The position numbers and the translations under genes are program-made. Positions 1-64,000 of a stretch of DNA of 64,000 nucleotides are shown here, one piece after another (positions within the stretch are counted from its first letter, which is position 1; each line of letters begins with the position of its first letter). Source of the stretch: Lysinibacillus sp. 2017 (GTDB lineage: Bacteria; Bacillota; Bacilli; Bacillales_A; Planococcaceae); assembly GCF_003073375.1 (NCBI RefSeq), contig NZ_CP029002.1, positions 3,384,001 through 3,448,000 of the forward strand, in the 5' to 3' direction. The notes under the pieces are model-generated. The model was not told where the DNA came from. It worked only from the letters and a program-made list of their open reading frames with translations, and did no database searches.

Positions 1-4218
<4,218 letters not shown>

Positions 4219-4374
4219 TAGTTAGTTTGAAAGCTCATTTGCTTTGCTAGCGTATCAACTAAAAGTTGATATCTATTTTTTGCTTCATTTAAGAAGCTTT
4301 GTTTCATTAACGTTGCTTGTTCAGTTTTCAAGGTTCATGTCGTTTTCTGCGTTTGTCTCGCTTCAACGTTTTTA

Positions 4375-4403
4375 AATATACACCCATATGATAAATTACA
4401 CAA
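4375..4403 (-). promoter_or_regulatory. candidate rrn P2 promoter
   Basis: On the minus strand a -35-like TTGTGT (4398-4403) and a -10-like TATATT (4375-4380) are separated by 17 bp, about 160 nt upstream of the 16S 5' end. The position suits the proximal promoter of an rRNA operon. The assignment rests on matches to the sigma-A consensus only. Confidence 0.4.
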
Positions 4404-4469
4404 CCCTTTATTAAAAACAAAAATATTCAGACTTTAATAGAATAGTTTGATTTGAGTTTCTTCCTATTA

Positions 4470-4499
4470 TATATAATGTAAAGTCCTTTTACTTGTCAG
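4470..4499 (-). promoter_or_regulatory. candidate rrn P1 promoter
   Basis: On the minus strand CTGACA (4494-4499) and TATATA (4470-4475) are separated by 18 bp, about 95 bp upstream of the candidate P2. Tandem promoters are usual for Bacillus rRNA operons. Confidence 0.4.
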
Positions 4500-4795
4500 A
4501 TCAAAACAATTTAATTCCCCTATTATTTCTTTTCCTATTGCAGGTCATATTCAATGAAAACACGCCTTATCTTCTTATTATTGTTCCCTTCTATTGAATC
4601 TGTTACTTACACTGACTATTTTAACCATATCTTAAAAGTTTAATTCAAAAAATGTATCCCGATTCTTTCGGTGCTCAATAAATATATTTAGATAAAACGG
4701 TTTTACTACTTCATTTTCTAATGTCTTCGATCTACTTTTAGAAAATTTTTATACACCCCTATTTATATCCTTCTAAATTTAAAGCTATACAAAAA
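4500..4795. other. intergenic, no gene seen
   Basis: This AT-rich stretch lies between the rRNA promoters and the pbuG terminator. No frame here has codon bias or a convincing ribosome-binding site, and no RNA gene was recognised. Confidence 0.6.
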
Positions 4796-4821
4796 AGCCA
4801 GACCTGTGTTTAGGTCTGGCT
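4796..4821 (-). terminator. rho-independent terminator of pbuG
   Basis: A perfect 10-bp stem (AGCCAGACCT / AGGTCTGGCT) with a 6-nt loop is followed on the minus strand by a run of six T. It starts 15 nt after the pbuG stop codon. Confidence 0.9.
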
Positions 4822-4836
4822 GATTTTTAAGACTTA

Positions 4837-6171
4837 TTACATTGAACCTACTGTAAATAAGTAGATTAAGAAGATAACCGCAAAGATGTACATGATTGGG
4901 TTTACTTCTTTCGCTTTACCTTTTAACACCATTGTTAATGGATAGAATACGAACCCTACTGCAAGACCAGTTGCGATAGATGATGTTAATGGCATCATGA
5001 TCATTGTGAAGAATGCTGGTACAGCTACTTCGAATTTATTCCATTCGATTTCACCTAATGATGAAACCATCAAAATACCTACAACGATTAACGCTGGTGC
5101 AGTTACTGCGTTTGTTACTACACTTAATACTGGTGAGAAGAATAATGCTAACAAGAAACAGATACCCGTAATGAGTGAAGCGAAACCAGTACGTGCGCCT
5201 GCTCCAACACCTGCTGAAGATTCTACATAAGAAGTTACTGTAGAAGTACCAAAGATTGAACCTGAAATAGAAGCGATCGAATCTGAGATTAACGCTTTAC
5301 CTGCACGTGGTAATTTGTTGTCTTTTACAAAGCCCGCTTGGTTTGCAACGGCCATTAATGTACCTGCGTTATCAAAGAAATCTACAAATAAGAATGAAAG
5401 AATAACCGATAACATTGTTAAAGAGTAGAACTCTGGATCTGAGAATGCTGAGAATAATTTACCGAAAGTCGGTTCAACACTTGGTGGTGCCGACATGATT
5501 TGAGATGGTAAATCAACTAAACCAAAGATCATACCAACGATTGCCGTAATAGCCATACCGATGAATACGCCGGCTTTCATACCACGAACTAAGAATACGA
5601 TTGTAATTACGATACCGAATAGCGCTAATAATACTTGTGAATTATGTAAATCACCTAATCCAATTACTGTTGCATCACTAGCAACGATAATACCTGCATT
5701 TTTTAAACCGATAAGTGCTACGAATAAACCGATACCTGCACCTACCGCAATTTTAAGTTCCATTGGAATCGCGTTAATTAATTTTTCGCGTAAACCAGTA
5801 ACAGTTAATAATAAGAAGAATACACCTGAAACGAATACTGCAGCTAAAGCGTGCGTCCATGGAGAACCATGTGTTAATACTACTGTATAAGCAAAGAATG
5901 CGTTTAAACCAAGCCCTGGAGCTAATGCTAATGGGTATCTTGCAATAAGACCCATAACGAAACATCCAATCGCCGCAGAAACAGCTGTTGCTACGAATAC
6001 TGCGTCGTAATCCATGCGAAGCGCATCTGGTAAATCTGGAATATCCGATAATGTTAACATATTTGGGTTTACAACTAGGATGTAAGCCATCGCTAAGAAT
6101 GTAGTTAAACCACCTAAAATCTCGCGGCGGTAGTTTGTTCCAAGTTTATCAAACTCGAAATACTTTTTCAT
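4837..6171 (-). CDS. pbuG: guanine/hypoxanthine permease, NCS2 (AzgA-like) family
   Basis: This 444-residue polytopic membrane protein imports hypoxanthine and guanine. It has about 12 hydrophobic segments, with AzgA-subfamily hallmarks such as GGLTTFLAMAYILVVNP near the N-terminus, PGLGLNAFF, and the SSAGVGAGARTGFAS loop. The start was placed at MKKYFEF because a GGAGG ribosome-binding site lies 11 nt upstream; a more upstream ATG overlaps that site. A guanine riboswitch and a PurBox pair precede it, so the gene should respond to guanine and to PurR. Position next to guaA matches B. subtilis. The exact substrate range is inferred from family and context. Confidence 0.9.
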   Translation of the reverse strand: MKKYFEFDKLGTNYRREILGGLTTFLAMAYILVVNPNMLTLSDIPDLPDALRMDYDAVFVATAVSAAIGCFVMGLIARYPLALAPGLGLNAFFAYTVVLTHGSPWTHALAAVFVSGVFFLLLTVTGLREKLINAIPMELKIAVGAGIGLFVALIGLKNAGIIVASDATVIGLGDLHNSQVLLALFGIVITIVFLVRGMKAGVFIGMAITAIVGMIFGLVDLPSQIMSAPPSVEPTFGKLFSAFSDPEFYSLTMLSVILSFLFVDFFDNAGTLMAVANQAGFVKDNKLPRAGKALISDSIASISGSIFGTSTVTSYVESSAGVGAGARTGFASLITGICFLLALFFSPVLSVVTNAVTAPALIVVGILMVSSLGEIEWNKFEVAVPAFFTMIMMPLTSSIATGLAVGFVFYPLTMVLKGKAKEVNPIMYIFAVIFLIYLFTVGSM

Positions 6172-6239
6172 AATGAAATAATCCTCCATGTTGTCGTCTT
6201 ACAACATTTTGAGCAAAATCGACCCTTTAAAAGTAAAAA

Positions 6240-6395
6240 AGACACGCAAAGCTACTGGGCTGCATGTCTACGATTTAAGGCAAAACAAATTCAATACTCT
6301 ATTGTAAAAATATTGAAATCTATTTATAAATCGTAGTCGAATCATTTACGGTGATTCGGTAGAAACTCACGGGCCTTATTCCCGACATTATACGA
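6240..6395 (-). promoter_or_regulatory. guanine riboswitch with terminator/antiterminator platform
   Basis: The aptamer (6331-6395) has P1 TCGTA/TACGA, the conserved J2/3 GTTTCTACC, the L3 loop CCGTAAA, and a J3/1 GACTA whose C at the position-74 equivalent indicates guanine. The platform is also visible. AAATCGTAG (complement of 6268-6276) can pair perfectly with the P1 3' strand CTACGATTT (complement of 6328-6336), forming an antiterminator. The alternative is a 9-bp terminator stem (6240-6248 with 6261-6269, one G-T pair) ending in T6. Ligand binding should therefore stop transcription into pbuG. Confidence 0.95.
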
Positions 6396-6418
6396 CGACA
6401 TATTTAATTTATGTTTGT

Positions 6419-6447
6419 AATATATCATTTCAATTTTCAAATTTCAA
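6419..6447 (-). promoter_or_regulatory. sigma-A promoter of pbuG
   Basis: The minus strand has TTGAAA (6442-6447), a 17-bp spacer and TATATT (6419-6424). This places the transcription start near 6412, just ahead of the riboswitch aptamer. Confidence 0.65.
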
Positions 6448-6451
6448 CCCT

Positions 6452-6495
6452 ATTTACGAACATTTTTTATTTTTTTATCAATAAAGTTCGTGATA
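6452..6495. promoter_or_regulatory. PurBox pair (PurR operator)
   Basis: Two inverted PurBox-like half sites are centred on ACGAAC (6456-6461) and GTTCGT (6486-6491), flanked by A/T as in the AWWWCCGAACWWT consensus and separated by about 17-18 bp. They lie directly upstream of the pbuG -35 element, the usual PurR position. One consensus C is replaced by A in both halves, so affinity is uncertain. Confidence 0.6.
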
Positions 6496-6796
6496 ATGTT
6501 CATAAATGTGTTACATTCTGCTTTTCTTAGTGGTTTTCAACTTATATATCGCATTACAACAACGAGAAAAAAACAACCAGTATCAGGCACCTAACCTCTC
6601 AATCAACTATTGCAAACAGTTGATTAATTTATGATTTATAATGATTGATGGTGCATTTATATACCGTATATTCAATACTAGAATTCTAGAAAGACTCCGC
6701 TCATATAGTAATAAAAAACGAGATAGATATCCTATCCCGTTAATAATTCCACTTTAATCCTCTTTAAATATTCAAGTTACAGTATATTTATTGAAT
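6496..6796. other. intergenic, no gene seen
   Basis: This is an AT-rich intergenic stretch. It contains a small hairpin around 6602-6625 (ATCAACT / AGTTGAT) and another around 6720-6745 of unknown role. No coding frame was supported. Confidence 0.5.
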
Positions 6797-6832
6797 AAAA
6801 AAATAGGGAGATTTTAGTCTTCCTATTTTTTC
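6797..6832 (-). terminator. terminator of the 49-residue protein gene
   Basis: Arms of AAAATAGG and CCTATTTT flank a short loop, and a T-run follows on the minus strand. It starts 8 nt after the small gene at 6840-6989. A-rich and T-rich flanks on both sides could make it bidirectional. Confidence 0.7.
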
Positions 6833-6839
6833 ATTCATA

Positions 6840-6989
6840 CTATTTATCTGTTTGTTCTTGCTTCTTTTTCAAATACTCCGCACGTATTTTTTCAAGTTGC
6901 TGCTTTTTATCAAATTTGTTAGGTTTGTTTTTTTCATGATACTTTGTCACAGCTACCTTACCTTTAGTATCCAATTGATATTTTCCCAC
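6840..6989 (-). CDS. small basic hypothetical protein (49 aa)
   Basis: GTG start with a TAGGTGA ribosome-binding site about 6 nt upstream. The product starts MGKYQLDTKGKVAVTKYHEK and ends in a Lys/Glu/Gln-rich, probably helical tail. It has no membrane segment and no cysteine. It is followed by a good terminator, which supports a real transcription unit. I cannot assign a function. Confidence 0.6.
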   Translation of the reverse strand: MGKYQLDTKGKVAVTKYHEKNKPNKFDKKQQLEKIRAEYLKKKQEQTDK

Positions 6990-7243
6990 TTTATTCACCT
7001 ACTTGTCTTAAAGAGAATCTATTCAACAAATATAATATACCTTATTTTACTGAATTAAACCTTATTAGTGTACTGCTTACCTCGCAAATAGTCAGTAAAA
7101 ACAGTAACAACTTAGCAAAATAATTCATCATCAAATAGCATACATTATACATATCTTTTCGACCTCCTGGGGCTGTCGCTTTGCTTTCGCTACAAACATC
7201 AACTTCCTTGGGCTGTCACTCTTCGCTTTTTTAATAATATATA
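6990..7243. other. intergenic with two degenerate direct repeats
   Basis: No gene is seen. CCTGGGGCTGTCGCT (from 7165) and CCTTGGGCTGTCACT (from 7206) are 13/15 identical, and each is followed by a TTCGC-containing tail. Their role is unknown. Confidence 0.4.
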
Positions 7244-7248
7244 CATAA

Positions 7249-7279
7249 AAAAGCCACCTCAAAAATGAGATGGCTTTTA
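7249..7279 (-). terminator. terminator downstream of guaA
   Basis: A stem of AAAGCCACCTC / GAGATGGCTTT with loop AAAAAT is followed on the minus strand by T-rich sequence. It lies about 80 nt past the guaA stop. A second, U-poor hairpin (AAATTATTTC / GAAATAATTT, 7324-7357) lies closer to the gene. Confidence 0.75.
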
Positions 7280-7357
7280 ATCTAGGGATCTATGCTCCGT
7301 TAGCTATCGCCTTTCGTCGCAGAAATTATTTCAATCTATACAGCACTCGAAATAATT

Positions 7358-8908
7358 TTATTCCCACTCAATCGTTGCTGGTGGCTTAGAAGTAATATCA
7401 TACAGTACGCGGTTAACGTGTTTTACTTCGTTAACAATACGTACAGAGATTTTTTCTAATACGTCATAAGGAATGCGTGCCCAGTCAGAAGTCATACCGT
7501 CGATTGATGTTACGCCGCGGATACCGATTGCGTAGTCGTACGTACGGCCATCACCCATTACACCTACAGAACGGATGTCTGGAAGTACTGCGAAGTATTG
7601 CCAAATATCACGGTCAAGGCCTGCTTTTGCGATTTCGTCACGTAAGATGAAATCTGCTTCACGAACGATTTCTAATTTTTCTTCTGTTACCGCACCAAGA
7701 ACACGGATACCTAATCCTGGACCTGGGAACGGTTGACGCCATACGATTTTTTCATCTAAGCCAAGCTCAAGACCTAAAGCACGTACTTCGTCTTTGAATA
7801 ATGTTTTAAGCGGTTCAATTAATTTGAACTGCATATCTTCAGGTAACCCACCTACGTTATGGTGAGATTTGATTGTTTGCGCAGTTGCTGTACCAGATTC
7901 AATAATATCTGTGTAAAGCGTACCTTGTGCTAAGAAATCCATACCTTGTAATTTAGAGGCCTCTTCATCAAAAACGTAGATGAATTCGTTACCGATAATT
8001 TTACGTTTTTTCTCTGGATCAGAAACACCTGCAAGTTTACTCATAAAACGTTCACGTGCATCGATTTTGATTAAGTTCATATCGAAATCTTCTGTGAAAG
8101 TTTTCATTACTTGTTCAACTTCACCTTTACGGTTTAAGTTGTGGTCTACGAACATACAAGTTAATTGATCACCAATTGCTTTGTGAATTAAAACAGCAAC
8201 TACTGAAGAGTCAACGCCGCCTGATAATGCACAAAGAACTTTTTTGTCGCCAACTAATTCACGGATTTTCGCGATTTCAATGTCGATGAAATTTGCCATA
8301 GACCAGTCGCCTTTAGCTTCACAAACATTCATTACGAAGTTTTTCAGTAAGTCGTTCCCGTAAACCGAGTGACGAACCTCTGGGTGGAATTGTACAGCAT
8401 AGAATTTCTTCTCAACGTTTGCCATAGCAGCGATTGGGCAAGCTGGGCTAGTTGCAATTACTTCGAAACCTTCTGGAACAGCTGTAACGTGGTCGCCGTG
8501 ACTCATCCATACGATTTGTTCTTTTGGTAATTCAGCAAATAATTTATTTTCAGTTGTAACGTTGATTTCTGCTTTACCGTACTCACGCGTTTCCGCACCT
8601 TCAACTTTACCACCATGCGTATGTGCCATAAGCTGCATACCATAGCAAATGCCTAAGATTGGTAAACCTAATTCAAAAATAGCTGGATCTACTTTGAAAG
8701 CAGAGTCATCATAAACTGAGTTTGGACCGCCTGAGAAGACGATACCTGCTGCATTCATCTCTTTGATTTCTTCTGCAGTAATTGTATGTGGATGTAATTC
8801 AGAGAATACACCGAATTCACGAATACGACGCGTAATTAATTGGTTAAACTGACTACCAAAGTCAAGAACAACAATCTTTTCTTGCTCTTTTAATAAAGGA
8901 GTTGACAC
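7358..8908 (-). CDS. guaA: GMP synthase (glutamine-hydrolysing)
   Basis: GuaA converts XMP, glutamine and ATP to GMP in the cytoplasm. The 516-residue product has the normal length. It contains a class I glutamine amidotransferase domain with nucleophile in GICYGMQ (Cys88) and the FHPE His-Glu pair near 175, then the ATP-pyrophosphatase P-loop SGGVDSS near 232, and the C-terminal dimerisation domain ending PPATIEWE. The GTG start was chosen for its AGAGGTGG ribosome-binding site 5-7 nt upstream; a longer reading frame would run through the leader terminator. A purine riboswitch controls it. It follows yebA as in B. subtilis. Confidence 0.96.
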
Positions 8909-8953
8909 AATTTCCACCTCTTCTAGTTTTTTGCGGCCTATATTAAGAAAAAA

Positions 8954-8982
8954 AACGCGTAGGAAAAAGCTTTCTACGCGTT
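8954..8982 (-). terminator. intrinsic terminator in the guaA leader
   Basis: A perfect 9-bp stem (AACGCGTAG / CTACGCGTT) is followed by T8 on the minus strand. It lies between the purine aptamer and the guaA ribosome-binding site, so it is the likely off-state of the riboswitch. I could not identify a fully convincing antiterminator partner. Confidence 0.85.
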
Positions 8983-9043
8983 CATATATCATCTTTTACA
9001 AGTGGGTATACCTATCCCATTAAGGATATAACAAAACCCACCG

Positions 9044-9108
9044 TCATAGATAAGTTATTTAAGGTAACTTAGTAGATACATCTGGACCGTATTACCAGAC
9101 TTATATGA
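9044..9108 (-). promoter_or_regulatory. purine (guanine-type) riboswitch aptamer upstream of guaA
   Basis: On the minus strand P1 TCATA/TATGA encloses P2 GTCTGG/CCAGAT with L2 TAATACGGT, J2/3 GTATCTACT, and P3 AAGTTA/TAACTT with L3 CCTTAAA. J3/1 is ATCTA, keeping C at the ligand-specifying position. L3 differs from the canonical CCGTAAA by G to T, and J3/1 differs from GACTA. The fold and the L2-L3 GG/CC contact remain possible. It sits between the yebA stop and the guaA leader terminator. Confidence 0.8.
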
Positions 9109-9156
9109 AGGCACTTTTATTTATTTTCTAAATTTTACTCTTTACGATACTTAAAA

Positions 9157-11301
9157 TCAACTGATAGTGCGATTGATTAAATATTCCCAACTTTCTTTCA
9201 CTTCTGTCGTATCATAATTTAGCTTATTTCCCGCATAAATAACTTGCTCATATATAACCGTCAGTTCAGTCATTTTTGCTGTATTTAACTGTTTATCAAC
9301 GCGCTTCGCAAATTGCTGCAATGTCTCATCTGTCCCGCGTTTCAAATAAATACGTTCTAATTGTTTTAATAACACCAAATAACCATCTTCAAAGTTTTTC
9401 GGATCATTTAATTTAGAGCGATTCATCTGTACAACGAGCTTTGGTTGCCATTTGCCGCGCTTTTTCCAAAGAATAAATACCGCAATAATAAGCACAACGC
9501 CCAATACATAAAGTACCCATTTTAATTTAGATAAATTAAACTTACTTACAGCACCACCAGCAGACTCATTTTGTTTTTGCTGATCTTCAAGTTCCGGTTT
9601 CGGTTGTTCCTCTAACTCTGGTAATTGTTCTTCCTGTAAATCAGATACATCAATATCATAATCAATATTTTGTGGATTACTGAAGCCAATTGTCGGTTCA
9701 AATGGCATCCAGCCAATTCCATCGATATAGGACTCTACCCAAGAGTGCGCATCATTATTCGTTACTTCATATGTGTAGATACCTTCTTCTGTTAATACAC
9801 GTTCCCCGCTAGCAAAACCTTTCACCCAACGTGACTGTATCCCAACCGAACGCAGTAACACGACCATTGATGTCGAGAAGTTATCGCAATAACCTAGCTT
9901 TGTTTCAAATAAAAACTGATCGACATAATCTTCACCGCTCGCTGGCACTTGCACGTCTGTCGTTTCATATTTAAAACCACTACGTTTAAAATAATCCTCT
10001 ATCGCACGCGCTTTGTCATATACACTCTCATAGGAATCCGCTATTTCATGTGCTAAATCTATAACACGACTTGGCAATTGTTCAGGTAGCTGTAAATAGC
10101 GGCCATCATCCTCTGTTGATGTTGTCACTTCTTTCAATTGGGTATAACTATATTCTGGTTGACGGAAAATAAACGAATACTCATCAAGCGCGACTTTCGT
10201 TACTTCGTCGTCCTCAACCGGTATCACCTTTTCATTAAGGTAACTATATTTCAAGAGCATTTCTGGTGTTAATCGATAATTGGTTGTTCCGTAGGCTTGA
10301 AGTAAAAATTTATGTTCTTGTAATGCTTTCACTTCGATTGCCTGTTCTTCAACCATTCCTGGAAAAATTGAAAATGGTACAGTTTGTCTCGAACGGAACA
10401 GTTCATCTGCTTGACTGTCTGAATGAACCCAACCTTTTGATGTATAATAATCCTTTGTTTCAACGCGCCAATATTGACGCGACGGGGTTTTAATTTCGTA
10501 AACAACAGTACTATCTCCAACAAATGGGCCCCCAAGGGTTTCATCATTATCCCCATAACCAACCGTTGAAACAGAATTTCCTGAACTCCCACCATTTCCT
10601 GACCAATTTTTTAAATACGGAACAGGATCTGGCCATTGCGGTTCTGCTTTTGGTAACATTGTTGCTGCTACCCCAACGACAGTTACAATGACAATAATCG
10701 GTGTCAGGTAGCGCAAATAGCTTGTCCAGTCTTTTTGCGTATTTGTCGCTTGCATAAGCCGTTTTATAAACAGCATTGATGTCATAATAAGCCCTATAAT
10801 CATGACTTTAATAATTGCCATCGTACCATCATATTTAGTAAACGTATCCAGCGTTGCGATAAAGAACACTGTTAACACTAGGAAATAATAGATTGTTAAG
10901 CGGACCGTTACCCAATACTGAATCAAGTAAATAAGCATCCATATTAAAATGAAAAATAGACTTGTTCGAAGCGGATCACTCACTAAAATCCAATCACCAG
11001 CTAGCAATACCTCGACATTGTATTTTAGCTCATTCGTTAAAAATTGGCGTGTCGTCAATGTGGCATCGCTGTAAATACTAACAATAAACCATGTTATATA
11101 CAGCAGTTTAATTGGCCACGAAATGAAAATGGGCCATCTACATAACCCAATGACTAAACAAATGAGCATGAATAGTAAAAATAATGAAAAATAGCCCGTT
11201 TTTGTAAGCATCATGATCGGTATAAACCATTCTCGTAAAATCAAAAAGATCATAAAATAAAGAATAACTTGCTCAATAATTTCAGAAATGCTCCGTTTCA
11301 T
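9157..11301 (-). CDS. yebA: membrane-anchored transglutaminase-like protein (TgpA/YebA)
   Basis: The 714-residue product has an N-terminal block of about six membrane helices (DUF3488/TgpA_N type, residues ~1-215). A large extracytoplasmic part follows with a transglutaminase core: catalytic Cys in KLGYCDNFST, His in NNDAHSWVES, and the acidic third residue region FEPTIGF. An acidic E/Q/P-rich linker, one more TM helix and a DUF4129-like cytoplasmic tail complete it. The start MKRSISE follows GGAGGTG by 8 nt, and its ATG overlaps the upstream stop (TGATG), implying coupled translation. It is the third gene of the MoxR-DUF58-transglutaminase operon; the substrate is unknown. Confidence 0.88.
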   Translation of the reverse strand: MKRSISEIIEQVILYFMIFLILREWFIPIMMLTKTGYFSLFLLFMLICLVIGLCRWPIFISWPIKLLYITWFIVSIYSDATLTTRQFLTNELKYNVEVLLAGDWILVSDPLRTSLFFILIWMLIYLIQYWVTVRLTIYYFLVLTVFFIATLDTFTKYDGTMAIIKVMIIGLIMTSMLFIKRLMQATNTQKDWTSYLRYLTPIIVIVTVVGVAATMLPKAEPQWPDPVPYLKNWSGNGGSSGNSVSTVGYGDNDETLGGPFVGDSTVVYEIKTPSRQYWRVETKDYYTSKGWVHSDSQADELFRSRQTVPFSIFPGMVEEQAIEVKALQEHKFLLQAYGTTNYRLTPEMLLKYSYLNEKVIPVEDDEVTKVALDEYSFIFRQPEYSYTQLKEVTTSTEDDGRYLQLPEQLPSRVIDLAHEIADSYESVYDKARAIEDYFKRSGFKYETTDVQVPASGEDYVDQFLFETKLGYCDNFSTSMVVLLRSVGIQSRWVKGFASGERVLTEEGIYTYEVTNNDAHSWVESYIDGIGWMPFEPTIGFSNPQNIDYDIDVSDLQEEQLPELEEQPKPELEDQQKQNESAGGAVSKFNLSKLKWVLYVLGVVLIIAVFILWKKRGKWQPKLVVQMNRSKLNDPKNFEDGYLVLLKQLERIYLKRGTDETLQQFAKRVDKQLNTAKMTELTVIYEQVIYAGNKLNYDTTEVKESWEYLINRTIS

Positions 11302-12473
11302 CAATGCCTCACCTCCGAAACCATTCCACTCAACCATTCGTCAGCCACATAATGAATTTGATGATGCTTTACTTGCTCCGTCTGTTGGCCAACAACAAAG
11401 CACAGCACCTTGTTTGCGAAGCTTGTACTAGTATGTAACACTTCTACTAACTCCGGCATCAATTCTCCAGTAATAATGACAACAACTGAGCGATTCATTA
11501 TTTTTTGTTCTTCGTATAATAGGCGGTCGACATTAAACTGAGCATCTGGCTGCACTGTCACCAAATGTTGCATCACTGTTTCGAACTGGCTATCCGTTTT
11601 AATAATCGGCACAAAATAACGGTCAACCCCCGTACTTAAAAACGAAACCTCACCCCGCTCTTTTACCATTTTTTGAATGTAGGAAGCCGTATAATCAACA
11701 ACTTGCTCAAAGTTTTTTTGGACAGCTCGGTCAATGAGAACAAACGTATTTTGTGTTTGACGATCCTCAAATTCTTTTGTACGTAATTCTCCATTTTTCG
11801 CAAATGATTTCCAATGAATCCAAGAAAAGCGATCCCCTGGTACATATTCACGCACCCCTGTTGCCATCGTTGTATCTTTAATTAACGAATACTGTGTCAT
11901 GGCAGCACCTTGTTCATATTGCATACGCATTGGGATTGAATTGACTTTATAGACTTTCGGATAAACGAGAAATAATTGTGGCTTCTCTATTGTCGTCTTT
12001 CGTATCGTCCACCCGAAAAAGTCTGTACAAACAAATTCTAACCCGCGAAAATAATGCTCTCCGCGTTGTAACTGTTTTAATTCGTAAGTCCATTCGAATT
12101 CTCGTTTCCAACCAACTAAAAACAACTTACTCATCTGACCCTTCGCCGCTTCATATAAGTCTTCTTCCATCGCCAATTCACGAACCGTTAAAAATATGAG
12201 TGGAATCCAGCCTGTGTTGCGAAATGTCACTGTTACAAATACGGAATCTCCACGCTCTATATGACTCTTTGATAGGGTACGCGCTATTTCTTTAAAATGA
12301 ATTGGTAAAAGTGCTAATAAAATGGAGTATAACGAAAACGGTAAAATTATAAAAAAGACAAACCAACTTACAAAACCACCTTGAAACATTGCATAGCTAA
12401 ATGTAAAAACCAGCAGGATAACGACCGTAACAAGGCGACCACTATGAAAAAAGAAGTCTCTTATTTGGTTCAT
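11301..12473 (-). CDS. yeaD: DUF58 domain protein (YeaD-like)
   Basis: The product has 390 residues: two N-terminal membrane helices (about residues 12-55), a beta-rich segment, and a C-terminal DUF58 module with the hallmark REYVPGDRFSWIHWKSFAK near residue 205, leading into a von Willebrand A-like fold. DUF58 proteins commonly sit with MoxR ATPases and transglutaminases and are thought to be their partners. The ATG overlaps the MoxR stop by 4 nt (ATGA) and the 3' end overlaps yebA by 1 nt, so the three are translated as a unit. Confidence 0.88.
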   Translation of the reverse strand: MNQIRDFFFHSGRLVTVVILLVFTFSYAMFQGGFVSWFVFFIILPFSLYSILLALLPIHFKEIARTLSKSHIERGDSVFVTVTFRNTGWIPLIFLTVRELAMEEDLYEAAKGQMSKLFLVGWKREFEWTYELKQLQRGEHYFRGLEFVCTDFFGWTIRKTTIEKPQLFLVYPKVYKVNSIPMRMQYEQGAAMTQYSLIKDTTMATGVREYVPGDRFSWIHWKSFAKNGELRTKEFEDRQTQNTFVLIDRAVQKNFEQVVDYTASYIQKMVKERGEVSFLSTGVDRYFVPIIKTDSQFETVMQHLVTVQPDAQFNVDRLLYEEQKIMNRSVVVIITGELMPELVEVLHTSTSFANKVLCFVVGQQTEQVKHHQIHYVADEWLSGMVSEVRH

Positions 12474-13414
12474 TCAGCAACATACCTTTTCACTGGCACA
12501 TGAATATGACGTAACACTTGTTCAATCACTTTTTCTTCCGTCATTCCTTCATAACGCGCCTCTGGTTTTAAAATAATGCGGTGACCAAAAACAAATTTCG
12601 CTAAATATTGAACATCATCCGGGATGACATAGCTTCTCCCTTGTATAAAGGCATATGCTTGTGAAGCACGCATTAACGCGATAGATGCACGCGGGCTGAC
12701 ACCTAAATACACTTTGTCGTGATGACGTGTATTTTGAGCAATCGATACAATATATTCTTTAATATTATCTTCTACATGGATTTCCTTTACTTGACGTTGT
12801 AATTCGATGAGCTGTTCAATGCTTAGTACTGCACTAATTTGTTCAATGGGCAGTGATTTTTCTGCGCGGCGCAATACTTCGATTTCTTCCGCTTTCGTTG
12901 GATAACCCATTTTAATTTTTAGTAAAAAACGATCTAATTGAGCTTCCGGTAGTGGATACGTTCCTTCGTACTCAATCGGATTTTGCGTTGCCATAACAAA
13001 AAATGGCTTAGGAAGCAGAATGGTATCACCATCCACTGTGATCGATCCTTCTTCCATACTTTCAAGAAGTGCTGACTGTGTTTTAGGCGATGTACGGTTA
13101 ATCTCATCAGCTAGCACAATATTACCGACGATTGGACCTGGACGAAATTCAAATTGCAATGTTTTCGGATTGTAAACAGATACACCGATAACATCTGACG
13201 GTAGTAAATCCGGTGTAAATTGAATTCGTTTAAAGCTTGTACCAAGAGATTTGGAAAGCGCACGTACCATCATCGTTTTCCCTACGCCTGGAACATCCTC
13301 TAATAAAACATGTCCTCCCGCAAGTAACGACACAATACTTAACTCAGCAATTTCTCTTTTACCAATCATAACTTTTTCGATATTTCTGATAATTTTTTCG
13401 ATATGTTCATTCAT
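12470..13414 (-). CDS. yeaC: MoxR-family AAA+ ATPase (YeaC-like)
   Basis: The 314-residue AAA+ ATPase has Walker A GGHVLLEDVPGVGKTMM (about residues 31-47), Walker B NIVLADEINR near 103, sensor-1 in FVMATQNPIEYEGTYPLPEA, and a C-terminal AAA-lid ending VPVKRYVAE. MoxR ATPases act as chaperone-like remodelers of VWA/DUF58 partners. It is the first gene of a three-gene operon with a GGGGGAT ribosome-binding site. Order matches yeaC-yeaD-yebA of B. subtilis. Confidence 0.92.
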   Translation of the reverse strand: MNEHIEKIIRNIEKVMIGKREIAELSIVSLLAGGHVLLEDVPGVGKTMMVRALSKSLGTSFKRIQFTPDLLPSDVIGVSVYNPKTLQFEFRPGPIVGNIVLADEINRTSPKTQSALLESMEEGSITVDGDTILLPKPFFVMATQNPIEYEGTYPLPEAQLDRFLLKIKMGYPTKAEEIEVLRRAEKSLPIEQISAVLSIEQLIELQRQVKEIHVEDNIKEYIVSIAQNTRHHDKVYLGVSPRASIALMRASQAYAFIQGRSYVIPDDVQYLAKFVFGHRIILKPEARYEGMTEEKVIEQVLRHIHVPVKRYVAE

Positions 13415-13521
13415 CGTTCATCCCCCTAGCTGATTTCAATATGTATTTCACTTAGTTTAAGCATAACGAAAACCATATGCGAGCACAACTGTTTCACTTC
13501 CCACTATATGTAAAAAACAAA

Positions 13522-13554
13522 ATCACCTAACTTCTTTTCGAGGTTAGGTGATTT
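13522..13554 (-). terminator. terminator overlapping the stop of the 112-residue gene
   Basis: AAATCACCTAAC and GTTAGGTGATTT form a 12-bp stem with an 11-nt loop, followed by TTG and T-rich sequence on the minus strand. The first arm includes the stop codon of the 13553-13891 gene. Confidence 0.85.
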
Positions 13555-13891
13555 AAATTGACGTACGGTATGTCGTAATTCGCCGTTGTAGTTTATTTTG
13601 TTTATTTGCTTTTGTTGAACTTTGAATTAGTTGATTTAACGTTGTAACAGAATCTCCATTAAATTGGATTCCCTTCACGATTAGTCGTGCTTTATTTTGC
13701 ACAAGCTTTTTGGCTTTTGGTAAAGCTTTTTTCTTCTTCTTATTATTCTGTTGAAGTTGTTCGCGGGGATCTCTATAAAAATCTTGCATCCCGCTATTAA
13801 TAGCATCTGCAAAATGGGTGTCCGATAAAAGTGCACGTGACTTATTGCGATAAATACTACTCGTAGTCCCCGAAACGCGTGAAGTTCTCAC
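13553..13891 (-). CDS. hypothetical basic protein (112 aa)
   Basis: GTG start with a GGAGGGGAG ribosome-binding site a few bases upstream and a terminator on the stop codon. The product is Lys/Arg/Gln-rich, with a lysine cluster (NNKKKKKALPKAKK) near residue 50, no membrane segment and no cysteine. The charge suggests nucleic-acid or polyanion binding, but I do not recognise the family. It stands alone between nadE and the MoxR operon. Confidence 0.7.
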   Translation of the reverse strand: MRTSRVSGTTSSIYRNKSRALLSDTHFADAINSGMQDFYRDPREQLQQNNKKKKKALPKAKKLVQNKARLIVKGIQFNGDSVTTLNQLIQSSTKANKQNKLQRRITTYRTSI

Positions 13892-14027
13892 CTTCTCCCC
13901 TCCCTAATCATCTTCTTAGGTATATATATCGACAACTTCACAAAAAGTTTAATAATTTTAAGCCCCTAGGAACTGTTCATTAAATCATCGCGAGACATTC
14001 CTAACAAAAATAAGGTATTAATACCTA

Positions 14028-14064
14028 AAAAAACCGTGTTGCACTCAGCACAACACGGTTTTTA
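14028..14064 (-). terminator. terminator of pncB-nadE
   Basis: AAACCGTGTTG and CAACACGGTTT form a strong stem with the loop GTGCTGAGT-like sequence and a T-run on the minus strand, right after the nadE stop. Confidence 0.92.
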
Positions 14065-14067
14065 AAA

Positions 14068-14895
14068 TCATTTCCAGAACGCATCGAAAATTGTAATCGG
14101 TAGATGACGTTTGTGCATCGAACGAATATAATGACTTTCTAGTGTTTTACGCGCTTGTTCAGGAATTTTTTTGCCCTCTAAATAATCATCTATTTGCTCA
14201 TATGTCAGACCTAATGCGGCTTCATCTGGTAAAGAAGGACGATCTTCTTCTAAGTCTGCAGTTGGTGTTTTTTCATATAAATGGGCAGGGCAATTTAACT
14301 GTTTTAAAATTTGGCGACCTTGACGTTTATTTAAACGGAAAATCGGTGTTAAATCTGCTCCTCCATCACCAAATTTCGTATAAAAACCAGTAATTGCTTC
14401 TGCCGCGTGATCTGTACCTAAAACAACCCCGCCGTTCATTGCTGCAATCGAAAATTGCACTTTCATTCGTTCACGTGCTTTTTCGTTTCCTTTTGCAAAA
14501 TCACTCAGTTCAATACCTGCAGTAGAAAGTGCATTAACACTCGCATCCACTGCTTCTTTAATATTAACTGTATAGATTTTCGTTGGGTTAATATAATCTA
14601 ATGCATCTTGGCAATCTTGTTCATCTGTCTGTACACCATAAGGCAAACGCACTGCCCAAAACGAATACTTCTGCTCGCCAGCTTCTTCGTTTAGTTCAGC
14701 AACAGCCATTTGTGTCAGTTTGCCCGTTAGCGTTGAATCTTGTCCACCACTAATCCCTAAAACAAAACCCTTTAAAAATGTGTGTTTTTTGGCATATTCT
14801 TTTAAAAAATCAATCGTTTTACGAATTTCTTGTTCAACATCAATTGTCGGTAAAACCTTTAATTCTTCTATTATTTGTCGTTGCAACGTGGACAC
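14068..14895 (-). CDS. nadE: NH3-dependent NAD+ synthetase
   Basis: NadE amidates nicotinic acid adenine dinucleotide with ammonia and ATP to give NAD+. The 275-residue protein carries the N-type ATP-pyrophosphatase P-loop [11 protein letters not shown] (about residues 45-55), the [20 protein letters not shown] active-site segment and the conserved C-terminal HKR motif. It lacks a glutaminase domain, so it uses ammonia. The GTG giving MSTLQRQ was chosen because AAGGAG lies 8 nt upstream; an earlier GTG overlaps that site. It starts 12 nt after pncB, an NAD-salvage operon. Confidence 0.95.
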
Positions 14896-14907
14896 CGTCA
14901 ACACTCC

Positions 14908-16377
14908 TTATTGTTGTTCGAGTTGTGTTACCATATCACGCACTTCTTTAATATTGCGCATTTTGTTATCCCAGCATTTTTGACTTAAATCAACCGGGTA
15001 TTCTTCTGGGTTTAATGAACGCTTGTATTCATCCCATAGTAAACCCAAATTTTCCGTAGCATATTGGCGAATTTCTTGTACGGATGGATTTCCATAGACT
15101 ACTTCGCCTTGATCAATCACTTTTTGGTGCAGCTCTTTTGCTTTAAAGTCCGTTACGTATTTCGAAACGAATGTATGCACTGGGTGGAACATTTTTAGAA
15201 GATTTTGCGACGCTGGATTTTCGTCAGCCATTGCAATGTAGTCCCCTTCAGATTTACCGTTTCTATTATTAATAATTCGGTAAAGCTTTTTAAGACCTGG
15301 CGTTGTTACCTTTTCAGCGTTAGCAGAAATTTTAATTGTGTCTTCCATTTCCCCGTGTTCGTTCTCAATGGAAACCATTTTGTAAACCGCACCTAATGCA
15401 GGTTGATCATAAGCAGTAATGAGCTTCGTACCGATTCCCCACGAATCAACACGTGCTCCTTGCGCTTTTAAGTTTAAAATCGTGTATTCATCTAAATCAT
15501 TCGAAACAACGACTTTCGCATCTGGGAATCCCGCTTCGTCTAACATGCGACGCGCCTCTTTTGATAAGAAGGCAATATCCCCACTATCCAGGCGAATGCC
15601 GATAAAGTTAATTTTATCTCCAAGCTCTTTTGCTACTTTAATCGCAGTTGGTACACCCGATTTTAATGTGTTGTACGTATCTACTAAAAATACACAATCT
15701 TTATGACGTTTTGCATAAGAATGGAACGCATCATAATCATTTTTGTAGGCTTGTACTAATGCATGTGCATGCGTACCTGAAACAGGGATGTTAAATAACT
15801 TTCCCGCGCGAACGTTTGATGTCGATTCAAAGCCACCAATAACTGCTGCACGTGCTCCCCAAATCGCCGCATCCATTTCTTGCGCACGTCGTGTACCAAA
15901 TTCCATCGCGACTTCATCATGCACAACTTGTTTAATACGACTTGCTTTCGTTGCGATTAACGTTTGATAATTCACGATATTTAAAAGTGCTGTTTCAATT
16001 AATTGTGCTTCAACAAGCGGCGCTTCAATTCGGACGATTGGCTCATTCGCAAAAACAAGCTCCCCTTCAATCATCGAATACATCGTACCTGTAAAACGAA
16101 TTTCCTTTAAGTATTCAATAAAATCTTCTTCATATTGCAATTCATCCCGCAAATAAGCAATATCCGTTTCACTAAACCTAAAGTCTTTTAAATAATCTAA
16201 CATGCGTTCTAAACCTGCAAATACCGCATAGCCATTGCCGAATGGTAATTTTCTAAAATATAGCTCAAAGACTGCTTTTCGGTTGTGAATCCCGTCAGCC
16301 CAATAACTTTCCGCCATATTAATTTGATATAAATCGGTATGCAAAGCTAAGCTATCATCTACATACTTTTCCTTCAT
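14908..16377 (-). CDS. pncB: nicotinate phosphoribosyltransferase
   Basis: The 489-residue cytoplasmic enzyme joins nicotinate to PRPP, giving nicotinate mononucleotide for NAD salvage. Family segments seen include ALHTDLYQINMAESYW at the N-terminus, EFGTRRAQ near 160, GTHAHALVQAY near 205 and IRLDSGDIA near 261. The length is typical of the Gram-positive form. AAGGGGA precedes the ATG. It is followed by nadE, which completes the route to NAD+. Confidence 0.94.
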   Translation of the reverse strand: MKEKYVDDSLALHTDLYQINMAESYWADGIHNRKAVFELYFRKLPFGNGYAVFAGLERMLDYLKDFRFSETDIAYLRDELQYEEDFIEYLKEIRFTGTMYSMIEGELVFANEPIVRIEAPLVEAQLIETALLNIVNYQTLIATKASRIKQVVHDEVAMEFGTRRAQEMDAAIWGARAAVIGGFESTSNVRAGKLFNIPVSGTHAHALVQAYKNDYDAFHSYAKRHKDCVFLVDTYNTLKSGVPTAIKVAKELGDKINFIGIRLDSGDIAFLSKEARRMLDEAGFPDAKVVVSNDLDEYTILNLKAQGARVDSWGIGTKLITAYDQPALGAVYKMVSIENEHGEMEDTIKISANAEKVTTPGLKKLYRIINNRNGKSEGDYIAMADENPASQNLLKMFHPVHTFVSKYVTDFKAKELHQKVIDQGEVVYGNPSVQEIRQYATENLGLLWDEYKRSLNPEEYPVDLSQKCWDNKMRNIKEVRDMVTQLEQQ

Positions 16378-16573
16378 ATTAGTTCCCCTTCTTCCAAAAC
16401 ATAATTAGTCATAGTATACACTATCTTAAAACTATTTCGATGCACGGAGCATCGTTTTTTCTTATATGTACCATTTATTCACATAAAACAAACACCCCAA
16501 CGCTTCATTTTGCCAATCTAAAGCTCGCCACAACAGTTCATCTCACAATTCGATGAAATCAATCGAAAATACA

Positions 16574-16590
16574 TGTTAGTTTTTCTTACA
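16574..16590 (+). promoter_or_regulatory. TnrA/GlnR box 1 (upstream activation position)
   Basis: TGTTA-N7-TTACA matches the TGTNA-N7-TNACA consensus exactly. It ends 7 bp before the -35 element of the glnK promoter and is centred about 50 bp upstream of the predicted start. That is the position from which TnrA activates nrgAB in B. subtilis. Confidence 0.8.
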
Positions 16591-16597
16591 TAAAGGA

Positions 16598-16626
16598 TTG
16601 ATTTATTTGAAAATTCGTTTTATCAT
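16598..16626 (+). promoter_or_regulatory. sigma-A promoter of glnK-amtB
   Basis: TTGATT (16598-16603), a 17-bp spacer and TATCAT (16621-16626) predict a start near 16633, about 26 nt before the glnK start codon. Confidence 0.65.
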
Positions 16627-16642
16627 GTTAGATAACATAACA
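16626..16642 (+). promoter_or_regulatory. TnrA/GlnR box 2 (over the transcription start)
   Basis: TGTTA-GATAACA-TAACA is a second exact TGTNA-N7-TNACA match. It overlaps the end of the -10 element and the predicted start site, a position expected for repression, and abuts the ribosome-binding site AAGGAG at 16644. Confidence 0.75.
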
Positions 16643-16658
16643 CAAGGAGTTGTTGAAC

Positions 16659-17000
16659 ATGAAAAAAATCGAGGCAATCATTCGTCCTGAGGTGTTCGCA
16701 AAAGTTCGTGAAGGTTTGGCTCTTGAAGGAATTGATGGTTTGAGCATTTCGGAAGTTGCAGGCGCAGGTCGTCAAGAAGGTCGAATCGGTTTATTCCGAG
16801 GGAACTCGTATTCTATGGAATTTTCACAAAAACTGAAGCTTGAGATGGTTGTAGACAACGCCAAAGTTCAACCGATTATCGATGTATTATTACGTGAAGC
16901 TTCTACAGGTGAAGTGGGAGACGGAAAAATCTTCATCTACCCCGTAGAACAAGCAATTCGCATTCGTACAAAAGAACTTGGCTCCATTGCCATTGATTAA
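16659..17000 (+). CDS. glnK: P-II family nitrogen regulator
   Basis: The 113-residue P-II signal protein binds ATP/ADP and 2-oxoglutarate and gates the ammonium channel encoded next. The T-loop sequence is RGNSYSMEF with Tyr51 at the classic modification position. The B-loop GEVGDGKIF and the C-terminal beta strand are present. The ATG was chosen over the in-frame TTGs because AAGGAG is 9 nt upstream. It is co-transcribed with amtB (31-nt gap) behind two TnrA/GlnR boxes. Confidence 0.95.
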   Translation: MKKIEAIIRPEVFAKVREGLALEGIDGLSISEVAGAGRQEGRIGLFRGNSYSMEFSQKLKLEMVVDNAKVQPIIDVLLREASTGEVGDGKIFIYPVEQAIRIRTKELGSIAID

Positions 17001-17031
17001 TCAAAATTTAACATAAAAGGAGGAAACTTTA

Positions 17032-18339
17032 ATGACAAATGAAGCATTGGAACTTTCAATCAATTTAGTTTGGGTAATGCTCGGTGCATTCTTCGTATTC
17101 TTTATGCACGCGGGATTTGCAATGGTAGAGGCTGGCTTTACGCGTTCAAAAAATGCAGTCAGCATTTTAATGAAAAATATTTTAACGATTTCAATCGGAG
17201 GAATTGTTTATTACGTAGCAGGCTACGCCATCATGTTTGGTGACAGTGCCGGTGGATTTATCGGTACTTCTGGTTTCGCACTTATAGGCGTTAACGATAT
17301 CGCATTCTTCGTATTCCAGGCTATGTTCGCAGCAACATGCGCAACAATTATTTCAGGTGCCGTTGCAGAACGTACAAACATTATGGCTTACATGGTTATA
17401 GTTGTAGCGATGACATTATTCGTTTACCCAGTCGTTGGCCACTGGATCTGGCAAGGTGATGGTTGGTTGACAGCATTAGGCTTCACTGATTTCGCAGGTT
17501 CTACTGTCGTTCACTTAACAGGAGCGGTTGGTGCATTAGTTGTTGCAGCAATGGTCGGTCCTCGTGTCGGCAAGTACACAAAAGCCGTAGTTAACGTTAT
17601 CCCTGGTCATTCAATTCCTCTTGGTGCATTAGGTGTATTCATTCTTTGGTTAGGTTGGTATGGTTTCAACGGTGCTTCAACATTAGCTGCTGATCCAGCT
17701 TCAGTGCCTGGTGTTATTGCGAATACATTTTTAGCTGCCTCTGGTGGTGTTATTGCAACAGCATTCTATACACGCTTACGTTACGGATTTATTGATGGTT
17801 CTTTAACACTAAATGGCGCATTAGCCGGTTTAGTTAGTATTACTGCTGGTGCTTTAAACTTAAATATCGGATTCGCTATTGTCGCAGGTGCTGTCGGCGG
17901 TATCATTTTAGTTGAAGCCGTGCGTTTCATCGAACATAAATTACGTGTTGATGATCCTGTTGGTGCCATCGCTGTTCACGGTGTTTGCGGTATTTGGGGC
18001 ACATTAGCAGTTGGTTTATTCGATAAAACTGGTGGCGGTTTAATATACGGTCATGGTGCAACATTACTCGGTGTGCAAGCACTAGGTGTAGCAGCTGTCA
18101 TTATTTGGACTGCTAGTACAGTAGGAATCGCGACTTATATCATCAAAGTATTCATCCCTTTACGTGTTGCATACGAAGAAGAAGTAGAAGGTTTAGATAT
18201 CGCAGAACATGGTGCTTATGCATATGAAATGCAAGATATGTTCAAAGGTGTAACCAAATCGAATGATAGCTTTGCACAACGCTTAACGAATTTAGGTAAA
18301 GCGCCGAGTGCTAGTAATATACAAGAGAAACAAGTTTAA
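17032..18339 (+). CDS. amtB: ammonium transporter (Amt/AmtB)
   Basis: The 435-residue channel has about 11 membrane helices and conducts ammonium across the cytoplasmic membrane. The twin pore histidines are in STVVHLTGA (residue ~163) and IAVHGVCGIWG (~310). The signature DFAGSTVVH and the GWYGFNGAS segment are intact. A strong AAAGGAGG ribosome-binding site precedes the ATG. It is paired with glnK, whose product plugs the channel when nitrogen is ample, and is nrgA-like in context. Confidence 0.96.
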   Translation: MTNEALELSINLVWVMLGAFFVFFMHAGFAMVEAGFTRSKNAVSILMKNILTISIGGIVYYVAGYAIMFGDSAGGFIGTSGFALIGVNDIAFFVFQAMFAATCATIISGAVAERTNIMAYMVIVVAMTLFVYPVVGHWIWQGDGWLTALGFTDFAGSTVVHLTGAVGALVVAAMVGPRVGKYTKAVVNVIPGHSIPLGALGVFILWLGWYGFNGASTLAADPASVPGVIANTFLAASGGVIATAFYTRLRYGFIDGSLTLNGALAGLVSITAGALNLNIGFAIVAGAVGGIILVEAVRFIEHKLRVDDPVGAIAVHGVCGIWGTLAVGLFDKTGGGLIYGHGATLLGVQALGVAAVIIWTASTVGIATYIIKVFIPLRVAYEEEVEGLDIAEHGAYAYEMQDMFKGVTKSNDSFAQRLTNLGKAPSASNIQEKQV

Positions 18340-18440
18340 CTTTTGGGTTCCCGAATTCCTTTAGTTACCCCTATAGCTAAAGGCAGAACATGCCCCCTAA
18401 CATGTTCTTGAATCATTCTTTCAAAATATAATTATGAATA

Positions 18441-18486
18441 GAAAAAGATCTCGTTCTTCCCCCACATGTTGAACGAGATCTTTTTC
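18441..18486. terminator. terminator after amtB
   Basis: A perfect 16-bp inverted repeat (GAAAAAGATCTCGTTC and its complement) with a 14-nt loop, with T5 inside the 3' arm. It lies about 100 nt after the amtB stop and could work in both directions. Weaker hairpins precede it at about 18358-18385 and 18387-18408. Confidence 0.85.
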
Positions 18487-18647
18487 TTATTGTGCATTCC
18501 TTAAAATTTAGCTTATGCTAATGAAAAATTGAGTGAAGTCATTACAGTAGCATGAAAACGGGTTATGGTATAATTTTTTTAATTCCTCTCTCGTCATTTT
18601 AGAGGATTGAATTTTTTCTATTTCAACAGAAACAAGGAGATGTTTTT

Positions 18648-19619
18648 ATGGCATTACGTGATTTTTTCATTTCTTTATCTGAAAACCAAACATTAAGTAA
18701 CGCTGCACAACAATACGGTGTAAAACTCGGTGCCGGAAGCGTTGTGGCAGGTACAAGCATCCAAGAAATGATGGAAAATATTAAACAATTAAATTTACAA
18801 GGGATCTCTTGTACCGTCGACAATTTAAGTGAATTCGTATCTGATGAAGCTGAGGCTACAAAAGCAAAAGAAGAAATTTTAAGAATGATTGAAGCAATTC
18901 ATGCAGAAGGTGTGGAGGCACATGTTTCATTAAAGCCATCTCAACTTGGGTTAGATATTGACATCGACTTTTGCTATGACAACGTACGTGAAATTGTTGA
19001 ACGTGCAAATGAATACGGGATTTTCGTCAACTTTGATATGGAAAATCACAATCGATTACAACCTACATTTGATATGTTAGAAGAACTTCTGAAATCTTTC
19101 GATAATGTGGGTACAGTGATCCAGGCGTATTTCCATCGTGCAAAAAGTGATATCGAGCAATTTAAAGATACGCGTTTACGCATTGTAAAAGGCGCTTACA
19201 AAGAGTCTGAAGAAATTGCATTTCAAGATAAATTAGATGTTGATGTTAATTTTCTTGAGCTCATTGAATACCATTTATCACATGGTCACTTCACATCCAT
19301 CGCAACGCATGACCATAATATTATTAAGCATGTGAAATATTTCGTTGAGAAGTACAACATTCCAAAAGAAAAATTCGAATTTCAAATGCTTTATGGCTTC
19401 CGAAAAGATTTACAGCTTGAATTAGCACATGAAGGCTATCAAGTTTGTGTGTATGTTCCTTACGGTAAGGATTGGTATGGCTACTTCATGCGTCGCTTAG
19501 CAGAACGTCCACAAAACTTAAACCTTGTGACAAAGCAAGTGTTTACGAAGAAAACAAACACGGTACTAGCCGTTGCAGCAGGTGCATTTATACTTGGCCG
19601 TTTAACAAAGAAAAAGTGA
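18648..19619 (+). CDS. proline dehydrogenase with C-terminal membrane tail
   Basis: The 323-residue flavoenzyme oxidises proline to pyrroline-5-carboxylate. The PutA/FadM-type barrel is recognisable from RIVKGAYKE (near 184), FEFQMLYGFR (near 243) and YVPYGKDWYGYFMRRLAERP (near 269-288). After the family's usual end come about 20 hydrophobic residues (NTVLAVAAGAFILGRL) and a KKK tail, resembling a membrane anchor. ACAAGGAGATG precedes the start. It is monocistronic and ends at a shared terminator. Symbols putB, fadM and prodh are all in use, so I give none. Confidence 0.9.
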   Translation: MALRDFFISLSENQTLSNAAQQYGVKLGAGSVVAGTSIQEMMENIKQLNLQGISCTVDNLSEFVSDEAEATKAKEEILRMIEAIHAEGVEAHVSLKPSQLGLDIDIDFCYDNVREIVERANEYGIFVNFDMENHNRLQPTFDMLEELLKSFDNVGTVIQAYFHRAKSDIEQFKDTRLRIVKGAYKESEEIAFQDKLDVDVNFLELIEYHLSHGHFTSIATHDHNIIKHVKYFVEKYNIPKEKFEFQMLYGFRKDLQLELAHEGYQVCVYVPYGKDWYGYFMRRLAERPQNLNLVTKQVFTKKTNTVLAVAAGAFILGRLTKKK

Positions 19620-19654
19620 TATCAGAAAAATTATACTTTCTTATTCACTAAAAA

Positions 19655-19699
19655 ATCCCTCGCTATGCTGGCCTTTAATCGCCGAGCAAAACGAGGGAT
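19655..19699. terminator. shared terminator between proline dehydrogenase and desR
   Basis: ATCCCTCG (19655-19662) and CGAGGGAT (19692-19699) form the stem, with A/T-rich runs on both outer sides. It serves the two converging genes. Confidence 0.65.
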
Positions 19700-19703
19700 A
19701 CTT

Positions 19704-20309
19704 TTATTTGTTCCATCCTTTTTCTTTAAAACGAGCAATCGCTTCGATACGATTTCCTACACCGAGCTTATCTAAAATTGTTGAAATGTAATTACGTACG
19801 GTTCCTGCTGATAAAAATAATTCTGCGGCAATTTCTTTCGTCGTTTTCCCTTCAGAAACAAGTTCCAACACTTGACTTTCACGGTCTGTTAACGGATTTT
19901 CACTATCTTCTTCATACACAAAATCCACAAGCTCTGGTGCATAAATGCGACGACCATCCATAATAATACGAATCGAATTCACCAGCTCTTCAATCGGGCT
20001 GTCTTTTAATAAATAACCACGCACACCTGCTTTACGCGCACGTTCAAAATAACCAGGACGCGCAAATGTTGTTAAAATAATAATCTTACAGTCACTTCCG
20101 CGCAGTTCTTCCGCTGCATCAAGGCCTGTTTTAATCGGCATTTCAATATCCATAATGCAAACATCTGGTTGCAATTCATTGACCATTTCTACTGCTTCTT
20201 CTCCGTTTTTTGCAAGACCGATAACTTCTATGTCATCCTCCATGCTCAGTAACGATTTCATCGCACCTAGTAGCATCCCCTGATCTTCTGCTATGACGAT
20301 TCGAATCAT
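19704..20309 (-). CDS. desR: NarL-family response regulator, DesR-like
   Basis: The 201-residue regulator has a receiver domain with phospho-acceptor Asp54 (CIMDIEMP), conserved ILTTFARPGYF and Lys104-region GYLLKDSP, then a LuxR-type HTH (LTDRESQVLELVSEGKTTKEIA). Large stretches match my memory of B. subtilis DesR, which activates the des promoter in the cold. It starts 2 nt after desK and is separated from des only by desK, giving des-desK-desR as in B. subtilis. Confidence 0.93.
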   Translation of the reverse strand: MIRIVIAEDQGMLLGAMKSLLSMEDDIEVIGLAKNGEEAVEMVNELQPDVCIMDIEMPIKTGLDAAEELRGSDCKIIILTTFARPGYFERARKAGVRGYLLKDSPIEELVNSIRIIMDGRRIYAPELVDFVYEEDSENPLTDRESQVLELVSEGKTTKEIAAELFLSAGTVRNYISTILDKLGVGNRIEAIARFKEKGWNK

Positions 20310-20310
20310 G

Positions 20311-21447
20311 TCATTTCTCTCCTTTTTGATGAGTAATCGCTAACGGTATAGTCATCATCACCGTTGTCCCCTCACCCAATTCACTTTCAATTTCAATTAA
20401 TCCATTTAAAAATTCGACGCGCTCTTGCATTCCTTTTAAACCGTTACCACCTTCATATAATTGCAAACGTTCAAAGCCTTTCCCATTATCTAAAATCGTC
20501 ACTTTAAATTCATCCTCACTTTGATAAAACGTAATTCTACAAAGTGTAGCTTGACTATGTTTGACAATGTTCGTTACAACTTCTTTCAAACACATACTAA
20601 TGACATTTTCTGCTAATGTTGGCATTTTAATTTGCGATAAATCCCCATTTAAACGCAATTTAATTTGTGCCGCTTTTAAAATTTGCTCTATACGGTATAG
20701 CTCTTCTTCAATGCGAACGGTCCGCATATCCGCAACAAGTTCACGTACTTCCTTCAACGCAACACTTGCTGTTTGACGAATGTCTTTAATTTCCAAAATG
20801 GCTTGCTGTGGATTCTTTTCCACCAAGCGCGCTGCTAAATCACTTTTCAGGCCAATCATCGATAATTTTTGACCAAGTGTATCATGCAAATCACGTGCAA
20901 TACGTTGGCGTTCTTCAAAAACCGTCAGCTCCGAAATACGTTCTCGAGCCGTTTCTAATTCACCTTCTAAATTTTCACGTTTCGTTCTCGAATACAACGT
21001 AAACGGTAGAAGCACAACACCTAGCATATTAATAATAATGAATGGTGTTTGCGTTAAATAGAGATCAAGGTAAATGAAATACCCACCAACAATTGATATC
21101 ACAGTAAAGCCAATATGTAAGCCATACATAATATAGAATCCGACAGATTGCCTAATATTACCAATAAAAAATGCAGTAAACAATGATAAATATACATAGC
21201 CAAAAAATAGTGTCATCACAATGTTCACTACCATTTGAAAGCTAATCCACATATATCTCAAGCCACTTTTCGATTTGAACGAAAAATAATGGCATAAAAA
21301 ATAAAATAAAATCAATACAACTCCAACAAGTATTTGCCACAATGTGAACGAGTGGATAATAAAGAAAAACGGTAAAACACAAAAAATTATCCAAATATAA
21401 ATACTTAACATCGGGCTTTTTGGGATAATACTATACCAAGTTTGCAT
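20311..21447 (-). CDS. desK: membrane-fluidity sensor histidine kinase, DesK-like
   Basis: The 378-residue kinase has four to five N-terminal TM helices (residues ~10-150), a coiled linker (ERENLEGELETARERISEL), a HisKA_3 dimerisation domain with His188 in EERQRIARDLHDTLGQ, and a HATPase domain with the LDNGKGFE box near 311. The family member DesK senses membrane thickness and phosphorylates DesR on cooling. A terminator separates it from the desaturase gene. Confidence 0.92.
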   Translation of the reverse strand: MQTWYSIIPKSPMLSIYIWIIFCVLPFFFIIHSFTLWQILVGVVLILFYFLCHYFSFKSKSGLRYMWISFQMVVNIVMTLFFGYVYLSLFTAFFIGNIRQSVGFYIMYGLHIGFTVISIVGGYFIYLDLYLTQTPFIIINMLGVVLLPFTLYSRTKRENLEGELETARERISELTVFEERQRIARDLHDTLGQKLSMIGLKSDLAARLVEKNPQQAILEIKDIRQTASVALKEVRELVADMRTVRIEEELYRIEQILKAAQIKLRLNGDLSQIKMPTLAENVISMCLKEVVTNIVKHSQATLCRITFYQSEDEFKVTILDNGKGFERLQLYEGGNGLKGMQERVEFLNGLIEIESELGEGTTVMMTIPLAITHQKGEK

Positions 21448-21488
21448 AACAGCCTCAATTCTCTTTTTTCTTTCTATTATAACAAAAT

Positions 21489-21518
21489 AGGTACCTCAAG
21501 TTGAAAAATGAGGTACCT
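21489..21518 (-). terminator. terminator between des and desK
   Basis: A perfect 10-bp stem (AGGTACCTCA / TGAGGTACCT) with a 10-nt loop, followed on the minus strand by ATTTTGTT. It should reduce read-through from the cold-induced des gene into desKR. Confidence 0.8.
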
Positions 21519-21534
21519 CCAATTTTATTTACTT

Positions 21535-22575
21535 TTATTTTGCTAAAGATGTTTTTTGTTGTACACGTTTAAATTCTGCTTGTGCCGCTTCTTTAAATGT
21601 AACAAAGCGGTAATTTTCTGGATCATATAATTTATAACGAATCGATTCTAAACTTGTCTTAATCGTAATAGTTGTTGCCTTTTGCAGTGGCTTAATCGAT
21701 TCATGTGCATCTTCTAATTTATAGTTCGGTACGCGTGGTGCTAAATGATGCACGTGGTGGAAACCGATATTACCTGTCACCCATTGTAACAATTTCGGTA
21801 ATTTATAATAAGAACTACCTTCTACTGCAGCCTTCACATAATCCCATTCAGAATTCACTTCAAAATATGAATCTTCATACGTATGTTGTATGTAGAATAA
21901 CCAAATTCCTAATGAACCTGCGATGAAAAGTGTTAATGCATGTACTAATAAAAACGTCGTCCAACCAAAACTAATAATTAACGTCGTACAAATAACAAGT
22001 AATGCGATATTTGTCATATACGTGTTCATGCGCTCTTTGCGTTTTGCATCATTACGATTGAAGCGGTTTAATACAAGCACCATATAAAGTGGCCCTAATC
22101 CAAACATAACAAGGGGATTACGATATAAACGGTACCCTAAACGCGCTAATTTTGATTTTTCGAGATATTCTTCTACTGTTAACATTTCGATATCGCCTAT
22201 TCCACGCTTATCCAAGTTCGAACTTGTTGCATGGTGAATCGTATGCTCACGTTTCCATTTTTCGTATGGGAATGACGCGAAAATCCCAGTAATGAAGCCA
22301 GTAATATCGTTTGCTTTTTTACTTTTGAAAAATGAACCGTGTGTACAGTCATGGAAAATAATAAACGTACGTACAACAAATCCTGAAGCAATGACACTAC
22401 ATAATGCTGTTAGCCATGGTGAAACTTGTAGTAGAGCGTAGCCAGCTCCCCAAATTAGTAATAATGGTACTACAGTATTTAATAATTGTTGAATACTAGC
22501 TCGTGTTTCAGATTTTGCAAACGGCGCAATATCTTTACGTAGTTGCTTTGTTTTTTCTGCATCGGTTTTAGCCAT
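21535..22575 (-). CDS. des: membrane acyl-lipid desaturase
   Basis: The 346-residue di-iron membrane desaturase has the three histidine boxes HDCTHGS (near 75), HTIHHA (near 110) and HHVHH (near 273) and four or more TM segments. The B. subtilis enzyme is a delta-5 desaturase of membrane phospholipids; regiochemistry here is inferred. The gene heads the des-desK-desR set. A palindrome that could bind DesR and a strong 5'-leader hairpin lie upstream. The ribosome-binding site is GAGGAAAGAGGG. Confidence 0.93.
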   Translation of the reverse strand: MAKTDAEKTKQLRKDIAPFAKSETRASIQQLLNTVVPLLLIWGAGYALLQVSPWLTALCSVIASGFVVRTFIIFHDCTHGSFFKSKKANDITGFITGIFASFPYEKWKREHTIHHATSSNLDKRGIGDIEMLTVEEYLEKSKLARLGYRLYRNPLVMFGLGPLYMVLVLNRFNRNDAKRKERMNTYMTNIALLVICTTLIISFGWTTFLLVHALTLFIAGSLGIWLFYIQHTYEDSYFEVNSEWDYVKAAVEGSSYYKLPKLLQWVTGNIGFHHVHHLAPRVPNYKLEDAHESIKPLQKATTITIKTSLESIRYKLYDPENYRFVTFKEAAQAEFKRVQQKTSLAK

Positions 22576-22591
22576 GATGAAATCCCTCTTT

Positions 22592-22628
22592 CCTCAAAAT
22601 CGTTACGTTTATCGTAATCAATTTGAGG
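22592..22628 (-). promoter_or_regulatory. stable hairpin in des 5' leader
   Basis: CCTCAAATTGATTACG and CGTAACGATTTTGAGG can pair over about 16 positions with a 5-nt loop, with internal mismatches. The hairpin ends immediately before the GAGGAAAGAGGG ribosome-binding site, so it could act on translation or mRNA stability of a cold-inducible gene. Confidence 0.5.
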
Positions 22629-22661
22629 ATTTAGAAAAATGCTCAAACATCATAACTTTTT

Positions 22662-22677
22662 TATGACAGATGTCATA
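22662..22677. promoter_or_regulatory. candidate DesR operator
   Basis: TATGACA-GA-TGTCATA is a perfect 16-bp palindrome about 90 nt upstream of des. DesR binds inverted TCATGAC-like repeats upstream of des in B. subtilis. The identification is by position and resemblance only. Confidence 0.5.
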
Positions 22678-22700
22678 TGACCAGGTGACAATTTGTTATA

Positions 22701-23216
22701 CTACTCATTTTCTTGCGGATTTTTTGGTCCTTCTAAATCTAGTTGATAAAATACTAAATCTAACCACCGATCAAATTTATAACCCGCATTTCGTATCGTA
22801 CCGCTGTATGTAAAGCCTAATTTTTCATGAATGTAAAGACTCGCTTCATTTTCTTTGTCGATGCAAGCGACCATCGTTTTTACGTCATGTGTACGTGCAT
22901 AGTCGATTAGTTCATACATTAGTTTACTTGCGATACCCTTTTTGTAATGATTTTTATGCACATAAACTGAATGTTCTACCGTGTAATGAAACGCAGGGTA
23001 GGGACGGAATGAACCATATGTTGCGTAGCCTGCCACTTCCCCGTTCTCTTCATAAACAAATAACGGTTCACCAGCTTGTTTTTTCGCTTCAAACCATGCC
23101 ATACGTTGCTCTAAGGTTTGCTCCTTATACATATAAATCGCTGTAGAATTTACTATATTGTCGTTAAAAATTTCTAAAATCATTTCTACATCGGCTGCAG
23201 TTGCTTGTCGAATCAT
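22701..23216 (-). CDS. GNAT N-acetyltransferase, phosphinothricin acetyltransferase-like
   Basis: The 171-residue single-domain GNAT begins MIRQATAADVEMILEIFNDNI and has the PAT-family WFEAKKQAGEPLFV and HSVYVHKNHYKKGIASKLM segments, the latter being the acetyl-CoA pyrophosphate loop. Relatives acetylate phosphinothricin, methionine sulfoximine or similar small molecules. The true substrate cannot be told. A GAGGAGGAAC ribosome-binding site precedes it. A hairpin separates it from metH upstream. Confidence 0.85.
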   Translation of the reverse strand: MIRQATAADVEMILEIFNDNIVNSTAIYMYKEQTLEQRMAWFEAKKQAGEPLFVYEENGEVAGYATYGSFRPYPAFHYTVEHSVYVHKNHYKKGIASKLMYELIDYARTHDVKTMVACIDKENEASLYIHEKLGFTYSGTIRNAGYKFDRWLDLVFYQLDLEGPKNPQENE

Positions 23217-23239
23217 TCCAGTTCCTCCTCAGGATAGAA

Positions 23240-23268
23240 AGCCGCCTTACCTATTTGGTAAGACGGCT
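23240..23268 (-). terminator. probable terminator after metH
   Basis: AGCCGTCTTACC and GGTAAGGCGGCT form a 12-bp stem with one G-T pair and a 5-nt loop. The downstream T-tract is weak, so some read-through into the acetyltransferase gene is possible. Confidence 0.6.
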
Positions 23269-23276
23269 CAATTTTA

Positions 23277-26200
23277 TTACACATTAAAGTAACGTGCATC
23301 CGGATGTGCAAAAACAATCGCTGATACACTTGCTTCTGGTTCCATCATAAAGCCTTCTGTCAATTGTACACCGATATCTTCTGGCTTCAAGAGGTCAAAT
23401 AACTTTTCTTGATCCTCTAAATTTGGACACGCTGGATAGCCAAAGCTAAAGCGCTGCCCCTGGTATTTCGCTGCAAAGCGGTCGCGCATCGTGAAATCTG
23501 TCGCATCTGGGAAGCCCCACTGGTCACGAATTTCTTGGTGAATACGTTCAGCAAAACCTTCGGCAAGTTCGAGCGCAGTTGCTTGTAGTGCATGGCTTTC
23601 TAAAAACTTCCCTGCTTCTTTTAATTGGCGCGCTTTTTCGCTGACACCGTAACCTGCTGATACGAGCATTAGTGCAACATAGTCCATTTTCCCACTATCA
23701 ACTGGCTTTAAGAAGTCCGCCAAACAAAGGAATGGTGCTACTTGCTGGCGCGGGAATGTGAAACGTTTAATTTCTGTTTTTTGATCTTCTGGGCTGTAAA
23801 TGACTACATCGTCTCCATCTGCTTGTGCAGGGAAAAATTGATACATGCCTGATGCTTTTAACGTGTCTCCACTTAAATACTCGGTTACTAATTCACTTAG
23901 CTGTACTGCACGTCCATCTTGATCAGCGAGTAGCTGCTCTAAATTGCCTTTCAAGCCTAAATGATGTCCGATTAATGTACGCATATTTACATAGGGGTGC
24001 AAATGCGCAATTGAGTAATTCCGTTTAATATGGCGGGCTAAATCCTTCGGCGTGATTACCGGTGCATCTCCTACTGTTCGGACTGGTTTTTCGCTTACTT
24101 CAACCACTGGACGAGCCGCGCGTTTTGCATCGGATTCGATACGCTTTTCTCGAGATTCTTGAAGTTCATGCAAAAGCTGATCACGCTCTTTTGGGTTCAT
24201 TAAACGATTCGCCTGCTCTAATCCTTGCATCGCATCTTTTGAATAAATAACCGGTCCATCATACTGATCTGCAATTTTTGTTTCTGTAAAGCGGCGTGAT
24301 AATGCGGCACCCCCTACAAAAATTGGCACATCAATACCTGCTTCCTTAAAGTCTTGTGCCGTGATGACCATTTGTTGTGCCGATTTCACGAGTAATCCTG
24401 ATAACCCGATGAAATCTGGCTTCTCTTTACGAATCGCTTCGATTAATTGGGCTGGCGTTACTTTAATGCCTAAGTCTACAACGCGATACCCATTATTACT
24501 TAAAATAATATCGACTAAGTTTTTGCCGATGTCATGCACGTCGCCTTTCACTGTCGCTAATACCATTGTTCCTTTACTTGAACTGGATTCGCCTTTTTCC
24601 ATAAACTGTTCTAAATGTGCAACTGCCGCTTTCATGACACCCGCACTTTGCAACACTTCGGCAACAATTAGCTGATTGGCATTAAATAAGCGACCGACCT
24701 CAGCCATTCCTTCCATTAACGGGCCATTAATGATTTCCAGTGGTGTGTCGAAAGTTTCTAGCGCTTTATTTAAATCGTCAATAAGACCTTCTTTTGTGCC
24801 TTCTAAAATATAATACGCTAAACGCTCTTCCACCGTTGCAGGGAGTTTTTTTTCAACTGCATCCTTCTTTTTACCACGATAAAAGTCCGTAAATACCGCA
24901 AGTGTTTCATCACTTGTATTAAAAATTAAATCATTTGCAAGTTTAATTTCCTCTTCCGGAATCGAGGCGTAGCGCTCTAATTTTTCAGTATTCACAATCG
25001 CGTAGTCTAGCCCTGCTTGTGTACAGTGATATAAATACACTGCATTCAACACTTCTCGTCCTACTGGAGGTAACCCGAATGATACATTGCTTACCCCAAG
25101 CACCGTTAAACAGCCTGGTAACTGTTCTTTAATTAAACGAATACCTTCAATGGTTTCTTCTGCCGCGCCGATGTATTGCTCGTCCCCTGTACCGACTGGG
25201 AACATTAGTGGATCAAAGATAATATCTTCTGGAGACATGCCCCATTTTTCGGTTAGTAATTGATACGAACGCTTGGCGACTTCTAATTTTTTCTCACGCG
25301 TAACCGCCATACCAATCTCGTCAATCGTTCCGACAACAAGTGCTGCCCCGTACTTTTTCACAAGTGGCATCACCGCATCAAAACGCTCTTCCCCATCTTC
25401 TAGGTTAATCGAGTTGATAATTGCTTTTCCTTGTGAGAACTTTAACGCAGTTTCCATTACTTGCTCATCTGTTGAGTCAATCACGAGTGGTACTTTTACT
25501 TTTTTCACGACTTCCTGCATGAAGTTTTTCATATCTTCTACTTCATCGCGGTCTGGATTCGCTAAACAAATATCGATGACATGCGCACCGTTTTTCACTT
25601 GAGCACGTGCAATTTCAGCAGCCTCTTCAAACTTGCCATCAATAATTAAGTTTTTAAATTTGCGTGAGCCGATCACATTCGTACGTTCGCCGATAAATAA
25701 CGGGCGCATGGAATCATCATATTGAAGGGGCTCAATCCCTGATACGACATGACCATGTGTATTTTGTTTGGGCTTACGTGGCGCAACTTCTGCAAGTGCT
25801 TCTCGAATCGCCGCGATATGCGCAGGTGTTGTCCCGCAGCAACCTCCTACTATATTTAACCATCCTTTTTCCGCAAAGCCCGTTAGCTTTTTCGATAATG
25901 ATTCTGGTGTTTCGTGATAGCAGCCTTCCTCATCAGGTAAGCCTGCATTCGGGTAACAACTAATATAACCATTTGAAAGTTCTGCTAATGAACGGATATG
26001 ATCGGTCATAAATTCCGGCCCTGTCGCACAATTTAAGCCAACTGATAACGGTTGAATATGCTCAATTGAAATATAAAACGCTTCAATGGATTGTCCAGCA
26101 AGCGTTGTGCCCATCGGTTCAATCGTTCCTGAAATCATAACAGGCAGCTCTTTTCCAACTTCATCAAATGCGCGGCGAATTGCAAGCGTTCCCGCCTTTA

Positions 26201-26708
26201 CATTTAGCATATCTTGGGATGTTTCAAGAAGAAGTAAATCCGCTCCTGCTTCTACTAAGGCCTTAGCTTGCACATAAAAATTTTGTTCAAGTTCTTCAAA
26301 TGTAATACCACCTGTGACGGATAAGGTTTTAGTCGTCGGTCCCATGGCACCCGCAACAAAGCGTGGCCATTCTGGAGTTGAAAATTCTTTTGCAGCAGCC
26401 AGTGCAAGTTCAACGGCACGCTGATTAATTTCAACTGCCTTTTCACCTAAATCATATTCATTTAATACAAGCGGTGTTCCGCCAAATGTATTTGTACAAA
26501 TAATGTCTGCACCAGCCTCTAAATACGCGCGGTGAATTTTCTCTAAAACGTCTGGACGTGTTAAGACTAAATTTTCATTACAACCATCTAATGGTTCTCC
26601 ACCAAAATCCTCATAGGTTAAATTTTCATTTTGAAGCATCGTCCCCATGGCACCATCGATGATTAGTATTCTTTTTTGTAATTGCTCATGAATTGGATGA
26701 TTAAGCAT
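23277..26708 (-). CDS. metH: cobalamin-dependent methionine synthase
   Basis: MetH transfers a methyl group from methyl-THF to homocysteine through cobalamin. The 1143-residue product has all four modules: Hcy-methyltransferase with zinc Cys pair in VGGCCGTTPAH (near 295), pterin-binding domain (FIGERTNVIGSRKF near 350), B12 cap and binding domain with the ligand motif GDVHDIGKNLV, and the AdoMet activation domain (FSFGYPACPNLEDQ near 1085). The ATG at 26708 was chosen because AAAGGAG is 9 nt upstream. It overlaps the yitJ stop by 8 nt, so the pair is one S-box-controlled operon. Confidence 0.95.
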   Translation of the reverse strand: MLNHPIHEQLQKRILIIDGAMGTMLQNENLTYEDFGGEPLDGCNENLVLTRPDVLEKIHRAYLEAGADIICTNTFGGTPLVLNEYDLGEKAVEINQRAVELALAAAKEFSTPEWPRFVAGAMGPTTKTLSVTGGITFEELEQNFYVQAKALVEAGADLLLLETSQDMLNVKAGTLAIRRAFDEVGKELPVMISGTIEPMGTTLAGQSIEAFYISIEHIQPLSVGLNCATGPEFMTDHIRSLAELSNGYISCYPNAGLPDEEGCYHETPESLSKKLTGFAEKGWLNIVGGCCGTTPAHIAAIREALAEVAPRKPKQNTHGHVVSGIEPLQYDDSMRPLFIGERTNVIGSRKFKNLIIDGKFEEAAEIARAQVKNGAHVIDICLANPDRDEVEDMKNFMQEVVKKVKVPLVIDSTDEQVMETALKFSQGKAIINSINLEDGEERFDAVMPLVKKYGAALVVGTIDEIGMAVTREKKLEVAKRSYQLLTEKWGMSPEDIIFDPLMFPVGTGDEQYIGAAEETIEGIRLIKEQLPGCLTVLGVSNVSFGLPPVGREVLNAVYLYHCTQAGLDYAIVNTEKLERYASIPEEEIKLANDLIFNTSDETLAVFTDFYRGKKKDAVEKKLPATVEERLAYYILEGTKEGLIDDLNKALETFDTPLEIINGPLMEGMAEVGRLFNANQLIVAEVLQSAGVMKAAVAHLEQFMEKGESSSSKGTMVLATVKGDVHDIGKNLVDIILSNNGYRVVDLGIKVTPAQLIEAIRKEKPDFIGLSGLLVKSAQQMVITAQDFKEAGIDVPIFVGGAALSRRFTETKIADQYDGPVIYSKDAMQGLEQANRLMNPKERDQLLHELQESREKRIESDAKRAARPVVEVSEKPVRTVGDAPVITPKDLARHIKRNYSIAHLHPYVNMRTLIGHHLGLKGNLEQLLADQDGRAVQLSELVTEYLSGDTLKASGMYQFFPAQADGDDVVIYSPEDQKTEIKRFTFPRQQVAPFLCLADFLKPVDSGKMDYVALMLVSAGYGVSEKARQLKEAGKFLESHALQATALELAEGFAERIHQEIRDQWGFPDATDFTMRDRFAAKYQGQRFSFGYPACPNLEDQEKLFDLLKPEDIGVQLTEGFMMEPEASVSAIVFAHPDARYFNV

Positions 26709-28545
26709 TTGACTGAACTCCTTTATTGTTAGCATCGAATTGGTTAACGTAATCCATTAATTCAAGCGTCATATCGTAACGTAAAAATGGTGTGATTAAG
26801 TAAATCCCATTGAAATACTGACACGCAGTATCCAGTAACTCTTTGGCAATTTTGATGCCTTCCTTTGTTGCAACTTCCTTATCTTCTCCACAAGCAGCCA
26901 TTCGCGCTAAAACCTCATCTGATAATTTAATACCTGGTACTTCATGGTGTAAAAACTCGGCACTACGAGAAGACGTCAGTGGCATAATTCCTATATAAAT
27001 GGGCGTCTCCAAATGCTTGGTTGCCTCATAAATTTCAACAATTTTTTCTTTTGAATACACAGGCTGTGAAATAAAATAGTCTGCCCCATGTTCAATTTTC
27101 TTTTCAAGTCTAGCCACTGCACGATCAAGCACACGAACGTTTGGGTTAAATGCAGCTGCTACTGAAAAGTTTGCTTGCTTTCGTAACGTCTTTCCCGTAA
27201 AGGATCCGCCTTCATTTAACTGCTTCACTAATGTAATCAGCTCCATTGATGACACATCATACACACTCGTCGCACCAGGGAAATCCCCCACCTTTGTCGG
27301 GTCACCGGTTACCACTAAAATGTCATGCAATTCGAGTGCATTGAGCCCCATCAAGTGTGATTGCAATCCGATTAAATTTCGATCGCGGCATGTCAAATGG
27401 GGCAGCGAACGAATCCCGTGCTCTTTTAAAATGGCAGCCATCGCAATATTACTAATGCGCGGTGAGGCAAGCGAATTATCAGCCATCATAATCACGTCCG
27501 CGCCTGCACTTGCTAATTTTTTTGCACCTTCTACAAAGCCTTCAATTTCTAAATGGCGTGGTGTATCCAGTTCCACAATAACCGAACGTTCACGCTTCGC
27601 TTTTACATGTAATGGCTCTTGCTTGCGGGGCTCTGCAACACGCACAAATTCCGTACGCCCTGGTTTTAATTCCTTCGTTTCGATGGGCACGATATTCACC
27701 AAACGCTGTTTTACCGCTGCAATATGCTTTGGTGTCGTCCCACAGCAGCCTCCGATTAAGCGCACACCTTGGTTTACTAATTCAACGGCAGCACGGGCAA
27801 AATAATCGGTTTCTGACTCATAGACAACGCGTCCATCCTCTACATCAAGTAACGATGCATTCGGATAAGCGGATAAGTACGCAGTCTTTGGAAGATTTAC
27901 CGTTTCAAATGCTTGAATTGTATGGAAGGGGCCTAAGCGACAGTTACTTCCGACGATATCGGCACCAAGCCGTTCTAAATCTTGTAGTGCTTCATTTAAT
28001 GACATCCCGTTTTGTAATACTCCTGGTTCTTGCATCGTCACTTGCGCAATAATCGGCAAGTCTGTTAACGTCCGAAGTAAATTTACGCAATGAGAAATTT
28101 CTTCAAAGTCATAATACGTTTCTAATAAAAATCCATCAGGCGCACCTGCTAACAGTGTTTCCGCTTGTTCCCTAAAGGCAGCTAAAATTTCTTCTAACGT
28201 CGCTTCGCTTTTACGAACGCCACGAATCCCTCCGATTGTTGCTAAAACGAATTGACCACCTGGTGTTGCAGCGCGCTTCGCAATTTCTAGAGCCGCTGAA
28301 TTGAATTCTGCCACACGCCCCTCATAGCCATAACGAGCGAGCTTAATGGCATTGGCCCCGTATGTATTCGTTTGAATAATGTCTGCACCAGCAGCAATGT
28401 ATTCACCATGAATTTTCTCAACAATTTCCGGGCGGATAATGTTCATTTCCTCATGACAATAATCTAATCCGTAAGAATATAACAATGTTCCAATTGCACC
28501 ATCTGCCGTTAATACGCGCGTTTTTAACTCCTCTAGTAAACCCAT
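26701..28545 (-). CDS. yitJ: bifunctional homocysteine S-methyltransferase / methylenetetrahydrofolate reductase
   Basis: The 614-residue protein fuses an N-terminal Hcy S-methyltransferase domain (DGAIGT at the start, zinc motif LIGGCCGTTPKH near 277) to a MetF-type 5,10-methylene-THF reductase domain (from about residue 325; HLTCRDRN and DYFISQPVYS). It supplies 5-methyl-THF to MetH, encoded immediately downstream. The start MGLLEEL has a GGAGTGAG ribosome-binding site. An S-box riboswitch and terminator precede it, so it is switched off when SAM is ample. Confidence 0.93.
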   Translation of the reverse strand: MGLLEELKTRVLTADGAIGTLLYSYGLDYCHEEMNIIRPEIVEKIHGEYIAAGADIIQTNTYGANAIKLARYGYEGRVAEFNSAALEIAKRAATPGGQFVLATIGGIRGVRKSEATLEEILAAFREQAETLLAGAPDGFLLETYYDFEEISHCVNLLRTLTDLPIIAQVTMQEPGVLQNGMSLNEALQDLERLGADIVGSNCRLGPFHTIQAFETVNLPKTAYLSAYPNASLLDVEDGRVVYESETDYFARAAVELVNQGVRLIGGCCGTTPKHIAAVKQRLVNIVPIETKELKPGRTEFVRVAEPRKQEPLHVKAKRERSVIVELDTPRHLEIEGFVEGAKKLASAGADVIMMADNSLASPRISNIAMAAILKEHGIRSLPHLTCRDRNLIGLQSHLMGLNALELHDILVVTGDPTKVGDFPGATSVYDVSSMELITLVKQLNEGGSFTGKTLRKQANFSVAAAFNPNVRVLDRAVARLEKKIEHGADYFISQPVYSKEKIVEIYEATKHLETPIYIGIMPLTSSRSAEFLHHEVPGIKLSDEVLARMAACGEDKEVATKEGIKIAKELLDTACQYFNGIYLITPFLRYDMTLELMDYVNQFDANNKGVQSNA

Positions 28546-28591
28546 TGCTCTCACTCCATTATTCACAGTATTTTCAGACTTCTGAAGATAT

Positions 28592-28624
28592 AAAAAAACC
28601 TTCTTTTAAAAATAAAAGAAGGTT
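28592..28624 (-). terminator. S-box terminator of yitJ-metH
   Basis: AACCTTCTTTTA and TAAAAGAAGGTT form a 12-bp stem with T7 on the minus strand, between the SAM aptamer and the yitJ start. Confidence 0.93.
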
Positions 28625-28646
28625 CACTATTGTAAATTTAAGTTCC

Positions 28647-28745
28647 CTCTCATCTGTTTGGCTACTTGCCAACTGGATTTAGCACCTGACTTACGTTGGT
28701 TGCTGAAGTTTCACTGGGCCAGTCCCTCGACTTCTCTTGATAAGA
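28647..28745 (-). promoter_or_regulatory. SAM (S-box) riboswitch aptamer
   Basis: The minus strand begins CTTATCAAGAGAAGTCGAGG with the kink-turn GA motif, then GACTGGCCC, CAGCAACC, the GTGCTAAATCC segment and the closing GATGAGAG. All are S-box hallmarks. Together with the terminator it forms a SAM-off switch for methionine synthesis. Confidence 0.96.
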
Positions 28746-28776
28746 AATTTTATGAATTATTCAAATAATTAAAAGA

Positions 28777-28805
28777 ATCATATCGTTAACCACAACGAAC
28801 GTCAA
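28777..28805 (-). promoter_or_regulatory. sigma-A promoter of yitJ-metH
   Basis: TTGACG (28800-28805), a 17-bp spacer and TATGAT (28777-28782) on the minus strand lie about 30 nt ahead of the S-box aptamer. Confidence 0.75.
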
Positions 28806-28832
28806 TACCCTTTAACAGAATGAAGCATTTCT

Positions 28833-30218
28833 TTACTGAATTCGACTAATAATTTGTTGTGCCGTATTTTTTCCATTTTCAATACATGCCCCAATGCCGA
28901 CCCCAAAATAAGAGCAGCCTGCTAATAATAAATTCGGATAACGTGCTTCTAAGTCTTTTACCACAACACTTAATGCCTCATTGTGTGCTAAGTCATAGCG
29001 CGGCATTTGATTGATCCATTTTGTTACATTGACAACGATTGGCTCTGCTTGAATACCTAGGCTTAATCGAATATCTTCTAGGGCGACTTTAGTCAGTTCT
29101 TCCTCATTCATCGCGGCAAGCTCTTCGTAACGCGGGTTAATGTTTTTATAAAATAATCGTACGAGTAAATTTCCTTCAGCAGATGTATGCTTCCATTTAC
29201 GGCTTGTCCATGTTGAGGCATTACATACTAAATCGCTATTATGTGAAACGATAAAGCCTGTTCCATCTGCAGGTAAGACACTGTCTGGCACGTCAAAACC
29301 TACATACATTGTAATCGCTGATGCTGTCGTGAATTTTTGGAATTGTTGCTCTAGCTGTTCATCATCTACTACTTTTTTCACCGTTTCATTTGGCACAGCA
29401 AGTACGACAACATCCGCTAAAATCGTTTCATCTTGTAGCACAACTTCATATTGCGCACCTTGCTTGTTAATTTGCTTCGTTTCAGTATTTTTTTTGATTT
29501 CTACTTCTGGCAACATCTCTTCTAAGCGATCGATAATCGCCGATAACCCGTTTTGGAATGAAATGAATTTTTTATTTGCTGCTTTTTCAAATTGTGCGCG
29601 GTTTGCTTCAAAGCCCTTAATAATCGAACCGTAATTGTTTTTATAATCCACTAAATAAGGCAATGTTGAAGCTAAGCTTAATTGATATAAATCCCCTGAA
29701 TAAACACCAGCTAATACGGGTGCAATTTGTTTTTTGACAATTTCTTCACCTAAAAAGAATTCTAAAAATGTGCCAATCGAGCTTTCTTTAGTAAAATTCG
29801 TATTTGGCAATTCTAAATCTTGTAGCGCACGTTTTTTCCCTTCTTCTGAAATCAGTGTGCTTGATTGTAAGGACTCTACACTCATAGGAATGCCAAATGT
29901 TGAACCTGCTGGAATCGCATGTAATTCATTATTCGTATGAATATAAGAAATTCCAGTTTCGTTATAAACAAGCTGCGATTCAAAATCAAGTTCCTTCACA
30001 AGTTCTAAAACACTCGGATGACGAGCTACCATTGAATCTGCGCCTGTTTCCATAATAAAGCCTGCTGCATGCTCCGAATGAAGCTTCCCACCTAAATAAC
30101 TATTTTTTTCCACCAATACAAGTCGCGCGTCAATCTGCTTTTCACTCATTAGGCGTTTTAAATAATGCATTGTGCAAAGACCTGTAATACCGCCGCCTAC
30201 AACTACTACTGTTTTCAT
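28833..30218 (-). CDS. hemY: coproporphyrinogen III / protoporphyrinogen IX oxidase
   Basis: The 461-residue FAD enzyme aromatises the porphyrin ring. In Firmicutes the HemY type (also called CgoX) makes coproporphyrin in the coproheme route. The Rossmann motif VVVVGGGITGL is at the N-terminus, with GADSMVARHP near 60 and the C-terminal FAD segment CSYFGVGIGACIENG. The start MKTVVVV has GGGAGA upstream. hemE and hemH are not adjacent here, unlike the usual hemEHY cluster, so it is a separate unit. Confidence 0.9.
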   Translation of the reverse strand: MKTVVVVGGGITGLCTMHYLKRLMSEKQIDARLVLVEKNSYLGGKLHSEHAAGFIMETGADSMVARHPSVLELVKELDFESQLVYNETGISYIHTNNELHAIPAGSTFGIPMSVESLQSSTLISEEGKKRALQDLELPNTNFTKESSIGTFLEFFLGEEIVKKQIAPVLAGVYSGDLYQLSLASTLPYLVDYKNNYGSIIKGFEANRAQFEKAANKKFISFQNGLSAIIDRLEEMLPEVEIKKNTETKQINKQGAQYEVVLQDETILADVVVLAVPNETVKKVVDDEQLEQQFQKFTTASAITMYVGFDVPDSVLPADGTGFIVSHNSDLVCNASTWTSRKWKHTSAEGNLLVRLFYKNINPRYEELAAMNEEELTKVALEDIRLSLGIQAEPIVVNVTKWINQMPRYDLAHNEALSVVVKDLEARYPNLLLAGCSYFGVGIGACIENGKNTAQQIISRIQ

Positions 30219-30321
30219 CTGTCCATCTCCCACTTCGTTCAGTAATCTCTACTTTTAGTATAATCTTTTTTTAATCGATTTGAACCTGAAGGATATTACA
30301 AATTTATAACGAAAGAAAGCA

Positions 30322-30354
30322 AAAAAATTAGAGCATAAAATACCCTAATTTTTT
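30322..30354 (-). terminator. terminator of the HemAT-like gene
   Basis: AAAAAATTAG and CTAATTTTTT form a 10-bp stem with T-run, directly after the stop codon at 30362. Confidence 0.85.
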
Positions 30355-30361
30355 ATTACAT

Positions 30362-31657
30362 TTAGTTTTCTAAGTTTTGTGAAACCGTAGCTAATGTATC
30401 GGCTGCATGTGTGACTTCATCAAATGCACGACCAAGTTCTCCTATGGTTAAACCGATTTGCTCTACTTCTTGTTCTACTAAATTATTTTGTTCTTTCGTT
30501 TCAACCATCGATTCTAGAATGGCTGAGAACTGTTCTTCTGTACCCTTCATACTTGACTCACCTATTTGAACCGATTCTTTAATTTCTTTTAATGATTCAA
30601 GTAGTTTTGTCGTACGCATATTGGTATTTTGAAGGAGCTCTTCAACATTAATCGCCGATTGCTTCGTTTGCTCTGATAACTTCCTTACTTCACCGGCAAC
30701 AACCCCAAAGCCTTTTCCCGCTTCTCCAGCACGGGCCGCTTCAATAGCTGCATTTAACGCTAACAAATTCGTTTGGTTGGCGATATTTGTTACAATCCCC
30801 ATCGTCAATTCCATCTCTTTTGAAATTTCCGCTAGTTTGTCAATTTCCTCTGAAATAACGACAACGGAATCTTGAATCGCATCCATGCTAATGGCTTGCT
30901 GCCGGATTTGAACTTTACCATTATTTGCCTGATCCGTCGCAACATCTGAAAGCTCAATTGCTTTTTTCGCATAAGAAAGCATAATATCAGACTGATCCGT
31001 TAGTAGTTGGAACGAAGCGTTTGTCTCTTCGGAAATGGCAGCTAAATTAGAAGAAGATTCGATAATTAAATTACTTACACTATTTTTTTCTCCTTCTAGC
31101 TTTTCTTTCATACGATCCACAACATCTTCATACTCTTCTAAAACTACTTGCTGCTCGAAATTTATAATTTTCGAAATCGCTTCAATTGTATTAAAACGCT
31201 GTTCAACATTTGGAATTTCCGTCTTTATTATACGAATAAAATCAATTAATAGACTTTGGAACGCACCGATATACCATTTTGTTTTTAATCCAATATGAAC
31301 ATGAACTTTTGCAATTTTTTTGCGTTTCATAAAATATACTTCATCAATTTGTCCGTCAAACATTTCACAAATATGACGTTTCAATGTAACTTTTAAACGA
31401 TCCACTGAACTGTGCTCGTTAATAATTTGAATTAAGCTAGCTTCCATTCCTAAATTACGATAAAAAGTATCCACAATTTGGTCAATATTTTGGTCCACAT
31501 GCGGTTTAAATACTTTTAAATATTTTAAATCTTGTTCTGTTAAATTTAACATTTTAATTTGTTTTTTTATCGATGATCCCTCTGAATATTCAAGTCTTAC
31601 CTTTACATCCTGAATCGATATTTCTTGATTAGTATCTTCCTTTTTTTTAAAAAACAT
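30362..31657 (-). CDS. hemAT: globin-coupled aerotaxis transducer (HemAT-like)
   Basis: The 431-residue soluble transducer begins with a sensor-globin domain (residues ~30-185). The proximal heme His is in [18 protein letters not shown] (His119 by alignment with the family). An MCP signalling domain follows, with the hairpin tip [21 protein letters not shown]. There is no TM segment. Length matches the 432-residue B. subtilis protein, which senses oxygen and signals to CheA. MFFKKK was taken as start because GAGGTTGAGC precedes it; the upstream extension is unlike the family. Confidence 0.92.
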
Positions 31658-32250
31658 GCTCAACCTCGCCTTATTCGTATTGCTCTTCCTTTTATAAGTT
31701 GAATAATTTAGATATACTAAGTTAGTAGTTAAAAATATAGTAATCTTGTAATACAAAATTTGCGATTGCCTAAGATGTCTTAGTTGCTATTTAGCTAACA
31801 CGTTTATGTCACTAAATATCTTGTTCACCATTTTTTTATCAACATTTCTATTATAAAGAAGCATTCCTCTGAATGAAACTCGCGGTACTAAGAATCAAAA
31901 GAACTTATGCTTTCGTACTACTTTTGTCTCCTTGAACCTAGTCTATTCCTAATAGAAATATCTTTGTTTTTCATGTATTTAATTAACACCTAAACCAAAA
32001 GCTACAAAAACTATATGATGAAATATTCAAAAAAAATACCTATTAATAGTATAAAATATTTTACAAAAAAAGTAAATTATAATATGTCTTACTATTATAA
32101 TCCCGAAACTTTCTTCATTAATATAATCATTTCCCCCTCTAATGAGGTTGACCGTAACATGAACATAATAACCTTTCCTCCCTATTCATCTCTTATAACA
32201 ATATAATTCCTATTCATAAATTATTTTAAACCTTCTTAATCCATTCTAAA
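31658..32250. other. intergenic, no gene seen
   Basis: Nearly 600 bp of AT-rich sequence upstream of the HemAT-like gene and downstream of the hydrolase gene. A short plus-strand frame near 32015 lacks a ribosome-binding site and has low-complexity codons. I found no convincing sigma-D promoter. Confidence 0.5.
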
Positions 32251-32979
32251 TTAACCGTTATTTTCCAACCAAAGTAATGTCTCTTCAACCATTTTATTTT
32301 GTTGGTCTAAAGCGGATATATCCGCTTGTTTATCCCCTTTTTGTTCCCCATAAATTCCAAATTGAGCGTGATTACCACCCGTTATTTCTACATACTTTGC
32401 AGTCAAAGGTAACCTACTTTTTGAATTTTCTATATCAGATATTTCTGTGAGTCCATCTTTTTCACTATATATTGAAATAACATTAAGTGATTCGTCTGAT
32501 AGATTTGTTCCATTGCTTGGATAAGAAGCCAGTAAAATTAAACCTTTCACGGATGCATTTTCATTCGCAAATGATGACGCTGCTACACCGCCTAACGAAT
32601 GGCCGCCTACATACCAAGTTTTGATTTCTGGATAGTGCTCGATAAAGTTTGCTGCTGCATCTTGATCCATAATGGCGAAATTCAGACGTAACTTGGGAAT
32701 GAACACAGCATAACCTGCATCCGCCAACTTTTTCCCGTAATAACTATACGCAGTATTTTCTACTTTTGCTCCAGGATATAAAACGATTCCCGCCTTTATT
32801 TCATCATTTGGTAGTAAAATGACATTCCCTTCGTCATCGACAATTTCTTCTATATTAATTTGACTAGTTAACTCGTTAGTTGGCGCAAGCGTTTGCTGTG
32901 ACCAAATATACATGCCTGCTACACTAACAGTGACTAAACAAAGTAAGCTAATTGCAAACCATTTAAAAAATCTTTTCAT
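32251..32979 (-). CDS. membrane-anchored alpha/beta hydrolase
   Basis: The 242-residue product has an N-terminal TM helix or uncleaved signal (residues 5-26) and an extracytoplasmic alpha/beta-hydrolase domain. The triad is visible as Ser in GGHSLGG (near 148), Asp in YSEKDGL and His in GGNHAQFG. The small size without a lid domain suggests an esterase. It begins 10 nt after the Sel1 gene in the lysR-sel1-hydrolase set. Substrate unknown. Confidence 0.82.
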   Translation of the reverse strand: MKRFFKWFAISLLCLVTVSVAGMYIWSQQTLAPTNELTSQINIEEIVDDEGNVILLPNDEIKAGIVLYPGAKVENTAYSYYGKKLADAGYAVFIPKLRLNFAIMDQDAAANFIEHYPEIKTWYVGGHSLGGVAASSFANENASVKGLILLASYPSNGTNLSDESLNVISIYSEKDGLTEISDIENSKSRLPLTAKYVEITGGNHAQFGIYGEQKGDKQADISALDQQNKMVEETLLWLENNG

Positions 32980-32989
32980 TCACGTTCCC

Positions 32990-33835
32990 TCACATTTCTT
33001 CATTATTAAATTGTTCTATAGCTTTTTTTCGCCACTTATTTGCTTGTTCGCTCTTACGTAGTTCATAAATTCCAGCTAATTTATTGCTTGCCTCATAATC
33101 TCCGAGCATCGAAGCTTGTTTATAATAATGAATCGCATTTTCCTCATTCTGTGTGGTACCTTCACCCATTTCATAACAATAGGCCACATTAAAAATAGCA
33201 TCTACATGAAATTGTTCCGCAGCCTTTAAAAACCAATCAAATGCGTGTACTGTATTTTGCTTTTGTCCAAGCTCCCCCGTAAAATAAATCATACCCATTC
33301 GATACATCGCCTCCGCATAACCTTCTATTGCGGATTGTTCATAATGTTGTAGCGCGAATTCATCACTTTGTTCTGTCCCTATGCCTTGTTCGTACATAAT
33401 CCCTAACGTGTACTTTGCCTCAGCAACTCCCACATGAGCTGCTTTTGTAAACCACTCAAATGCTTTTCGTTCATCTACTTCTGTACCCTCGCCATTAAAA
33501 TACATATCTGCGAGATTATTCATTGCATCCGCATGATCTAATAAAGCGGCACGTTCGTAAAGTTCAAATGCTAGTTGTTCGTTCCCCCTGTTACCGAGCG
33601 ATTCAAAATAACAATTGGCTAATTCATAAAATGCATACGGATCTTCCATTAAAGTGGCTTCGTCTAACAATGCATACATTTCATCATAGTTCTTGTGTTG
33701 CTTGTATAATAATGCGACATTTATCATTGCTTGAATTTGTTTGCTTTTTGCCTGTTCAAATTGTGTGAGCCAGTACGTGACACTTTCTAATGGTGCCACC
33801 TCTTGTACGAAACGTTCAAACTGTTGTTCATCCAT
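32990..33835 (-). CDS. Sel1-like repeat protein
   Basis: The 281-residue cytoplasmic protein has about six Sel1-type TPR repeats (for example ALLDHADAMNNLADMYFNGE and AAHVGVAEAKYTLGIMYEQG). These form an alpha-solenoid for protein-protein contacts. AGGAGG precedes the ATG, 11 nt after the lysR stop. The partner is unknown. Confidence 0.85.
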   Translation of the reverse strand: MDEQQFERFVQEVAPLESVTYWLTQFEQAKSKQIQAMINVALLYKQHKNYDEMYALLDEATLMEDPYAFYELANCYFESLGNRGNEQLAFELYERAALLDHADAMNNLADMYFNGEGTEVDERKAFEWFTKAAHVGVAEAKYTLGIMYEQGIGTEQSDEFALQHYEQSAIEGYAEAMYRMGMIYFTGELGQKQNTVHAFDWFLKAAEQFHVDAIFNVAYCYEMGEGTTQNEENAIHYYKQASMLGDYEASNKLAGIYELRKSEQANKWRKKAIEQFNNEEM

Positions 33836-33846
33836 TATTAGTCCTC

Positions 33847-34749
33847 CTAGCTTTCATTCGTCTGATTTTTTCGATTTTGAAAATAGTCCACTAAGTATTG
33901 TTTGAATTCCATTGCTGCAGGAGGTAAATAACGATTTTTTGCCCATGAAACCCCAACAGAACGATAACAAGGTGGATCCACTTTCAACCGTTTTACTTTA
34001 TAATCATCTAATCCTTTAATATTTGGAATGAGTGATACCCCCATACCTGCACTTACGAAGCCTGCAACTGTATGCATTTCTTCTGCCGCAAATGTTGTAT
34101 TGAGTTCTATTCCTTCATTTAGGAAAAATTCATCCACTAATTGACGTAGCGAATTCCCTTTTTTAATCGCGATAAAGGGCTCTGACTTAATTTCCTCCAA
34201 ACGAATTGTCTTTCTTTTTGCAAGCGGATGGGTATTTGGTACAATAACAAAAAGTTCTTCAACAAAGAGCTCTTCTGTCACGATTTCAATGACCTTGGAT
34301 TCGATTTTTTGCGATAAGCATAAATCAATAGCGCCCTCTTCTAAGCGCTTTAATAAATTTAATGATGTCGCTTGAGTTAAGGAAAATTGCATATTTGGGA
34401 AGATTTTCGATGTTGTAGCTATGAGTTCAGGAACCATCTCCATACCAAGTGTATGAATAAATCCAAACGATACTTCTCCTGAACCTGGTTTAATAATATC
34501 TTCAAATTCTTCTTTAATTCGTTCATATTCGTCTAAAATAATGTTGACGCTTTGCAAAAAAAGTTGGCCAAAGCGATTTAAATAAATGGAACGCCCTTCA
34601 CGATCAAATAATGGAACACCCAAAACGTGCTCAATGTTCGAAATTGACTTACTTAACGCCGGTTGGGAAATCGACAAAACTTCCGCCGCACGTGTCATAT
34701 GTTGCATCGTAGCAACGATTTTGAAATAGTGTAGTTGTTCAATCTCCAT
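33847..34749 (-). CDS. LysR-family transcriptional regulator
   Basis: The 300-residue regulator has an N-terminal winged HTH (MEIEQLHYFKIVATMQHMTRAAEVLSISQPALSKSI, shown in part) and a periplasmic-binding-type effector domain with QATSLNLLKRL and GMGVSLIPN. It is divergent from the esterase gene at 34946 and heads a set with the Sel1 and hydrolase genes. Either could be its target. The effector is unknown. Confidence 0.9.
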   Translation of the reverse strand: MEIEQLHYFKIVATMQHMTRAAEVLSISQPALSKSISNIEHVLGVPLFDREGRSIYLNRFGQLFLQSVNIILDEYERIKEEFEDIIKPGSGEVSFGFIHTLGMEMVPELIATTSKIFPNMQFSLTQATSLNLLKRLEEGAIDLCLSQKIESKVIEIVTEELFVEELFVIVPNTHPLAKRKTIRLEEIKSEPFIAIKKGNSLRQLVDEFFLNEGIELNTTFAAEEMHTVAGFVSAGMGVSLIPNIKGLDDYKVKRLKVDPPCYRSVGVSWAKNRYLPPAAMEFKQYLVDYFQNRKNQTNES

Positions 34750-34806
34750 TTTTTATACCTCACATCATTAATAACTTTTTGTAATCAAAACAATAGAAAT
34801 AATAAA

Positions 34807-34836
34807 TTGTACTTATACATTTATACCTTTTATAAT
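34807..34836 (+). promoter_or_regulatory. candidate promoter of the esterase gene
   Basis: TTGTAC (34807-34812), an 18-bp spacer and TATAAT (34831-34836) lie in the lysR-esterase divergent region, about 110 nt upstream of the esterase start. Confidence 0.5.
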
Positions 34837-34945
34837 AGTCGGTAGCAACAAGTTTTCATATCAAATTACTTTTGAAATTACAATAGATTTTTATAAAAAT
34901 TTATAAATTTGACATAATTAACTTCACAAAGGGGTCTAACAGACA

Positions 34946-35692
34946 ATGAAACTCATCGCGCCGAAACCTTTTACAATCGAAGCTGGAAAACGTGCTGTTT
35001 TATTACTACACGGTTTTACTGGTAACACAAATGATGTAAAACGTTTAGGGAAATACTTAGCTGATCGTAATTACACTGTACATGCACCATTATATAAAGG
35101 CCACGGTGGTGGTCCTGATTTATTGATTCAATCCAGTCCAATTGATTGGTGGAATAGTGTTATCGAGGGCTATGATGAACTTCGTAACCGTGGTTATGAA
35201 GAAATCGCGGTGGCTGGTGTTTCTCTTGGTGGAATCTTCTCATTAAAACTTGGTGAAGAACGTCCAACAAAGGCAATTGTTCCCATGTCTGCTCCTGCCA
35301 TGTCAAAAAATACAGATAGCTTGCAAAATCGTATCGTCGATTATGCAATTAACTATAAAAAATTAGCTGGTACATACGATGAATCAGTTGATAGTCGCTC
35401 AAAAATTGCGGAGCTTGTTAAAATGCCTTCATTAAATTATTTACAAAGTCTAATAAACGATACAAGCGAAAAATTAAATGTCATCCAAACACCCGTACAT
35501 ATTTTACGTGGATTAGAAGATGATGACTATTATTGCGAAAGTGCAGACCTAATTTATAACTCTGTTAATTCCCGTATCAGGTCAGTGAAAACCTTCATTA
35601 ACTCTGGCCATATTTTAACATTAGGGAAAGAGCGTGAATTAGTATTTGAAGAAATTTATCGTTTCTTTGAAGGCTTAAAATGGAACGACTAA
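34946..35692 (+). CDS. carboxylesterase, Est30-like
   Basis: The 248-residue alpha/beta hydrolase has the oxyanion segment LLLHGFTGN (about 20-28), nucleophile Ser in GVSLGG (near 93), Asp in GLEDDDYY and His in NSGHILTL. Overall it resembles the small thermostable carboxylesterases of Bacillales (Est30/YvaK), which cleave medium-chain esters. AAAGGGGT precedes the ATG. In many relatives the gene sits by secG-rnr-smpB; here it is alone. Confidence 0.85.
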   Translation: MKLIAPKPFTIEAGKRAVLLLHGFTGNTNDVKRLGKYLADRNYTVHAPLYKGHGGGPDLLIQSSPIDWWNSVIEGYDELRNRGYEEIAVAGVSLGGIFSLKLGEERPTKAIVPMSAPAMSKNTDSLQNRIVDYAINYKKLAGTYDESVDSRSKIAELVKMPSLNYLQSLINDTSEKLNVIQTPVHILRGLEDDDYYCESADLIYNSVNSRIRSVKTFINSGHILTLGKERELVFEEIYRFFEGLKWND

Positions 35693-35704
35693 TCGTGTGT
35701 CCCT

Positions 35705-35783
35705 TTGCAAAAACCCCCGTTTTTGCAATGATATAATAAACGAGCGTTGAATGGATCCCCGTCCATTCAACGCTCGTTTTATT
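35705..35783. terminator. tandem hairpins between esterase and SGNH hydrolase genes
   Basis: The first hairpin is TTGCAAAAAC / GTTTTTGCAA with loop CCCC and no T-run. The second (35739-35783) is a 16-bp stem, AACGAGCGTTGAATGG with its complement, followed by TTTATTTTT. The second is a strong terminator that can serve the converging genes. Confidence 0.85.
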
Positions 35784-35789
35784 TTTATA

Positions 35790-37175
35790 TTATTGCTCAG
35801 ATAAGGCTAACATAATAATTTTTGCTAATTGCGCACGTGTTACCTTATCTGCTGGAGCAAATGTTGTTGCACTTGTTCCTTCAACAATACCACTTTCATA
35901 CAAAAAGTTTACTGCTGTTTTTGTTTCGTCATCATATTTTGCCATATCTTTAAATGGCATTGAAGCTGTTGGCGTATATTCTTCTCCCGTTAAATTATTG
36001 GATAAGCGTAGTAACATTAATGCCAATTGAGCACGTGTTAATTCACCTTTAGGATTGAACGAACCACCGTTTTCTTTAATTAGTCCCGCTTCATAGGCTG
36101 CTGCCACTTCGATTTGTGTTTGTTGATCGTATTGACTAATGTCTTTGAATGGTGCTGACGTTGTAGCTTTTAAGTCAAACGCACGGGCAAGTACTGAAAC
36201 CACTTGTACACGTGACATACTTACACTTGGCTTAAATGTTCCGTCATCATAGCCTTTTAAAATTCCTAAATCATACGCTGCAATAATATATTCTCGTGCC
36301 CAATGTTTTGAGATATCTGGGAAGTAATCAAAATCGATGTCTTCTTCTGGTACGATATCCTCAAAATCATAATCAATATCATTTAAAAATGCAGTTACAT
36401 AATCTAGCATCATTTTTTCGGCAACCACTTCATAGCCTGCCTCACCCAAATGCACATTATTTGGATTTGGTAAGTATTCTAAATGATTACTTGCGATAAT
36501 ATCTGCTACCTCTGAGAAAACACCCTCATTTTTTTCAACAACGGCTTTAATGGCATTATTCATCGTTGAAACTAATGTATTAAGTTGTGTTTGAATTGCT
36601 GCATCTTGTAAGTATGGATATGGATTATATAGCCCCATAACGATAACATCAGCATCTGGATTTATTTTTTTGATTTCAGCAAAAATTTTCTCATAATTTG
36701 CTGATACCGTTTGAATTGTTTGTAAAACAGCTGGCAAATCAAAAGTAAATTGTCCTGATTCTGAGCGATTCACATATTTTAAAACATCATTTGCACCAAC
36801 ACTAAGCGAAATTAAATCTGCTTGTTTAATCGCTTTATGAATTGTCGTTGTAGTTTGTGAAGGTCCATCTAAATCATAAATATTTTTCGTTACATCCGCT
36901 TGAATGTCATTTAATACGTTCACTGTCGTATAACCTGGGAATGAAAATCCTTTATTGAACTGAATTTGATTCACTTCGTCTGTATACTGTAATGCAATAA
37001 AATCTGCATAACCATAACCAATTTCATGATTTTCATTCATACCAGCTGCCAACGAGTCCCCAAGTGCTAAATAATTTAGTTGTTCCTCTGTTGTCTCTGC
37101 TTGAACATTTGTTGAAAACGGCAACACTACTTGTAAAACTAATAATAATGTTGCAAAAACGCTAAACTTTTTCAT
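35790..37175 (-). CDS. secreted SGNH (GDSL) hydrolase with three SLH domains
   Basis: The 461-residue product has a Sec signal peptide (MKKFSVFATLLLVLQVVLPF, cleavage near QAE). An SGNH esterase domain follows with block I LALGDSLAAGM, block III SVGANDVL and block V NNVHLGEAGY. Three SLH domains span residues ~285-461, each with an ITRAQ/SRVQ-like core (MSRVQVV, LTRAQLA, VTRAQLA). SLH domains bind pyruvylated secondary wall polymer, so the enzyme should be held at the surface. GGGGGAATTGG precedes the start. Substrate unknown. Confidence 0.9.
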   Translation of the reverse strand: MKKFSVFATLLLVLQVVLPFSTNVQAETTEEQLNYLALGDSLAAGMNENHEIGYGYADFIALQYTDEVNQIQFNKGFSFPGYTTVNVLNDIQADVTKNIYDLDGPSQTTTTIHKAIKQADLISLSVGANDVLKYVNRSESGQFTFDLPAVLQTIQTVSANYEKIFAEIKKINPDADVIVMGLYNPYPYLQDAAIQTQLNTLVSTMNNAIKAVVEKNEGVFSEVADIIASNHLEYLPNPNNVHLGEAGYEVVAEKMMLDYVTAFLNDIDYDFEDIVPEEDIDFDYFPDISKHWAREYIIAAYDLGILKGYDDGTFKPSVSMSRVQVVSVLARAFDLKATTSAPFKDISQYDQQTQIEVAAAYEAGLIKENGGSFNPKGELTRAQLALMLLRLSNNLTGEEYTPTASMPFKDMAKYDDETKTAVNFLYESGIVEGTSATTFAPADKVTRAQLAKIIMLALSEQ

Positions 37176-37567
37176 CCAATTCCCCCCTATTTGTGAAACT
37201 AGTTCATAATTATAGAGTATCTTATTATAAAAGACAAAATACAATATATTTGTAACTTTTAGGCCATTTGATTCTATTTCCTTAACTATATTAATATAAC
37301 ACCTATCCATGAATAAATTTTATTTTCCCCATCAATCCCTCTATATCTAAGTCACGCACACTATTTGGATTATAAATTTCTTTATAAAATCCTTTATATT
37401 CTATACGACACACCTCTTAAATGCTTATTAAAATAAGTATATTTGTATAACCGATTTAGGGAGCATTCTCGAAAAATAGGTACAATAAACATGGTATACC
37501 TTTATTTATCGATGGTTTTTTGACATAGTTTGTGACTTTCTATTTAATATTCAAAAGCTCGGGAAGT
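37176..37567. other. intergenic, no gene seen; promoter-like site
   Basis: No coding frame is supported. A plus-strand TTGACA (37520-37525), 17-bp spacer and TTTAAT (37543-37548) form a good promoter match. It points at the decayed glycosyltransferase fragment and the SASP gene. Confidence 0.5.
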
Positions 37568-37678
37568 GGTTTTATTGTTTGTTCAGCTTTTATCAACAAT
37601 GAAGAGGCTGTCATTGTACGCTGTTTAGATTCAGTTTAGGATTTAGTGGATGAAATTAATATTGTAGATACCAAATGA
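37568..37678 (+). pseudogene. fragment of a family 2 glycosyltransferase
   Basis: One frame reads SAFINNEEAVIVRCLDSV, a stop, then DLVDEINIVDTK. This matches the N-terminal segment of GT2 glycosyltransferases (NEEAxIxRCLDSVxDLVDEIIIVDTGS). An in-frame TAG, no start codon and loss of everything after the first DxD-proximal strand mark it as a relic of about 37 codons. Confidence 0.6.
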
Positions 37679-37838
37679 ATTAGCTATCGAACTTAATTCA
37701 GGTGGCAAACTAAAATGGAATAATTTGATCATGTCATCGTATCAAATTTCCATTGTTAAAGTTATTCATTTATCTCATATACTAGCTGAGGATATTTTTT
37801 TAAAACCTGCTTATATTAATGGAAAGGGAGGTGCGATT

Positions 37839-38162
37839 ATGACCCAGATACAAAATAAACTGCAACAAATGAAATTAGAAATAGCAGCAGAATTCGGAAT
37901 TGAGAACTACGATTTGATTGATAAAGGTGAATTACCTTCTAGAATGAATGGTAAAATCGGTGGTGAAATGACCAAGAGGCTAATTGAATTAGGAAAAATG
38001 CAATTAGTTCAAATGTCGCAACGAGAATTAGTACCTATACTCGTAAAAAGAGAACAAGTTATGAAAAAGCAACTTATGCTTCCTTGGCCTGAACAGTACA
38101 GTGGGGATTTTTTGCCAGCCCATTTTCATTATAATTCCCAAAAGAATAACTTTTATAAGTAA
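37839..38162 (+). CDS. alpha/beta-type small acid-soluble spore protein with long C-terminal extension
   Basis: The 107-residue product contains the SASP core: LQQMKLEIAAEFGIENYD with the GPR-protease site (Glu-Phe in AEFGI), then SRMNGKIGGEMTKRLIELG, matching the SRxNGxVGGxMTKRL signature. Such proteins coat spore DNA and protect it from UV. Unlike usual 60-75-residue SASPs, about 45 extra residues follow (VPILVKREQVMKK to NNFYK). The ATG at 37839 has GGGAGGTG 6 nt upstream; longer in-frame starts lack a site. Its terminator is the integrase-derived hairpin at 38194. Confidence 0.75.
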   Translation: MTQIQNKLQQMKLEIAAEFGIENYDLIDKGELPSRMNGKIGGEMTKRLIELGKMQLVQMSQRELVPILVKREQVMKKQLMLPWPEQYSGDFLPAHFHYNSQKNNFYK

Positions 38163-38191
38163 CTTTTATTAAGTGAATCACAAAAGAAATA

Positions 38192-38236
38192 AAAGAAGCG
38201 TCTCACAAGTTTATTCAACTCATGAGACGCTTCTTT
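38192..38236 (+). pseudogene. 3'-end fossil of a tyrosine integrase
   Basis: The frame reads KEASHKFIQLMRRF, nearly the C-terminus of the intact integrase at 51661-52872 (KEASHKFAQLMRRFD). About 36 of 42 bases are identical. As with the intact gene, an attachment-type repeat follows within about 10-20 nt. Everything upstream of this piece is gone. Confidence 0.75.
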
Positions 38237-38239
38237 TTT
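38194..38239 (+). terminator. terminator formed by the integrase fossil
   Basis: AGAAGCGTCTCA and TGAGACGCTTCT are a perfect 12-bp stem with a 17-nt loop and T6. It lies 32 nt past the SASP stop codon. Confidence 0.85.
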
Positions 38240-38245
38240 CTTACA

Positions 38246-38300
38246 ATGTTAGCAAATCACTTTCACCTTACATACAAACGCTTGTTTATCAAGGGTTTGA
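38246..38300 (+). repeat. left attachment-type repeat of the island
   Basis: A 34-bp block (38246-38279), a 7-nt variable spacer and a 14-bp block (38287-38300) are repeated in the same order and orientation at 52892-52946. The outer core contains CAAAC and GGGTTTG arms. It marks the boundary distal to groEL. Confidence 0.8.
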
Positions 38301-38311
38301 GTATAAGAAAC

Positions 38312-38491
38312 GCGGGCTAAGATCGCCACATCGTGTGGCAACGCCCGCATGACCGAGATCGAACTAAGGTTCAAAGGCTAAAACCGCGACGTCCTGTCGC
38401 AACGCCTTTGTCACCACGTCCATGTATAAAGGAAGTCAAGCTAAACTCGCCACATCGTGTGGCAACGCTTGACTGACCCGCATCGTGCGGG
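38312..38491. repeat. array of nested hairpins with covarying stems
   Basis: Three units share the plan outer arm - CTAA + CG - inner hairpin - AACG - outer arm. Outer arms differ but always pair: GCGGGC/GCCCGC (38312/38343), CAAAGGC/GCCTTTG (38372/38404), GTCAAGC/GCTTGAC (38435/38467). Inner hairpins are GCCACA-TCG-TGTGGC twice and GCGAC-GTCCT-GTCGC once. A fourth simple hairpin CCCGCA-TCG-TGCGGG follows at 38477. The stretch is visibly GC-richer than its surroundings. Inverted 14-bp motifs CACTTTCACCTTAC (38258) and GTAAGGTGAAAGTG (38509) flank it. It is not a gene; a reading frame across it is fortuitous. Confidence 0.85.
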
Positions 38492-38521
38492 CCTACATCA
38501 TTCCTGGCGTAAGGTGAAAGT

Positions 38522-38922
38522 GTGTAATATCTATCACGATGTGTTCCAAAAGTGCGGTAAATCAAGGTTTATGGAAATCATAACTGTAACATCTTTCATG
38601 ATAATTAATCTTTTTTCATCAGATTGCGTTAGCAAAATGTTAGCATGCACCTCTGCTTTCTTCTTCCGTACTTCAATCGAAGATTTTATTCTAGATTATT
38701 TACTCTAATTACAACAAGTGCTTCGCTTCTTTTACAGAATGTTAATTGTGGCTGATATTTCGATGAATAATTACTCTTAATAAAGGTGATTGCTTAATAG
38801 CCTCACCAACTAATTTGCTTAATCCAACGCAGCAGCCTTATACTTATCAGTGATTTCAAAAACCTTATTATTTACTTCATTATTTTTATTACCAATTTAC
38901 CAACTCCATTTAATATGCAATT
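38522..38922. other. island left arm, no gene seen
   Basis: The stretch is AT-rich without a supported frame. At 38628-38645 it carries the 18-bp GTTAGCAAAATGTTAGCA that also precedes the right attachment repeat (52883-52900). This may be an integrase arm site. Confidence 0.5.
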
Positions 38923-41022
38923 TTATTGATTAAAAAATTTTTTCAAAGCTTTCTCAGTAATTGAGTAATATCTTTTTCCATTAGTGTAATAAGAAATATA
39001 TTTTGTCTCATCTGTAGTTATTTTTTCAATAGCCTTTGTTATTGCCAAATGGTGTTTATCTAATACATCGCCCAATTGTTTAGCTGTCATTGGTGAATTT
39101 TCATTAAACAAAGTTCTTAAAATATTCATACAAACATCTGGAAGGGATTCATTTTTCCATTTTTCTTGAAGTTCTTTTTGTAAACTAACATACTCATCTT
39201 TAGCCCTAAGAGTAATTTTTTGACCACAGTTAACACATCTTCCATGTTTCTCTATTATTATTAAATCTTGATCATCAAACTCATAAGAACATTTTTCACA
39301 TATATTGGTTTTACTTTTCCGGAAAAAATTATTAATAAATTCATCTAAATCAAATTCTGGTTGTCTCCAATAATCATATCTATTTCTAAGTTTAGGTCTC
39401 CCATAGTCTATTTTCTTTTCCATGCAAAAACCATAGTTTAAACCGAAATAAGAAATCTTTGATCCATCAGCTTCTTTAGGACTTCCTTCATTAAATTTTG
39501 TCACAATAAAATACAACTCTAAAGTCTTTAATAACTTATCGTTATTAGTTCTTATACTAAAATGTGAAGTTGGAACCCATAAAGCAGAGGTAGCGCGACT
39601 TTTACTTTCAATGGTATCTATAAATATTTTTTTTAATTTTGATTTATTATTTGTATAAAGTTTAACTATATCCCTCTTAGTTTGGTACTGGGTTTCGACA
39701 ATCTCATCAGCAAATTTATTTTGAATTAGTTGTGTAATCATTCCTTCTTCATCATCATAAAATGATTGCTTATATCTTATATCATTCTTAAAATCCGGCA
39801 GAATATTTCTATTAAAGTAACTTAATGAAGCATTTTCCAAATCTACAATCTGAATTTTTTTCCCCTTCGAAATACTACTTAACATGCAATAATTCAAGAT
39901 AAATCCTAATGCTCTCGGTATACCTGATGATATGTAAAATAGCATTGTAAGATATTCATTTAAACTTTCTGTACCGGTATCAAAAATATCATCTAATTCT
40001 ATATCTTGATTCACATAATATTTTAATCTTTTCTCTAAAGTTCTTTGTACATAATTAATTGTAGTACTTTCCACCTTATCATACGTAGAAGATAGAGGAC
40101 CAAATGCATCGTAAAAATCAAGTGAAATAACAGGTAGTTTAGTACTATCTATATTCCCTAAATATGTTCTTGTAGGATAACCTGCTAACTTAATTACGAA
40201 AGAATCATTGTAAGAACTTATAATTGGTGCTATAAGTGAATCTACAATTACTTTTTGATTTTCTTTACTTAATTCACTAAAATCATCTAAAAATAAATAA
40301 ACTTTATCTTTACCTTTTGACTTTAATATTTTTGTAAATTCTTTTAGTATGTTATGTACAGAAAAAATTCTAATTTCATTCTTAGTGAAAGTTTCAGTTA
40401 TTTCATCACTCTTTATTTTTTCATATTCCCCATTCCCTTGTAGTAATGAACCACTTATTACTTCCTCTAGATTTGTGTCTACTGCAACTTTCTTATTTGT
40501 TTGTTCTAATTGTTTTTTTACTGTTTCAATCTTTCTTCTGAACTCCGGGTCAATATACTCCCCATTTTCTATTTTAGAGAATAATTCATTAAAGACTCTC
40601 TTTGATGAGAATAAACTAGTACACTTTTCTTTCATTTTTTCAAATATTGCTGTTAGAAAGTTCTTATACATCATATCCTTTTGAAGGATTTCTTTTAGTT
40701 TATCTGTTGTATCTATTGATTCTAATTCTTCTATACAAGTCTGAAGATTTATGTATACAGAAAAAAGATTTTTTGTACTATCAATTTCCTTTTCTGCCGA
40801 CATAAAAATTGTCGATTTCCCAGTACCCCTTCTCCCTAAAAATAAAGTGTGGTTTTCATCCTTTGCTTGTCTTAATACATAATCATCATTAAATAAATCA
40901 ACATATAAATCCTTTACAATACTTTTTCCATTTTCTTGTATATCAGGTCGTCCACTCTTTTGTAATGATTTAAAAGCCTTTTCTATACTAGTAGATACCG
41001 CTTGAAGTTCAAATTCATTCAT
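38923..41022 (-). CDS. large P-loop ATPase with zinc ribbon and C-terminal winged helix
   Basis: The 699-residue protein has Walker A GRRGTGKST (63-71), Walker B VYLFLDD (241-247) and a sensor-2-like SSGIPRALG (366-373), the layout of Orc/STAND-type ATPases. A four-Cys zinc ribbon lies at 575-599 (CEKC and CVNC). The last ~80 residues look like a winged helix (MTAKQLGDVLDKHHLAITKA). GAGGGGAA precedes the ATG. I do not recognise a named family. In this island, next to a CHAT protease operon, a role as a sensor or effector ATPase in phage defence is inferred. A 620-bp gap and a hairpin separate it from the CHAT gene, so it probably has its own promoter. Confidence 0.8.
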   Translation of the reverse strand: MNEFELQAVSTSIEKAFKSLQKSGRPDIQENGKSIVKDLYVDLFNDDYVLRQAKDENHTLFLGRRGTGKSTIFMSAEKEIDSTKNLFSVYINLQTCIEELESIDTTDKLKEILQKDMMYKNFLTAIFEKMKEKCTSLFSSKRVFNELFSKIENGEYIDPEFRRKIETVKKQLEQTNKKVAVDTNLEEVISGSLLQGNGEYEKIKSDEITETFTKNEIRIFSVHNILKEFTKILKSKGKDKVYLFLDDFSELSKENQKVIVDSLIAPIISSYNDSFVIKLAGYPTRTYLGNIDSTKLPVISLDFYDAFGPLSSTYDKVESTTINYVQRTLEKRLKYYVNQDIELDDIFDTGTESLNEYLTMLFYISSGIPRALGFILNYCMLSSISKGKKIQIVDLENASLSYFNRNILPDFKNDIRYKQSFYDDEEGMITQLIQNKFADEIVETQYQTKRDIVKLYTNNKSKLKKIFIDTIESKSRATSALWVPTSHFSIRTNNDKLLKTLELYFIVTKFNEGSPKEADGSKISYFGLNYGFCMEKKIDYGRPKLRNRYDYWRQPEFDLDEFINNFFRKSKTNICEKCSYEFDDQDLIIIEKHGRCVNCGQKITLRAKDEYVSLQKELQEKWKNESLPDVCMNILRTLFNENSPMTAKQLGDVLDKHHLAITKAIEKITTDETKYISYYTNGKRYYSITEKALKKFFNQ

Positions 41023-41398
41023 TTCTTATTTCCCCTCTCATCAAATATAACTTCTATCTTGATATTTTTAGTTTAGTGATTACAACCAAAAAATTAATTT
41101 CCAAAAATAGTTCCATTTAATTTTACCACATTTAAATTTTGTATTTTTATAACCTTCTATAATTTTTAAATAACCTAAAATTATCGATATTTTTTGTTTT
41201 TCTTATCCTCCAACCAAGAACTCTCCGAAATTTATGTAATAGCATATTAAATCTAATATTCTCGTCTACTGGTGAGATGAATCGATGCAAAAAGCTAACC
41301 TCTAATGCTAATTCCACCATTTTATGTATTAAACAATAGCTCTATATAGCTTCCAAAAATTTAAAGTTTTAGTGAGTAATAATTTTTAATTTTCCTAA
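41023..41398. other. AT-rich intergenic, no gene seen
   Basis: This separates the ATPase gene from a recombinase relic. No frame with a ribosome-binding site was found. The ATPase promoter should lie in its first 100 bp, but I could not single one out. Confidence 0.5.
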
Positions 41399-41497
41399 AG
41401 ATTTTTTAAATCTAAAATAACAATAAAAACAGACGGTCAATTAAAGGTGAATTATCACACTCCTAAACCGTCTGTTTTTTATGTGTATCAATATTAA
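41399..41497 (+). pseudogene. C-terminal relic of a serine recombinase
   Basis: The frame reads KSKITIKTDGQLKVNYHTPK and then PSVFYVYQY before a stop. This resembles the extreme C-terminus of large serine recombinases and a second relic at 51379-51477 (VKADNLKVHYRASKSSAFYV). No catalytic domain remains. Confidence 0.6.
41428..41480. terminator. hairpin inside the recombinase relic
   Basis: AAACAGACGGT and ACCGTCTGTTT are an 11-bp perfect inverted repeat with a long loop. T6 follows on the plus strand and an A-rich run lies before it. It could end transcription from either direction, including leftward from the CHAT gene. Confidence 0.55.
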
Positions 41498-41643
41498 ATT
41501 AGATATTTCAAAGACACATTTAGAGCCTATTTCTTATTCATCGTCTACGGTTTAGTTGAGTCATCGCGCCACTTAATAGCTATTAATACATCTGAATACC
41601 ATATGCCATCCTGCCTTATCAAGAAGATCCTTTTTTCAATGTT

Positions 41644-42690
41644 TTATGGTTTTACTAAAATCAACTTTTTCAAATCAATTCCTTCTTTACCATATAACTC
41701 AGGTGTATTTTCTTCTTCAATTCCTTCTAGCATTAACGCTGCTTTTGCTTGTTTAAATGCTTTTTCTACCGAGTAGCCAAACCCTAAAGCTGAATAAAAT
41801 TGAGCAGAAAATACTCTAGCCGCTTCATCTCCTATAGATGTATTCATTCCTATCGCAGCATCTAAATATTCTGTAACTGAGTAAGCCTGATTATATGAGA
41901 AACAAGTATTAAAGAAAACCAATTTTATATCATCGGAAGTAGTAACCATCGATTGAACAATAGCTTCTTTAGAAACAAACTTTGCATTACCTGCGTTGTC
42001 TTGTAAAACTAATTGATCTTCATCTGAACCATGCCCACTAAAATGAATTATAGTAGGATTTATTTCATTTATTCCCTGTAGAATATCTAATGGTCTAGCT
42101 GCCCATTTTGTTACAAACTCTATAGAATTCCTATATTCAGATTGTCTAATTTTAGTTTCTATTTCTCTAGCTTCTTCATCTAATCTTAAAGGATGTGAAT
42201 CTAATGGATTAGACGCTATAAATAGTACCGTAATCTTTTCAGGTATATTTTTTAGCTCAGCTATTTCCGTTTGAGTTTGATGATGGAGCTGTTCATGCTT
42301 AGAAATAGAAACTTGCATATTCTCAATTTCAGAAAGCTGTTTTTTTTCAAATTCCATTCTTTTTTTTATTTCCCTCGATTCTTCACGATGTAATTTACTT
42401 TCTTCAGCAGATATTTCAGTAGATTTCTGAGCTATCTTTTTTTCAATACCTGAAATTTTTTGACTTACTTTACTTAATTGAGTATTATACCTTTCTATTT
42501 CCCGTGTTTTAGATTGAATTGTTGAGCTATTTTTGGTTCTTAGAATACTCTTTCTCGCAAAAGTAATTTTCTTTTCTAAATCAGCAACTTTTTTTATTTC
42601 TGAAGCTTTATCTGATTGTAATTTAGATAATTCTTTCTTTTTCCTTAAAACGGTATTAGCGATAGTCGAAGACGTTGGCAAATCATTCAC
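41644..42690 (-). CDS. CHAT-domain caspase-like protease with N-terminal coiled coil
   Basis: The 348-residue product has a long charged coiled coil (about 12-145) and a CHAT peptidase domain (about 153-345). The catalytic dyad is visible: His220 in IHFSGHG and Cys263 in VFFNTCFS. The C-terminal EAARVFSAQFYSALGFGYSVEKAF helix region is typical of CHAT. CHAT proteases are effectors in bacterial immunity, where they cut partner proteins and can kill the host cell. It follows DUF2188 and DUF1883 genes on the same strand; a hairpin lies in the 59-nt gap before it. Target unknown. Confidence 0.88.
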   Translation of the reverse strand: MNDLPTSSTIANTVLRKKKELSKLQSDKASEIKKVADLEKKITFARKSILRTKNSSTIQSKTREIERYNTQLSKVSQKISGIEKKIAQKSTEISAEESKLHREESREIKKRMEFEKKQLSEIENMQVSISKHEQLHHQTQTEIAELKNIPEKITVLFIASNPLDSHPLRLDEEAREIETKIRQSEYRNSIEFVTKWAARPLDILQGINEINPTIIHFSGHGSDEDQLVLQDNAGNAKFVSKEAIVQSMVTTSDDIKLVFFNTCFSYNQAYSVTEYLDAAIGMNTSIGDEAARVFSAQFYSALGFGYSVEKAFKQAKAALMLEGIEEENTPELYGKEGIDLKKLILVKP

Positions 42691-42708
42691 CCATTTCTTA
42701 TAGATAAT

Positions 42709-42735
42709 AGGTTATACACTACGAATCTATAACCT
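42709..42735 (-). promoter_or_regulatory. intercistronic hairpin before the CHAT gene
   Basis: AGGTTATA and TATAACCT form an 8-bp stem with an 11-nt loop and no T-run, in the gap between the DUF1883 and CHAT genes. It could lower or time CHAT expression relative to the small genes. Confidence 0.45.
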
Positions 42736-42749
42736 TTTATAAGTTTCAA

Positions 42750-43007
42750 TTAAATAATTTCAATAGAATGTCGTATCGATCCACCTGCAAGTCCTAAATC
42801 TATTGTAATATTCCACATACCTGTTGAGGATGCAGGTATTATTACAGTATTATTAATCACTTGTCCATAAAAATAACTATGTTTACGCCCATTTCTATAA
42901 TTACTAAAATTACTATCACTCATAAATTTTACATTCGCCGGCCGATTTAATGTTACTCGAACTCTTTGTCCTTCTCGAAGAAACATTCGTTTGTGTAAAA
43001 ATTGCAT
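42750..43007 (-). CDS. DUF1883 domain protein
   Basis: The 85-residue all-beta protein has LREGQRVRVTLNRPANVKFM, SNYRNGRKHSYFYGQ and MWNITIDLG, matching my memory of DUF1883. Homologues are found alone or fused to TIR and other effector domains in conflict systems; their function is unsettled. It starts 6 nt after the DUF2188 stop and uses GGGGTGAT, which includes that stop codon, as ribosome-binding site. It lies upstream of the CHAT gene and is a plausible modifier or sensor for it. Confidence 0.85.
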   Translation of the reverse strand: MQFLHKRMFLREGQRVRVTLNRPANVKFMSDSNFSNYRNGRKHSYFYGQVINNTVIIPASSTGMWNITIDLGLAGGSIRHSIEII

Positions 43008-43013
43008 AATTTA

Positions 43014-43235
43014 TCACCCCTTCGGTGGATATGGGTCATTGCCATAACTATTTCTTTCACGAATTTGGCCTTCACGATTATGAATGAACAGCTCACTTTT
43101 TTGATTTTTAGCAATACTCTGCGCTGCTTTAATTGCTTGTTGTTGTGTTTGATGGATACTAGTTGCGCGTGAATTACCAGCGCCTTTAACTTGCCACATA
43201 CCATCTTTAGGTGTTACGTGTTGATTCTTACCCAA
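43014..43235 (-). CDS. DUF2188 domain protein
   Basis: The 73-residue product is a full-length DUF2188 domain: MGKNQHVTPKDGMWQVKGAG, the Q/A-rich helix QQQAIKAAQSIAKNQ, then the signature NREGQIRERNSYGNDPYPPKG (in part). The start is TTG with AAAAGGAG about 10 nt upstream. DUF2188 proteins are small, widespread and of unknown function. They commonly accompany DUF1883 proteins, as here. It is the second gene of the presumed defence operon. Confidence 0.88.
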   Translation of the reverse strand: MGKNQHVTPKDGMWQVKGAGNSRATSIHQTQQQAIKAAQSIAKNQKSELFIHNREGQIRERNSYGNDPYPPKG

Positions 43236-43310
43236 AATACTCAGCTCCTTTTAATCTAACAGTTTAAAAAGAACTAACCGTCCACAATTAGCTCATATGA
43301 TAATTATTTG

Positions 43311-43493
43311 CTACTTTTTATCGACTTTATTTGGTTCAGATTTTTGCTTTTCTTGTGCTTTTTCCTCAAGGAAAGCTTGATGTTTTTCTATAGATACATC
43401 CCAACAAAAGGCTTTAAGACCTTGATCTTTAGCGTATTTCCGAACACCTTTAACTGTAATATAAGGGCGACAAATTTTTATTGTTTTTTCCAT
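43311..43493 (-). CDS. small hypothetical protein (60 aa), first gene of the CHAT operon
   Basis: ATG with GAGGAGAGG about 7 nt upstream. The product starts MEKTIKICRPYITVKGVRKY and ends in a Lys/Glu/Gln-rich tail (EEKAQEKQKSEPNKVDKK). No family is recognised. It is co-oriented with, and 75 nt upstream of, the DUF2188 gene. Confidence 0.6.
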   Translation of the reverse strand: MEKTIKICRPYITVKGVRKYAKDQGLKAFCWDVSIEKHQAFLEEKAQEKQKSEPNKVDKK

Positions 43494-43532
43494 AATGATC
43501 CTCTCCTCAAGTTATGATAAATTCCTATCAAT

Positions 43533-43692
43533 TCCTTGCAGTTGAGACCAAAATATGTTAAAGTTCAGATAATTTTAATGTTATTTTATCTACTATCGCT
43601 TCTGCAAAAGCGATGTGAACGGAAGTAGAATTTACTTCTGAACCTTAAACTGTAGTTGGTTCCCTGCAAGGAGTCCATCTACAGTTTTTTTT
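43533..43692 (+). ncRNA. candidate structured RNA ending in an intrinsic terminator
   Basis: On the plus strand TAAAGTTCAG (43559) can pair with CTGAACCTTA (43638). This encloses hairpins ATCGCTT/AAGCGAT (43595-43614) and GAAGTA/TACTTC (43622-43638). A terminator AAACTGTAG/CTACAGTTT (43647-43687) plus T8 follows. The terminator loop carries CTGCAAGGA (43664-43672), complementary to TCCTTGCAG (43533-43541), a possible pseudoknot. No coding frame fits. It could be a small RNA or an attenuator for the membrane-protein gene at 43977. The evidence is by eye only. Confidence 0.45.
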
Positions 43693-43976
43693 ATTTTCAT
43701 CACCCATTGCACTACTCCTTTCATCTTGAGATAATTCAATGACTAATAATTTAAACTAAAAAATATTTTCTGAATATTAAAGACGTAATTCGGATTATAA
43801 TTACCTTGTTTTCAAAATGCAAGAAAATAGTTCGAACATGCATTCTTATTGGTATTATAATCCATTTTAATAGAATATTACAGAAAAATCAAGGTACACA
43901 ACACAATATATTGTGTTATGTTTTTACAAATAAATCTATATGTTGCGAAAATAGTCTGTTAGGAGTGTTATAAAAA
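43693..43976. other. intergenic with operator-like palindrome
   Basis: No gene is seen. At 43900-43917 an 18-bp perfect palindrome (AACACAATATATTGTGTT) lies 59 bp before the membrane-protein gene, where a repressor site would be expected. Confidence 0.55.
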
Positions 43977-44750
43977 TTGAAACTCATGAATTTAAATGCC
44001 ATGAATTTAGCAAAAGTAAATTACCTATCTAGCTATGAACTTTATTTAGTTTTTCTACAAACCATTTTATTAATTTTTATCTCTGTTCCTTACACCATAG
44101 GGGATATCAAAATCTATTTCTTACTAGCCTTTATGTTAGTATCTATTGTTCAAATCATTTTTTTCTCTATTAGACGTGGAACTTCTAATTATAAAACAAA
44201 ATATTGTGTTTTAATGGTTCTATATATCGCTCAATTTTTTTTAATGATTATTGTTATATCTTTTCTGCAAATGATAAACGACCACATAATTTTTCAAAAC
44301 ATGCTGGCAATTATTTCTGTAATATTTTTTTGCATTATTGGATTTTTAAGTTTGAGCATGTCAATAAAATACATCTTCTACTTGAGATTAAAGAAAATGT
44401 TTCCGACACACGGGGATAAAGAAAACTCAGCAGAAGTGAAATTAATAAATTTAGCACCTTTTTTATCGGTTGATAAGCAAATAGCGTATCTATTACTCCA
44501 CTATGGAATAAATTTAACGATTTACGGTTACTATACATTCTTATGTCTACTAGCATTTAAACTAGCTGATTTCTCAAAATGGGAGTTATTCAATCAAATA
44601 CAGATGTTCATACAGCGATGCACCTTTATTAACTTTTCAAATGCAATAGGGTTATTTTCTATATTCCTGGCTCTTCTAACTATTTGCATACCCGCACAAC
44701 AAAAGATCCGTTATGAAGCAGAGCAAAGGTACTTTGCGAAATTCAAGTAA
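43977..44750 (+). CDS. six-TM membrane protein of unknown function
   Basis: The 257-residue product has about six hydrophobic helices (around residues 19-36, 44-62, 77-99, 107-130, 170-195 and 217-240) joined by short basic loops, and no recognisable motif. I took the TTG with AGGAG 11 nt upstream; an ATG three codons later is farther from the site. It is the only plus-strand cargo gene here. A membrane partner in defence is possible but unsupported by any motif. Confidence 0.65.
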   Translation: MKLMNLNAMNLAKVNYLSSYELYLVFLQTILLIFISVPYTIGDIKIYFLLAFMLVSIVQIIFFSIRRGTSNYKTKYCVLMVLYIAQFFLMIIVISFLQMINDHIIFQNMLAIISVIFFCIIGFLSLSMSIKYIFYLRLKKMFPTHGDKENSAEVKLINLAPFLSVDKQIAYLLLHYGINLTIYGYYTFLCLLAFKLADFSKWELFNQIQMFIQRCTFINFSNAIGLFSIFLALLTICIPAQQKIRYEAEQRYFAKFK

Positions 44751-44756
44751 TAATAA

Positions 44757-44792
44757 AAGATGTTGATCCCCTGGGTTCAACATCTTTTTTAT
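44757..44792 (+). terminator. terminator of the membrane-protein gene
   Basis: AAGATGTTGA and TCAACATCTT form a 10-bp stem with a 10-nt loop and T6, 7 nt after the stop codon. Confidence 0.9.
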
Positions 44793-44906
44793 ATATTCTC
44801 ATACTTTTTAAATTCTAACACTAACAAATAAGTCTTTAGTCCTGTTAGAACGAATAGAAATCAAAGCTATTATATTTACACTTTTTTTAGAAAGGAGGGT
44901 TTGTGC

Positions 44907-45026
44907 TTGGATAATAATAATTTCAAGGAGGCTTTGTTAGCAAAAACTAATGAAGATATCTCTGAGACTGTAATTCAAATTTTTATCCAGCTCTATCTTT
45001 ATGAACAAGAACATCAAGAAGTATAA
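44907..45026 (+). CDS. small hypothetical protein (39 aa)
   Basis: TTG start 7 nt after AAAGGAGGG, an excellent ribosome-binding site. The product begins MDNNNFKEALLAKTNEDISE, is acidic and probably helical, and ends EQEHQEV. It is the first of two small genes leading into the serine-recombinase pair. Function unknown; the strong initiation signal is the main evidence. Confidence 0.6.
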   Translation: MDNNNFKEALLAKTNEDISETVIQIFIQLYLYEQEHQEV

Positions 45027-45181
45027 ATTCGCATTTTATTCACCTAGAAAAGTTTATTGGAAGCGTAATAGCAGTAAGAAAAAATATTCAGTCGGCATAC
45101 AACTAACTTTAGACATTTAAATGTATATTTCCTCCTATTTATGGGAATTGTTTTGTAAAACCATTGAAGGGAGGAATTGAT

Positions 45182-45343
45182 ATGTCTAAGCTTTGTAGAG
45201 TTGTGAAGGTTAGTTACTCAAACGAACTTTCTAGAGAATCTGCTATGTGGATTGAGAAGTATATCGAATCGATATTAATTCAAGAAATTATCGGTAAAGA
45301 TATTACAAAACTCCATCTGTTATTAATGAAAAGCGAGGAGTAG
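45182..45343 (+). CDS. small hypothetical protein (53 aa) before the recombinases
   Basis: ATG 5 nt after GGGAGGAA. The product begins MSKLCRVVKVSYSNELSRES and is predicted helical. Its stop codon is 2 nt before the first serine recombinase, so they are translated together. The spacing suggests a recombination directionality or accessory factor, but this is inference. Confidence 0.65.
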   Translation: MSKLCRVVKVSYSNELSRESAMWIEKYIESILIQEIIGKDITKLHLLLMKSEE

Positions 45344-45345
45344 AT

Positions 45346-46710
45346 ATGAGTAAAGAAGAATATATTATTGTTTACAGTCGAGTTAGTTCTGCAGCGCAAA
45401 GTCTTTCAATGCAAATTAGTCTCGCAAAACAGTATTTAGAACGTGAAAATATCGATTCAAGTGAAGTTCAATTTATCGATGATCATGATGTATCAGCAAC
45501 AAAACTATCTATGTATGATAGAAAAGGATTAAATAAGCTAATAAAACAAATTAAAGCTGACAAAGCACACAAAGTAATTGTTTATAAACGAGACAGACTT
45601 GCGCGAAACTTTTATGAGTATTCTGAGCTAGCAAAATTATTTATTAATTATAATCTTGAAGTAATTTTTACAGCTTCGGATGAACCACCATTTTCAAATA
45701 ACCTAGCATTAGAATCATTTTATGGTATCTTCGCACAAATGGAAGGTAATAGCATTAAAAGTCGTACAGATGATGTTCGTAAGCAATATCCTTCTAATAT
45801 TTTTGGTTATATACGTAATAAGAACGAAGGCTTAGTCACTTATACTGCTAACCCTGAAAAAGCTGATGTGGTTCGTTCATTATTTGAAAAAGCTGCTAGT
45901 ATTACATCGGCAGAGATGTTTATCGATTTTTTGATTGAAAAACATCCATTTAAGTTTGAGCAGAAAATAAAGGTATTAACAAATTCTTTTTACGCTGGTT
46001 ACTTCCAGAAAAATGAGTTGTTTCAAAAGTTATCACATGTAGAACCTTTAACAGATTTAAGCTCTTTCAAAAAAGTAAATAGCATCATTGATACGTATTT
46101 AAAAGACTTTAATAATGCCTTAAACCTAACACCTACACTAATGTACAAGTTACCAAAATGCGACTATTGTAAAAATACAATGAAAGTGAAACGACAGCAT
46201 CCTTTAGATTCCGGTCAAATTTATTGCAGTAACGGTCATAAGAAAGTAGAAATCTCAATTGTAGAATATAATCAGCAAATTTCACTAACTTTACATGAAG
46301 AGTTACTAAAATTTAAACACTCTCATTTACGTAAAATTGCAGTTAATACTTTAAAAGGCGAAAAAGTAGCGTTAGAACAACAATTAAAGCAACTAAAAAA
46401 TAATTACCAAAATGCTCTATTAGATTTAACTTCATCATTCGATTCTGTAGATGCACGATACGATAAATCTTTAGCAACACTCGATTTATTAAAAAACTCA
46501 ATTTCAATAACATTAGATGAAATTACAATGATAGACAACTTAATTGAAGAAATAAAAACCTTAACAGATTATTTAAATTCATTCAATTTAACTTTAAGTA
46601 CTGAAGATTTAATAAATATAGCTACATTACTTGTAGAAGATATTCATGTTGGACATGATTTCACCTCAATTACATTATTTCTTACAGCAACAGAAAACGG
46701 AGTAACTTAA
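45346..46710 (+). CDS. large serine recombinase A
   Basis: The 454-residue product has a resolvase catalytic domain (about 1-145) with nucleophile Ser in YSRVSSAAQS and the Arg cluster YKRDRLARN. A reduced recombinase domain follows, then a Cys/His zinc ribbon (CDYC near 270, then CSNGH) and a C-terminal coiled coil. Such enzymes integrate or excise elements by double-strand cleavage at short att sites. The stop overlaps the start of recombinase B by 1 nt. Tandem large serine recombinases recall ccrA/ccrB of SCC elements, but the sequences are different. Confidence 0.88.
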   Translation: MSKEEYIIVYSRVSSAAQSLSMQISLAKQYLERENIDSSEVQFIDDHDVSATKLSMYDRKGLNKLIKQIKADKAHKVIVYKRDRLARNFYEYSELAKLFINYNLEVIFTASDEPPFSNNLALESFYGIFAQMEGNSIKSRTDDVRKQYPSNIFGYIRNKNEGLVTYTANPEKADVVRSLFEKAASITSAEMFIDFLIEKHPFKFEQKIKVLTNSFYAGYFQKNELFQKLSHVEPLTDLSSFKKVNSIIDTYLKDFNNALNLTPTLMYKLPKCDYCKNTMKVKRQHPLDSGQIYCSNGHKKVEISIVEYNQQISLTLHEELLKFKHSHLRKIAVNTLKGEKVALEQQLKQLKNNYQNALLDLTSSFDSVDARYDKSLATLDLLKNSISITLDEITMIDNLIEEIKTLTDYLNSFNLTLSTEDLINIATLLVEDIHVGHDFTSITLFLTATENGVT

Positions 46711-48185
46711 TGTTAAATAATAATATTACTGCTTACAAAACTGTAGCCTATATACGTTTTTCAGATGAGAAGCAAAAAGGTAATCATTCCATCGAGATAC
46801 AAAAAGCACAAATTTTAATGTTTGCTGAGCGTAACAATCTTGAAATTGTAAGATGGTGTATTGATGAATCAACTAGTGCCTACTCTAAAAAGATTGAATC
46901 TCGTAAAGGTATGCAACAAGTTATTGAACAAATACAAAATGGGGCTGAGGCCTTATGTTTCTATGAGGAATCTCGTTTAACTCGACAGATTACAGATTTT
47001 TATTTTTCTGTTTACTCACATATCAAAGAGCAGTTTCCACATGTTAAATTTTATAGCACACAAACTGAAGGAGAATGGGATCCAAATAATCCATTAGTCC
47101 AAGCTAAATTCGTTTTTGCAAATGAAGAGTCTCAAATAAAATCTGTTCGTGCTAAAGATACTCAATCTGAGATTTTAAAAGAAAAAAACCTATCTCGACC
47201 TGGTTCAAGAATACCGACAGGCTATGAAATAGTGGAAGGTAATTTAGTCCCTAATAAAGACTTTCGCGTAGTTTTATTAATTTACTACCTCGCCATTTGG
47301 GGACATTCACATCAAACAATTGCAACTTATTTAAATAACGCTAATATCGTTACGAAGAAAATAACTACTTGGCATGGCAGCACGATCAGTTATATATTAA
47401 ATAACCCTGCTTATGATGGTATTTTACAATGGCATAGCAATAAAGAGGTTTTTACTTTTACAAACACTCACAAGTCTATTGTTGGACCAACTATGTTGCA
47501 TCTTAGTAAACAAAGCTTGGAACTCAAGAAAAAGTATGGAAAAATGGATACACCATTTTATTTCCGCGATTTATTAGAATGTAAAAATTGTTGCTCTACT
47601 TTAGTAGCAAAAGATAATTCCCCACGAGGAAAGAGTAAACAATACTTAGTTTACAAGTGTGCCTCATGCAAAGAGAGTGTTAATATCGAAATCGTTCATG
47701 AAGCAGTGTTTCATGAACTTACAAATGGTATTAGTACTCAAAAAGAAAAACTAATTAAAAATGCTTATGAACAGTTATATAGTTGGCAGATAAAATTCCA
47801 TGAATTAAAAGAAACTGTAATTCATCAATTAAAAGCTCACCATGAAAAGCTCGGACTTCTACAGCAAAGTAATAATCCGAATAAAGAAGCTTTAATGAAT
47901 TCTTTTAATGAATCAATTCTGTATTTTAAAACAAAAAAAGATGAATACAATTCTTTAATTAATACTATCGATGAGCTGTTGAATGATAGCGGATTTAATA
48001 AAACACTCGATATGCTTTTACAAAGTCATATTTATAATTTATCGAATACCGAAAGAAGAATTTTTAGTCTTAGCTTCATCAATAAGATTCAAATTGATTT
48101 CCAAAAAGATTGTGATTTAACAATTGATTTTCGTTTAACACCTTTTGTTGCATTAGAAAACTTTCTGGTTGAAAAACCGAATTAA
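46710..48185 (+). CDS. large serine recombinase B
   Basis: The 491-residue partner of recombinase A has the catalytic Ser in YIRFSDEKQ, Arg-rich YEESRLTRQ, and a recombinase domain with SHQTIATYLNNANI. A zinc ribbon CKNCCSTL...CASC (near 292-325) and a coiled coil lie before the C-terminus. Its last codons (FLVEKPN) contain the first of five copies of a 15-bp motif that continue downstream. It is translationally coupled to A through TAATG. Confidence 0.88.
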   Translation: MLNNNITAYKTVAYIRFSDEKQKGNHSIEIQKAQILMFAERNNLEIVRWCIDESTSAYSKKIESRKGMQQVIEQIQNGAEALCFYEESRLTRQITDFYFSVYSHIKEQFPHVKFYSTQTEGEWDPNNPLVQAKFVFANEESQIKSVRAKDTQSEILKEKNLSRPGSRIPTGYEIVEGNLVPNKDFRVVLLIYYLAIWGHSHQTIATYLNNANIVTKKITTWHGSTISYILNNPAYDGILQWHSNKEVFTFTNTHKSIVGPTMLHLSKQSLELKKKYGKMDTPFYFRDLLECKNCCSTLVAKDNSPRGKSKQYLVYKCASCKESVNIEIVHEAVFHELTNGISTQKEKLIKNAYEQLYSWQIKFHELKETVIHQLKAHHEKLGLLQQSNNPNKEALMNSFNESILYFKTKKDEYNSLINTIDELLNDSGFNKTLDMLLQSHIYNLSNTERRIFSLSFINKIQIDFQKDCDLTIDFRLTPFVALENFLVEKPN

Positions 48186-48370
48186 TTTCTAAGCTACTGG
48201 TTAGAAAACCGAAATAATAAAATAGTCTTCATAAATTTGAAAACTCACATTTAGTAAAGCCCTTTATTTCAAAGGCTTTAGCTAAAGTTTAATCGGTTTT
48301 CTGACCACTTTAGGATACTATAGTGGTTAGAAAACCGAATATATAATTTAAATACTGGTTCCAAAACCGA
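48166..48370. repeat. five copies of a 15-bp motif downstream of the recombinases
   Basis: The motif TGGTTAGAAAACCGA (GGTT...AACC dyad) occurs at 48166 (in the recombinase B end, variant GA for AGA), 48198, 48293 (inverted), 48324 and 48356 (variant CC). The inverted and fourth copies form a 19-bp-arm palindrome (48291-48341) with a 12-nt centre. The regular sequence and position suggest recombination or repressor-binding sites for the adjacent serine recombinases. Confidence 0.7.
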
Positions 48371-48460
48371 AAAATTTCATTTTAATTTAAAATCGCTCTT
48401 CGAATATCAAAAAATGCAGATATAATGATTAACACTAATTGAATAATTCTCTATAAACGA

Positions 48461-48520
48461 AAACCGTAACGAGATTTGGTTCACATTTTTATGTGATCTA
48501 TTTCTGTTGCGGTTTTTTTA
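48461..48520 (+). terminator. terminator before the excisionase gene
   Basis: AAAACCGTAAC and GTTGCGGTTTT pair with one mismatch across a long loop, followed by T7. Confidence 0.65.
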
Positions 48521-48566
48521 TTCAAATTATTAATAACTCATTGTATTTTGAAAGGATTTGTTTGAA

Positions 48567-48785
48567 ATGAAAAACACAAAAGCTTATTTAACATGGGAAT
48601 CACTACCCGACATTTTAAGCGCGCAGCACATTGCTCTATTTTTAGGCATCTCGCGTCGGAGAATTTATGAACTGTTTCAACTAAATCCAGCAGATGGTGG
48701 TATTCCTAATTTTGAAATCGGTGCTTCTAAACGCGTATTAAAATCCGATTTACAAACATGGATTACAGATAAAAAACAAAATTAA
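48567..48785 (+). CDS. excisionase-like winged-helix protein
   Basis: The 72-residue MerR/Xis-type protein has the helix-turn-helix SAQHIALFLGISRRRIYELF and a C-terminal strand-helix (KSDLQTWITDKK), as in helix-turn-helix 17 excisionases. The ATG at 48567 was preferred as AAAGGA lies 10 nt upstream; a TTG at 48558 abuts the site. It precedes an integrase by 23 nt, the usual xis-int order. Confidence 0.8.
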   Translation: MKNTKAYLTWESLPDILSAQHIALFLGISRRRIYELFQLNPADGGIPNFEIGASKRVLKSDLQTWITDKKQN

Positions 48786-48808
48786 CTCATAAGGGAGATT
48801 AGATAATT

Positions 48809-50023
48809 ATGAAAGGTCATTTTAAAAAACGAGGTTGTAAATGCGTAACAAAAAATTGCACATGCGATAAAACTTGGTCTGTTGTCATCGACATTGGGAA
48901 GAATCTGCAGACAGGTAAACGACAGCAAAAAACTTTAAGTGGCTTTAAAACCAAAGAAGAGGCAGAAATTGCAGTCACTTCCTTAATTAATGAGATTAAT
49001 CATGGAACTTACTTTTCTGAGTCCGGTATTCCATTTAAAGATTTCATTGATACATGGTTGCTTGAATATACGAAAAAGGTAAACCCAAAAGAAAGTACAC
49101 TTCGATTAAGAAAGTATTATATTCATAAACTGCTACCTTATTTTACCTATGCATCTCTTAAAGACATTTCAAAAGATCTTTACCAGGACGCTATTGATGA
49201 TTTAACACAAAAAGGATATAGCAAAAGTACGCTCAATGGTATTCACTTTACGGCTAAAATGCTGTTTAAACTCGCTGCAAGTAAACAATTTATTAAAGTT
49301 AATCCTACAGCAGATGCTTATGTACAACGTGAACAGCAAGAAATTATTGAAATGGATGAAGATGAATTACCTATTTACTTTGAAAAGGACGAGCTTGCTA
49401 TATTCCTAAAAACCGTGAAAGAAAAAGGGTTATATCTTGATATATTAATCTTTTTCACTTTGAGTTATACAGGAATGAGGATCGGTGAGTTAGTCGCTTT
49501 GAAATGGAGGAATATAGATTTCACTAACAATACGATTAGTATTACGAAAACCTGCTATAATCCAAAAAACAATACGAAGAAATATAAACTTCTTCCTCCT
49601 AAAACAAAAAAATCTCGCCGTACTATAGTCGTGGATGAATTTATAATGAGCCTATTTAAAACGCATTACAAAGAGCAACAGCAGCTTATTAAACATTTGG
49701 GCGATAGTTATGACGATGAACAGTTTATATTCGCAAATACGAACAAATATCCTGGATACCCTATTTTAATTAAACTTATAGAAAATAGAATGAAACGGTT
49801 ATTAAAGTTGACTGCCTTAAATCTTAAAGTAACACCGCACTCACTACGTCATACACATACATCTCTTTTAGCAGAAGCTGGTGTCGATTTAGACGAAATA
49901 ATGGAGCGTTTAGGCCATCAAGATGATGCAACGACACGAAATATTTATTTGCATATTACATCTGTTCGGAAGAGTGCAGCTGCAATTAAATTCAGTAATT
50001 TAATGAATAATATTTCGGCTTAG
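48809..50023 (+). CDS. int: tyrosine recombinase / integrase 1
   Basis: The 404-residue integrase has a Cys-rich N-terminus (CKCVTKNCTC), an arm-binding domain, a SAM-like core-binding domain (about 68-165) and a catalytic domain. Catalytic residues are Arg in TGMRIGEL, His-x-x-Arg in HSLRHTHT, His in LGHQDD and Tyr in NIYLHIT. It is paralogous to the integrase at 51661. GGGAG precedes the ATG. No attachment repeat follows its 3' end, so its own att site is unknown or lost. Confidence 0.93.
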   Translation: MKGHFKKRGCKCVTKNCTCDKTWSVVIDIGKNLQTGKRQQKTLSGFKTKEEAEIAVTSLINEINHGTYFSESGIPFKDFIDTWLLEYTKKVNPKESTLRLRKYYIHKLLPYFTYASLKDISKDLYQDAIDDLTQKGYSKSTLNGIHFTAKMLFKLAASKQFIKVNPTADAYVQREQQEIIEMDEDELPIYFEKDELAIFLKTVKEKGLYLDILIFFTLSYTGMRIGELVALKWRNIDFTNNTISITKTCYNPKNNTKKYKLLPPKTKKSRRTIVVDEFIMSLFKTHYKEQQQLIKHLGDSYDDEQFIFANTNKYPGYPILIKLIENRMKRLLKLTALNLKVTPHSLRHTHTSLLAEAGVDLDEIMERLGHQDDATTRNIYLHITSVRKSAAAIKFSNLMNNISA

Positions 50024-50483
50024 TTTTTTTTTTATGAAAAACTCTTTAATAATCTCAAGACAGAAGCTAAAATAAAGTATTTCAAGTATCTCTTTTGAAT
50101 TAAAATTTATAAATAGCACTTAAATATATACTCTTCAATAGAAAAAGGTACAACACTAAAGTTTGTACCTTTTTTATTTATTACCAAGCTTTCATTTGGA
50201 AACGGTATTAAGATTTATATTGCATAAATCTTTAATGAAAGTAGAGACGCTTCTTCAACAATCGCGCCCGTTTTGTTGAAGAGCGTTGTTCAACTAAAGC
50301 TAACATAAAAAGCTGATAAACAATGCCCTCTTAAGGCACGAACGAATAAAAAACAAAAAGCGTTAAATCCTCCTTGAATATCAACGCCATTGTTAGTTAG
50401 TAAGTAAAAATATAGTACATTTATTTCTCCGTCTATATAAAACGCTGGTTTTAAACTTACTCATTCGAGTATTAAATTTTAAT
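50024..50483. other. intergenic with two hairpins, no gene seen
   Basis: A terminator at 50143-50176 (AAAAGGTACAA / TTTGTACCTTTT) may serve integrase 1. At 50254-50283 CTTCAACAA / TTGTTGAAG flanks a GCGCCCG loop, followed by GCGTTGTTCAAC. It looks like a small repeat element. No coding frame is supported. Confidence 0.5.
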
Positions 50484-50948
50484 TTATTTTATTGATTTTG
50501 CATTCATAACAAATTCAGTGTCCTCTTTCAAACGAAGGATATAATTCATTATAAACGAAAGCTCTATTTTCCCTTCTTTATAATGAGCATCTAAAGCTTC
50601 AAAGTGTTTACTAACTAAGTAATTAAATAACTCGTCTTTACTAATGTTTTGCTTCTCAGCAATTTCAAGCATACTGTAATTTTTTTTCAGCTTAAAGTAT
50701 TCTTCCTCTGTTATGCCTAAGAAATTTGTTAAACTAACAAAGTCAGTTTTAAGACTAAAAACAACTTTGCCTTCACCTTCATTTGTATCTTGATTTTTTA
50801 AGTCTCTTACTTCAACTTGTTCAATATTAATGTCAATTGGCTTCAGTATATTTTCTGCCGAACCCTTACTGCTTAAATTTAGGTAAGTAATGGAAAAAAT
50901 AAGTGTCAAGGTTAGTAATATAAATAGTCGATGTTTATTATTTTTCAT
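50484..50948 (-). CDS. secreted hypothetical protein with DUF2680-like segment
   Basis: The 154-residue product has an N-terminal signal or anchor helix (HRLFILLTLTLIFSITYLNL, cut after SAE likely). The mature region includes LGITEEEYFKLKKNYSMLEI followed by AEKQNISKDELFNYL, resembling the LGIS-EE-L-K-G-SLAEIA repeats of secreted Bacillus DUF2680 proteins. The ATG at 50948 follows AAAGGAG by 7 nt. It runs opposite to both integrases. Function unknown. Confidence 0.7.
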   Translation of the reverse strand: MKNNKHRLFILLTLTLIFSITYLNLSSKGSAENILKPIDINIEQVEVRDLKNQDTNEGEGKVVFSLKTDFVSLTNFLGITEEEYFKLKKNYSMLEIAEKQNISKDELFNYLVSKHFEALDAHYKEGKIELSFIMNYILRLKEDTEFVMNAKSIK

Positions 50949-51085
50949 TTTACTTCTCCTTTTTCTAAACATTTTCCCCTTACAAGATAAATTTATGCAA
51001 TGCTAATTAGAAAGAGGAATAATTGTCAGAGAAGCAATTTAACGTTTATTAGGTTTGTTTTGTATACTTTTTAAAACTCTGTTAA

Positions 51086-51367
51086 GATTGGGCCAAGATA
51101 AATAATTTATTCAAAAACTATGTTAATGAGAAGGGCTGGGAATTATACGATATATATACAGATGAAGAATCTGGCTCTGATTCAAATCGTGCAGGTATTC
51201 AACGTTTAATTAAAGATGCACAAGAAAAGATATTTGATGTAATCGTCGCTAAAGAGTTCTCTCGTATTTCTCGTAATAGTGCGTTTTTATATGGATTTAA
51301 GGATGCAATGATTGCGAATCGAATCCATTTCATCACTTTAGATGACACTAAAAAAAACATTAACTAA
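51086..51367 (+). pseudogene. N-terminal fragment of a serine recombinase
   Basis: The frame reads LFKNYVNEKGWELYDIYTDE, then SGSDSNRAGIQRLIKDAQE and IVAKEFSRISRNSAFLYGF. This is the resolvase domain after the catalytic serine. There is no start codon after the upstream stop at 51083, the serine region is missing and the frame ends after HFITLDD. It is a truncated relic. Confidence 0.8.
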
Positions 51368-51378
51368 ATAAACTTATA

Positions 51379-51477
51379 GCTCGGTTCATTCGAGAAATCA
51401 TTGTAAAAGCAGACAATTTAAAAGTGCATTATCGCGCTTCTAAATCGTCTGCTTTTTACGTTTCTAGCATCGTTTAA
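51379..51477 (+). pseudogene. C-terminal fragment of the same serine recombinase
   Basis: In a different frame from the N-terminal piece, ARFIREIIVKADNLKVHYRA followed by SKSSAFYV and a stop is a typical recombinase C-terminus. About 300 internal codons are missing between the two pieces, so the gene is an internal deletion plus frameshift. The hairpin AAAAGCAGAC / GTCTGCTTTT lies inside it. Confidence 0.72.
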
Positions 51478-51660
51478 TAACAGTGTATAAAAGACCTTTA
51501 TTCCCAAAATATGAACCGTTGATGAATATGGCTAATAAACTTAGTACTCATTGTTCTGCAAATTACTCGTCTTTCTAATTTCCATGCATTCTTAACTTTT
51601 TAAATGGAGATAATGCATGTTGTAAGACGAATAAGGTAGAAAGCGAGGTCATTCAATGAA

Positions 51661-52872
51661 ATGAAAGGACATTATTACAAGAGGGGTTGCACATGCAAGA
51701 AGAAAAAATGTACTTGTGGTTCCAAATGGGCTTTTACGATTGATATTGGCGTAGATCCGATGACTGGGAAACGGAAGCAAAAGGTACGGAGTGGTTTTAA
51801 TTCTAAAGAGGACGCTATTCAAGCAGCTACAACTCTTTTGCATGAGCTAAACCACGAGACGTATATCGAGGAGTCAGATCAAACGTTTAGTGCTTTTGCA
51901 AAAGAATGGCTCTCCATTTACAAAGAAGTAAATGAAGTGAAACCCGGAACCATACGCGTCAGACTGCATGAAATTTCAAAGTTAATGCTCTATTTTGCAC
52001 ATTTGAAACTTAAAGACATTACCAGAAAACACTATCAAGATGCGCTAAACCATTTAAAGGACCAAGGCTATTCTGATAGTACTAGGGGAGGAATACATCG
52101 AACAGGGAGGATGATTTTCCGAAAAGCATTAGAATTTGAGCTGATTAAGAAAGACCCTACTGAGTTTGCCTATCTGAAAAAAGATAAAAAATCGATTGAG
52201 CAATTAGAGGTAGAGGAAATCCCTAAGTATTTGGAAAAGGAAGAGTTGGCATTGTTCTTAAAAACCGCACAGCTACACGGACTGGAACTCGATTACTTAA
52301 TGTTTCTTGTTCTTTCCTATACAGGCATTCGTGTAGGTGAACTCGTTGCTCTTAAATGGCAAGATGTTGATTTTGAACAACAGACAATCCGAATAACGAA
52401 AACGTATTACAATCCCAATAATAATTCGGTACAGTTTCAATTAGTTACACCCAAAACGAAAACCTCTAGAAGAAAAATCGTCGTGGATGAGGTTGTGATC
52501 CGCGCGTTACGTCAACACAAAGAAAATCAAGAAAGGATAATACTCCAATTGGGTGATGTCTATATTCAACAAGACTTCATTTTTGCTAAAACAACGCGTC
52601 ATCCCGGTTACCCAATGGTCATCAAAATGGTACAACTCCGGATGGCTAGGTTACTAGCTCTGGCCGATTTGAATACAGACTTAACACCGCACTCCCTGCG
52701 ACATACACATACGTCACTATTGGCAGAGGCAGGTGTAGCACTCGAACAGATTATGGACAGACTCGGCCACGCTGATGATCAAATCACCAAAAACATTTAC
52801 CTGCATATTACGAAAGAAATGAAAAAAGAAGCATCCCATAAGTTTGCACAACTCATGAGACGCTTCGATTAA
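51661..52872 (+). CDS. int: tyrosine recombinase / integrase 2 (island integrase)
   Basis: The 403-residue integrase has the Cys-rich start CTCKKKKCTC, an arm-binding domain, a core-binding domain and a catalytic domain with Arg in TGIRVGEL, HSLRHTHT, LGHADD and Tyr in NIYLHIT. Its stop lies 19 nt before the right attachment repeat, which abuts groEL. This gives the int-att order typical of the enzyme that placed the island. It is about as long as integrase 1 and clearly a paralogue. GCGAGG about 10 nt upstream is a weak ribosome-binding site; an overlapping ATG is followed at once by a stop. Confidence 0.93.
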   Translation: MKGHYYKRGCTCKKKKCTCGSKWAFTIDIGVDPMTGKRKQKVRSGFNSKEDAIQAATTLLHELNHETYIEESDQTFSAFAKEWLSIYKEVNEVKPGTIRVRLHEISKLMLYFAHLKLKDITRKHYQDALNHLKDQGYSDSTRGGIHRTGRMIFRKALEFELIKKDPTEFAYLKKDKKSIEQLEVEEIPKYLEKEELALFLKTAQLHGLELDYLMFLVLSYTGIRVGELVALKWQDVDFEQQTIRITKTYYNPNNNSVQFQLVTPKTKTSRRKIVVDEVVIRALRQHKENQERIILQLGDVYIQQDFIFAKTTRHPGYPMVIKMVQLRMARLLALADLNTDLTPHSLRHTHTSLLAEAGVALEQIMDRLGHADDQITKNIYLHITKEMKKEASHKFAQLMRRFD

Positions 52873-52882
52873 TTGCTATAAT

Positions 52883-52946
52883 GTTAGCAAAATGTTAGCA
52901 AATCACTTTCACCTTACATACAAACCCAGCTATATCAAGGGTTTGA
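52883..52946 (+). repeat. right attachment-type repeat beside groEL
   Basis: GTTAGCAAAATGTTAGCA (52883-52900) runs into the 34-bp block (52892-52925), a 7-nt variable spacer, and the 14-bp block (52933-52946). Both blocks recur at 38246-38300. CAAACCC and GGGTTTG form an inverted pair across an 11-nt centre, as expected for a tyrosine-recombinase core. It could also act as the groEL 3' hairpin. Confidence 0.8.
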
Positions 52947-52954
52947 CAGGCTTA

Positions 52955-54589
<1,635 letters not shown>

Positions 54590-54647
54590 TCATTTTCCTC
54601 CTAATTTTTACGATATATTTTTTATTTGTTAATAGTCATAAGATAGG

Positions 54648-54681
54648 CAGCCAGCAAAATTTCCTATGTATACGCTGACTG
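54648..54681 (-). promoter_or_regulatory. groES-groEL intercistronic hairpin
   Basis: CAGTCAGC and GCTGGCTG form an 8-bp stem with one G-T pair in the 117-nt gap. No T-run follows. It may affect mRNA processing or the relative yield of the two chaperonin genes. Confidence 0.4.
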
Positions 54682-54704
54682 CAATTTGGTTTTAAAGTTT
54701 TGGA

Positions 54705-54989
54705 TTACCCGATAATAGCTAGTACGTCGCTTTCACGTAAAATTAAGTATTCTACGCCATCGTACTTCACTTCTGTACCAGAGAATTTAGAGAAGATGAT
54801 TTCGTCGCCTACTTTTACGTCAAGCGGGGCATGAGTGCCGTTGTCAAGAACACGACCTGTACCTACTGCCACAACTTTACCAGTTTGTGGTTTTTCCTTT
54901 GCTGAGTCAGGTAATACAATACCGAAAGCAGTTTTTTCCTCTACCTCAACAAGCTCAATAATGATGCGATCTCCTAATGGTCTTAACAA
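54705..54989 (-). CDS. groES: co-chaperonin GroES
   Basis: The 94-residue lid protein of GroEL starts [20 protein letters not shown], contains the mobile loop [17 protein letters not shown] and ends ESDVLAIIG. It heads the groESL operon behind a perfect CIRCE element. Confidence 0.98.
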
Positions 54990-55016
54990 GTGAACAACCT
55001 CCTAAAATTTTTCTTT

Positions 55017-55043
55017 TTAGCACTCTATAACAAAGAGTGCTAA
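55017..55043. promoter_or_regulatory. CIRCE operator (HrcA site) of groESL
   Basis: TTAGCACTC-N9-GAGTGCTAA is a perfect CIRCE inverted repeat, positioned just after the predicted transcription start of groES. HrcA binding here represses the operon until heat shock. Confidence 0.97.
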
Positions 55044-55053
55044 CATAAGTACT

Positions 55054-55082
55054 AGTTTAATGAATTCCCTATTTTTTTGCAA
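55054..55082 (-). promoter_or_regulatory. sigma-A promoter of groESL
   Basis: TTGCAA (55077-55082), a 17-bp spacer and TAAACT (55054-55059) on the minus strand place the start just upstream of CIRCE. Confidence 0.65.
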
Positions 55083-55177
55083 GTCACAACACTAAAAAAT
55101 TTTGTTTTATTTCCAATTTCCACTACAATATAAGAAAGTATGTTTTTATCGTAACTATAGAAAGAAGGTAATTACAC

Positions 55178-55906
55178 GTGACGTCAACTTCATCACCCAA
55201 GTTCAAAACACAGAGAACCGCATTTTATGTTTTACTTACTTATATCATATGTCAGTTATCCGTGCTTATTCTCATTTTGATTCCTGACTTAAAAGAGTTC
55301 ATCTTACAATATATTTCTGCACCAACAGAAAGAGAACAACTAATTAAACTTTCTGCATGGTGGTCTACCATATCATTTGCTATTGCATTTATGGTGAGCT
55401 TGCTTTTAATTTCACGGAATAAGCAGTTTTGGAATATCTTTAACGGAGAAAAAGCATCTATTGGTGCTTCCATTGGCTGGGGTGTCATCGGTTTCTTCCT
55501 CGTGTTTCTCGGACAAACGATTGGGTCATACATCGAGCTTGTACTTGGCATTGACATGGGCTCTGAAAATACACAAGATATCATGGATGTCACAAAGGTA
55601 GCGCCGATCATGATTGTGGCGACGGTATTTTTTGGCCCCATTTTAGAAGAACTTGTATTCCGCCGTGTTATTTTCGGTTCGATTATCCAAAGTTATAACT
55701 TCTGGATTGCCAGTATTATTAGTGCCATCGTATTTGCTGCAATCCATTTAGATTTCACACATATTTTACTGTATACAATTTGCGGAATGATTTTCGCATT
55801 TCTTTACAATAGAACGAAACGAATCATTACCCCAATTATCGCCCATATGCTACTAAATGGTTTTGTTACATTCGTCCAAATGAATGCCGATAAATTTCAA
55901 ATGTAG
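55178..55906 (+). CDS. CPBP intramembrane metalloprotease (YdiL-like)
   Basis: The 242-residue membrane protein has about seven to eight helices and the CPBP/Abi motifs: EELVFRR (near 156, the EExxxR motif), FAAIHLDFTH (near 190) and a third His in AHMLLNG. These form a Rce1-type glutamate/His protease site in the membrane. GTG start with AAGAAGG 8-9 nt upstream. It lies next to groES as ydiL does in B. subtilis. Substrate unknown. Confidence 0.88.
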   Translation: MTSTSSPKFKTQRTAFYVLLTYIICQLSVLILILIPDLKEFILQYISAPTEREQLIKLSAWWSTISFAIAFMVSLLLISRNKQFWNIFNGEKASIGASIGWGVIGFFLVFLGQTIGSYIELVLGIDMGSENTQDIMDVTKVAPIMIVATVFFGPILEELVFRRVIFGSIIQSYNFWIASIISAIVFAAIHLDFTHILLYTICGMIFAFLYNRTKRIITPIIAHMLLNGFVTFVQMNADKFQM

Positions 55907-55916
55907 CATTTTTCCC

Positions 55917-55944
55917 CTCGCTAATTAATTAGCGAGGTTTTTTT
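55917..55944 (+). terminator. terminator of the CPBP protease gene
   Basis: CCTCGCTAATTAATTAGCGAGG is a perfect inverted repeat followed by T7. Confidence 0.92.
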
Positions 55945-55950
55945 ACATCA

Positions 55951-55985
55951 AAAAACGCTATCTTCATTAGAAGACAGCGTTTCGT
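55951..55985 (-). terminator. terminator of tatA-tatC
   Basis: AAACGCTGTCTTC and GAAGATAGCGTTT pair with a 4-nt loop (one G-T pair), followed by T-rich sequence on the minus strand just after the tatC stop. Confidence 0.85.
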
Positions 55986-56807
55986 TTATTGATTCATTTG
56001 TTCGATTTGGCGTCGTTGTTGTTCAAGTAATTCTTCTACTTGTAAATTTTGCTCGTGCTCTTCCTCTTCCTGAATACGTGCCGCTTCTGCAGCCTCATAT
56101 TTTCGGTAACCAAAACGGGAAATTATAATACTCGCTTCATACAAAATAAAGAGTGGAATCGCAATAATAATGTTCGATACTAAATCCGGTGGTGCAAGTA
56201 ATACGGAAATAACAATCAATACGAAATACGCATATTTACGGAATTTCACCATTAATGCTGGGTTTAATATTCCGAGCCTCGCCACAAATAATGTGACGAC
56301 AGGTAATTGGAATAAAAGTCCAAACGGAATGATTAATTTAAATAAAAACGTGAAATATTCATTAATTCCGATCGTTTGCGTAATACTTAAATCATCCGCT
56401 AACCCAATCATAAATCGCATAACAAACGGAAATAAAACAAAGTACGCAAATGCCATTCCACCAATGCCGAGTACAAATGCATATGGTATGTATTTTAATG
56501 TTGCTTTACGCTCTGTTTCATGTAAGCCTGGCGTTATAAATGCCCATAGCTGATACAGTAAAATCGGAGATACAATTATGGCCGCAACAATAAAAGTCAC
56601 TTGTAAATAGACCGTTAATGGATCGGAAACACTAAATGCATTCATCGTAATATTTTTAGCATTGTCACTAAATTGTATATGTCGAATAATTGGCTTTGCC
56701 GTATAAAAGCCGACAAATAGAGCGAGCACAAAAAATATCGCTACAAAAAAGAGACGTTTTCGAAGCTCCTCTACATGTTCCATTACACTTAATTCACTTG
56801 GATTCAT
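55986..56807 (-). CDS. tatC: Sec-independent translocase subunit TatC
   Basis: The 273-residue membrane protein has six TM helices, the N-terminal SVMEHVEELRKRL with the conserved Glu that recognises the twin-arginine signal, and FYTAKPII after TM1. A Gln/Glu-rich cytoplasmic tail of about 40 residues extends past the sixth helix. With TatA it exports folded proteins. It starts 17 nt after tatA. Confidence 0.95.
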   Translation of the reverse strand: MNPSELSVMEHVEELRKRLFFVAIFFVLALFVGFYTAKPIIRHIQFSDNAKNITMNAFSVSDPLTVYLQVTFIVAAIIVSPILLYQLWAFITPGLHETERKATLKYIPYAFVLGIGGMAFAYFVLFPFVMRFMIGLADDLSITQTIGINEYFTFLFKLIIPFGLLFQLPVVTLFVARLGILNPALMVKFRKYAYFVLIVISVLLAPPDLVSNIIIAIPLFILYEASIIISRFGYRKYEAAEAARIQEEEEHEQNLQVEELLEQQRRQIEQMNQ

Positions 56808-56824
56808 ACTAAGACATCCTTAAT

Positions 56825-57052
56825 TTACTTCATGTCGTTTTTTTCGTTATCTTTATGTTCAATAACTGCTTTTTTCGAATCGATATCATCATCGTCATCC
56901 GTTAAACCTTTTGTAGCACTACGGAACTCACGTAAAGTTGTTCCCATTGCGCGGCCTAAAGATGGTAATTTTTTCGGTCCGAATATTAATAACGCAATCA
57001 ATCCGATGATAATTAGGCTTGTAGGTCCAATCGCATTTAAATGCACAACCAT
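56825..57052 (-). CDS. tatA: Sec-independent translocase subunit TatA
   Basis: The 75-residue protein has one N-terminal TM helix ([17 protein letters not shown]), the hinge [14 protein letters not shown] and an amphipathic helix, then an acidic DDDDD tail. The start MVVHLNA follows GGAGGTGG by 5 nt. It forms the minimal TatA-TatC pair of Gram-positive bacteria. Confidence 0.95.
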
Positions 57053-57135
57053 TTTAGCCACCTCCTCTATTATTATGTACATTTTACAGTAATTAACGGG
57101 AATTTACCATTTATAGTAATGTGAACAATTTGTTA

Positions 57136-57768
57136 CTAATCTGAATTTCGTACTAAGTAGATAAGTGCCTGCAATTCGACCGATAAATCAATATTCATCA
57201 CCTTTAGTGAATCTGGAACAGATAAACGCACTGGCGTGAAATTTAATATTCCTTTTGCATTCATCTTCACTAAGCGGTCTGTCATCATTTGTGCAGATCG
57301 TGATGGCACTGTTAGTATGGCTAACTCCGCGCCAAACTCCTCATACATTTCCTCTAAACGATCTGGATGAAATACAGGAATATCACTAATGACTGTTCCC
57401 TCAACCGGTGCCTTCGTGTCGAATGCGACAACAATTCGCGTGTTATGATTTTTTTGGAAGTTGTATTTTAGTAAGCCATTTCCTAAGTTTCCAACCCCAA
57501 TTAAAGCGACATTCATCGCTTCATCTTGATCTAACGTTTGTCGGAAAAATTCAAGTAAGTACTGCACATCATACCCATACCCTTTTTTACCGAGTGCGCC
57601 AAAATAAGAAAAATCACGACGTATTGTTGCAGAATCTATTTTCATCGCATCACTTAATTCCTGTGATGAAATTCGTTTCTTACCTTCAGTTGCAAAGTTT
57701 TTCAAAAATCGATAATACAGAGGAAGTCTTTTTGTTGTTGCTTGTGGAATTTTTGTTTCTGGTTTCAC
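57136..57768 (-). CDS. rex: redox-sensing repressor Rex
   Basis: The 210-residue repressor has a winged-helix domain ([31 protein letters not shown]) and a Rossmann NAD(H) domain ([13 protein letters not shown], residues ~89-101). Rex releases DNA at high NADH and derepresses fermentation and respiratory genes. The GTG start was chosen for AGGAGGAG 5 nt upstream. It is divergent from the ABC-F gene and adjacent to tatA as in B. subtilis. Confidence 0.95.
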
Positions 57769-57897
57769 ACATTCTCCTCCTACATACATTTGGAAATCGT
57801 TTTAATCTTACTAAACAAGTAGCAACAAGTAAAGTATCCATCGTTGCACGTGTCTGTTTCATCCATTAAACTAATAGGAAGAAACAGAGGTGTAAAA

Positions 57898-59835
57898 ATG
57901 ATTGTATTACAAGTAAATCAATTATATAAATCTTTTATTACCGACGAAATTTTGAGCGGTGTAAAATTAGAAGTTCAGCACCGTGATCGTGTTGCGTTAG
58001 TAGGACGCAATGGTGCTGGGAAATCGACATTATTAAAAATTATTGCTGGGCAAATGAGCTATGATTCTGGCGAAATTATTATTCCAAAAGATGTACGTAT
58101 CGGTTATTTGGAGCAACATGCTGGCATTGATTCGCAGCTTTCCATTTGGGACGAAATGATGACAATTTTCAGTGCACTTCATCAGCAAGAAAAGAAGCTC
58201 CGTCATTTAGAACAGCAGATGGCCGATCCAATCATATATGAAAATAGTGAACAATATGCACGTGTGATGGCAGAGTATGACCAATTACAGCATGACTTTA
58301 AAGAGGCTGGGGGCTATCAATACGAAGCAGATACACGCTCTGTCTTACATGGCATGCAGTTTTTCCCTGAAGACTATACTAAGCCAATTCAGTCCCTTTC
58401 AGGCGGTCAACGTACGCGTCTGGCTTTAGCCAAGCTTTTACTCTCAAAACCAGATTTACTTATTTTGGACGAGCCGACGAACCATTTAGATATCGAAACA
58501 TTATCTTGGTTAGAAAGCTATTTGAAGGGCTATGATGGCGCAATTTTAATCGTTTCTCATGACCGTTACTTCTTAGACCAAGTCGTTTCAATCGTTTATG
58601 AGGTGTCGCGCACAAAAGTTTCAAAATATGTTGGGAACTACAGTGGCTATTTAGATGAAAAAGCAAAAAACTATGAACGTGACATGAAAATGTTTGAACG
58701 TCAAATGGACGAGAAAGCCAAGCTTGAAACCTTTGTTCAAAAGAACTTAGCGCGCGCATCGACAACAAAAATGGCACAGTCTCGCCGCAAAGTATTAGAA
58801 AAAACAGACTGGATGGATTCTCCTGATGGCGATGAAAAAAGCGCAAACTTTGGTTTCACGATTGACCGTCAAAGCGGTAATGACGTACTTTCCATTGATG
58901 AACTGGCAATTGGCTATCCAAACAAGGAAATCTCTAATAATATTGAATTACGTGTGTTCCGTGAAGATCGTATCGCTTTAGTTGGTCCAAACGGTGTCGG
59001 TAAATCGACGTTACTTAAAACAGTGGTGAAGGATTTAGAAGCTTTAAACGGAGAAATTCGTTACGGGACAAATGTCCAAATTGGCTACTACGATCAAGAA
59101 CAAGCCAAGTTACATTCCAACAAGCCCGTGTTAAGCGAACTTTGGGATGAATGGCCGTCGATGAACGAAAAAGATATTCGCAATATTTTAGGACGTTTCT
59201 TATTTAGTGGCGATGATGTTTCAAAAACCGTCAATTCATTATCAGGTGGCGAAAAAGCACGTCTTGCACTAGCAAAACTGATGATGCAAAAATCGAACTT
59301 CCTCGTACTGGATGAGCCGACAAACCATTTAGATTTAGACAGTAAGGAAATTTTAGAAAATGCGCTAATCGATTATCCGGGTACTCTTTTATTCGTTTCG
59401 CATGACCGTTACTTTATTAACCGCATCGCAACAAAAGTAGTCGAGCTTTCAGGTACAGGCTCTTTCGAATACTTAGGAGACTATGATTACTATGTTGAGA
59501 AGAAACAGGAACTTGAGGAGCTAGCTGCGATGAAAGCTGCTGCAACGGAAGCGAAGTCAATAGACGCACCTCAAACGAAATCTACTTCCATGATTGATAA
59601 AGATGCGAAAAAACGCGAACGCCAAATTCGCCGCGCCATTGAAGAAATCGAGAAAAATATGAGCACTTTAGATGAATCTATTACTCAGTTGGAAGCACAA
59701 CTATGTGACCCTGACATTTTCTCTGATCATGAAAAAGCTTTAGCAATCCAAACTGAATTAAATGAAACGAAAGAACAGCACGAGGCATTTGAACTCGAGT
59801 GGCTTGAATTAAACGAAGCACTTGAACAGTTATAA
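57898..59835 (+). CDS. ydiF: ABC-F family ATPase (YdiF-like)
   Basis: The 645-residue soluble ATPase has two ABC domains: Walker A GRNGAGKSTLLK (near 36) and GPNGVGKSTLLK (near 362), signatures LSGGQRTRLALAKLL and LSGGEKARLALAKLM, and Walker B LLILDEPTNHLD and FLVLDEPTNHLD. A long inter-domain linker (Uup type) and a C-terminal coiled coil are present. ABC-F proteins act on the ribosome; some rescue stalled or drug-bound ribosomes. No TM segments. GAGGTG precedes the ATG. Position by rex matches ydiF. Confidence 0.93.
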   Translation: MIVLQVNQLYKSFITDEILSGVKLEVQHRDRVALVGRNGAGKSTLLKIIAGQMSYDSGEIIIPKDVRIGYLEQHAGIDSQLSIWDEMMTIFSALHQQEKKLRHLEQQMADPIIYENSEQYARVMAEYDQLQHDFKEAGGYQYEADTRSVLHGMQFFPEDYTKPIQSLSGGQRTRLALAKLLLSKPDLLILDEPTNHLDIETLSWLESYLKGYDGAILIVSHDRYFLDQVVSIVYEVSRTKVSKYVGNYSGYLDEKAKNYERDMKMFERQMDEKAKLETFVQKNLARASTTKMAQSRRKVLEKTDWMDSPDGDEKSANFGFTIDRQSGNDVLSIDELAIGYPNKEISNNIELRVFREDRIALVGPNGVGKSTLLKTVVKDLEALNGEIRYGTNVQIGYYDQEQAKLHSNKPVLSELWDEWPSMNEKDIRNILGRFLFSGDDVSKTVNSLSGGEKARLALAKLMMQKSNFLVLDEPTNHLDLDSKEILENALIDYPGTLLFVSHDRYFINRIATKVVELSGTGSFEYLGDYDYYVEKKQELEELAAMKAAATEAKSIDAPQTKSTSMIDKDAKKRERQIRRAIEEIEKNMSTLDESITQLEAQLCDPDIFSDHEKALAIQTELNETKEQHEAFELEWLELNEALEQL

Positions 59836-59838
59836 AGC

Positions 59839-59876
59839 AAAAGGAGGACGTTGGCTTGATGCACAACGTTCTCCTT
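59839..59876. terminator. shared terminator of ydiF and the 128-residue membrane protein gene
   Basis: AAAGGAGGACGTTG and CAACGTTCTCCTTT form a long stem with one mismatch, followed by T/A-rich runs. The converging gene stops at 59877. Confidence 0.8.
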
Positions 59877-60263
59877 TTATTTTATATGGAAGCTTTTCAT
59901 CATTTGTAATTTTTGATACGCCGTATATGCCCCGTAAATCCATCCAAAGAAAATGACTGTAAATAACGCCATAATAAAATTTATCACAGTAAACAAAGGG
60001 TTAAATGGTGAATTAGTTGTCTTTGCTCGAAATGGCTGACGCGCACCTATTCGAATGCTTTGAAAAACATCAACAATTTGACTATGCCCGTAAACAATCG
60101 CAAGTGGATAACAAATTAGTGCAAGTACGATGAATAAGCCACTAAATGACGCGATAAAATAGCCGTTTCCTGTAATACTTAATCCATACAGCACAACAAT
60201 AGTGAAAATTAGTCCACCAACTAAAAGACCGATCATTTTGTTTCGTTCTTTTAAATAACTCAT
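59877..60263 (-). CDS. three-TM membrane protein of unknown function
   Basis: The 128-residue product has helices around residues 10-30, 33-58 and 92-115, with a short basic loop (RIGARQPFRAKTT) between the last two. GGAGG precedes the ATG. It occupies the slot near ydiF and tsaD but does not resemble a family I know. The hydrophobic layout and ribosome-binding site support it as a real gene. Confidence 0.75.
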   Translation of the reverse strand: MSYLKERNKMIGLLVGGLIFTIVVLYGLSITGNGYFIASFSGLFIVLALICYPLAIVYGHSQIVDVFQSIRIGARQPFRAKTTNSPFNPLFTVINFIMALFTVIFFGWIYGAYTAYQKLQMMKSFHIK

Positions 60264-60424
60264 CGATTTTCCTCCTAATGCATCCTTTTAAGTTTCCATC
60301 CTTATATGGAATTCACACATTAAAGATTACTATTCCATAATATTAAGAACTTCAAACCTCTTTCGACTATTTTCGTCATATATGTTGGTCAATATACAAT
60401 TTTTCTACAGAAATCTCCACAATG
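60264..60424. other. intergenic, no gene seen
   Basis: AT-rich sequence upstream of the 128-residue membrane protein gene. The following 210 bp hold a DnaA-box cluster, annotated separately. The stretch from 60636 to 60764 is also without a gene. Confidence 0.5.
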
Positions 60425-60635
60425 TTATTCACAAAACAAATGCAGTGATATCAACATATCAACATAGTTTTCCACATTATCCACAATTGAAATTTATTTT
60501 TCATAGTCCTTTCTGTGTAAAACTAGCTACTATATATAGATAAATCACATGTTTTCCACAGGTTATCCACACTTTGTGTATAAGTACGCATGTTCGCACA
60601 TTTTTTTGGGGGTAATTTATGTTTTCTGTGGATAA
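60425..60635. promoter_or_regulatory. DnaA-box cluster near tsaD (gcp)
   Basis: Exact TTATCCACA boxes occur at 60477, 60563 and, inverted, 60627. One-mismatch boxes occur at 60425 (TTATTCACA), 60468 and 60552 (TTTTCCACA) and, inverted, 60575 (TTATACACA). Seven boxes within 211 bp is far above background. In B. subtilis one of the chromosomal DnaA-binding clusters outside oriC is at gcp, so this appears to be the same conserved site. Confidence 0.8.
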
Positions 60636-60764
60636 TTTTTCAGAAAAGTTTTTCATTAACTAAAAAATTGTTATTAAAAAGAATTTTTTATCATAAACTA
60701 CTTATTTCGACCTCGTTTTATTATTCTAATACATCGATTTATCACCATTATATTTTCCTCACAT

Positions 60765-60822
60765 AAAAAAAAAAAAAAATGCATAAACAAATGGATATTT
60801 CTCCTCCATTTGCTCATGCATT
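60765..60822 (-). terminator. terminator of the tsaE-tsaB-rimI-tsaD operon
   Basis: AATGCATGAGCAAATGG and CCATTTGTTTATGCATT form a 17-bp stem with one mismatch, followed by a run of about 15 T on the minus strand, 12 nt after the tsaD stop. Confidence 0.95.
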
Positions 60823-60833
60823 ATTGTTCAATA

Positions 60834-61847
60834 TTATTTCCAGCTTTTTAGCTCCATACCCGGTCGGCCATTCATCGCTAAATCGCCACGAATACCCGCT
60901 TCATACATTTGATAAGCTGCAGCCCCAATCATGGCTGCATTATCAGTACATAATTTTAGGGGTGGTACATAAAAAGGTATTCCCTCTTCTTTGAAAGCCA
61001 CCTCTAGAGACGTACGTAATCCTTTATTAGCTGACACACCGCCTGCTGCAATAACTTGTTTTACCCCATATTCACGTGCAGCACGCAAAGTTTTGCCTGT
61101 TAATACTTCCACAACACTATCTTGGAAACCTTTTGCAACTTGCTGTGGAATAATTTCCTCACCGCGTTGGTCCATATTATGCTTGTAATTAATAACCGCT
61201 GATTTTAACCCACTAAAGCTAAAATCATATGAACCTTCTTCTAACCAAACGCGTGGGAAGGTCACCGCTTCTGTTGCCTCATGTGCAAGACGGTCAATAT
61301 GAGGACCACCTGGATACGGCATATTTAACACACGTGCAACTTTATCATACGCTTCTCCTGCTGCATCATCACGCGTTTCTCCAATGACTTCAAATGAACC
61401 GTGGTCACGCATTAATACAAGCTCTGTATGTCCCCCTGATACGACAAGGGCTAGTAATGGAAATTCCATTGGCTGCACTAAATTGTTCGCATAAATATGT
61501 CCTGCTATATGATGTGTTCCTACCAGTGGTAACCCATTTACAAATGCAAATGCTTTTGCTGCGTTAATGCCGATTAATAGCGCTCCTACAAGACCAGGAC
61601 CTTCTGTTACAGCAACTGCTGTTAATTCCTTTGGTGTCATATTCGCTTCTTTTAATGCTTCTTCTAAAACGATTGTCACTTGCTCTACGTGATGACGAGA
61701 TGCGATTTCAGGTACGACTCCACCAAAACGCTTATGACTCTCAATTTGTGACGAGACTACATTTGAAATGATTTCTGTCCCATTTTTAATGACCGCTGCG
61801 GCCGTTTCATCACAGCTTGTTTCTATTGCTAATATATAGTTATCCAT
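60834..61847 (-). CDS. tsaD: tRNA N6-adenosine threonylcarbamoyltransferase TsaD
   Basis: The 337-residue ASKHA-fold enzyme transfers threonylcarbamoyl to A37 of ANN-decoding tRNAs with TsaB and TsaE. The metal ligands are in [11 protein letters not shown] (near 110), with [11 protein letters not shown] at the N-terminus and the ATP motif [11 protein letters not shown] near 265. The ATG overlaps the rimI stop (TAATG). It is the last gene of the t6A operon and is called gcp in older B. subtilis maps. Confidence 0.96.
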
Positions 61848-62290
61848 TATAAATTCACCCACATGACTAACGCATCTTCTTGATTGTCTGTATAGTAGCT
61901 TTTACGGATGCCACCATCTTGGAAACCAAGCTTGCGATATAAATTCTGTGCTACTGTATTTGTTACACGTACTTCTAAGCTCATAACGTCCATATTGGCT
62001 TCCTTTGAAACACGTAGCGCCTCACGCATTAAGCCTTCACCAATACCTTGCCCACGAACAGATTCTACAACCGCCACATTTGTAATTTGTGCCGCATCGA
62101 TGACAAGCCAAACGCCGCAAAAGCCAATAATTTTACCCGTTTCATCTTCTGCTACTAAATAATGAGAAAATTGATTTTCTGTCATTTCATAGTAGAAAGA
62201 ATCTAATGTCCAGGGCGTTGGGAAAGTTGCTAGTTCGATTGCATGCACCGATTCTACATCGGCAATTGTCATTTTACGATAAACAACCAT
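61847..62290 (-). CDS. rimI: ribosomal protein S18-alanine N-acetyltransferase
   Basis: The 147-residue GNAT has the acetyl-CoA loop [12 protein letters not shown] (near 78) and the family-typical [20 protein letters not shown] and [13 protein letters not shown] near the C-terminus. RimI acetylates the N-terminus of S18 in Proteobacteria; the Bacillus homologue (YdiD) is by similarity. It overlaps tsaB and tsaD by 1 nt each. Confidence 0.9.
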
Positions 62291-62994
62291 TACAGACGCT
62301 CCTTCTTCTGTTCTTTAATCCAATTAGCCTCAGCCTCAGCTAAACGACGATATTCGGGCACTAAATTATGCGTAGCATCAATAGATGGTAGCTCCTCTTT
62401 TTCAGCAATTGCGATTAACTCTGAAGCACGCGGTAGATCTAGTGTAGATGGGACACGTAAAGCATTTTCACCAAGAACTTCTTTGATCTTCTCATAATAC
62501 AATGATACATCAGTACCAATAAATAATACCTTACTGTCTAATGCCTTTAACTTTTCTAATAAGCCATCAATATGGTCATGATAATCTTCAATTAATGTAT
62601 TTAACGTTCCACCTTCATAAACACCAGCATAGACATTTTGACGACGTGCATCAAATAACGCACAAATAGTAATATTTGCAATACGAGCATTCGCAGCTAA
62701 TGCTTTTACGCTGGATACACCTACTAAAGGCTTTTGCAATGACCAAGCAAGTGTTTTCGCTAATGTTACGCCAATTCGAACACCTGTGTATGAACCAGGT
62801 CCCTTAGATACGGCAATTGCATCAATTTGAGATGCCTCAATTCCTGCCTTTTTTATTACTTCTTCAATCGCTGGCATCGCACCAACTGAATGTGTTAATT
62901 TTATATTTTGTACAACTTCTGCAACTATTTTTCCATCATTCACAACTGCTACAGAAAGCGGTGCATTTGCTGTTTCAATTCCTAACCAAATCAT
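62290..62994 (-). CDS. tsaB: tRNA threonylcarbamoyladenosine biosynthesis protein TsaB
   Basis: The 234-residue TsaD paralogue without the metal site starts MIWLGIETANAPLSVAVVND and contains VSKGPGSYTGVRIGVTLAKTLA (near 64-85, in part). It is the scaffold of the TsaBDE complex. The ATG overlaps the tsaE stop by 4 nt (ATGA). Confidence 0.94.
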   Translation of the reverse strand: MIWLGIETANAPLSVAVVNDGKIVAEVVQNIKLTHSVGAMPAIEEVIKKAGIEASQIDAIAVSKGPGSYTGVRIGVTLAKTLAWSLQKPLVGVSSVKALAANARIANITICALFDARRQNVYAGVYEGGTLNTLIEDYHDHIDGLLEKLKALDSKVLFIGTDVSLYYEKIKEVLGENALRVPSTLDLPRASELIAIAEKEELPSIDATHNLVPEYRRLAEAEANWIKEQKKERL

Positions 62995-63443
62995 TTTACT
63001 AGCTCCTCACACAGATGGACATATTTTGTGCCCATTGGTTTAAATACAAATTTTCTTTTCTGATCGTCAATACGGGTAATCTCAATTGCTAAACGCTCAG
63101 TTGGTAAATCCGCTTCAATTAAGTGCGCCCACTCCACAACTGTAACCGCATCGCCGTAAAAGATTTCATCCCAACCTAAATCCTCATCACTATTTTCTAA
63201 GCGATAGACATCTAAATGGTTTAACGGAAGTCGTCCCTCATATTGCTTCATAATCGTAAATGTTGGACTGTTGACTGTACGCTTAATGCCTAACCCTTTT
63301 GCAAAGCTTTGCGTAAATGTCGTTTTTCCAGCCCCTAAATCACCCTCAAGTGTAATGACATATTGTGGCTCCACTAATGCAGCCAAACGCATTGCAAGTG
63401 CTTGTGTTTCTTCTAATGCGTTAATTTGCTTTTCAAAAATCAT
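62991..63443 (-). CDS. tsaE: tRNA t6A ATPase TsaE
   Basis: The 150-residue P-loop ATPase has Walker A GDLGAGKTTFT (near 36), then VNSPTFTIMKQYEG, HLDVYRL and VVEWAHLI, the TsaE (YjeE) signature set. The start MIFEKQ has GGAAGGAAG 7 nt upstream; the longer frame lacks a site. It heads the tsaE-tsaB-rimI-tsaD operon. Confidence 0.93.
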   Translation of the reverse strand: MIFEKQINALEETQALAMRLAALVEPQYVITLEGDLGAGKTTFTQSFAKGLGIKRTVNSPTFTIMKQYEGRLPLNHLDVYRLENSDEDLGWDEIFYGDAVTVVEWAHLIEADLPTERLAIEITRIDDQKRKFVFKPMGTKYVHLCEELVK

Positions 63444-63579
63444 ATAGTTGCTTCCTTCCGCCAAAAAGTCCATTACCTCTAGTTTACTTGAAGTGAAGCA
63501 ATTGTTCAAAATGTATCACTTCAAAACAACTTCATCATGTCCATTTGGTTATTCCATTAAAATATGCCATTACACTCAC

Positions 63580-63619
63580 AAAGGGCTCAACTGAATAATT
63601 ACTTTCAGTCAAGCCCTTC
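63580..63619 (-). terminator. terminator of the 112-residue protein gene
   Basis: AAGGGCTTGACTGAA and TTCAGTTGAGCCCTT pair with two mismatches around a 9-nt loop. It lies just past the stop at 63624, with a short T-poor tail. Confidence 0.6.
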
Positions 63620-63623
63620 TCAG

Positions 63624-63962
63624 TTAACGCATCGAATTTCCTCGTCGTTCCTTTATTTCTTTTTTTACTAATCGATCATTTTCAAATTGAATCTGATATC
63701 CCCTAGTTAATAATATTTCATCGTTCCATTCATAAACATCGCTTTTAATTTCTTTGCCCGCTCCACCAACAATTCGGACGACATCTATATATGACATATC
63801 TTTCTGAAGTTGATTATATTCATCTTCATTCATATATTTTTGCCAAGTATATTGATTTTTTTCTTCGATTTCTAATACCTTATTATCATACGAAGTAACA
63901 ACCAAAAATAAAAAGAAAACGAGATAAATAATTAGATAAACAAACAATCTTTTTTTATTCAT
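63624..63962 (-). CDS. membrane-anchored protein with SmpA/DUF3862-like domain
   Basis: The 112-residue product has one N-terminal TM helix (LFVYLIIYLVFFLFLVVTS) and an extracytoplasmic domain with EYNQLQKDMSYIDVVRIVGG...VYEWND...YQIQFENDRLVKKE. That pattern (two helices, then a sheet with YxW and an FxNDRL strand) resembles the SmpA/OmlA or DUF3862 fold. The ATG was chosen for GGGGGA 6 nt upstream. Function unknown; family call is tentative. Confidence 0.6.
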   Translation of the reverse strand: MNKKRLFVYLIIYLVFFLFLVVTSYDNKVLEIEEKNQYTWQKYMNEDEYNQLQKDMSYIDVVRIVGGAGKEIKSDVYEWNDEILLTRGYQIQFENDRLVKKEIKERRGNSMR

Positions 63963-64000
63963 CAGCATTCCCCCATAAGAAACATTAGAAAGTAACATCA

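What the first reader, a model, noticed from the sequence alone, without database searches (positions are those of the whole stretch)
41644..43493. Candidate immune operon: 60-aa protein, DUF2188, DUF1883 and a coiled-coil CHAT protease
Four co-directional genes in a mobile island end in a CHAT protease with an intact His220/Cys263 dyad and a 130-residue coiled coil. DUF2188 and DUF1883 are small families of unknown function that keep company with each other and, for DUF1883, with TIR-type effectors. Together they suggest a defence unit in which the small proteins sense or gate a suicidal protease. The first three genes are tightly packed; a hairpin before CHAT could keep the toxic product low. 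I know of no characterised system with this exact composition.
Basis: partly seen in the sequence, partly recalled or inferred. Interest (0 to 1): 0.82.

Follow-up and report, generated by a model that had tools for sequence, protein, structure and literature searches.

The report
Cassette-built immune operon with CHAT protease
A short gene cluster in a bacterial mobile island looks like a suicide switch assembled from interchangeable parts, and one small part of it (DUF2188) also stands first in several unrelated bacterial immune operons.

Summary
The four genes exist as described, on the minus strand. The last encodes a coiled-coil-CHAT (CC-CHAT) protein whose His220 and Cys263 are invariant in 36 of 36 aligned sequences. 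The genes lie in a repeat-bounded island at a groEL hotspot.

In 80 CC-CHAT loci DUF1883 occurs in 6 and DUF2188 in 2, each upstream on the same strand; 72 have neither. The exact set was seen nowhere else in the loci fetched. A same-genus genome has the same left part (mem257, ORF60, DUF2188), but homology stops 12 bp past DUF2188, where a CBASS pair replaces DUF1883-CHAT. So the operon is a leader plus an exchangeable effector.

The parts recombine elsewhere: the coiled coil with TIR (PADLOC candidate PDC-S66), DUF1883 with TIR, DUF2188 before CBASS, TIR or ubiquitin-like operons in 7 of 14 plasmid loci opened, but in only 1 of 12 other regions of the window's order. Protease activity, killing and phage defence are inferred. 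No structure could be computed (server busy).

The parts
41644..42690 (-). CC-CHAT: coiled-coil N-terminus (about residues 1-145) plus caspase-like CHAT domain, His220/Cys263
   Evidence: Pfam PF12770 27 bits (cut-off 24) and PADLOC PDC-S66 match of residues 8-157; dyad invariant 36 of 36
42750..43007 (-). DUF1883 small protein, putative sensor or ligand-binding partner of the effector
   Evidence: PF08980 E 1.6e-20; solved relative 2b1y, weak, E 0.0086; upstream of CC-CHAT in 6 of 80 loci
43014..43235 (-). DUF2188 small protein, recurrent first gene of immune operons (PADLOC PDC-S16)
   Evidence: PF09954 E 1.6e-26; PDC-S16 E 3.3e-38 over 73 of 73 residues
43311..43493 (-). ORF60, small protein of no known family, before DUF2188 here and in one same-genus genome
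   Evidence: 3 of 261 genomes of the order search, plus a second copy in the own genome; precedes DUF2188 in G162
43560..43695 (.). structured leader element between the divergent genes (candidate small RNA with terminator on the + strand, or leader with a 20-codon ORF on the - strand)
   Evidence: fold z -5.07 (+) and -5.63 (-), 0 of 200 shuffles as good; matched in 2 of 260 genomes, own and G162, 91% in G162
43977..44750 (+). mem257, divergent hydrophobic protein of no known family, part of the shared left part
   Evidence: 50% identical match in G162, in the same divergent place; no Pfam, PHROG or NCBIfam match
41428..41482 (-). strong hairpin with a U run after CHAT, probable terminator
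   Evidence: fold -27.3 kcal/mol, z -5.93, 0 of 200 shuffles as good; not listed by the simple terminator scan, which allows loops of 3-8 only
43271..43294 (-). terminator-like hairpin between ORF60 and DUF2188
43002..43014 (.). cassette junction: homology to the CBASS-bearing relative ends here
   Evidence: blastn 67.9% over 1753 columns, window 44722 to 43002
38191..38300 (.). left repeats of the island (att-like, with a piece like the 3' end of the integrase gene); a further 18-nt copy at 38628-38645
52824..52946 (.). right repeats of the island, over the end of the integrase-type gene and up to the groEL 3' end
51661..52872 (+). integrase-type gene at the groEL end of the island
   Evidence: ORF and translation; the name is read from the sequence by eye, no family scan was run on it

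Best explanation
The locus is an abortive-infection type immune operon built from interchangeable cassettes. The left part (ORF60 and DUF2188 with a divergent gene and a structured leader) is a leader that can be followed by different effector sets. The effector set here is DUF1883 plus CC-CHAT, a caspase-like protease carried on a coiled-coil module that elsewhere carries a TIR domain. Most likely DUF1883, a small domain that is fused directly to TIR effectors in other bacteria, detects or relays a phage- or stress-derived signal in trans to the coiled coil; this assembles or unmasks the CHAT domain, which cleaves host proteins and stops the infected cell. DUF2188 would act one level up, as a general controller or adaptor of the effector that follows it. 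Shown: gene content, invariant dyad, recurrent linkage, module exchange, defence-type surroundings, mobility. Inferred: proteolysis, cell death, what is sensed, the direction of control.
For: Dyad invariant in 36 of 36. DUF1883 in 6 and DUF2188 in 2 of 80 CC-CHAT loci (881 kb), each upstream on the same strand, no other match in those loci at E<=1e-4; the labels need at least 5 and 3 changes on a quick tree of 78 CC-CHAT proteins. Homology with a same-genus CBASS operon stops 12 bp after the DUF2188 stop codon. Coiled coil shared with CC-TIR: 32% over 130 residues, E 5e-13; the CC-TIR matches PDC-S66 over 1-280 of 282. DUF1883-TIR fusions on two E. coli plasmids and in two genomes of the same phylum. 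DUF2188 is the first gene before TIR, CBASS phospholipase, CBASS Cap15, multiubiquitin-ThiF or CC-CHAT. CC-CHAT lies directly behind hsdS, with hsdR further on, in L036, L045 and L048. Neighbour scan: 144 PADLOC models against 6 in the control.
Against: 72 of 80 CC-CHAT loci have neither DUF1883 nor DUF2188, so CC-CHAT does not generally need them. In 12 further DUF2188 regions fetched from the window's order only G162 showed an immune operon behind DUF2188 (one region, L146, not resolved). 7 of 14 plasmid DUF2188 loci and 2 of 4 plasmid DUF1883 loci opened show no recognised effector. In viral contigs no TIR or CHAT lies beside any of 58 DUF2188 loci, and TIR only in L281 of 53 DUF1883 loci (other effectors not scanned there). 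The 144 models include many models matched by the same two or three genes, so they do not count genes. The CHAT score is only just over the cut-off. The whole set was seen once. No structure prediction ran; no experiment.
Confidence: 0.6

Rival explanations
1. Chance company in a defence island: ORF60, DUF2188 and DUF1883 are independent passenger genes (as in prophages), and CC-CHAT works alone through its own coiled coil.
For: 72 of 80 CC-CHAT loci lack both small genes; DUF2188 and DUF1883 also occur in viral contigs without TIR or CHAT beside them, L281 excepted; only 1 of 12 further DUF2188 regions of the order has an immune operon behind it; no second locus with both small genes.
Against: All 8 small-gene occurrences in 80 loci sit upstream on the same strand, 7 of them next to CC-CHAT, in separate tree places; DUF1883 occurs in only 5 of 261 genomes of the order search; DUF1883 is fused to TIR; DUF2188 overlaps the predicted CD-NTase start by 4 bp in L170 and lies 2-9 bp before the next gene in L307, L310 and L312.
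Confidence: 0.25
2. Toxin-antitoxin type: DUF1883 and/or DUF2188 is the inhibitor that holds the protease off, and loss of the inhibitor on infection frees it.
For: Small upstream partner in the same operon; hairpins between the genes could set the ratio.
Against: CC-CHAT stands without them in 72 of 80 loci, so no general antitoxin of these families is needed; fusion of DUF1883 to a TIR effector fits a sensor or regulatory domain better than a separate antitoxin.
Confidence: 0.15
3. DUF2188 and ORF60 are controllers of expression of whatever immune cargo follows (a new kind of Cap controller); DUF1883-CC-CHAT is the entire effector.
For: Homology border just after DUF2188; DUF2188 stands first, next to divergent HTH and ImmA/IrrE genes in L135, L305, L307 and L312, one HTH matching PADLOC capH E 2.1e-21, and near a WYL gene in L311.
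Against: DUF2188 is co-directional with the effectors, not part of the divergent regulator unit; lone DUF2188 genes control nothing visible; no DNA-binding motif was shown.
Confidence: 0.35
4. A stress-response or island-maintenance function, not phage defence.
For: The island carries integrase- and recombinase-type genes; a DUF1883 protein (MrpB) in C. difficile belongs to a pair tied to colony morphology and cell division (PMC12393383, passages read).
Against: CC-CHAT relatives stand beside Abi_C (L007), OLD-like (L029) and restriction genes (L019, L036, L045, L048); modules shared with TIR effectors.
Confidence: 0.15

Closest known systems
PADLOC candidate PDC-S66 (coiled coil-TIR)
   Same: N-terminal coiled-coil module, residues 8-157 against 4-152 of the model; a CC-TIR of Niallia fits the model over 1-280 of 282
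   Different: The effector is CHAT instead of TIR; PDC-S66 is itself called uncharacterised (PMC12482510, passages)
DUF1883-TIR proteins (two E. coli plasmids opened; two genomes of the same phylum)
   Same: DUF1883 as the non-effector part
   Different: Fused in one chain with a TIR effector; here a separate gene before CC-CHAT. phrog_9211 (268 positions) holds DUF1883 at 11-94; what its rest is was not checked
CHAT domain-containing protein 8tl0 (SAVED-CHAT, name recalled)
   Same: Closest solved CHAT domain (profile E 6.4e-34)
   Different: No SAVED match here; coiled coil instead
CBASS (CD-NTase with Cap15 or phospholipase)
   Same: Takes the same place after ORF60-DUF2188 in G162, and after DUF2188 in Phaeobacter and Mesorhizobium plasmids (in Phaeobacter the phospholipase is annotated in two pieces)
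   Different: No CD-NTase in the window operon
CapH-CapP, CapW and CapK-CapS controllers of adjacent immune pathways (PMC13373217, abstract and passages read)
   Same: Genes at the head of unrelated immune operons
   Different: DUF2188 is co-directional with the effectors and has no shown regulatory domain; that paper reports a YegP homologue after capKS in 57 of 443 cases; a relation of YegP to DUF2188 was not tested
PrrC inside EcoprrI type I R-M (recalled, from no call)
   Same: A suicide effector gene lodged between hsdS and hsdR, as CC-CHAT in L036, L045 and L048
   Different: PrrC is a tRNA nuclease; CC-CHAT is a predicted protease; the window operon has no R-M genes

Membership tests
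CHAT proteases (PF12770) | CHAT domain above curated cut-off | tested here: met
   27 bits against 24
CHAT proteases (PF12770) | catalytic His-Cys dyad | tested here: met
   His220, Cys263 invariant 36 of 36; that these two are catalytic is recalled knowledge of the family
CHAT proteases (PF12770) | proteolytic activity | not testable with these tools
   needs bench work
PDC-S66 | coiled-coil N-terminus of the model | tested here: met
   E 2e-17, residues 8-157
PDC-S66 | TIR C-terminus of the model | tested here: not met
   no TIR match in the window protein
PDC-S16 / DUF2188 | full-length match | tested here: met
   E 3.3e-38 over 1-73
DUF1883 (PF08980) | near full-length match above cut-off | tested here: met
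   73.2 bits against 26, positions 1-85 of 89
CBASS | CD-NTase in the operon | tested here: not met
   none among the ten window proteins scanned
Thoeris | TIR (ThsB) with ThsA | tested here: not met
   no TIR among the ten window proteins scanned
SAVED-CHAT / type III CRISPR effectors | SAVED domain | tested here: not met
   of the SAVED_CHAT model only positions 303-452 of 498 are matched
CHAT-gasdermin pairs | gasdermin beside the protease | tested here: not met
   no gasdermin match among the ten window proteins scanned; mem257 and ORF60 have no family, so a divergent one is not excluded
Cap controllers | change of downstream expression on DNA damage | not testable with these tools
   position only

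The most novel reading that the evidence does not exclude
DUF2188 is an unrecognised general component of bacterial immune operons: a 73-residue protein with a strongly conserved SYGNDPxPPKG tail that stands first, in several cases 2-9 bp before the next gene, in front of CBASS, TIR, ubiquitin-like and CC-CHAT effectors and often next to HTH-ImmA (CapH-type) regulators, acting as a shared controller or adaptor; and CC-CHAT is a plug-in suicide protease joined in turn to DUF1883, DUF2188, Abi_C and type I and III restriction systems, in three loci in the PrrC-like place behind hsdS.
Probability: 0.42. Interest if true: 0.83.

Novelty: new variant of a known kind. Interest (0 to 1): 0.72.

Why it matters
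It would give a testable unit (DUF1883 with CC-CHAT) for how bacterial caspase-like proteases may be switched without a cyclic-nucleotide or CRISPR sensor in the operon, and point to one tiny family, DUF2188, as a common part of otherwise unrelated immune systems. Natural exchanges (same leader with CBASS or CHAT cargo; same coiled coil with TIR or CHAT) offer ready-made comparisons for finding what each part does.

Tried and rejected
Fixed four-gene system: rejected, since no second locus with DUF1883 and DUF2188 together was found among the loci fetched. Antitoxin role as the leading model: put down because 72 of 80 CC-CHAT loci lack the small genes. Viral-contig search with the single CHAT protein: 13 stretches, no relative confirmed. 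The 16-mer of the leader element in viral contigs: 5 matches, judged chance by their flanks. YegP (DUF1508): no match in 61 genomes searched (it rang in 4 of 14 control genomes), so its relation to DUF2188 stays untested. The larger upstream gene of the Niallia CC-TIR was compared with the ORFs of the loci held at the time: no match beside a CC-CHAT gene, one beside DUF1883-TIR in E. coli (E 2.2e-25). Structure prediction for CC-CHAT (A4) and DUF2188 (A5): the machine was busy each time, so there is no model and no fold search. Papers: 4 papers of the library hold DUF1883 (3 listed) and 7 hold DUF2188; by title and abstract start none of the listed ones is about CHAT or about these genes as parts of immune operons, but the 7 were not opened, and one review names DUF1883 in TIR protein architectures. 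Searches on CHAT protease with phage defense, on CHAT domain with coiled-coil, TIR, restriction and abortive infection, and on multiubiquitin with Cap regulators gave listings in which I saw no description of this arrangement. The PDC-S66 and PDC-S16 search gave one paper naming PDC-S66, opened for passages.
Full report
What is there. On the minus strand the window holds ORF60 (43493-43311), DUF2188 (43235-43014), DUF1883 (43007-42750) and a 348-residue CHAT protein (42690-41644). Family scans put the three named families over their cut-offs, CHAT only just. PADLOC gives DUF2188 a full-length match to candidate PDC-S16 (E 3.3e-38) and the N-terminal part of the CHAT protein a match to candidate PDC-S66 (residues 8-157, E 2e-17). 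A strong hairpin with a U run follows CHAT (z -5.93; outside the loop limits of the simple scan), so the ATPase gene further on (41022-38923) is probably a separate unit. The hairpin before CHAT is weak (z -2.06); a terminator-like one lies between ORF60 and DUF2188.

The island. A 15.6 kb segment lies between groEL and a gene whose best match is 76-837 bp from groEL in 11 of 15 same-genus genomes; the other four gaps are 2.4, 4.7, 8.1 and 10.2 kb (distances). Direct repeats at both ends, one set over the end of an integrase-type gene and the groEL 3' end, mark an integrated element of about 14.3-14.7 kb.

The CC-CHAT family. tblastn on plasmids gave 71 records with a match, 18 of them covering at least 80% of the query; a scan of genome contigs gave 442 relatives, of which the best 80 were kept. 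The six best full-length ones are 56-62% identical and in Bacillaceae; 50-55% is reached in Pseudomonadota, Bacteroidota, Spirochaetota and Planctomycetota. In 36 sequences (the window and 35 of the 80 loci) His220 and Cys263 are invariant. The nearest solved CHAT domain is in 8tl0 (E 6.4e-34). In the order search the gene was found in 2 of 261 genomes.

Linkage of the small genes. In the 80 loci (881 kb; 78 of them with at least 400 bp before the gene) DUF1883 occurs in L020, L073, L077, L078, L079 and L083, and DUF2188 in L035 and L066; each lies upstream of CC-CHAT on the same strand, next to it except in L079, where a 171-aa gene lies between. L073, L077, L078 and L083 carry near-identical DUF1883 proteins and count as one group. 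On a quick tree of 78 CC-CHAT proteins the DUF1883 label needs at least 5 changes and the DUF2188 label 3; L083 was too short to enter, the tree carries a long-branch warning, and gains and losses cannot be told apart. As background, DUF1883 occurs in 5 of 261 genomes of the order search and 5 of 398 of the phylum search, the window's own included; DUF2188 occurs in 94 of 261, at E<=1e-22 in 14. 72 of the 80 loci have neither gene. DUF1883 and DUF2188 together were seen only in the window's own locus.

Cassette exchange. In a same-genus genome (G162, L170) a mem257 homologue stands divergent from ORF60 and DUF2188 as in the window; DNA homology (67.9% over 1753 columns) runs from window 44722 to 43002 and ends 12 bp after the DUF2188 stop (alignment). 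In place of DUF1883-CHAT come a CD-NTase (PADLOC cyclase E 7.4e-105), whose predicted start overlaps DUF2188 by 4 bp, and Cap15 (PF18153 E 2.3e-20).

Module exchange. A Niallia protein joins the same coiled coil to TIR (BLASTP 32% over 130 residues, E 5e-13; PDC-S66 over 1-280 of 282). DUF1883 is joined to a related TIR in an E. coli plasmid protein, in a second E. coli plasmid and in two genomes of the same phylum. The gene upstream of the Niallia CC-TIR has a relative beside the E. coli DUF1883-TIR (E 2.2e-25). Of 4 plasmid DUF1883 loci opened, 2 are such fusions and 2 show no recognised effector (L133, L308). Of 8 DUF1883 regions fetched from genomes other than the window's, 2 are fusions, 5 look phage-like or HTH-rich by eye and 1 is followed by other genes.

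DUF2188 as operon head. I opened 14 plasmid loci out of 435 records (339 of them Klebsiella, represented by one locus); they were picked for variety from two listings, not at random. In 7 of 14 DUF2188 is followed on the same strand by an immune operon: TIR (L135, L305), CBASS phospholipase and nucleotidyltransferase (L303, L312), multiubiquitin-ThiF-DUF6527 (L307, L310, L311). For L312 and the three ubiquitin-like loci the labels rest on record annotation; the one ThiF scanned matches PADLOC E1-E2 models only weakly (best 5.7e-05), and in L311 DUF2188 itself is not annotated. In the other 7 no such operon is annotated behind it (L136, L137, L302, L304, L306, L313, L314). Gaps to the next gene in the six measured immune cases are 2-85 bp. 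Divergent HTH and ImmA/IrrE genes stand beside it in L135, L305, L307 and L312; the HTH of L305 matches PADLOC capH (E 2.1e-21); a WYL gene stands near in L311. Against this, in 12 further DUF2188 regions fetched from the window's order only G162 shows an immune operon behind DUF2188; G168 has a 166-aa gene of no known family there, L146 was not resolved, and the neighbours of the others were judged by eye. In viral contigs, 58 DUF2188 loci hold no TIR or CHAT and 53 DUF1883 loci hold TIR only in L281; other effectors were not scanned there.

Defence surroundings. 145 genes next to CC-CHAT were collected, 142 fitted a size cap, and 119 were scanned (3 CC-CHAT fragments and the 20 from L087 on were left out). 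They match 144 PADLOC models at E<=1e-20, among them type I and type III restriction, GajB and methyltransferase models. 119 genes from 12 evenly spaced stretches of the window's own genome match 6, one of these in 6 genes. The tool gives numbers of models, of which 25 are shown, and many are models of one kind matched by the same two or three genes; the number of defence genes cannot be read from it, and the control comes from one genome. CC-CHAT lies directly behind hsdS, with hsdR further on in the same direction, in L036, L045 and L048 (one gene intervenes before hsdR in L036 and L048), and behind a type III restriction gene in L019 and, by the likeness of its printed start to that of L019, in L169.

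Mechanism. Shown are content, conservation, linkage, exchange and mobility. Inferred is that the coiled coil assembles or unmasks the CHAT domain, that DUF1883 relays the trigger in trans as it may in cis in DUF1883-TIR, that proteolysis stops the infected cell, and that DUF2188 is a general controller or adaptor. The PrrC comparison is recalled. [quoted passage not shown] Since 72 of 80 CC-CHAT loci lack the small genes, these are better seen as optional sensors or controllers than as antitoxins.

Verdict. A partly supported finding, more modular than first read; a new variant of known abortive-infection effectors, with DUF2188 as the most novel lead. Confidence 0.6 in the overall reading.

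Noticed in passing
window 43560-43695: Strongly folded leader (z about -5) with a 20-codon ORF (MGxxxKKNCRWTPCREPTTV, the x differing between the two sequences at hand) on the minus strand and a hairpin with a T run on the plus strand; 91% conserved over 104 nt in G162, while the whole homologous stretch is 68% identical.
   Followed up: partly
L036:4832-12355, L045:4668-10383, L048:3662-10587: CC-CHAT genes behind hsdS within type I restriction operons of records named Pirellulaceae, Anaerosalibacter and Sumerlaeaceae, as recalled for PrrC.
   Followed up: partly
L019:2750-7035, L169:5029-9309: CC-CHAT directly behind a type III restriction gene in two related loci (L169 not scanned).
   Followed up: partly
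window 38301-38491: Three tandem Bacillaceae-1 RNAs (RF01690) at the left edge of the island.
   Followed up: no
window 38923-41022: ATPase-type gene with below-cut-off matches to ATPase_Sll1717 and the anti-phage model DS41_1; maybe a second defence gene of the island.
   Followed up: no
window 35790-54586: The region downstream of groEL is an insertion hotspot: gaps of 0.08 to 15.6 kb among 16 same-genus genomes.
   Followed up: partly
L098:4161-4643 and L134:2461-3177: Related genes of unknown function beside CC-TIR (Niallia) and DUF1883-TIR (E. coli), another shared part.
   Followed up: no
window 45346-48185: Two serine recombinase genes (Resolvase domain) in tandem, overlapping by one base, inside the island.
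   Followed up: no
L138-L142: A short DUF1883 subfamily in surroundings that look phage-like or HTH-rich by eye; a close relative of it precedes CC-CHAT in L073, L077, L078 and L083.
   Followed up: partly
L168:4646-4783: Second ORF60 copy elsewhere in the own genome, near an integrase-like gene; the genome has a single DUF2188 match, in the window.
   Followed up: no
window 41644-42690, phrog_15646: The coiled-coil part of the window protein (residues 9-133) matches a phage protein family of unknown function (E 1.2e-13), so the module may also travel in phages.
   Followed up: no
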